Below, in pieces: positions 1 through 25,342 of a stretch of 25,342 nt of DNA. This stretch comes from a virus. The notes beneath the pieces were generated by a model. It had not been told where the DNA came from, searched no databases, and saw nothing but the letters and a program-made list of their open reading frames with translations. Every line of letters starts with the position of its first letter. Within the stretch, counting starts at the first letter, position 1. The stretch spans positions 1-25,342 of the IMG/VR virus record IMGVR_UViG_3300035701_001575. One strand, written 5' to 3'. The position numbers and the translations under genes were made by a program.

Positions 1-1877
1 TATTTACTCCAATGTGTGTCAATTGTTACTTCGTGCGCTTCTGGTACTACCTTCAGGTAGTCCTCACCAGACTTCTTTAGACAATAATTAATAAACTCTA
101 ATGCTTTATCCTTTAGCTCTTCCTTGAATTCTATTACAATCTCATCATGTACAGTAATAAGAGGTCTAAAATTCTCATACCCGAATGGATTTTCATAGTA
201 CAAGTACACTAATGCTTTCTTAATCATATCTGCAGATGTACCTTGTGGTAGATGATTTACAGCTTGTCTTCTAGCTCTATTCAATTCCTTATACTGGTCT
301 TGACTTTTTGGGTCAAGCATATAAGATAGAAATCTTTTGCGTTTGCCTAGTGTAACGCTATAACCCTTCTTCAAACACATAGCACCAAACCTATTGATGA
401 AGGCTTTAAGAACATTATACTGTTCAAAAAATCTAGTAAGGTATGTTCTAGCTTCTTCCAAAGGCATCCTGAAATTGAATACCATACCCTGAGCTGATGT
501 TCCATATAACACAGCAAAATTCAAGTGCTTTCCTACTGCTCTCTGTGTCTTAGTGACTTCATCATAAGGAACTTGATATATGATGGTAGCAGTAACTCTA
601 TGTAAATCCTGCCCATTCTTGAAAGCATCCACAAACTTAGGCTCTCTACTAGCCTCTCCCATAATCCTCAATTCAATGTTAGAATAATCAGCAGTAGCTA
701 ATAGATACCCCTGTCTTGCTACAAAGGGAGAACGATAAGATTCCTCTGCTACAATATTTTGTAGATTGGGAGATTCAGAACTAAATCTACCTGTAGCTGT
801 ACCTAGTTGATTGAATTGTGTATGTATAGCAACAGTTTCAGGTTGTACATGCTTGAGAAATTCATCTCCAAAAGAGGTTACTCTCTTATCAGATTCTCTA
901 AAGTCTAATAGATATTTTATAATATCATGGCTATCTTTATAAGCAATTAGCTCCTTAGCATTAGTAGTCTTAACAGGCACACCCAATTTATTTAGTACAT
1001 ATTTAGCTTGTACATAACTACCAAAATTAATCAAGGGGATAACCTCAGCCTTGATTTCATCCTTAGTTACAATAGTTTTAAGTCTTTCCTTATCAGCTTT
1101 CTTGAAAGCAGTTTTTACAGGATAGTGTATATTAGTGAATACATCTAAAGCATTTTCATATTTACCAGCATACTTATCAAAACCTTTTTCAAGAAACATC
1201 ATCATATCAGCCTTAGCATTATATACATTCAACTTGGCTAGGTTAGTTGCATCATTCCATTTATGTGAATCTAGGGTGATTCCAGTATATTCCATTAGGG
1301 TAATTACAGGTTCTAATTGCATCTCTAATTTCCAAGGAATATCCTGCCCTCTTTTATGCAATAATTCTTGCATTTTGGAGCGTAATTGGAGGGCTATCTT
1401 AGCATCTTTTTCTGCATATTCAATCTGTTCATCTGTAAATTCATAATCCATCTTGTTAATAAAGGTTTCACGAACATCTTTATCCAACATTATTCCTAGA
1501 TACTTCTTAGCCAATGTCTGCAAAGAAACATAGATAGACCCCACCCCAATATAGGATAGAATTTCAGCTAACATTGTATCAAATACATTGGTGAAGATAA
1601 CCCCATATTTGTGATAAATGAACTTCATATCAAATTTTAGATTATGTCCAATGACTAATAGATTTCTATCCTTGATTATATTGAGAATATACTTTACCAT
1701 CCGTTCATCATCTGTTCCTACATTGATGGTAAATACCTTATCTCTAATAGCTAATTGTAATAGTAGTAATCTATCTGAGAATACATTTAGACCACTGGTT
1801 TCAGTATCTAATCCTACCTCAGTTGTATCTTTACTCTGTACATAGGTTATCAGTTCCTTGAAATCTGTTATTCTCAT
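1..1877 (-). CDS. Family A DNA polymerase with 3'-5' exonuclease (3' end of gene cut by window edge)
   Basis: Phage replicative DNA polymerase of the Pol I type. I translated the minus strand by hand: it is open from ATG at 1877-1875 to base 1 (625 codons, no stop). The exonuclease motifs are D24-T-E26 (Exo I), N79 with F82-D83 (Exo II) and Y154 with D158 (Exo III). The polymerase motifs are D397-Y-S-N-I-E-L-R (motif A), R446/K450/F454/Y458 in the O-helix (motif B) and H577-D578-E579 (motif C). All catalytic residues are present, so proofreading and synthesis should both work. There is no N-terminal 5'-nuclease domain, as is usual in phages. The last visible residues, T-H-W-S-K, resemble the extreme C-terminus of the family, so only a few codons are missing. 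An in-frame TAA a few codons upstream fixes the ATG. The GGAG at about 22 nt upstream is far away; a weaker AGGA lies closer. It is transcribed away from the structural genes. Confidence 0.96.
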   Translation of the reverse strand, partial: MRITDFKELITYVQSKDTTEVGLDTETSGLNVFSDRLLLLQLAIRDKVFTINVGTDDERMVKYILNIIKDRNLLVIGHNLKFDMKFIYHKYGVIFTNVFDTMLAEILSYIGVGSIYVSLQTLAKKYLGIMLDKDVRETFINKMDYEFTDEQIEYAEKDAKIALQLRSKMQELLHKRGQDIPWKLEMQLEPVITLMEYTGITLDSHKWNDATNLAKLNVYNAKADMMMFLEKGFDKYAGKYENALDVFTNIHYPVKTAFKKADKERLKTIVTKDEIKAEVIPLINFGSYVQAKYVLNKLGVPVKTTNAKELIAYKDSHDIIKYLLDFRESDKRVTSFGDEFLKHVQPETVAIHTQFNQLGTATGRFSSESPNLQNIVAEESYRSPFVARQGYLLATADYSNIELRIMGEASREPKFVDAFKNGQDLHRVTATIIYQVPYDEVTKTQRAVGKHLNFAVLYGTSAQGMVFNFRMPLEEARTYLTRFFEQYNVLKAFINRFGAMCLKKGYSVTLGKRKRFLSYMLDPKSQDQYKELNRARRQAVNHLPQGTSADMIKKALVYLYYENPFGYENFRPLITVHDEIVIEFKEELKDKALEFINYCLKKSGEDYLKVVPEAHEVTIDTHWSK

Positions 1878-1924
1878 AGTTGTTAAGTCCTGTTAAGTTC
1901 TCCTTTCAGTCGGTTGGCTTCTCT

Positions 1925-1953
1925 ATTATATCACTAAACTAAGAAACTGTCAA
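1925..1953 (-). promoter_or_regulatory. Consensus sigma-70/sigma-A promoter for the DNA polymerase
   Basis: Read on the minus strand: TTGACA at 1953-1948, a 17-nt spacer, then TATAAT at 1930-1925, preceded by TG in the extended -10 position (TGATATAAT). All twelve box positions match consensus. It lies about 50 nt upstream of the polymerase start and points at it, so the -10 to ATG distance suits a short leader. Confidence 0.88.
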
Positions 1954-2026
1954 TGGTATTTGATGAGTGTTTGATTAGAAGAAGATGAGAGTTTCTGAAT
2001 TTCCTGTATTTCATCCTTAAACCCCC

Positions 2027-2055
2027 TTGACATTCCCGTAGAATTATGATATAAT
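2027..2055 (+). promoter_or_regulatory. Consensus sigma-70/sigma-A promoter for the rightward genes
   Basis: TTGACA at 2027-2032, a 17-nt spacer and TATAAT at 2050-2055, with TG at the extended -10 position (TGATATAAT). AAGGAG follows at 2069-2074 and ATG at 2081, which leaves a very short leader. It is the mirror-image partner of the polymerase promoter: both have the same boxes, the same spacer length and the same extended -10. No other plus-strand promoter as clear as this was seen, so it may feed at least the first rightward genes. Confidence 0.88.
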
Positions 2056-2080
2056 TAGTATAGTTATTAAGGAGAAACAT

Positions 2081-2272
2081 ATGGAAAAATTTGAAAAGTA
2101 TCTGTTGAACAAAAGACAACACCTCACTGACATGTTAAAAATTGTTCATAATGAACAAACCAAATTATATATACAGCTTGAGCTTTCTACTGTAGAAGAT
2201 ATTATACACCACTTTAATGTTTTTGTCAAGGGAGAGATGTCAAGTGGTCTTGGAGATGGGGATGAAGAATAA
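2081..2272 (+). CDS. Small hypothetical phage protein (63 aa)
   Basis: I do not recognise this protein. It is the first gene behind the rightward promoter. It has an excellent ribosome binding site (AAGGAG, 6 nt before the ATG), which is the main reason to believe it is real. The protein is short, charged and probably helical through most of its length, with a Lys/Glu-rich N-terminus, and ends in a Gly/Asp/Glu tail. No signal peptide, membrane segment or cysteine motif is visible. Its stop overlaps the start of the next gene by 11 nt, which suggests the two are translated together. Its position at an early-type promoter suggests a small regulatory or host-interaction role, but nothing in the sequence proves that. 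Confidence 0.7.
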   Translation: MEKFEKYLLNKRQHLTDMLKIVHNEQTKLYIQLELSTVEDIIHHFNVFVKGEMSSGLGDGDEE

Positions 2273-2480
2273 ACTACGATGTTTCTACTGTGGTAAGCTA
2301 TATGCAACTGAAAAAAAAGCTAGAGAATGTGAAAACAACCATGATGTTGTTTTCGTTCCTATTCTAAGAGAGGACTTGAATAGACTAATTAATTTTATTG
2401 CTACTGGGGATAGAACCCTATTATCTGAAAGATTATCCAGAACTCTGTTCAGATATTTCAGAAGTGAATCACCAAAATAG
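2262..2480 (+). CDS. Small zinc-finger protein (C2HC2-spaced C-C-C-H), 72 aa
   Basis: Residues C7 and C10, then C23 and H27, form a C2H2-type zinc-binding knuckle at the N-terminus. The remaining part is an amphipathic, Arg/Leu-rich helical stretch. This layout is common in small phage proteins of unknown role, and nucleic-acid or protein binding is the usual guess. I chose ATG 2262 over the longer open frame from 2217: GGAG at 2252-2255 sits 6 nt before it, and the upstream residues look unlike a conserved N-terminus. It overlaps the previous gene by 11 nt and is followed after 9 nt by the HNH nuclease. Confidence 0.75.
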   Translation: MKNKLRCFYCGKLYATEKKARECENNHDVVFVPILREDLNRLINFIATGDRTLLSERLSRTLFRYFRSESPK

Positions 2481-2489
2481 GGAGATATT

Positions 2490-2951
2490 ATGGCATATGA
2501 AGAATATAAAAAAGAATATTATAAAAAACATAAAGATATAATTAAAAAAAGAGCTTCAGATTATCAAAAAGTTAATAAAAAAAGAGCATTAGAGTATCAA
2601 AAAGAATATCAAAAAAATAATAAAGAAAAAATAAAAGAGTATAGGAAAAAATACAGAAGAAAGTGTAAAGATAAAATAAATATGGCAGTTAGAAAATATC
2701 ATCTTGTATACAAATATGGTATTACTGTGGATGAATATAATAAAATATTTGAAAAACAAAAAGGATGTTGTGCTATCTGTGGAAAACATCAGAATGAATG
2801 TAAAAGAATTTTAGGTGTAGACCATAACCACATAACAGGAAAGGTAAGAGGATTACTTTGTACTAGTTGTAATCAACTTTTAGGTTTTGCACAAGAAGAT
2901 ATTAAAATATTAAAAAACTCAGTAGATTATTTAATTGAAAATCAACAATAA
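2490..2951 (+). CDS. HNH nuclease of the recombination endonuclease VII type, with Lys-rich N-terminus
   Basis: The C-terminal half carries a zinc-supported beta-beta-alpha-metal nuclease fold. C94 and C97 and then C124 and C127 bind zinc; D111-H112-N113-H114 gives the catalytic core, followed by the typical G-K-V-R-G-L-L-C-x-x-C-N run. This resembles T4 endonuclease VII, which resolves branched DNA, and also many free-standing phage homing-type nucleases. Residues 1-70 are a run of near-repeats rich in Lys, Tyr and Glu, probably a long helix or coiled coil that contacts DNA. The codon use is extremely A-rich, more so than its neighbours, which fits a mobile homing gene. A GGGAGA ribosome binding site precedes the ATG. 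Whether it resolves junctions or is simply a selfish nuclease cannot be told here. Confidence 0.88.
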   Translation: MAYEEYKKEYYKKHKDIIKKRASDYQKVNKKRALEYQKEYQKNNKEKIKEYRKKYRRKCKDKINMAVRKYHLVYKYGITVDEYNKIFEKQKGCCAICGKHQNECKRILGVDHNHITGKVRGLLCTSCNQLLGFAQEDIKILKNSVDYLIENQQ

Positions 2952-2985
2952 TCCGTAGCATATGATACAATTATAGGAGAAAAGT

Positions 2986-3162
2986 ATGGATTTACATGAG
3001 AATTATTATGAAATTCCAGAAAAACCTGTTCAATTAAGTATTGATATACAGGTACCAGCAGTAATTACTGCTGAGTCGTGCCCCGAATGTGGGACTGAAA
3101 TAGTTAGGAATGGTAGATGTAAAACATGTTATGCATGTGGTTGGAGTAGCTGTGACTTATAA
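2986..3162 (+). CDS. 58-residue zinc ribbon resembling the C-terminal tail of ribonucleotide reductases
   Basis: This short frame starts at ATG 2986 with AGGAG 6 nt upstream, and its TAA overlaps the next ATG by one base (TAATG), so the two are translationally coupled. The C-terminal half contains C-P-E-C and then C-K-T-C-x-x-C-G-W-S-x-C. From memory, this resembles the Cys-rich tail domain of B12-dependent (NrdJ-like) ribonucleotide reductases, which also occurs alone in phages. The N-terminal 30 residues are unremarkable. It may be a split-off reductase tail, a redox partner or just a zinc ribbon; no reductase is visible in this window. The coding call is well supported, the function is not. 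Confidence 0.72.
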   Translation: MDLHENYYEIPEKPVQLSIDIQVPAVITAESCPECGTEIVRNGRCKTCYACGWSSCDL

Positions 3163-3833
3163 TGGGAAATAGAAGATTTTATATACCTAGCAAAAAGAGA
3201 GCCAGAAATTTAAAACAAAATCAAAAAATGTCAGATGAAGAGTTTGACGAGTTTTGGAATGAAGAGTATGGAGAAAATACTGAGGATGATGAAGAAATCC
3301 TTGCAGAACTAAAAGCTAGAACCCAAGAAAAATTAGCAGAACTAGAGAAAGATTATGACTTCAGTGATATGAAGGCTAATGATATGACACAATTAGAGTC
3401 ACTAATTTTAGCTATGTTGCAATTAGATGACATCGAAAAAGAGGTTTACAAACGAAGAAACAACCTTACAGACACAAACATCTTAGCTCTAGAAAAGTTT
3501 AATAAGATATTATCACAGTTACGTTCCGACATATCCACCATTTCTACAGATTTACAACTAACAAAAAAAATTAGAAATAAAAGTAAAGATATAAGCATAG
3601 TCCAAAGATGGGAAGAGTTGTCTAAAAAAGCATCTCAGTTCTATGAACAAAAAATGTTATATGTTTTTTGTCCAGATTGCAGAACATTATTGAGTACTAT
3701 TTGGTTACTATATACCACTGATAAAAAGAATAAAATAACTCTTTATTGTGAAAGGTGTAACACTAAACATGATATATTACTATCAGAACTATATGAAACA
3801 GGTAATAAAAATATACCTGATGTTATTGTATAG
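3162..3833 (+). CDS. Helical protein with C-terminal C4 zinc ribbon; possible small terminase subunit
   Basis: Residues 1-60 are very acidic after a basic start, residues 60-165 are predicted as long helices, and the C-terminus has a four-cysteine zinc ribbon (C170, C173, C196, C199). The helical region followed by a K-M-x-Y-x-x-C-P-x-C segment resembles, from memory, proteins that phage annotations call small terminase subunits; this is weak evidence. If it is the small terminase, it would recognise the packaging site and load DNA onto the large subunit encoded at 21963. The ATG overlaps the upstream TAA by one base. An alternative is a transcription-related zinc-ribbon protein. Confidence 0.8.
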   Translation: MGNRRFYIPSKKRARNLKQNQKMSDEEFDEFWNEEYGENTEDDEEILAELKARTQEKLAELEKDYDFSDMKANDMTQLESLILAMLQLDDIEKEVYKRRNNLTDTNILALEKFNKILSQLRSDISTISTDLQLTKKIRNKSKDISIVQRWEELSKKASQFYEQKMLYVFCPDCRTLLSTIWLLYTTDKKNKITLYCERCNTKHDILLSELYETGNKNIPDVIV

Positions 3834-3842
3834 AGTATAATT

Positions 3843-3935
3843 ATGTTTATAGAGACTTATAGTGCAGAAGAACTTACTTTATATTGGAATATATATTTCA
3901 TTCCATATGATTTCTATATAACTTATTCAATTTAG
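3843..3935 (+). CDS. Possible tiny ORF (30 aa), doubtful
   Basis: An open frame rich in Tyr, Phe and Ile fills the gap between two sure genes. Its TAG lies inside the ribosome binding site of the next gene, a common arrangement for coupled translation. Its own ribosome binding site is poor (only GAG 6-7 nt upstream). The L-T-L-Y-W-N-I-Y-F segment faintly recalls short tail-assembly chaperone proteins, but the match is too short to use. It could equally be a decayed remnant or noise. A 6-bp inverted repeat (TGGAAT/ATTCCA, 3885-3905) lies inside it. Confidence 0.25.
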   Translation: MFIETYSAEELTLYWNIYFIPYDFYITYSI

Positions 3936-3945
3936 GAGAATATAA

Positions 3946-4542
3946 ATGGCTACTTTTACTTGGGAAACTTATCGAGATACTCCTGGCTGGAAAGACGTAG
4001 CATCAAATACGTTTGTCTTCGCTGGAAGTGCTACAGATTTAACTGTTCCTATTACTGTGGGTGAATATAATACAGGAACACATATTGGAAATGGCGACCC
4101 TGGGACAGACCAAGACGGCGCTACTCACTCAAGAAACATGAAATTTATTGCATTAACACAGGTTGATATAGGTGGTGGTACAGTTACACTTAATACAACT
4201 AACGTAGCAGATACCCAAATGACTATGCGTGTAGTATTTACAGATGCTTCATCTGTAGCTACATCCTCAGCCAGATTCTATAGCTTTGATGGTGCTGTTA
4301 CTACTAACGAAGCTGTTGGTGTTGTTGCTTACGCTGTTGAACGTGTAACAGGTATGTCTACTTGGACAATAATCAATGATGACACTAACAACACTGGTGG
4401 AGATAATACTTCTGAAAGATTAGCATTATCCGACCAAACTACTGCAACATCACATACGTTTTATATTGGTGTTACTGCTAGACCTGAATCAGTGGGTGCT
4501 AAGACATCCTTCGACTTCGGTGTTGCTCTAACTTATTCATAA
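3946..4542 (+). CDS. Probable virion beta-sandwich protein (198 aa)
   Basis: Unrecognised as a family. The protein is rich in Thr, Val, Ala, Gly and Asp, almost free of Lys after the first 20 residues, has no cysteine, and alternates polar and hydrophobic residues throughout, as expected of an all-beta capsid decoration, tail or fibre protein. It has an AGGAGAA ribosome binding site. The codon use differs from its neighbours: more GCT, GTT, GAC and ACT and fewer AAA/ATA codons, a pattern shared with the gene at 13031 and typical of highly expressed virion proteins or of a recently acquired cassette. It sits alone between a zinc-ribbon gene and a glycosyltransferase fusion. Role at the virion surface is inferred, not shown. 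Confidence 0.8.
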   Translation: MATFTWETYRDTPGWKDVASNTFVFAGSATDLTVPITVGEYNTGTHIGNGDPGTDQDGATHSRNMKFIALTQVDIGGGTVTLNTTNVADTQMTMRVVFTDASSVATSSARFYSFDGAVTTNEAVGVVAYAVERVTGMSTWTIINDDTNNTGGDNTSERLALSDQTTATSHTFYIGVTARPESVGAKTSFDFGVALTYS

Positions 4543-4560
4543 TCTTGAAAGGATTATAAC

Positions 4561-6006
4561 ATGGAGATAGGACAAGGGAATGGAAAAATTTATCTAGGGA
4601 TACCTAGAGAAAGATTTTATTTTAATGAGTTTACAGACAATCGGGATAGTATCTTAGAAAGTCTGCAAAGAGATGGTTTAGCATGTGGATTTTATCAGGC
4701 TTCTGGACATAGAGTGGACAGAAATAGAGATAGAATTTGTGATGGATTTTTGAACCTTAAAAATAAACCTGAGTGGCTGCTCATGGTGGATTCAGATATG
4801 GAACATGTGCCTACAATTGGACAACGACTTGCTAAACACAAGAAACCCATTGTAGGATGTCTATATTTTCATCGTGGAGATAGCCACGACCCTCTGGTTT
4901 TTCGTAAAGCTATAACCGCTAAAGACCAGTGGGGTAGACCAAATAGACTTTGGGCACCACTCAGGGATGAAGTTTATGATTTCTTAACTAAAACTGGAGT
5001 TCCAAGATACGATGGAGCAGTAGGAATCAATGGTATGGAGGAAGAAGGATTAATAGAAGTTGATGCCATCGGAACAGGTGGAATATTAATCCATAGAAGT
5101 GTTCTTGAAACTATATCTGGGCCTTGGTTTGAATATGAAAATGGAATGATTTCTGAAGACCTAACCTTTTGTGATAAAGCAAAATATCAATATAAAATTC
5201 CAGTTTATTGTGACATGTCTACCATTAGTGGACACTATAAATTATCTGCTATGGGGCAAACACAATTTAGAGCGAAATATGAGTATCGTGGTATGCAATA
5301 TAGTAGTTATTCTGCTGAAGATGCTATAAAATGGACATCAGATTTTCTAAAGAAACCCTATAATAAGGTAAAAAAACTTTTTAATGATGGTTTTGGAAAT
5401 GAATTTGGTGAATACTGGAGAACATTGAATGTAGATACTGATGAGAAAGAACATCAAGCATACCGAGACCCACAATCTGCTTTACCATACATGGTAGAAT
5501 TACTAAAATGGAACTCTACTGTCAATCATATTGAAATGCGTAAAGAATATATGGGTATAAGAAATTCTAATGTTCTTGATTTAGGTGCAGGAGTTGGAAC
5601 ACTAACAATACAATTAGCAGTACAACATAATGATGTAATTGCAATTGAAGTAAATCCAGTTCTACAAGAATTCATAAAGTATAGATATAATATAGCAAAA
5701 AATAGTATAGAAACTTATGTTAATCCAATCACCGTTATGAGTGATGAATGGCTAACATCAGATATAAAAGATATTGAGTATGCTTTTGCATTAGATGTAT
5801 TTGAACATCTATTGCCTGATGACTTACCAAGAATACTTTATAAATTATCAGACGTAATGGTACCTGGTGGAACATTGTTCTACCATGCAACATTTGACCA
5901 ACAAGAGAATTTTCCTATGCACCACGATTACAGTAGTGTTTGGAAACAATTACTTCTTGAATCAGGATTTTACCCGCTCTCGCCCACTGTGGCACAAAGG
6001 ATGTAA
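4561..6006 (+). CDS. Two-domain enzyme: N-terminal GT-A glycosyltransferase, C-terminal SAM methyltransferase
   Basis: Residues 1-245 look like a GT-A glycosyltransferase. The sequence W-L-L-M-V-D77-S-D79 is the DxD motif that holds the metal and sugar nucleotide; a following stretch on limiting and replacing the acceptor (K-P-I-V-G-C-L-Y-F) is typical of phage glycosyltransferases of this type. Residues 330-481 are a class I methyltransferase, with V338-L-D-L-G-A-G-V-G as the SAM-binding loop and an L-D-V-F-E-H motif further on. A linker of about 80 residues joins the two. A single protein may thus add a sugar and methylate it. The gene has AAAGGA before its ATG and is followed after 2 nt by the next gene. 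The target could be virion fibres, DNA or host glycans; the sugar island at 16786-21991 is the natural partner. Confidence 0.88.
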   Translation: MEIGQGNGKIYLGIPRERFYFNEFTDNRDSILESLQRDGLACGFYQASGHRVDRNRDRICDGFLNLKNKPEWLLMVDSDMEHVPTIGQRLAKHKKPIVGCLYFHRGDSHDPLVFRKAITAKDQWGRPNRLWAPLRDEVYDFLTKTGVPRYDGAVGINGMEEEGLIEVDAIGTGGILIHRSVLETISGPWFEYENGMISEDLTFCDKAKYQYKIPVYCDMSTISGHYKLSAMGQTQFRAKYEYRGMQYSSYSAEDAIKWTSDFLKKPYNKVKKLFNDGFGNEFGEYWRTLNVDTDEKEHQAYRDPQSALPYMVELLKWNSTVNHIEMRKEYMGIRNSNVLDLGAGVGTLTIQLAVQHNDVIAIEVNPVLQEFIKYRYNIAKNSIETYVNPITVMSDEWLTSDIKDIEYAFALDVFEHLLPDDLPRILYKLSDVMVPGGTLFYHATFDQQENFPMHHDYSSVWKQLLLESGFYPLSPTVAQRM

Positions 6007-6008
6007 AT

Positions 6009-6389
6009 ATGGACACATTTCAAGGATGGACTGCTACACTTTCAAACGGTGAAAATGCTTGGGAACAGCCCCCAGTACCAGAAGAAAGAACTTCGTGGCA
6101 AAAATTATTAGATAGATTAAATGAAGAAAATTTAAAAATTACTAGTTTACGTGTACAGCGTGGAGGTGTTACTCTTCATGCTCTTCCTTCTAAACAGTGT
6201 GATGGATATTTTCAAGCCTATGAATCTCATACTTCTATGTTTAATGGAATAGAAATTATACAACAAGGTTGTGGCTCAATCATAGGTGATAAAGTATTTA
6301 TTACATGGATTGATGCTAATAATAATGTACATATGGAAGTACGTACACTCCCCGAATCAAAATTTGCTACTACATTACGTAATAGTTAA
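6009..6389 (+). CDS. Conserved-looking phage protein of unknown function (126 aa)
   Basis: I do not recognise a family with certainty. The protein begins with an acidic, Trp- and Pro-containing segment. It then has a mixed alpha/beta middle containing a short run with Gln-Arg-Gly-Gly and Leu-Pro-Ser-Lys, and a beta-rich end (V-F-I-T-W-I-D). Two cysteines are present but form no zinc motif. No signal peptide or membrane segment is visible. It starts 2 nt after the previous stop, and AAAGGATG upstream can serve as ribosome binding site, so it probably belongs to the same transcript as the glycosyltransferase-methyltransferase. Composition resembles an intracellular rather than a virion protein. 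Confidence 0.78.
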   Translation: MDTFQGWTATLSNGENAWEQPPVPEERTSWQKLLDRLNEENLKITSLRVQRGGVTLHALPSKQCDGYFQAYESHTSMFNGIEIIQQGCGSIIGDKVFITWIDANNNVHMEVRTLPESKFATTLRNS

Positions 6390-6529
6390 ATAATTACAAT
6401 ACAATTGAATATTAGTACCTCGCTAGAATAGTCTAGTGCTCTGGTAATCTTGCCCTCACCTCGGATAATATCTATCTGTAGTGGGGGTAAAACATTATCT
6501 AAATACTTGGAGGGTATAAATAAAGACTA
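6390..6529 (+). other. 140-base gap with possible RNA structure before the fibre genes
   Basis: No gene was seen. The segment is richer in G and C than its surroundings and has two possible stems: CTAGA/TCTAG around a 4-nt loop at about 6423-6436, and CCCTCAC (6453-6459) with GTGGGGG (6481-6487), a 7-bp stem with one G-T pair and a 21-nt loop. Neither is followed by a T-run, so a classical terminator is not supported. The next gene has GGAGG at 6509-6513 with an unusually long 16-nt gap to its ATG. This could be a leader with a control role, a processing site or a short packaging-related signal. No clear promoter boxes were found. Confidence 0.35.
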
Positions 6530-8401
6530 ATGGCATGGTCACTTGATACCAAAAATATAGGTACTTATGGTACTACTAACCCCTGTACCTTGAATTATAC
6601 ATGTGCTGCTAATACAAGAGTACTTGTTATAGTTCTATATACAGGAGGTTCTACTGCCCGTGCTGCTGGTACTCCAACCTATAATACCACAAATAGTTTT
6701 ACTGATAGTAGTCGTGGGTCAGTTGGTTATACGGGTGGGGACGATAGAGTAGAACTTTGGTATCTAATTAATCCTCCTACTGGAAGTTCTTATTCAATAA
6801 GTGTACCTAACTCTACTGGACTTAGCATGTGTATTTCTGCTATGTCTTTTATTGAATCTGGATTTAATAATGTTATGGTATCTGGAGTAAATAGTGGTAC
6901 AGGAACTGCTGCTAATCCAACCATTAATATAGTAACTGGTTACAATAATGAATTAGTAGTAGGGGCATGTGGTCATGCCTATAGAAATGCTCCTACAGCG
7001 GGTGCAAATTATACCATAGGTAATTCATATGACGCTGGTAACTGGACATATGCAGATGAATATGACCTTGATGGTGGAGCTGCTGGTACTATAGCGGTCA
7101 ATTTTACTAACTCTGCTGATTCTTGGGGAGTAATAGGTATTGGTTTTAGAGCTATAAATTCAGCTACTAGTAGTAAAAGTGCTTATCTAAAGGGTGGAAT
7201 ACGAACTAAATATTTACCACCATCCCTTGCATTTCCTTCCATAAATCTTTCAGATGATTTTAATAGAGCTAGTCTTGGTACTACCAATTGGACAATTAAA
7301 TCAGGGTCTCCATCAATATCTAGCAATACATTAAGTTTAAATGGTGGGATAGTACAGTGGAATACTGCTTATTCTATAAATGCAGGTGGCATAGAATTTT
7401 ACTATACAGTTAAAAATCTTTCTACTACAGCGTCACATACTTATGTTGATTATGGATTAGATGGTTGGACTGGAAATACTACTTATCGTCTAACATATTA
7501 TGCTATTACTAATACTGGATGTAATGGTCTTCAAGTACAATATGGTACTTATGGTACTAGTTATAATTCTATAATTACTACATCTGCACAAACATGGGCT
7601 GATGGTATTATACCCCAAGTTGGTCTAAGACATAAAATAAATGGAGACATAGAAGTTTTTATTAATAAAGGTAGTGGTTGGGCAAGTATAGGAACTGGAA
7701 ATGATACTAGATACATTTCAACTCTTGGGAAATGGGTTATAGAAGGTAATGGGGGAGGAGTTGGTGGTTCATGGATAGATGATTTTGCTATTGGTTATAT
7801 TGGCTCTGGAAATGTTGGAGGTATGCCTGCTTATATGTCAGGGCAAGCACCTGCGGGAACTCCAGCATCTTCTTCTAAATCTTCATATACTAAAGGTTTA
7901 TTTTCATCTGCATATTCTAAATCTGCTTATCTAAAAGGCTCTTCATATGCACCAACAAACACATCCACAAGTAAATCTGCCTACTTAAAAGGTGTTGGTG
8001 AAAATATAAATCCAGATGCAGATGTAACAGTGGGGTCTTGGGTAGATGAAGACGGTCATACAACTCTTTACCCATCTGTAGCAGACAGTTCAGATTCTAC
8101 TTATGTTAAATATGTTGGTGCTACAGTAGATTCATATTTTGAAGTTGCTCTATCTAATCCAGTTGCAACTGTAGTTACTGGAAATCATTTCTTTGTTTGG
8201 AGAGCATATCGTGGAGCAGAAACTACTGTGACAGTAAAATGTGAATTAAGACAGGGTGCTTCTACAACAATTGCAACTGATACCCAAGAATTAGGTACTA
8301 CTGTAACAGAATATAGAAAATATCTAACCGCAGGGGAAATAGCTACTATTAGTGATTATACCGATTTACGTTTACGGATTACCATAGTAGGGGTAGGATA
8401 A
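6530..8401 (+). CDS. Fibre-type protein 1: two beta domains, five SAYLKG repeats, shared C-terminal domain (623 aa)
   Basis: Probable virion surface protein. Residues 1-213 form a beta-sandwich of a kind common in phage and environmental surface proteins. Residue 215 starts a lone 14-residue repeat unit. Residues 238-425 look like a concanavalin/LamG-type jellyroll (starts with D-D-F-N-R, ends with W-I-D-D-F-A-I). Residues 432-488 hold four more repeat units. Residues 494-623 are a C-terminal domain (starting P-D-A-D-V, ending I-T-D-Y-T-D-L-R-L-R) that recurs in the next two proteins. No signal peptide, as expected of a phage structural protein. GGAGG lies 16 nt before the ATG. The next gene begins one base after the stop. 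LamG-like folds often bind glycans, so a receptor-binding or adhesion role is plausible, though inferred. Confidence 0.88.
   Translation: MAWSLDTKNIGTYGTTNPCTLNYTCAANTRVLVIVLYTGGSTARAAGTPTYNTTNSFTDSSRGSVGYTGGDDRVELWYLINPPTGSSYSISVPNSTGLSMCISAMSFIESGFNNVMVSGVNSGTGTAANPTINIVTGYNNELVVGACGHAYRNAPTAGANYTIGNSYDAGNWTYADEYDLDGGAAGTIAVNFTNSADSWGVIGIGFRAINSATSSKSAYLKGGIRTKYLPPSLAFPSINLSDDFNRASLGTTNWTIKSGSPSISSNTLSLNGGIVQWNTAYSINAGGIEFYYTVKNLSTTASHTYVDYGLDGWTGNTTYRLTYYAITNTGCNGLQVQYGTYGTSYNSIITTSAQTWADGIIPQVGLRHKINGDIEVFINKGSGWASIGTGNDTRYISTLGKWVIEGNGGGVGGSWIDDFAIGYIGSGNVGGMPAYMSGQAPAGTPASSSKSSYTKGLFSSAYSKSAYLKGSSYAPTNTSTSKSAYLKGVGENINPDADVTVGSWVDEDGHTTLYPSVADSSDSTYVKYVGATVDSYFEVALSNPVATVVTGNHFFVWRAYRGAETTVTVKCELRQGASTTIATDTQELGTTVTEYRKYLTAGEIATISDYTDLRLRITIVGVG
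7820..7993 (+). repeat. Short SAYLKG-type repeat cluster in fibre protein 1 (4 units; one more at 7172-7195)
   Basis: The units here are loosely spaced and degenerate (M-P-A-Y-M-S-G, S-K-S-S-Y-T-K-G, then two good S-K-S-A-Y-L-K-G copies). The spacing varies from 12 to over 20 residues, unlike the strict 14 of the larger arrays. They act as a linker between the jellyroll and the C-terminal domain. Confidence 0.85.
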
Positions 8402-8402
8402 T

Positions 8403-10763
8403 ATGACTACACCTATTTGGATAACTGGTTGGGAACACGGATATGGATGGGCTGGATATTCATCCATTTCAAACTCTTCTGGTGTAACAGCATTTGGGCC
8501 TTATTCTAATATAGCACATGGAGGAGATTATTGTCTTAGATTAAATTATTCAGCATCTCCTACAAGAATAGGTTATAGTGTACCAAGTTCTTTACATGTT
8601 ATGGTTGGTTCTTTTTATGTAAGACCTGATAATAATCCATCTTATGCTACATCAGATTATGCACTTTTTGGATTTTTAGTAGATGCTGGAACAGGCCCAA
8701 CTATATATTTTAATCATACTACTAGTAAGTTATATGCTACTAATGGTAGTGATTGTAGTGTAGCTATGACTTATCCAGATAGTAATTGGCATAGAGTTGA
8801 TTTCAAATTTAATTTTACAACTAATCCTTGTACATTAGATTTTCAAGTTGATGGGGTAGCTGCTACTCAATCAACAATAAATCAAGCAGGAGCACATTTT
8901 ACTGAAGTAGATTTTGGTGGGACTGGGCCTTTATACATTGTTTCTTTCTTCGATGATTTTATTTTAAGTTCTACATCTGGTGACTATCCAATTGGGCCTC
9001 ATAAAGTAGTTGGTCTAAAACCTAATGCTGAAGGTACTCATAACAATACCACTAATACGATGGAAGATTATAGTGGTAATGATATTGATGGTTCAACTTA
9101 TACAGCTTATGATAAGCTTGATGAAATTCCTTGGATTACAACATTAAATGATTGGATAAAACAATCCACTACAGGTACAGCAAGATATTGTGAAGTCCAG
9201 TTTACAGATATGGCAAGTGGTATAGGTGATACGGATATTATTGGGGTTGAAGCAGATTTACAATATACATCTGATGCGGCTGGTGGAAATCAAGGTGGAT
9301 GTATTATTCGTGATAGTAACGGACAAGAATCAGAAGTATATGGTAATCCAACTACTCGCCAAGACTATTCTATACCTACTATATATAACAATGAAAAATT
9401 TGCTGTAGTAACCGCACCAACTGGGGGGGGTTGGACAAAAACACATGTTAATGCCCTAAGATGTCGTTTTGGTTATTCAAATGATGTTAGCCCATCTCCT
9501 AAATGGATGGCAGTTCTATTAGAAGCAGCTTATAAAGTTTACCCCACTCCTTTTATTACAAAATTATATGATGTAGTTCCAACATTGTCTGGAACTTCTG
9601 TATCATCTTCTAAATCAGCCTATCTAAAAGGTTTATCTACTACTTCGGGGTCTAAAAGTGCTTATCTTAGGGGGGGTATTATAGCAACCCCATCTTTGAA
9701 GTCTGCATATTTGAAGGGGGGTACAGGTGTTTTATCATCTAAGTCTGCATATCTAAAAGGAAAAGCAGATAGTGTAACTTCTAAGTCCGCGTACTTGAAA
9801 GGTAGTTCAAGTGCAGTTAATTCTAAGTCTGCCTATCTAAAAGGTAAAGTACTAACGTCTTCAAGTAAATACGCATACCTAAGGGGTGGAATATTAACTT
9901 CCTCAAGTAAATACGCATACCTAAGAGGCGGTGTAGTATCAACATCATCTAAGTCCGCATACCTAAAAGGTCAAGCAAGTACTACAAGTTCAAAGTTTGC
10001 TTATATAAAGGGTCAAACTTCTACAACATCGTCTAAATTTGCTTATCTTAAAGGTTCTACAAATGTAGTATCTTCTAAAACTGCATATTTACGTGGTGGA
10101 GTTACTTCTACAACATCTAAATATGCTTTCTTACGAGGTAAGAATACAAGTATAACAAATAAATCAGCCTATACTAAAGGTAGTTCTCTTACTACCACAA
10201 GTAAGGCTGCTTATTTAAAAGGACAGTCTGCAGGACTTAGTTCTAAAACAGCATATCTAAAGGGTCTTTCAACTGGAGTAAGTTCTAAACACGCTTATTT
10301 AACTGGTGGATTGCTTATATCATCTAGTAAAGGAGTATATTTATTTGGAGATGTTACTGAGCCATTAACCCCTGATGCTGATGTTTCAGTTAATGGCTGG
10401 ATAAATGAGGTGGGGGGAGGTACATTATTCCCATCTGTAGCTGATGCACTAGATACAAATTATGCTACGTATAATTCTCCTACGGGTGGTGAATATTTTG
10501 AAGTTTCTCTTTCTACCCCTGAAGGAGACCCTGACAATTCTAATGACCATATCATAGTATGGAGGGCAGGAAAATTATCTGCTGATGGTACAGTTATTAT
10601 GAAAGTGCAGTTACGCATGGGAGGTTCATTAATTGCAGAATATTCTCATCTTATAACTCAATCATATCAGACATTTGAAGACTCTCTTTCACAAGCAGAA
10701 ATAGATTCAATAACTGATTATACTACTTTAAGTTTGCGTTTCTACGTGGTATCGGTGGCATAA
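8403..10763 (+). CDS. Fibre-type protein 2: LamG-like head, 18 SAYLKG repeats, shared C-terminal domain (786 aa)
   Basis: Probable phage fibre or adhesin. Residues 1-195 resemble a LamG/concanavalin jellyroll (strands ending in F-F-D-D-F-I-L). Residues 200-390 are a second beta domain found in phage structural proteins. Residues 403-655 hold 18 repeats of 14 residues. Residues 658-786 are the same C-terminal domain as in proteins 1 and 3. The gene starts one base after the previous stop. Codons 341-343 contain a run of eight G (9423-9430) in this AT-rich gene, and further G7 and G6 runs lie at 9670-9676, 9716-9721 and 10412-10417; these make frameshift switching possible. The array is strongly basic and Ser/Thr-rich, with almost no Asp or Glu. 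Function as a fibre is inferred from domain order and neighbours. Confidence 0.9.
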   Translation: MTTPIWITGWEHGYGWAGYSSISNSSGVTAFGPYSNIAHGGDYCLRLNYSASPTRIGYSVPSSLHVMVGSFYVRPDNNPSYATSDYALFGFLVDAGTGPTIYFNHTTSKLYATNGSDCSVAMTYPDSNWHRVDFKFNFTTNPCTLDFQVDGVAATQSTINQAGAHFTEVDFGGTGPLYIVSFFDDFILSSTSGDYPIGPHKVVGLKPNAEGTHNNTTNTMEDYSGNDIDGSTYTAYDKLDEIPWITTLNDWIKQSTTGTARYCEVQFTDMASGIGDTDIIGVEADLQYTSDAAGGNQGGCIIRDSNGQESEVYGNPTTRQDYSIPTIYNNEKFAVVTAPTGGGWTKTHVNALRCRFGYSNDVSPSPKWMAVLLEAAYKVYPTPFITKLYDVVPTLSGTSVSSSKSAYLKGLSTTSGSKSAYLRGGIIATPSLKSAYLKGGTGVLSSKSAYLKGKADSVTSKSAYLKGSSSAVNSKSAYLKGKVLTSSSKYAYLRGGILTSSSKYAYLRGGVVSTSSKSAYLKGQASTTSSKFAYIKGQTSTTSSKFAYLKGSTNVVSSKTAYLRGGVTSTTSKYAFLRGKNTSITNKSAYTKGSSLTTTSKAAYLKGQSAGLSSKTAYLKGLSTGVSSKHAYLTGGLLISSSKGVYLFGDVTEPLTPDADVSVNGWINEVGGGTLFPSVADALDTNYATYNSPTGGEYFEVSLSTPEGDPDNSNDHIIVWRAGKLSADGTVIMKVQLRMGGSLIAEYSHLITQSYQTFEDSLSQAEIDSITDYTTLSLRFYVVSVA
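9423..9430 (+). repeat. G8 homopolymer in a coding region, possible slippage switch
   Basis: Eight G in a row encode Gly-Gly-Gly at codons 341-343 of fibre protein 2, just ahead of the repeat array. Adding one G gives a TAA ten codons on from the tract's start; removing one gives a TAA about twelve codons on. The protein would then lose its whole repeat array and C-terminal domain. Runs of G this long are rare in DNA with this base composition and are classic contingency tracts in bacteria. Confidence 0.5.
9609..10367 (+). repeat. 18-copy array of a 14-residue (42-bp) repeat in fibre protein 2
   Basis: Units run in register with a period of 14 residues (one unit has 15). Consensus: S-K-S-A-Y-L-K-G-x-x-S-T-x-S. 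Gly at position 8 and Ala-Tyr at 4-5 are nearly invariant; position 2 is Lys in every unit. Most copies differ at synonymous sites. Units 6 to 8 are an exception: 20 bases at 9861 recur exactly 42 bases later at 9903, the mark of a recent unit duplication. The last unit is worn (S-K-G-V-Y-L-F-G). Confidence 0.95.
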
Positions 10764-10764
10764 T

Positions 10765-13020
10765 ATGGCTATTCAACCATCAGTTTCCTACGCAAAGTTA
10801 AAGGTTCCTAAACGTAAACACGATAAGGCAAAGGCTTATTTACGTGGTAGTACTTCTATTGTTTCTAGCAAATATGCATATCTAAAGGGTGGAACAGCAT
10901 TTATAAGTAGTAAGAGTGCATATCTAAAGGGTTCTACGCGTGGGATTAGTTCTAAATCTGCTTATCTAAGGGGTAGTACAAATGTTACTACTTCTAAATC
11001 CGCTTACTTGAATGGATATGTTCCAGTAGTAACTACAGTTGCACATGCTTACTTAAAGGGTGGGATTATATCTACCACAAGTAAATCAGCTTTTATTAAA
11101 GGTGGTATACTTGCTACTACTACTAAGGCTGCATACTTAAAAGGTTCAGCACCAGCAGTAGCTAATAAGTCAGCATATATCAAAGGTCAATCTACTACAG
11201 TAACTAACAAAGCAGCATATACAAAAGGTTCTGCATCAGCAATAAGTAATAAGTCTGCTTATCTACGTGGGGGCATCAAAGTTGTAACTAACAAAGCTGC
11301 TTACTTAAAAGGTCTTTCTACTGGGGTCAGTTCTAAATCAGCTTATTTGAGTGGTCAAGCAGGGCAAGGTGTAACATCTAAGTCAGCATATATCAGAGGT
11401 TCAATAAGTAGTGTAACTTCTAAATATGCATATATTATAGGTCAATTAACTTCTAGCACTTCTAAAGCTGCATATACAAAAGGTAAAAGTGATTGGTTAA
11501 CACAAAAACCAGCGTATACTTCTGGTAAGAATACATCAGTAACATCTAAATCTGCATACATTAAAGGACAATTAAGTACATCTGGTTCTAAATCTGCATA
11601 CATGTCTACTGATGCAAAGGTTAGTTCTTCTAAGCACGCTTACTTAATAGGTCTTCTACCAAACTCTACTGCAATTCAAGCCTATACAAGAGGTCAAGCG
11701 TTTACTGTTACAAGCAAACATGCTTATCTTGTAGGAGGGGTTGCTTCTAGTAAATCAGCATATCTAAGAGGTGGAGTAAATCCAACTACACTTGCACATG
11801 CTTATACTAGAGGTCAAAGCACAACAATAAATAATAAGCCTGCTTATATCAGAGGTTCTATATCTGTAGTAACATCTAAGAGTGCTTACCTTAAAGGTCA
11901 ATCTCAAGTCAATACACAAAAGTATGCATATCTAAATGGTAAAGATACTAGTGTATCAAGTAAACATGTATATCTATCTGGTGGTATAAAGGTAGTAACT
12001 TCCAAGTCTGCCTACATTAAAGGATTATCTTTTGGGGTGACTTCTAAATCTGCTTATCTTGCTGGTCAATCAGGACAGGGTATAACACTTGCACATGCTT
12101 ACTTGAAAGGTCAGTCTATTTCAAGTAGTAATAAATCAGCTTACTTGGTGGGTGGAATAAAAATTTCTTCAAGTAAGTATGTATATATAAAAGGTCAAGC
12201 AACTAGTAGCACATCTAAATTTGCTTATATATATGGATGGTCTAGTAATACTACAGTAATTCATGCGTATATAAAAGGACAATCTACAGGGGTCACTTCA
12301 AAGTTCGCATATTTGAGAGGGTCTTCTACAGGTTTAGCATCTAAAAATGCTTATCTACGTGGTAGTGCATCTGCAATAACTAGTAAATCTGGTTATATTA
12401 AAGGCTCTGCACCAGCAATTAGTAATAAATCTGCTTATATGCAGGGATGGTTATCAATTTCTACCAATAAGGCAGCATATTTACAAGGTAAACAATTTAC
12501 ACAAACTAGTAAATATGCATATCTAGTTGGTGGAATAAAAGTAACAACCAGCAAATATGCTTATATATGTGGGCAGGGTATAGTTACTTCCAGCAAAGCA
12601 GCATATCTAGAAGGAACTGGTCAGTTCTTAGTTCCTGTTTCTGATATTACTACTGGTAATTGGAAGAATGAATTGAATGGTTCTGAATTATATCCATCTG
12701 TAGCTGACCCAAGTGATGCTAATTATGCTTGGTACGAAAATTCATTAGTGGGTGCTTACTTTGAAGAAAGATTAACTATCCCATCTACCCCAGGCCCAGG
12801 AAATTATTATATAAAGTGGAGAGCATACAAGAAAGACGGACTACAATCCGTTACTTTGAAATGTGAAATAAAACAAGGTACTTCTGTAATTGCAACTGAT
12901 ACTCAAACTCTAACTAATAGTGTAGTTGAATATACTTATCAACTTACATCAGGAGAGATAGCTTTGATTACAGATTATACAGACTTACGTGTACGTGTAA
13001 CTATTATTCAAATAATTTAG
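10765..13020 (+). CDS. Fibre-type protein 3: 43 SAYLKG repeats and shared C-terminal domain (751 aa)
   Basis: Almost the whole protein is repeat. After a short basic start (residues 1-20) come 43 units of about 14 residues (21-623), then the shared C-terminal domain (about 625-751), which has the same landmarks as in proteins 1 and 2: Y-P-S-V-A-D, Y-F-E-E, W-R-A, a Q-G-T-S-V-I strand and I-T-D-Y-T-D-L-R-V-R. There is no N-terminal globular domain and no signal peptide. It starts one base after the previous stop. If each unit makes one rung of a beta-solenoid, the array would be about 20 nm long (43 x 0.48 nm, an estimate). Lys or Arg occupies about two positions per unit, so the rod would be highly basic. 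It probably forms a filament or stalk with the C-terminal domain at its tip. Confidence 0.9.
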   Translation: MAIQPSVSYAKLKVPKRKHDKAKAYLRGSTSIVSSKYAYLKGGTAFISSKSAYLKGSTRGISSKSAYLRGSTNVTTSKSAYLNGYVPVVTTVAHAYLKGGIISTTSKSAFIKGGILATTTKAAYLKGSAPAVANKSAYIKGQSTTVTNKAAYTKGSASAISNKSAYLRGGIKVVTNKAAYLKGLSTGVSSKSAYLSGQAGQGVTSKSAYIRGSISSVTSKYAYIIGQLTSSTSKAAYTKGKSDWLTQKPAYTSGKNTSVTSKSAYIKGQLSTSGSKSAYMSTDAKVSSSKHAYLIGLLPNSTAIQAYTRGQAFTVTSKHAYLVGGVASSKSAYLRGGVNPTTLAHAYTRGQSTTINNKPAYIRGSISVVTSKSAYLKGQSQVNTQKYAYLNGKDTSVSSKHVYLSGGIKVVTSKSAYIKGLSFGVTSKSAYLAGQSGQGITLAHAYLKGQSISSSNKSAYLVGGIKISSSKYVYIKGQATSSTSKFAYIYGWSSNTTVIHAYIKGQSTGVTSKFAYLRGSSTGLASKNAYLRGSASAITSKSGYIKGSAPAISNKSAYMQGWLSISTNKAAYLQGKQFTQTSKYAYLVGGIKVTTSKYAYICGQGIVTSSKAAYLEGTGQFLVPVSDITTGNWKNELNGSELYPSVADPSDANYAWYENSLVGAYFEERLTIPSTPGPGNYYIKWRAYKKDGLQSVTLKCEIKQGTSVIATDTQTLTNSVVEYTYQLTSGEIALITDYTDLRVRVTIIQII
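10825..12633 (+). repeat. 43-copy array of the 14-residue repeat in fibre protein 3
   Basis: Mean unit length is 14.0 residues. Most copies have S/N-K-x-A-Y-L/I-K/R-G. A second unit type replaces the Lys with a hydrophobic residue and ends in His (such as V-A-H-A-Y, L-A-H-A-Y, V-I-H-A-Y) and is found at units 6, 24, 31 and 35. Units 11-13 and 28-30 are close relatives (G-G-I-K-V-V-T, G-L-S-x-G-V, G-Q-x-G-Q-G), 17 units apart, so longer blocks have been copied. Unit 22 is short (12 residues), and unit 19 has lost its Gly (Y-M-S-T-D). Confidence 0.95.
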
Positions 13021-13030
13021 GAGAAATATT

Positions 13031-13930
13031 ATGTCACTTATTACTGGGGTAAACTATGACCCTTCTGGTGCTGTCTCAAAATCTACTGCATCTCGTTTAG
13101 TTATGACCGCATTTGATACCTCTAATCTTAGGCTAACATTCACTGCTCCAAGCAACGGCTATGTCTTATGTAGGATGCGTACCAATCTATCGGGTGCTAC
13201 TACCTTTCCAACTATTCTACTTGGTATTCTGGAAAGCACTACTGTTGTTGCACGTATAGCCCCTATGGGTGGTATGCCTGGTACGGTATTGGCTACGACT
13301 AACGTTACTCAAGAAGCCTTATTTGTTGTTCCTGATGTATCATCGGGAAGCCATACGTGGGATGCGGCTTATGGAGTAGAAATATTACTAGCTTCAACTA
13401 ATATTCATTATGGTGGACCTGATGATATAACTGCTAACAATGCTTGGGGTGGTTTCCAGTACGAGTTATGGACTTGTCCTAATATTCTAGGTGCTAAGCT
13501 ATATGACCCTGCTAGTGCTGTATCTAAAGTCACGACTTCTGCTTTAGCTATGACAGCTTTTGATACTACTAATCTACGTATCACGTTTACAGCCCCTAGT
13601 TCTGGTAATGTGTTAGTTAGAATTAGATGCCCTGTGCATGGTGCCACTACATTTCCACAAGTACTATTTGGGGTACTAGATGGCTCAACAGTTAGAGCTA
13701 GAACAGCTCCTATTGGTGGTCTAAAGACTACTGCGGTAGCCACAGCACTACTTACATTAGAAAGCGAGGCAATCGTAACAGGTCTTACTCCTAGCGGTAG
13801 TTACACATGGGATGCAGCTTACGGAGTTGAGACAGTTGTGGCTTCCACAGGTCTAAAGTATGGGGGTCCCAACAACACTACTACCGATGATGCTAGGGGT
13901 GCCATAAGTTATGAGATTTGGGCTATCTAG
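13031..13930 (+). CDS. Tandem-duplicated beta-domain virion protein (299 aa)
   Basis: The protein is two copies of one domain of about 148 residues: residues 3-149 and 152-299. Each copy has Y-D-P-S/A, a V-S-K-S/V-T start, M-T-A-F-D-T-S/T-N-L-R, G-A-T-T-F-P, W-D-A-A-Y-G-V-E and a Y-G-G-P near the end, and closes on a strand ending in Y-E-L/I-W. The copies differ enough to be an old duplication. No cysteine pairs or signal peptide are visible. Alternating hydrophobic residues point to a beta-sandwich, probably a fibre knob, decoration or receptor-binding protein. Codon use is clearly different from the repeat genes around it (more GCT, GGT, CTA, ACT and a higher share of G and C), as in the gene at 3946. 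TAGGAGAAATATT before the ATG is a strong ribosome binding site that overlaps the previous stop. Confidence 0.85.
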   Translation: MSLITGVNYDPSGAVSKSTASRLVMTAFDTSNLRLTFTAPSNGYVLCRMRTNLSGATTFPTILLGILESTTVVARIAPMGGMPGTVLATTNVTQEALFVVPDVSSGSHTWDAAYGVEILLASTNIHYGGPDDITANNAWGGFQYELWTCPNILGAKLYDPASAVSKVTTSALAMTAFDTTNLRITFTAPSSGNVLVRIRCPVHGATTFPQVLFGVLDGSTVRARTAPIGGLKTTAVATALLTLESEAIVTGLTPSGSYTWDAAYGVETVVASTGLKYGGPNNTTTDDARGAISYEIWAI

Positions 13931-13939
13931 GAGGATTAG

Positions 13940-16465
13940 ATGCCTGTTGGCGAACTTGTTCTACTTCAGCTAAATGATACGGCAGTTGCCAGTAGTAAAT
14001 CTGGCTATACTGCTGGTATTTCTACGGCAGTAACGAGTAAATCTGCCTATCTATGTGGTGGTATTATACCTACACCATCTAGTAAGGCCGCGTATCTAAA
14101 AGGTTCGTCAACAAGTGAATCAAGCAAATCAGCATATCTAAAGGGCACTAGTACTGCAATAACTAGTAATTCCGCTTATGTAAGAGGTGGAATCACTTCT
14201 ACTTCAAGCAAATCTGCTTATCTAAAAGGCAGTTCTATAGAGGTTACACAAAACTCTGCTTATTTGAAAGGAAGTACATCTGGTAATACAAACAAATCAG
14301 CCTATCTTTTAGGTGGGAGTGGTTCAGGAATAACTTCTAAATTTGCCTATTTGAAAGGTTTATCTACAACTGTTTCAAATAAATCGGCTTATGTAAAAGG
14401 TAAGAATACAGCGGTTTCAAATAAATCAGCATATATATCTGGTAAAAATACAGCAATAACTAGTAAATCCGCATACTTATCTGGACAAAGTTATGGTATT
14501 ACTAACCATCCTGCATATATACGAGGAACATCTACAGCAGTAAATAATAAATCTGCATATATGAGAGGACAGGTCACGGGCAGTACAAATAAATCTGCAT
14601 ATTTAAAAGGACAGTCTGCAAGTATATCAAGTAAATCAGCCTATCTACGTGGCAGTACTATAATAAGTACCAGTATTTCTGCATATATTCAAGGCGCTTT
14701 AGTAGGAACAGAAACATCATCTCAAGTTTCTGCATATATTCAAGGTGCTGGAGATATTGATTCTGTAGTTACTTATATTACATTTATTATCCCAGGAAAA
14801 CCTGGGAAGACAGCAGTTACAAGTGTTCATGCTTACTTATCAGGCCCAATTAGTGCTATAGGTTCTGTTCATGCATACTTAGTTGGTGGAATAGTTTCTA
14901 CTACAAGTACCCATGCCTATCTTGCTGGAATAAGTACAATCAGTAGTGCTGCTGACGCATATTTACGTGGACAAACCTTTACTGTAACTTCTAAACCAGT
15001 ATACATAAAAGGTCAAGCATTTGCAGTAATCTCTAAACCAGCTTACTTGGTTGGTGGAATAAAAATTGTAACAAGTAAAGCTGCATATCTAAGAGGACAA
15101 TCAGATAGTACTACATCTAAATCAGCTTATTTAGTGGGATGGTCTACTAGTACTTCTTCTAAGGCTGCTTATCTAAAGGGGCAATCAACAGGAATAGCTT
15201 CCATCCATGCTTACCTTGCTGGTGGAATCAAAGTAGTATCTAATAAACCAGCTTATATACGTGGTCAAATTTCTGTAACTACATCGAAAGCAGCCTATAT
15301 AGCTGGTTACGCCGCCAATGTAAGTATAGCACATGCTTATACCAAGGGTAAGGATTATAGTGTATCTAGTAAATTTGCCTACTTAGCTGGTGGTTTGAGA
15401 GTATCTATATCAAAGTCAGCTTATATATCAGGAAAAACATTTACTGTAGATAGTAAACATGCTTACTTAGTGGGCAAGATTGCCACACAATCTATAGCCC
15501 ATGCCTATATCAAAGGACAGTCTAGCAGTGTAACAAGTAAATCTGCATTTATTAGTGGCAAGAGTCTAGTTTCTTCTAGCAAATCTGCATACATATCAGG
15601 TAAAATAAGTGTATCTACTTATAAACATGCATTTATGTCTACAAATGCAGTTGTACAGACAGTTGTACATGCTTATATAGTAGGTTATTCTGCAAATAGA
15701 ACATCAGTATTAGCTTATCTACGTGGTCAAGCGTTTGGTGTAACAAGTAAACCAGCATTTATCAGTGGTATTGTACGTTCAACCAAACATGCTTACTTAG
15801 CTGGTAAAACATTAGTATCTTCTAATAAATCAGCATACTTAAAAGGTAAAGATACTGCAAGTAGTTCTAAATCTGCTTACTTAGCAGGTAAATCTTTACC
15901 AATTACATCAAAGTCAGCCTATCTACGTGGGCAATCAACTACTAGTAGCAGTAAACATGCCTACTTAGCAGGAAAAATCAGTAGTATTTCTTCAAAATCT
16001 GCGTATTTATCTGGTAAATCGAGCATTAATTCTACAAAAAGTGCTTATTTATCTGGAAAAACTTTAATAAATTCAAATATTCATGCTTACCTAAATGGTG
16101 GTATAATTGTAACTAGTCAAGTGCCAGCATTTGTAGCTGGATATGCAGTTGCAAGTACCTTTATACATGCTTATGTAGTAGGATTTGCAGCTAATGTAAC
16201 TTCTGCTCATGCTTACATGTATGGTGTAGTAGGAGTAAAAAGTTCTGCACACGCTTATCTAGCAGGTACAGTTCCACATGTAATCCATAAGATAGAATGT
16301 AAGACAGTAATAAATACCAAGATACAATTTAGAACTGTTATAAATAAAGAAATAAAATTCAATACAACAATTGCCACACATGCAGCATTTATTACAAGAG
16401 TAGATACAACTGTAGATGAAGTGGTTAATATAAATTCAAAAATAAAAAGGATTGTAAAAATATGA
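13940..16465 (+). CDS. Fibre-type protein 4: 53 SAYLKG repeats with a different C-terminal tail (841 aa)
   Basis: Nearly all repeat. Residues 19-782 hold about 53 units, interrupted near residue 270 by a non-repeat segment of about 20 residues containing P-G-K-P-G-K-T that separates an N-terminal arm (units 1-18) from a C-terminal arm (units 19-53). The last 55 residues do not match the shared C-terminal domain of proteins 1-3. They carry about four copies of a 10-residue motif (K-I-x-F/C-K/R-T-V-I-N-x). The N-terminal 18 residues are a short leader without a signal peptide. A strong AGGAGG site precedes the ATG, and the last four bases overlap the start of the next gene (ATGA). Units of the His type dominate the end of the array. 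Fibre, stalk or surface layer function is inferred from repeats and neighbours. Confidence 0.9.
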   Translation: MPVGELVLLQLNDTAVASSKSGYTAGISTAVTSKSAYLCGGIIPTPSSKAAYLKGSSTSESSKSAYLKGTSTAITSNSAYVRGGITSTSSKSAYLKGSSIEVTQNSAYLKGSTSGNTNKSAYLLGGSGSGITSKFAYLKGLSTTVSNKSAYVKGKNTAVSNKSAYISGKNTAITSKSAYLSGQSYGITNHPAYIRGTSTAVNNKSAYMRGQVTGSTNKSAYLKGQSASISSKSAYLRGSTIISTSISAYIQGALVGTETSSQVSAYIQGAGDIDSVVTYITFIIPGKPGKTAVTSVHAYLSGPISAIGSVHAYLVGGIVSTTSTHAYLAGISTISSAADAYLRGQTFTVTSKPVYIKGQAFAVISKPAYLVGGIKIVTSKAAYLRGQSDSTTSKSAYLVGWSTSTSSKAAYLKGQSTGIASIHAYLAGGIKVVSNKPAYIRGQISVTTSKAAYIAGYAANVSIAHAYTKGKDYSVSSKFAYLAGGLRVSISKSAYISGKTFTVDSKHAYLVGKIATQSIAHAYIKGQSSSVTSKSAFISGKSLVSSSKSAYISGKISVSTYKHAFMSTNAVVQTVVHAYIVGYSANRTSVLAYLRGQAFGVTSKPAFISGIVRSTKHAYLAGKTLVSSNKSAYLKGKDTASSSKSAYLAGKSLPITSKSAYLRGQSTTSSSKHAYLAGKISSISSKSAYLSGKSSINSTKSAYLSGKTLINSNIHAYLNGGIIVTSQVPAFVAGYAVASTFIHAYVVGFAANVTSAHAYMYGVVGVKSSAHAYLAGTVPHVIHKIECKTVINTKIQFRTVINKEIKFNTTIATHAAFITRVDTTVDEVVNINSKIKRIVKI
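13994..16285 (+). repeat. 53-copy array of the 14-residue repeat in fibre protein 4
   Basis: Longest array in the window. The Lys at position 2 is replaced more often here than in proteins 2 and 3, especially after unit 17, and H-A-Y is common there (units 19, 20, 21, 28, 31, 35, 39, 49, 51, 52, 53). Units 24-28 match units 32-36 of protein 3 in type and order (G-G-I-K, G-Q-x-S-T, G-W-S, G-Q-S-T-G), and units 38-42 match protein 3 units 19-23, including the odd Y/F-M-S-T break and a shortened unit. DNA copies are scrambled at synonymous sites. Confidence 0.95.
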
Positions 16466-16782
16466 GCCATGTACATATATTCAGAACAGATTATGGGCAT
16501 CTCTTGGAAGTTCAAGTTAATGAGATTGATGAATTAACTGAAATAGAATCTCCAGCAAATTTATCATTATATTCATCTATAACTGTTATTGCTAGAAAAC
16601 CTGATGATACAATTGTATATTTACCAGCCACTGCTAGTGGCATATATGTAAATGCACTTATACCATCTGGATTTTTCTCAGAATCAGGACATTATTTATT
16701 TGATACTTTATTAGAAAATGCATTACAAAGATTTCACTCAACAGAATTTGGTTTAGATATAGTAATACCAATGGAGGAATAA
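16462..16782 (+). CDS. Small Ig-like protein resembling phage baseplate BppU-type domains (106 aa)
   Basis: Residues 40-106 follow the pattern of the short Ig-like domain seen in phage baseplate and tail proteins: a K-P-D-D/G-T turn, then a strand, then G-x-Y near the end of a strand (S-G-H-Y-L-F-D-T) and a final beta strand (L-D-I-V-I-P). Length is right for a one-domain version. The ATG overlaps the previous stop (ATGA), so it is made with fibre protein 4, and it may cap, anchor or attach that fibre. The next gene follows after 3 nt. The family match is from pattern memory and is only moderate. Confidence 0.78.
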   Translation: MSHVHIFRTDYGHLLEVQVNEIDELTEIESPANLSLYSSITVIARKPDDTIVYLPATASGIYVNALIPSGFFSESGHYLFDTLLENALQRFHSTEFGLDIVIPMEE

Positions 16783-16785
16783 GGT

Positions 16786-18042
16786 ATGGATTACACGGTG
16801 CAAGAATCATGCAGGATTTGTAAAGGAAGTTTGAAAAATGTTTTTAGTTTAGGAGATATATATCCATCTGGATTTGTAGATAAGACTGAAGGAAAACCAA
16901 TTCCACTATCTCTGGTAGAATGTGAAAATTGTCATCTTGTTCAAGAGAAATATAATGTTCCGCTAGATAATATGTATAGAACTTATTTCTATCAGTCCGC
17001 TATCAATCCATCAATGGTATCATCTCTACAAGAGATTGTTACAGAAATTGAAAGTACAGTAGAAATAAAGGATGATGATGTATTAGTAGACATTGGGTGT
17101 AATGATGGTACATTATTTACTCTGTATAAAAACCAAAATTCATTAAAGGTTGGATTTGACCCTGCCTTGAACTTAGCAGATAAAGCTAAATCTCATTGTG
17201 ATTTCTTTATCAATGATTACTTTCAAGACAATTATCCTGTTACGTTGGGAAAGGCTAAAGTTATTACAGCCATAGCTATGTTCTATGACTTACCAGACCC
17301 AAATAAGTTCATGGATGATATAGATAAAATCATAGCAGATGATGGAATTTTTGTTGTTCAATTTACAGATTTAGCATCTATGCTGAAAATTAATGCCTTT
17401 GATAATATCTGTCATGAACATCTAGAGTATTATAAATTAGCAGATATAGTAGATTTATTCTATAAGCATAACCTTACTGTTTTTAGAGTATCTTATAATC
17501 AAGTAAATGGTGGAAGTATTAGAATATTTGCTAGTAAACTTTCTACATTTCCAATTGAAAAAAGTGTTACACCATCTATAATGGGTGAAAGAATTTATCT
17601 AGATAGTGCTGAGGGTTCTATGAAGGCATTTTCAGCTAGAATAAAGAATGTAAAACATATTGTTTTAGAATTTCTACAAAGAAGCAGAGATGGAGGACTT
17701 GTAATATATGGATTGGGAGCATCAACAAAGGGGAATGTAGTATTGCAATATTTTGGAATAAATAAAAATCTACTTAAAGCAATAGGAGAATTAAATAAAG
17801 ATAAGTTTGGCAAAGTTACGGTAGGAACTGAAATTCCAATAATTTCAGAAGAAGATGTTTTTAAAGAATATCCAGATTTACTGCTTCTATTGCCCTGGCA
17901 CTTTCTTGATACTTTTATAAATAAAAATATAAAGTTTTTAATGGATGGAGGTGCTTTTATAGTTACTATGCCCCTACCTATGATATATTATATGGAAAAA
18001 GATAAAATAAAAGCAACTCCTTTAGAGGAAGTACTGCCATGA
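16786..18042 (+). CDS. Sugar C-methyltransferase, zinc-binding N-terminus (TylC3/NovU-like)
   Basis: SAM-dependent enzyme that puts a methyl group on carbon of an NDP-keto-sugar, the type that makes branched sugars. Three parts are visible: a zinc knuckle with C9, C12, C46 and C49; a Rossmann core with D102-I-G-C-N-D-G as SAM loop and the H210-E-H212 motif followed by Y-Y that marks this family; and a C-terminal domain (about 270-418) with G-L-G-A-S-T-K-G-N. Length (418) fits full-length members. It starts the sugar island; its last four bases overlap the next ATG. It needs a keto-sugar nucleotide made elsewhere, probably by the host, because no NDP-sugar dehydratase or epimerase is seen in this window. 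Best family call of the island. Confidence 0.92.
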   Translation: MDYTVQESCRICKGSLKNVFSLGDIYPSGFVDKTEGKPIPLSLVECENCHLVQEKYNVPLDNMYRTYFYQSAINPSMVSSLQEIVTEIESTVEIKDDDVLVDIGCNDGTLFTLYKNQNSLKVGFDPALNLADKAKSHCDFFINDYFQDNYPVTLGKAKVITAIAMFYDLPDPNKFMDDIDKIIADDGIFVVQFTDLASMLKINAFDNICHEHLEYYKLADIVDLFYKHNLTVFRVSYNQVNGGSIRIFASKLSTFPIEKSVTPSIMGERIYLDSAEGSMKAFSARIKNVKHIVLEFLQRSRDGGLVIYGLGASTKGNVVLQYFGINKNLLKAIGELNKDKFGKVTVGTEIPIISEEDVFKEYPDLLLLLPWHFLDTFINKNIKFLMDGGAFIVTMPLPMIYYMEKDKIKATPLEEVLP

Positions 18043-18824
18043 AAAAGAATTTAATTGGAAAAAAGTTTGGAAAATTAAAAGTAATAGCCTACCACCATAC
18101 TGACAAAGAACATAAAAGATGTTGGCTGTGTGAATGTGACTGTGGTAATACTGTAATCGTACCTACTGGTAGCTTGTCTTCAGGAAATACTAAAGGTTGT
18201 GGATGTATGCGTGGAAAAAATTTAAATAAGAATAGAAAATACTACAATGATTTTGATACAGCAACTTCTATAATATATAATGGATATAAAATGAAAGCAA
18301 AATTACGTAGTATAGATTTTAATCTTAATAAAGAAGATTTTATTAAACTAATAAAAGGAAGTTGTTGTTACTGTGGTATAGAATCATCACATTCTTTTAA
18401 TTATTATAAAGGAAGATTTTTTGAAACTCCTATACTTTGGAATGGTATAGATAGAGTTGATAATAAAAAAGGATATTCAGTTGAAAATTGTGTAAGTTGT
18501 TGTGAAATATGTAATAGGTCTAAAAGCGATTTAACAACAGAACAATTTTTAACTTGGGTGAAAAGAATTTATATTACCCAGTATCGTAAAGTTACTGACA
18601 GAACTCCTGGAGAATTAATAGATGCCTTGATTACCGCAGATATAAAATGTTTTCTGGCACAAGAAAATATGTTAAAAGAAAATCTTTCTGATGAAGAACG
18701 TGTAATTGCTGGTGAAAAATCACAACGTTATAATGCAAAAAGAAATTCTTTAATATCTTCTATAAACAAAGTATTAGATTATCCAGATGATAGAATCATA
18801 GAAAAGACATACGAAAACAAATGA
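18039..18824 (+). CDS. HNH nuclease fused to a short helical domain typical of sugar gene clusters (261 aa)
   Basis: Residues 1-65 hold a C-E-C-D-C-G-N motif and a C-G-C-M close, a DNA-binding module often found with homing HNH nucleases. Residues 105-165 are the nuclease, with C-Y-C-G, G-I-D-R-V-D-N-K-K-G-Y and C-C-x-x-C-N-R-S-K. Residues about 188-261 (G-E-L-I-D-A-L-I-T-A-D-I-K, later N-A-K-R-N-x-L-I) resemble, from memory, a small helical protein found beside glycosyltransferases in phages and bacteria (DUF4254-like). There is no separate start codon or stop between the parts, so a homing nuclease may have landed at the head of a sugar-cluster gene and fused with it. ATGA overlaps on both sides place it inside the operon. 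Confidence 0.85.
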   Translation: MKKNLIGKKFGKLKVIAYHHTDKEHKRCWLCECDCGNTVIVPTGSLSSGNTKGCGCMRGKNLNKNRKYYNDFDTATSIIYNGYKMKAKLRSIDFNLNKEDFIKLIKGSCCYCGIESSHSFNYYKGRFFETPILWNGIDRVDNKKGYSVENCVSCCEICNRSKSDLTTEQFLTWVKRIYITQYRKVTDRTPGELIDALITADIKCFLAQENMLKENLSDEERVIAGEKSQRYNAKRNSLISSINKVLDYPDDRIIEKTYENK

Positions 18825-19414
18825 CATACTATGGACAGTTTGACCCTCCTACAGATAAAATTATAGAAGAGTATTTTCCTAACCAGATTGTAGGGATAGC
18901 TGTTGAGGTAGGAGCAGCACACGGGATAGCAGCATCAAACACATTACATTTTGAACAAAAAGGTTGGATATGTTTGTGCATAGAACCTAATCCTAATCTG
19001 TTTGAACAATTAAAAAGAAACAGAACCTTTGCTTTGAATTTTGCTGTATCAGATTTCAATGCAGACGGTATAAATTTTGATATATGTACTGGAGATGAGA
19101 CAGCCGTAAGTGCTTTGTATCTAGATAATGAATTAATGAAACAAAATAATGTCTCTAAAAAATATACAATTAAAGTAAACGTAAGAACATTAGATTTTTG
19201 TCTAAAAGATTTCCCATCTCCCTTAGATTTTGTATCTATAGATACAGAAGGAACAGAATTAGATGTATTAAAAGGATTTAATATTGAAGAATGTCAACCT
19301 AAATTATTAGTTATTGAGAATAATTTTAATAACCCAAATATAGAAGAATATTTAAAGAATTATGGATATAGAAAGGATAGGAGACATGTTATCAACGATT
19401 TCTTTACCAGATAA
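18821..19414 (+). CDS. FkbM-family methyltransferase, copy 1
   Basis: SAM-dependent methyltransferase of the FkbM type, normally O-methylating hydroxyls on sugars or lipids. The SAM loop is V-E-V-G-A-A-H-G and the acidic residue after it is E in C-I-E-P-N-P-N. The signature S-I-D-T-E-G-T-E-L-D-V-L-K-G-F is complete, with the short C-terminal helix that follows. At 197 residues it is a compact, full-length member. The start overlaps the previous stop (ATGA) and its end overlaps the next gene. Likely role: methyl cap on a sugar added by a neighbouring glycosyltransferase, which would protect or end a glycan chain. Confidence 0.9.
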   Translation: MTYYGQFDPPTDKIIEEYFPNQIVGIAVEVGAAHGIAASNTLHFEQKGWICLCIEPNPNLFEQLKRNRTFALNFAVSDFNADGINFDICTGDETAVSALYLDNELMKQNNVSKKYTIKVNVRTLDFCLKDFPSPLDFVSIDTEGTELDVLKGFNIEECQPKLLVIENNFNNPNIEEYLKNYGYRKDRRHVINDFFTR

Positions 19415-19985
19415 TTATTTTACAGAAGGTGCTGCTGAATATCTTTTAACTTTATTTGATAAGGATTTTAAAGGTATTATGATAGATATAGGTGCTCATA
19501 GCAACCATAGAAGTAATAGTTTACTTTTAGAGGTAAATGGGTGGGAAGTATTTTGTGTAGAACCTAACCCACACTGCATAAATAAGTTAATAGATAGAAA
19601 ACATTTTCATCAATTAGCTATTGGTGCAGAAAATAAAGATAACGTAGATTTTTATATATATCATGAAGAAGATGAACAATCGTGGACAGGACTTACTAAT
19701 TATATAGGTATATCTATAAAAGAAATAGTGAAAGTGAAAATGGTAACTTTAGATTACTTCTTAGAATCAGTAGCAAAAGTAGACCATGTGGATATACTAT
19801 CTATAGATGTAGAGGGGTGGGAAATGGAAGTGCTGAAAGGAATAGACTTAGATAGATGGAAGGTTAAATCAATCTGTATAGAAAATTGGGAAGATATTGG
19901 AGAACAAAATAATTATCTAATAGATAAAGGATATAAAAAACTTAATAGAATAATATTTAATAATTTTTGGATAAAAGATTTATGA
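19386..19985 (+). CDS. FkbM-family methyltransferase, copy 2
   Basis: Second FkbM-type enzyme, paralogous to its neighbour: I-D-I-G-A-H-S-N in the SAM loop, C-V-E-P-N-P-H as acidic residue region, and S-I-D-V-E-G-W-E-M-E-V-L-K-G-I as signature. I took ATG 19386 as the start because AAAGG sits 9 nt upstream and the resulting N-terminus matches copy 1; ATG 19362, 24 bases earlier in the same frame, has no clear ribosome site but cannot be excluded. Either way the gene overlaps copy 1 in another frame. It ends in an ATGA overlap with the next gene. The pair is divergent enough to act on different positions or sugars. Confidence 0.88.
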   Translation: MLSTISLPDNYFTEGAAEYLLTLFDKDFKGIMIDIGAHSNHRSNSLLLEVNGWEVFCVEPNPHCINKLIDRKHFHQLAIGAENKDNVDFYIYHEEDEQSWTGLTNYIGISIKEIVKVKMVTLDYFLESVAKVDHVDILSIDVEGWEMEVLKGIDLDRWKVKSICIENWEDIGEQNNYLIDKGYKKLNRIIFNNFWIKDL

Positions 19986-20557
19986 AAGTAACCTTTATAA
20001 CACCGTTGACAAGACCATATAATATAAAACTAATGCACAATTCCATTATGGCAAGTGTAACTAAAGATGTTGAATGGGATTGGATTATAGTTGAAGATGG
20101 AGATTCACTACTTGAGGCTGGAGATTGTCTTTGTACAAAATACATATCATACCCAAGTGATGACAAAGGTTTATCAGGGAATCCACAAAGAAATGTAGCA
20201 CTAGACCATGTAGACTGTGATAGATATGTTTACTTTTTAGACGATGATAATATTGTGCACTCAAATTTGTTTATTCGTGCTACTAAGATATTACAAAACT
20301 CTAATAAAGCGTTAATCTTTTCGCAGGTACACAAGATAGGAATACCAAGACTAATTCCACAGCCAGATAGAATAGTTCCATGTCATATTGATACTGCTCA
20401 ATTTCTAATTCCAAGAGATTTAATAGGAGATTTAAAATGGGAAAATTTCAATTACTGCGCCGATGGTGCTTTTTTTAGTACTCTATATAATCAACATAAA
20501 GATAGATTTATAATAACTAAAGAAATGCTTTGTTACTACAATTATCTTAGACAATGA
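19982..20557 (+). CDS. Glycosyltransferase, family 2-like (GT-A), 191 aa
   Basis: GT-A fold enzyme that adds a sugar from a nucleotide donor. Visible are an N-terminal T-P-L-T-R start, W-I-I-V-E-D-G-D, a G-N-P-Q-R-N segment like other family 2 members, and Y-F-L-D87-D88-D89 as the DxD metal-binding motif. The enzyme is short and lacks membrane segments, so it is cytoplasmic. I chose ATG 19982 (M-K-V-T-F-I) rather than 19967 since it makes the standard ATGA overlap with the previous stop and matches the family start. The end overlaps the next ATG in the same way. Acceptor unknown; fibre proteins or host glycans are the candidates. Confidence 0.88.
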   Translation: MKVTFITPLTRPYNIKLMHNSIMASVTKDVEWDWIIVEDGDSLLEAGDCLCTKYISYPSDDKGLSGNPQRNVALDHVDCDRYVYFLDDDNIVHSNLFIRATKILQNSNKALIFSQVHKIGIPRLIPQPDRIVPCHIDTAQFLIPRDLIGDLKWENFNYCADGAFFSTLYNQHKDRFIITKEMLCYYNYLRQ

Positions 20558-21315
20558 TACTAAGTCTTTGGGGTTCCCTTGGCGACCATATAATTATGAC
20601 AGGTATACCAGAGGCTTATTTTCATATCTTTGGTGAAAAAACTAAAATAAGAAATAAACTTAGTGAATTATTTTGGAATAATAATCCATATGTAACAGAA
20701 GAAAATATAGGGAAAGATTGTTATTTCAATGCTAATACTGTAGATACTTACAAATTTTATTATCCACAAAGAGTATTTTATGATATTACAGGACTATGGA
20801 TAGATAGAGAAGATGTCCAACCTAATTTATATATACCTAGAAAAACTGTTCCTAAACTTGTAATAATGAATGACCAAGCAGGATGGCCTTCTAGAAGAGG
20901 TTATAGATATCTTACTAACTTATCCAGACGATTAATGGAGAGTGGATATACAGTAGTATATTTAAGAAATAATGGATTTAAAGATTGTACAAATAAAATA
21001 TCAGCAGGACAAATATGGAGTTCTCATTACATATTAGAAGATTTACCAATGCCACAGTTGCTAGATAAGATGTCCGAAGCAGCTCTTTACATTGGGTATG
21101 ATAGTGGTCTATCGGCATTGGCAGGAGCATTAAAGATACCATACATAACTTTTTATGGTAGTATACCAGCAATAAATACAACACATTTTACCTGTATCTA
21201 TGCCATAGATGAATGTGACCACTGTTGTACAGACCAATGCAATAAAAATTGTTTAACCTTGTATGAGGATAAGACAGACGAAATAATGGAAAGGATTAAA
21301 GCACATGGAATTTAA
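20554..21315 (+). CDS. GT9/heptosyltransferase-like glycosyltransferase
   Basis: GT-B type enzyme like heptosyltransferases. The N-terminal G-S-L-G-D-H-I-I loop, a middle segment with Q-A-G-W-P, and a C-terminal G-Y-D-S-G-L-S-A-L-A-G-A-L-K-I-P-Y-I-T-F-Y-G-S stretch (seen in two parts) fit the family. At 253 residues it is shorter than bacterial heptosyltransferases, and the region between the two domains is compact. A Cys-rich tail (D-H-C-C, D-Q-C, N-C) near the C-terminus is a typical family feature too. Start overlaps the previous gene (ATGA), and its end overlaps the next by 11 nt. Heptose itself is not implied; the donor sugar is unknown. Confidence 0.85.
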   Translation: MILSLWGSLGDHIIMTGIPEAYFHIFGEKTKIRNKLSELFWNNNPYVTEENIGKDCYFNANTVDTYKFYYPQRVFYDITGLWIDREDVQPNLYIPRKTVPKLVIMNDQAGWPSRRGYRYLTNLSRRLMESGYTVVYLRNNGFKDCTNKISAGQIWSSHYILEDLPMPQLLDKMSEAALYIGYDSGLSALAGALKIPYITFYGSIPAINTTHFTCIYAIDECDHCCTDQCNKNCLTLYEDKTDEIMERIKAHGI

Positions 21316-21991
21316 TTTATGTATACCAACACTAAATAGATATGATTTATTAATAAAATGCTTGGAATCAGCAGAAGCTGGAACACTAAAACCAACAGCT
21401 TATTATATAATTGATAATGGAATGGATTTAGATTTGAATACAGTACCCAAAGAATTTGGATATAAAGTTTTTGTAGCAAAAGTAAAATATAATTTAGGAG
21501 TAGCTAGAAGTTGGAACTGGTTCATTGATAATGTAAAAGACCATATCATTTTTTGTAATGATGATATAGAATTTTATGAAGATTCTCTTGAAAAACTTAT
21601 GAGTGGTTATGACGAAAATTTTGCGGTTTATCCTGCAATTGGTTCAACATCCTTCTCTCTAATACAGTTTCCTAGAAAGATACTTGAAGATGTAGGACAT
21701 TTTGATGAGGGCATATCCCCCTTTTATGCCTACTTTGAAGATAATGATTATCATTATAGAATGAAATTAAAAGGATATGATATAAAATCAGTAGATGGTT
21801 GTAAAGTAAAACATGTTGGAAGTGCTACTTTGAAAAATTTTACTATGCTTGAACAAAAGATGCACCATGGTAAATTTGATGCAGCAAAATATAGATATTT
21901 TTTGAAATGGGGTGGAATTCCAGGCAAGGAAAAATTTACAGAACCGTTTGATGGGAAAGAAAATGGCATTACAAGAGAAAATAACTCCTGA
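21305..21991 (+). CDS. Glycosyltransferase, family 2-like (rhamnosyl-type), 228 aa
   Basis: GT-A enzyme. It starts with N-L-C-I-P-T-L-N-R-Y-D-L-L, the usual first strand and loop of family 2. D86-D87 in C-N-D-D-I-E-F is the metal-binding motif. E145-D146 in Y-F-E-D-N-D-Y-H-Y-R is the typical catalytic base region. A later G-Y-D-I motif also fits. Start ATG lies 11 nt inside the previous gene, with AAAGGA about 9 nt upstream. The 3' end overlaps the large terminase by 29 nt, so sugar and packaging genes are linked on one transcript, and the translation of the terminase may depend on it. Acceptor unknown. Confidence 0.9.
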   Translation: MEFNLCIPTLNRYDLLIKCLESAEAGTLKPTAYYIIDNGMDLDLNTVPKEFGYKVFVAKVKYNLGVARSWNWFIDNVKDHIIFCNDDIEFYEDSLEKLMSGYDENFAVYPAIGSTSFSLIQFPRKILEDVGHFDEGISPFYAYFEDNDYHYRMKLKGYDIKSVDGCKVKHVGSATLKNFTMLEQKMHHGKFDAAKYRYFLKWGGIPGKEKFTEPFDGKENGITRENNS

Positions 21992-23507
21992 AGAGTGGCA
22001 TCTATACGAAATTTTAAAACATCCAGTTCTGTTTGGTGAGTTCTATAGAAATCTGGATACACCAGCGTATTCAACTAAAAAATTTGAGTATTCTGGTTAT
22101 CAGAAAGAATATTTATGTGACTTTAGCCACTATGTATCTCTCTGTTGTGGTAGAGCAGTAGGTAAAACTGTAACTCTAACAGATTATATCTTATGGATAC
22201 TTGTAAATAATTTCTTTCCAAATGAATATATCCTATATACAGTTCCAAACAAGGTTCACTTAGAACCTGTATTTACAAATCTAATAAAATATTTAAGAAG
22301 CAATACACTTCTAAAAAATTTTATAGAGCCAAAACGAGGAATTAATTCGTCTAGTTATTCAATTACATTGTTGAATAATGCACAATTGTTATGTAGAATT
22401 GCTGGACAATCGGGTACAGGTGCAAATGTAATTGGTACTCACACACCAATAATTATCTTGGATGAATCTGGATACTATCCTTGGGGAACTTGGTTAGAAT
22501 TACAACCTGTTCTAAATACATGGGCAGATGGATTCAAATTATGGGTATCAGGTGTTCCTACAGGACTAAGAGAGAATTGTGTTATCTATTTAGCTGATGA
22601 GATTATGGAAGAATATTCTCATCATAGAACATCTGCTCATGAAAATCCAAGATATACAGAAGAAGATGAAGCGAAGAATATAAAACAATATGGAGGGCCT
22701 GATAGTGAAGACTATATTCACATTGTTTTGGGGAGACATGGTTCTCCAACCTTCGCAGTATTTGATAGAAGATTAATGAATATAGCTGAATATGCTACTT
22801 ATAAACTTAGTATGTCTGGTATAGACCATACTTATACAGAAATTATAAATCGTATGGCACTCATCCCACCCCTTCCTCCACATGATTTAGCAGTAATGGG
22901 GATTGACTTAGGATATACGGAACCCACTTCAATCATGATACTTTATGAGAAAAATGGTATAATGAAAGAACATGCTAGAATTAATTTTTATAAAGTTGCA
23001 TATCCAGTTCAAGAAAAAATAATTGACTATCTAGATACTAAATTTGGAAGACCAGAAGTTATCGGTGTAGATGTTGGTAATGAAAAAGGATTAGTACAAC
23101 ATCTATTGGAAGATGATAACTATGTTCATAAAAATTATGCTAAAAGATTATTTCCAGTTTCCTTTGGTGCTTGGATAAGTCTAGGCGAAAACTCAGAAGG
23201 AGAGGAAATAAAAGTAAAAGTCAAACCTCATAGTGTATCATTACTTCAAGAGTATACTAATACACATAAAATTATATATTCCTCAACAGATTTTGAATTG
23301 ATAACAGAACTTGAGAGAATGACATATACTAAAACACCTACAGGAGAAGTTGTATATAAAACTCTTACTCCCAAAGGTGGTAAACGAGGGGAAGACCATA
23401 ATACAGCAGCTATGTTATGTGCTATGATGGCATACTATATGTTAGTTATAGGATTGCTATTTTCTAAAGAACAGAAACGATTAGCTAAAAGTAGATGGGT
23501 AGTTTAA
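21963..23507 (+). CDS. Terminase large subunit (ATPase and nuclease)
   Basis: The motor that packages phage DNA into heads and cuts it. Walker A G63-R-A-V-G-K68-T69 and Walker B I-I-I-L-D167-E168 are clear, followed by a coupling motif S-G-V-P-T-G. The nuclease domain has three acid residues in the expected order: D315 in G-I-D-L-G-Y, D370 in G-V-D-V-G-N, and D478 in G-E-D-H-N-T-A. Length of 514 aa is normal. I chose ATG 21963 (M-A-L-Q-E-K-I) with GGGAAAG just upstream; the longer frame back to a GTG at 21912 lies in the glycosyltransferase gene and lacks a ribosome site. Portal follows after 18 nt. Type of packaging (cos or headful) was not worked out. Confidence 0.95.
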   Translation: MALQEKITPEEWHLYEILKHPVLFGEFYRNLDTPAYSTKKFEYSGYQKEYLCDFSHYVSLCCGRAVGKTVTLTDYILWILVNNFFPNEYILYTVPNKVHLEPVFTNLIKYLRSNTLLKNFIEPKRGINSSSYSITLLNNAQLLCRIAGQSGTGANVIGTHTPIIILDESGYYPWGTWLELQPVLNTWADGFKLWVSGVPTGLRENCVIYLADEIMEEYSHHRTSAHENPRYTEEDEAKNIKQYGGPDSEDYIHIVLGRHGSPTFAVFDRRLMNIAEYATYKLSMSGIDHTYTEIINRMALIPPLPPHDLAVMGIDLGYTEPTSIMILYEKNGIMKEHARINFYKVAYPVQEKIIDYLDTKFGRPEVIGVDVGNEKGLVQHLLEDDNYVHKNYAKRLFPVSFGAWISLGENSEGEEIKVKVKPHSVSLLQEYTNTHKIIYSSTDFELITELERMTYTKTPTGEVVYKTLTPKGGKRGEDHNTAAMLCAMMAYYMLVIGLLFSKEQKRLAKSRWVV

Positions 23508-23525
23508 AATAACATGGAGAATACT

Positions 23526-25073
23526 ATGGACAATAATAAAAGTAATAGACTAGCAAAGACAGCATTAGCAACATTTTTTATGCCACAGTCTAGTTACCCA
23601 AGTGATGTAGGTGTATGGGGTTCCAATCAAGTAGATAAACTTTCCTTTGAAGACCATAGCACCTTTGTTAAGATTGTAAAGGATTGTAGATTTTTCTTTA
23701 GACATGAACCTATTGCTACTACTGTGGTAACAAAGATGGTTAGTCTAGCTATTAATGATATTATTGTTCCAGAAAATAGTATCCCCAAAACTGATTACCA
23801 GATATATGAATCTCTAAAGAAAGACATTGTACGATTTTTAAGAAAGGCTGCTTTGGAGTTCTTGACTACTGGATTAGTAGTTCCAGAAATAACCTTAACA
23901 AATTTAAATAGAAAACAATTGAGAGAAAAGGGAATTCAAAGACTAGATAATTTGCTTTATCCTACCAGTATGTGGTTAAGAAATGCACAAGATATAGTAA
24001 TAAAAAGACCTTTTATTACTGATGAAGAATCTTACTTCTTGATAGTTCCTGATGAAGTAATAAACTTTTTGAAAACGGGCGGTACATACGATGATGGTTC
24101 TAAAGATATTGCATTATATCAAGAAATTGTAAAATTGTACCCAGAATTTGTAGCTAAAATAACACAAGGGGAAACAAAAATACTACTTGATAATCCTCTT
24201 ATTGTAAAATCAACTATGTTAGCTGATTCTGAATATCCAATCCCTTATTTATACCCAGGATTGGAATCTTATAAACATAAGAGAAATCTTAGAAGAATGG
24301 ACTATTCAATTGCATCTAGAGTTATTAGTGCTATCTTGCATGTAAAAGCTGGAAGTGATGAATTTCCATTGACAGAAGACCAACAAGATGTTCTAGATGA
24401 TTTGGAAGATAAGTTTCATTGGAGAGAAGGAATTAGTCCCAGTGATGTAGAAAGAGTATTCACATTATTTACTAATCATACTATAGAATTGAAATGGGTA
24501 TTTCCTGATGTAGAAGCACTATTGAATGATAAGAAATATGATGCAGTTAATAAAGATATAATCTTAGCATTAGGATTTCCTAGAATTCTAATCACTGGTG
24601 AAACAGAACGGTCATTTACTTCTGACCCAGAGATAGCTACACTGTCCCCAGAGAGTACAATGAATGTAATGAGAGATGAACTTTTCCCTATTATATATAA
24701 AGTATTCTATGAAGTAAAAGAAAGAAATAATCTTAAAGGAGAACTACCTGAAGTAAAATTCAAACCTATAAACTTATTAGGATTGAGATTATTCTATGAA
24801 GGTGTATCTAAATTATATGATACTGGTAACTTATCTAGAAAATCATTTGCTGAATCTTATGGATTTGACTTATCAGAAGAACTAAATCATAAGGTAGAAG
24901 AAAAAGAAATGATGAAAGAGTTGGGACTAGATTTACCAACAGCAGGAGAACCACCTCCAGTAGTACCAGGAGCACCTGGAAAACCAACTACAAAACCAGC
25001 AGCACCCAAACCTGCACCTAAACCAAAGCCAAAAGCAGGTGCACCGCCTGGAAATGACAATGGTAAGCAATAA
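23526..25073 (+). CDS. Portal protein (515 aa)
   Basis: Dodecameric ring at the head vertex through which DNA passes. Position right after the large terminase, length, and a mixed alpha/beta clip-and-stem-like pattern support the call; the middle region with W-V-F-P-D-V-E-A-L-L and later L-G-F-P-R-I-L is like phage portals. The N-terminus is basic (N-K-S-N-R-L-A-K). The last 45 residues are almost only Pro, Ala, Lys and Gly, a flexible tail. I took ATG 23526: GGAG sits 6 nt upstream, whereas ATG 23514, four codons earlier, has no ribosome site. The family assignment rests on context and general shape more than on one diagnostic motif. Confidence 0.88.
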   Translation: MDNNKSNRLAKTALATFFMPQSSYPSDVGVWGSNQVDKLSFEDHSTFVKIVKDCRFFFRHEPIATTVVTKMVSLAINDIIVPENSIPKTDYQIYESLKKDIVRFLRKAALEFLTTGLVVPEITLTNLNRKQLREKGIQRLDNLLYPTSMWLRNAQDIVIKRPFITDEESYFLIVPDEVINFLKTGGTYDDGSKDIALYQEIVKLYPEFVAKITQGETKILLDNPLIVKSTMLADSEYPIPYLYPGLESYKHKRNLRRMDYSIASRVISAILHVKAGSDEFPLTEDQQDVLDDLEDKFHWREGISPSDVERVFTLFTNHTIELKWVFPDVEALLNDKKYDAVNKDIILALGFPRILITGETERSFTSDPEIATLSPESTMNVMRDELFPIIYKVFYEVKERNNLKGELPEVKFKPINLLGLRLFYEGVSKLYDTGNLSRKSFAESYGFDLSEELNHKVEEKEMMKELGLDLPTAGEPPPVVPGAPGKPTTKPAAPKPAPKPKPKAGAPPGNDNGKQ

Positions 25074-25086
25074 AAGAGGTTAAATT

Positions 25087-25342
25087 ATGATTAAAACAAT
25101 CACATTACAAGCAAAAGATGTACAATTAATGGTAGATAAGTTAGAAATAGATGAGATGGCGGCTTCGGCTTCAATCTCTCTAAACCCTAACGTTGCTTGG
25201 ATGAAGTTTTTGTTGACAGATGACCAACATAATGCTAATAAACAGAGAATTCCTAGAGAAGAATTTGCTAATGTTTTAAGAACAGGCTTATTCATGCCCC
25301 TAAAAATGGCATACGGAGAAGTATCTGAAGGACATGATGATA
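25087..25342 (+). CDS. Start of a probable head-assembly protein (right end cut by window)
   Basis: Only 85 codons are present, from ATG 25087 with GAGGT 6 nt upstream to the last base. The sequence has F-L-L-T-D-D, I-P-R-E-E-F and an M-x-x-G-E-V-S-E-G-H-D-D motif; from memory these occur at the start of proteins encoded just after portal in some phages, which are often prohead protease-like. Position after terminase and portal also suggests protease or another head-assembly factor. No catalytic residues can be seen in the part available, so this remains a tentative call. Confidence 0.75.
   Translation, partial: MIKTITLQAKDVQLMVDKLEIDEMAASASISLNPNVAWMKFLLTDDQHNANKQRIPREEFANVLRTGLFMPLKMAYGEVSEGHDD

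Follow-up and report, generated by a model that had tools for sequence, protein, structure and literature searches.

Poly-G phase variation of receptor-binding proteins is already known in phages. In the Fletchervirus phages of Campylobacter, receptor-binding proteins are phase-variable through hypermutable poly-G tracts (Sorensen et al., 2021, Cell Rep. 35:109214), according to the passages that cite this work in PMC10579305, PMC11868660 and PMC10877375. Table 1 of PMC4235727 classes runs of 6G–8G as "mutable" (1e-7 to 1e-5 per division), a result of genome composition and not of selection for mutability, and runs of >7G as "hypermutable" (1e-5 to 1e-2). PhasomeIt (PMC6321876) uses a cut-off of at least 7 for poly-G/C tracts to define candidate loci in Campylobacter, and the same paper points out that some tracts above this cut-off mutate too rarely for switching. 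The phage CP21 paper was considered as a further precedent for a tract in a fibre gene but was set aside, as it concerns 454 errors and DNA repeat units.

As a control we used the Fletchervirus NCTC12673 (135 kb, 26% G+C), which has exactly two G/C runs of at least six, with lengths of 9 and 11. At the 9-run, one frame is open for 65 codons upstream and reaches a stop 13 codons further on, and a different frame continues downstream for over 200 codons without a stop. At the 11-run, too, one frame has no stop for over 200 codons downstream.

The DNA analysed here, referred to as the window, is the whole IMG/VR record IMGVR_UViG_3300035701_001575 (25,342 bases, linear, 34% G+C). It is possibly a fragment, and contains a terminase gene and a portal gene. 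The original prediction was that a run of eight G (G8) in the second of four fibre-like genes would switch the encoded protein on and off by slippage. The position given for G8 was exact, as were those of a G7 and two G6 runs, and all four lie in the same ORF (Table 1). A scan of the window also bore out the claim that fibre-like genes 3 and 4 have no G run of this length. The 25,342 bases contain no further run of at least six G and none of six or more C, and homopolymers as long as G8 elsewhere in the window include two A8 runs.

The G8 lies in the context ACT GGG GGG GGT TGG, encoding Thr-Gly-Gly-Gly-Trp (residues 340–344). Gain or loss of one G was expected to bring a stop soon afterwards, and this arithmetic is right: the +1 product ends in GGGLDKNTC and the −1 product in GGVGQKHMLMP. 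Both truncations end before the repeat array, so that the entire array and the C-terminal domain are lost either way, as had been proposed. Slips at the other three runs truncate the protein as well, giving products of 426–450 and 678–680 residues. Across gene 2, a stop is met after a median of 8 codons in one of the shifted frames and after 4 in the other. Thus, the early stops after G8 are not a special design, since off-frame stops are near throughout this AT-rich gene.

Table 1. Positions of genes and homopolymeric runs in the window.
Feature	Position	Strand	Remarks
A8 run	2311..2318		
Endonuclease VII-like gene	2490..2951		Recombination endonuclease VII-like (PF02945, E=2e-24)
A8 run	3563..3570		
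Gene for 481-residue protein	4561..6006		N-terminal part resembles phrog_1574 (unknown function); methyltransferase domain at C-terminus
Fibre-like gene 1	6530..8401	+	C-terminal domain in common with genes 2 and 3
Fibre-like gene 2	8403..10763	+	ORF of 786 aa with translation; carries G8
G8	9423..9430	+	Codons 341–343, GGG GGG GGT = Gly-Gly-Gly; +1 gives 349 aa, −1 gives 351 aa
G7	9670..9676	+	AGG GGG GGT = Arg-Gly-Gly, in repeat unit; +1/−1 gives 446/426 aa
G6	9716..9721	+	AAG GGG GGT = Lys-Gly-Gly, in repeat unit
G6	10412..10417	+	GTG GGG GGA = Val-Gly-Gly, in variable stretch of C-terminal domain
Fibre-like gene 3	10765..13020	+	Long repeat array and C-terminal domain as in gene 2; no G run of at least 6
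Gene for 299-residue protein	13031..13930		Two similar halves; 97–99% conserved in near relatives
Fibre-like gene 4	13940..16465	+	About 50 repeat units; no G run of at least 6
Sugar-modifying block	16786..21991		C-methyltransferase (PF08484), two FkbM methyltransferases, GT2 and GT9 glycosyltransferases
HNH-type endonuclease gene	18039..18824		Inside sugar-modifying block

Fibre-like protein 2 consists of an N-terminal part (residues 1–390), a repeat array (about 391–645) and a C-terminal beta domain (646–786). The array holds about 18 copies of a 13–14 residue repeat of the type SKSAYLKG, which is seen in all four fibre-like proteins, with few copies in the product of gene 1 and many in those of genes 2–4. 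The array is predicted to form a regular beta repeat (pLDDT about 75–85 for residues 450–580). The C-terminal domain, of about 140 residues, is common to proteins 1, 2 and 3 and to five proteins of the two nearest records. Its predicted model, of fair quality (pLDDT 78), gave 17 matches at E≤0.001 in BFVD, a collection of viral models, with TM values of about 0.5–0.65. They are phage proteins or entries without a name; one is annotated as a virion structural protein and another as a concanavalin-like lectin. A search of the same domain against the PDB returned nothing at E≤0.001. A single-sequence fold of the whole protein was poor (pLDDT 45, and about 30 in the N-terminal part). The whole protein matched no PHROGs or Pfam family at E≤0.001, single pieces of it gave weak matches to unrelated families only, below the family cut-offs, and residues 1–392 had no match among PDB sequences. 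A virion-type architecture of repeated beta units with a terminal domain is thus found in protein 2 and recurs in several adjacent genes. On these structural and contextual grounds it is reasonable to regard protein 2 as a virion fibre-like protein, and its repeats, its position and the common C-terminal domain suggest that it could be receptor-binding.

Proteins with the SKSAYLKG-type repeat form a family encoded at 6530–16465 of the window, at 99–5796 of IMGVR_UViG_3300035659_000477 and at 5210–9990 of IMGVR_UViG_3300035659_000020. Up to about 50 copies are present in the window proteins and more in the relatives, and the family has no counterpart in PHROGs or Pfam. Its N-terminal modules are swapped and the C-terminal beta domain is common to most members. 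The gene between fibre-like genes 3 and 4 encodes a protein with dozens of homologues in viral contigs of 33–69% G+C, and it too matched no PHROGs or Pfam family. The sugar-modifying block lies between the fibre genes and the terminase gene, and the endonuclease VII-like gene is a second endonuclease gene besides the HNH-type one.

The nearest records are 88–99% identical to the window at the DNA level outside the fibre region, and this similarity is lost within it. IMGVR_UViG_3300035659_000477 aligns from position 12603 onwards only (98.9% over 11.3 kb), with an abrupt break upstream of that position. IMGVR_UViG_3300035659_000020 aligns at 4078–6497 and again from about 11045, and the break, at 6500–11045, is equally abrupt, with different proteins in between. 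As fibre genes 1 and 2 and part or most of gene 3 are replaced, the host-recognition diversity of this lineage visibly arises via module exchange.

Residues 1–390 of protein 2 had no recognisable relative in a phage collection (tblastn) or in viral and genome contigs (back-translated scans). A comparison of the tract-bearing region with 18 related virus records, together with sensitive local searches of all loci, gave no homologue either; these searches may omit records very near the window, so near-identical strains could be missed. The exact 19-mer beside G8 had one match, in an unrelated frame, which we attribute to chance, and the degenerate pattern APxGGGWT was found in eight stretches with no recognisable relation to gene 2.

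To estimate how often such runs occur by chance, the protein was kept and the gene's own codons were shuffled among synonyms. This gave P=0.057 for a run of at least 8 and P=0.0014 for at least four runs of at least 6. When codon usage was instead pooled from 18 genes of the window, these values were 0.026 and 0.0004. An order-3 Markov model of the whole window gave P=0.27 for any G/C run of at least 8 and a mean of 4.3 G/C runs of at least 6. By this expectation the total number of runs is ordinary, but their concentration in one gene is not. On its own, G8 is unremarkable to weakly unusual. The notable part is the presence of four runs in one gene, a cluster that composition explains poorly.

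We also compared gene 2 with 76 other, non-redundant ORFs (27,810 codons) of the window and of contigs from related viruses, almost all with 31–35% G+C. In these ORFs one G run of at least 6 was observed against 4.1 expected (P=0.085), and none of at least 7. G runs of at least 6 outside gene 2 are therefore scarcer than codon shuffles predict, which hints that slippage-prone runs are usually avoided. Using this set in place of a redundant one of 141 ORFs weakened the apparent avoidance. For the four runs in gene 2, which had been singled out before it was compared with the other ORFs, the Poisson probability is 0.005, or 3e-5 with the low background of the lineage. After multiplication by 76 genes the cluster has a P of about 0.4 if the background is the codon expectation and of about 0.002 if it is the lower one of the lineage, which places it anywhere between unremarkable and notable.

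Taken together, we conclude that G8 is probably an incidental Gly3 run, mildly prone to slippage, in a gene whose use of GGG is unusual, and not an evolved switch. Gly-Gly-Gly in an intact frame, at codon 341 of 786, accounts for the whole run. GGG is the first codon in 5 of the 16 Gly-Gly pairs of gene 2, compared with 15 of 267 in the other ORFs of the lineage (Fisher p=0.003, for a comparison chosen post hoc). This excess, like the run, its codons and its truncation products, is a direct observation, and a gene-wide GGG bias at Gly-Gly pairs would explain all four runs together. The glycine-rich gene 2 would thus prefer GGG at such pairs more than its neighbours do, and this preference would have produced GGG GGG GGT and with it G8. 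Like any run of eight G it is expected to slip occasionally in replication, which would give rare products of 349–351 residues and occasional null mutants. We infer that the slippage rate is low and that selection for switching is absent; the run was probably not selected as a switch. This explanation is weakened by the four runs of at least 6, which are unlikely in one gene even given the protein and its codons (0.14%), and by the scarcity of such runs in the other ORFs.

The strongest alternative is the contingency tract of the original prediction, in which slippage at G8, and perhaps at G7, during phage replication toggles full-length fibre protein 2, giving mixed particles with and without it. 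We consider this unlikely. The loss of array and C-terminal domain upon a change of one G fits such a switch, and there is a phage precedent, as cited in passages of PMC10579305 and PMC11868660. G8 also exceeds the cut-off of at least 7 for Campylobacter candidates (PMC6321876). As it falls on the border of the mutable and hypermutable classes, however, its length alone decides nothing, and this border-line length, the mid-gene position, the intact frame and the coding role as Gly3 all lean against a switch. The concentration of G runs of at least 6 in gene 2 and their scarcity in the rest of the lineage keep the idea alive, but the shorter runs nearby look like a local GGG-codon bias, and the cluster is unlike the two isolated tracts (9 and 11) of NCTC12673. 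Moreover, the two nearest relatives have other modules in place of the entire gene, a different route to diversity.

Less probable again, and in our view quite doubtful, is that recent origin or relaxed selection of gene 2 left the G runs behind as a by-product, the gene being a newly acquired or dispensable module from which selection has yet to remove such slippage-prone runs. Among the relatives compared, this record alone has the N-terminal part, and G runs are scarcer than expected in the other ORFs of the lineage, as this explanation would have it. However, the array holds two of the four runs and the C-terminal domain a third, and both regions are typical of the lineage; with 36% GC, gene 2 also matches fibre genes 1 and 3 in composition, and its frame is intact.

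We find it very improbable that programmed or transcriptional slippage at G8 yields full-length protein and proteins of 349–351 residues in a fixed ratio from unchanged DNA. Polymerases are able to slip on a run of eight G, and the in-frame G GGG GGT has the form of a −1 slippery heptamer, but no stable structure is predicted downstream of G8 (z=−0.48) and the shifted frames close after 7–9 codons without a conserved extension. Just as improbable is that the length of G8 stems from an error of sequencing or assembly: poly-G/C tracts of at least 8 are error-prone in short-read data (PMC4235727) and the sequence is a single contig, but G8 keeps the 786-codon frame open, whereas a random indel would break the frame in two thirds of cases.

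If G8 does switch, the phase variation of host-recognition proteins by poly-G tracts extends beyond Campylobacter phages, and might serve phages with AT-rich genomes in general for bet-hedging. The broader claim, that several G tracts in one gene make a fibre protein phase-variable in a lineage of phages unrelated to those of Campylobacter, in a region that is also exchanged as modules between close relatives, appears rather improbable to us. In a glycine-rich repeat gene, a run of G is on its own weak evidence for a switch.

The resemblance to the Fletchervirus phages, as far as the citing passages describe them, lies in a G homopolymer in a putative host-recognition gene of an AT-rich genome, where a change of one base truncates the protein. 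The difference is that switching has been demonstrated there with a plaque phenotype, whereas the gene described here is known from one contig sequence. In NCTC12673 the two tracts, 9 and 11 long, stand isolated; the window has a G8 in the middle of a gene with an intact frame, accompanied by G7, G6 and G6 nearby. With the contingency loci of Campylobacter jejuni the window has in common that G8 and G7 pass the cut-off of at least 7, but this cut-off was made for a host without mismatch repair and with documented high tract mutability. Finally, the runs of G8, G7, G6 and G6 resemble the mutable 6G–8G class of PMC4235727 in length and in being in frame and explicable by composition and codon use, and differ from it in being concentrated in one gene beyond the codon-shuffled expectation.
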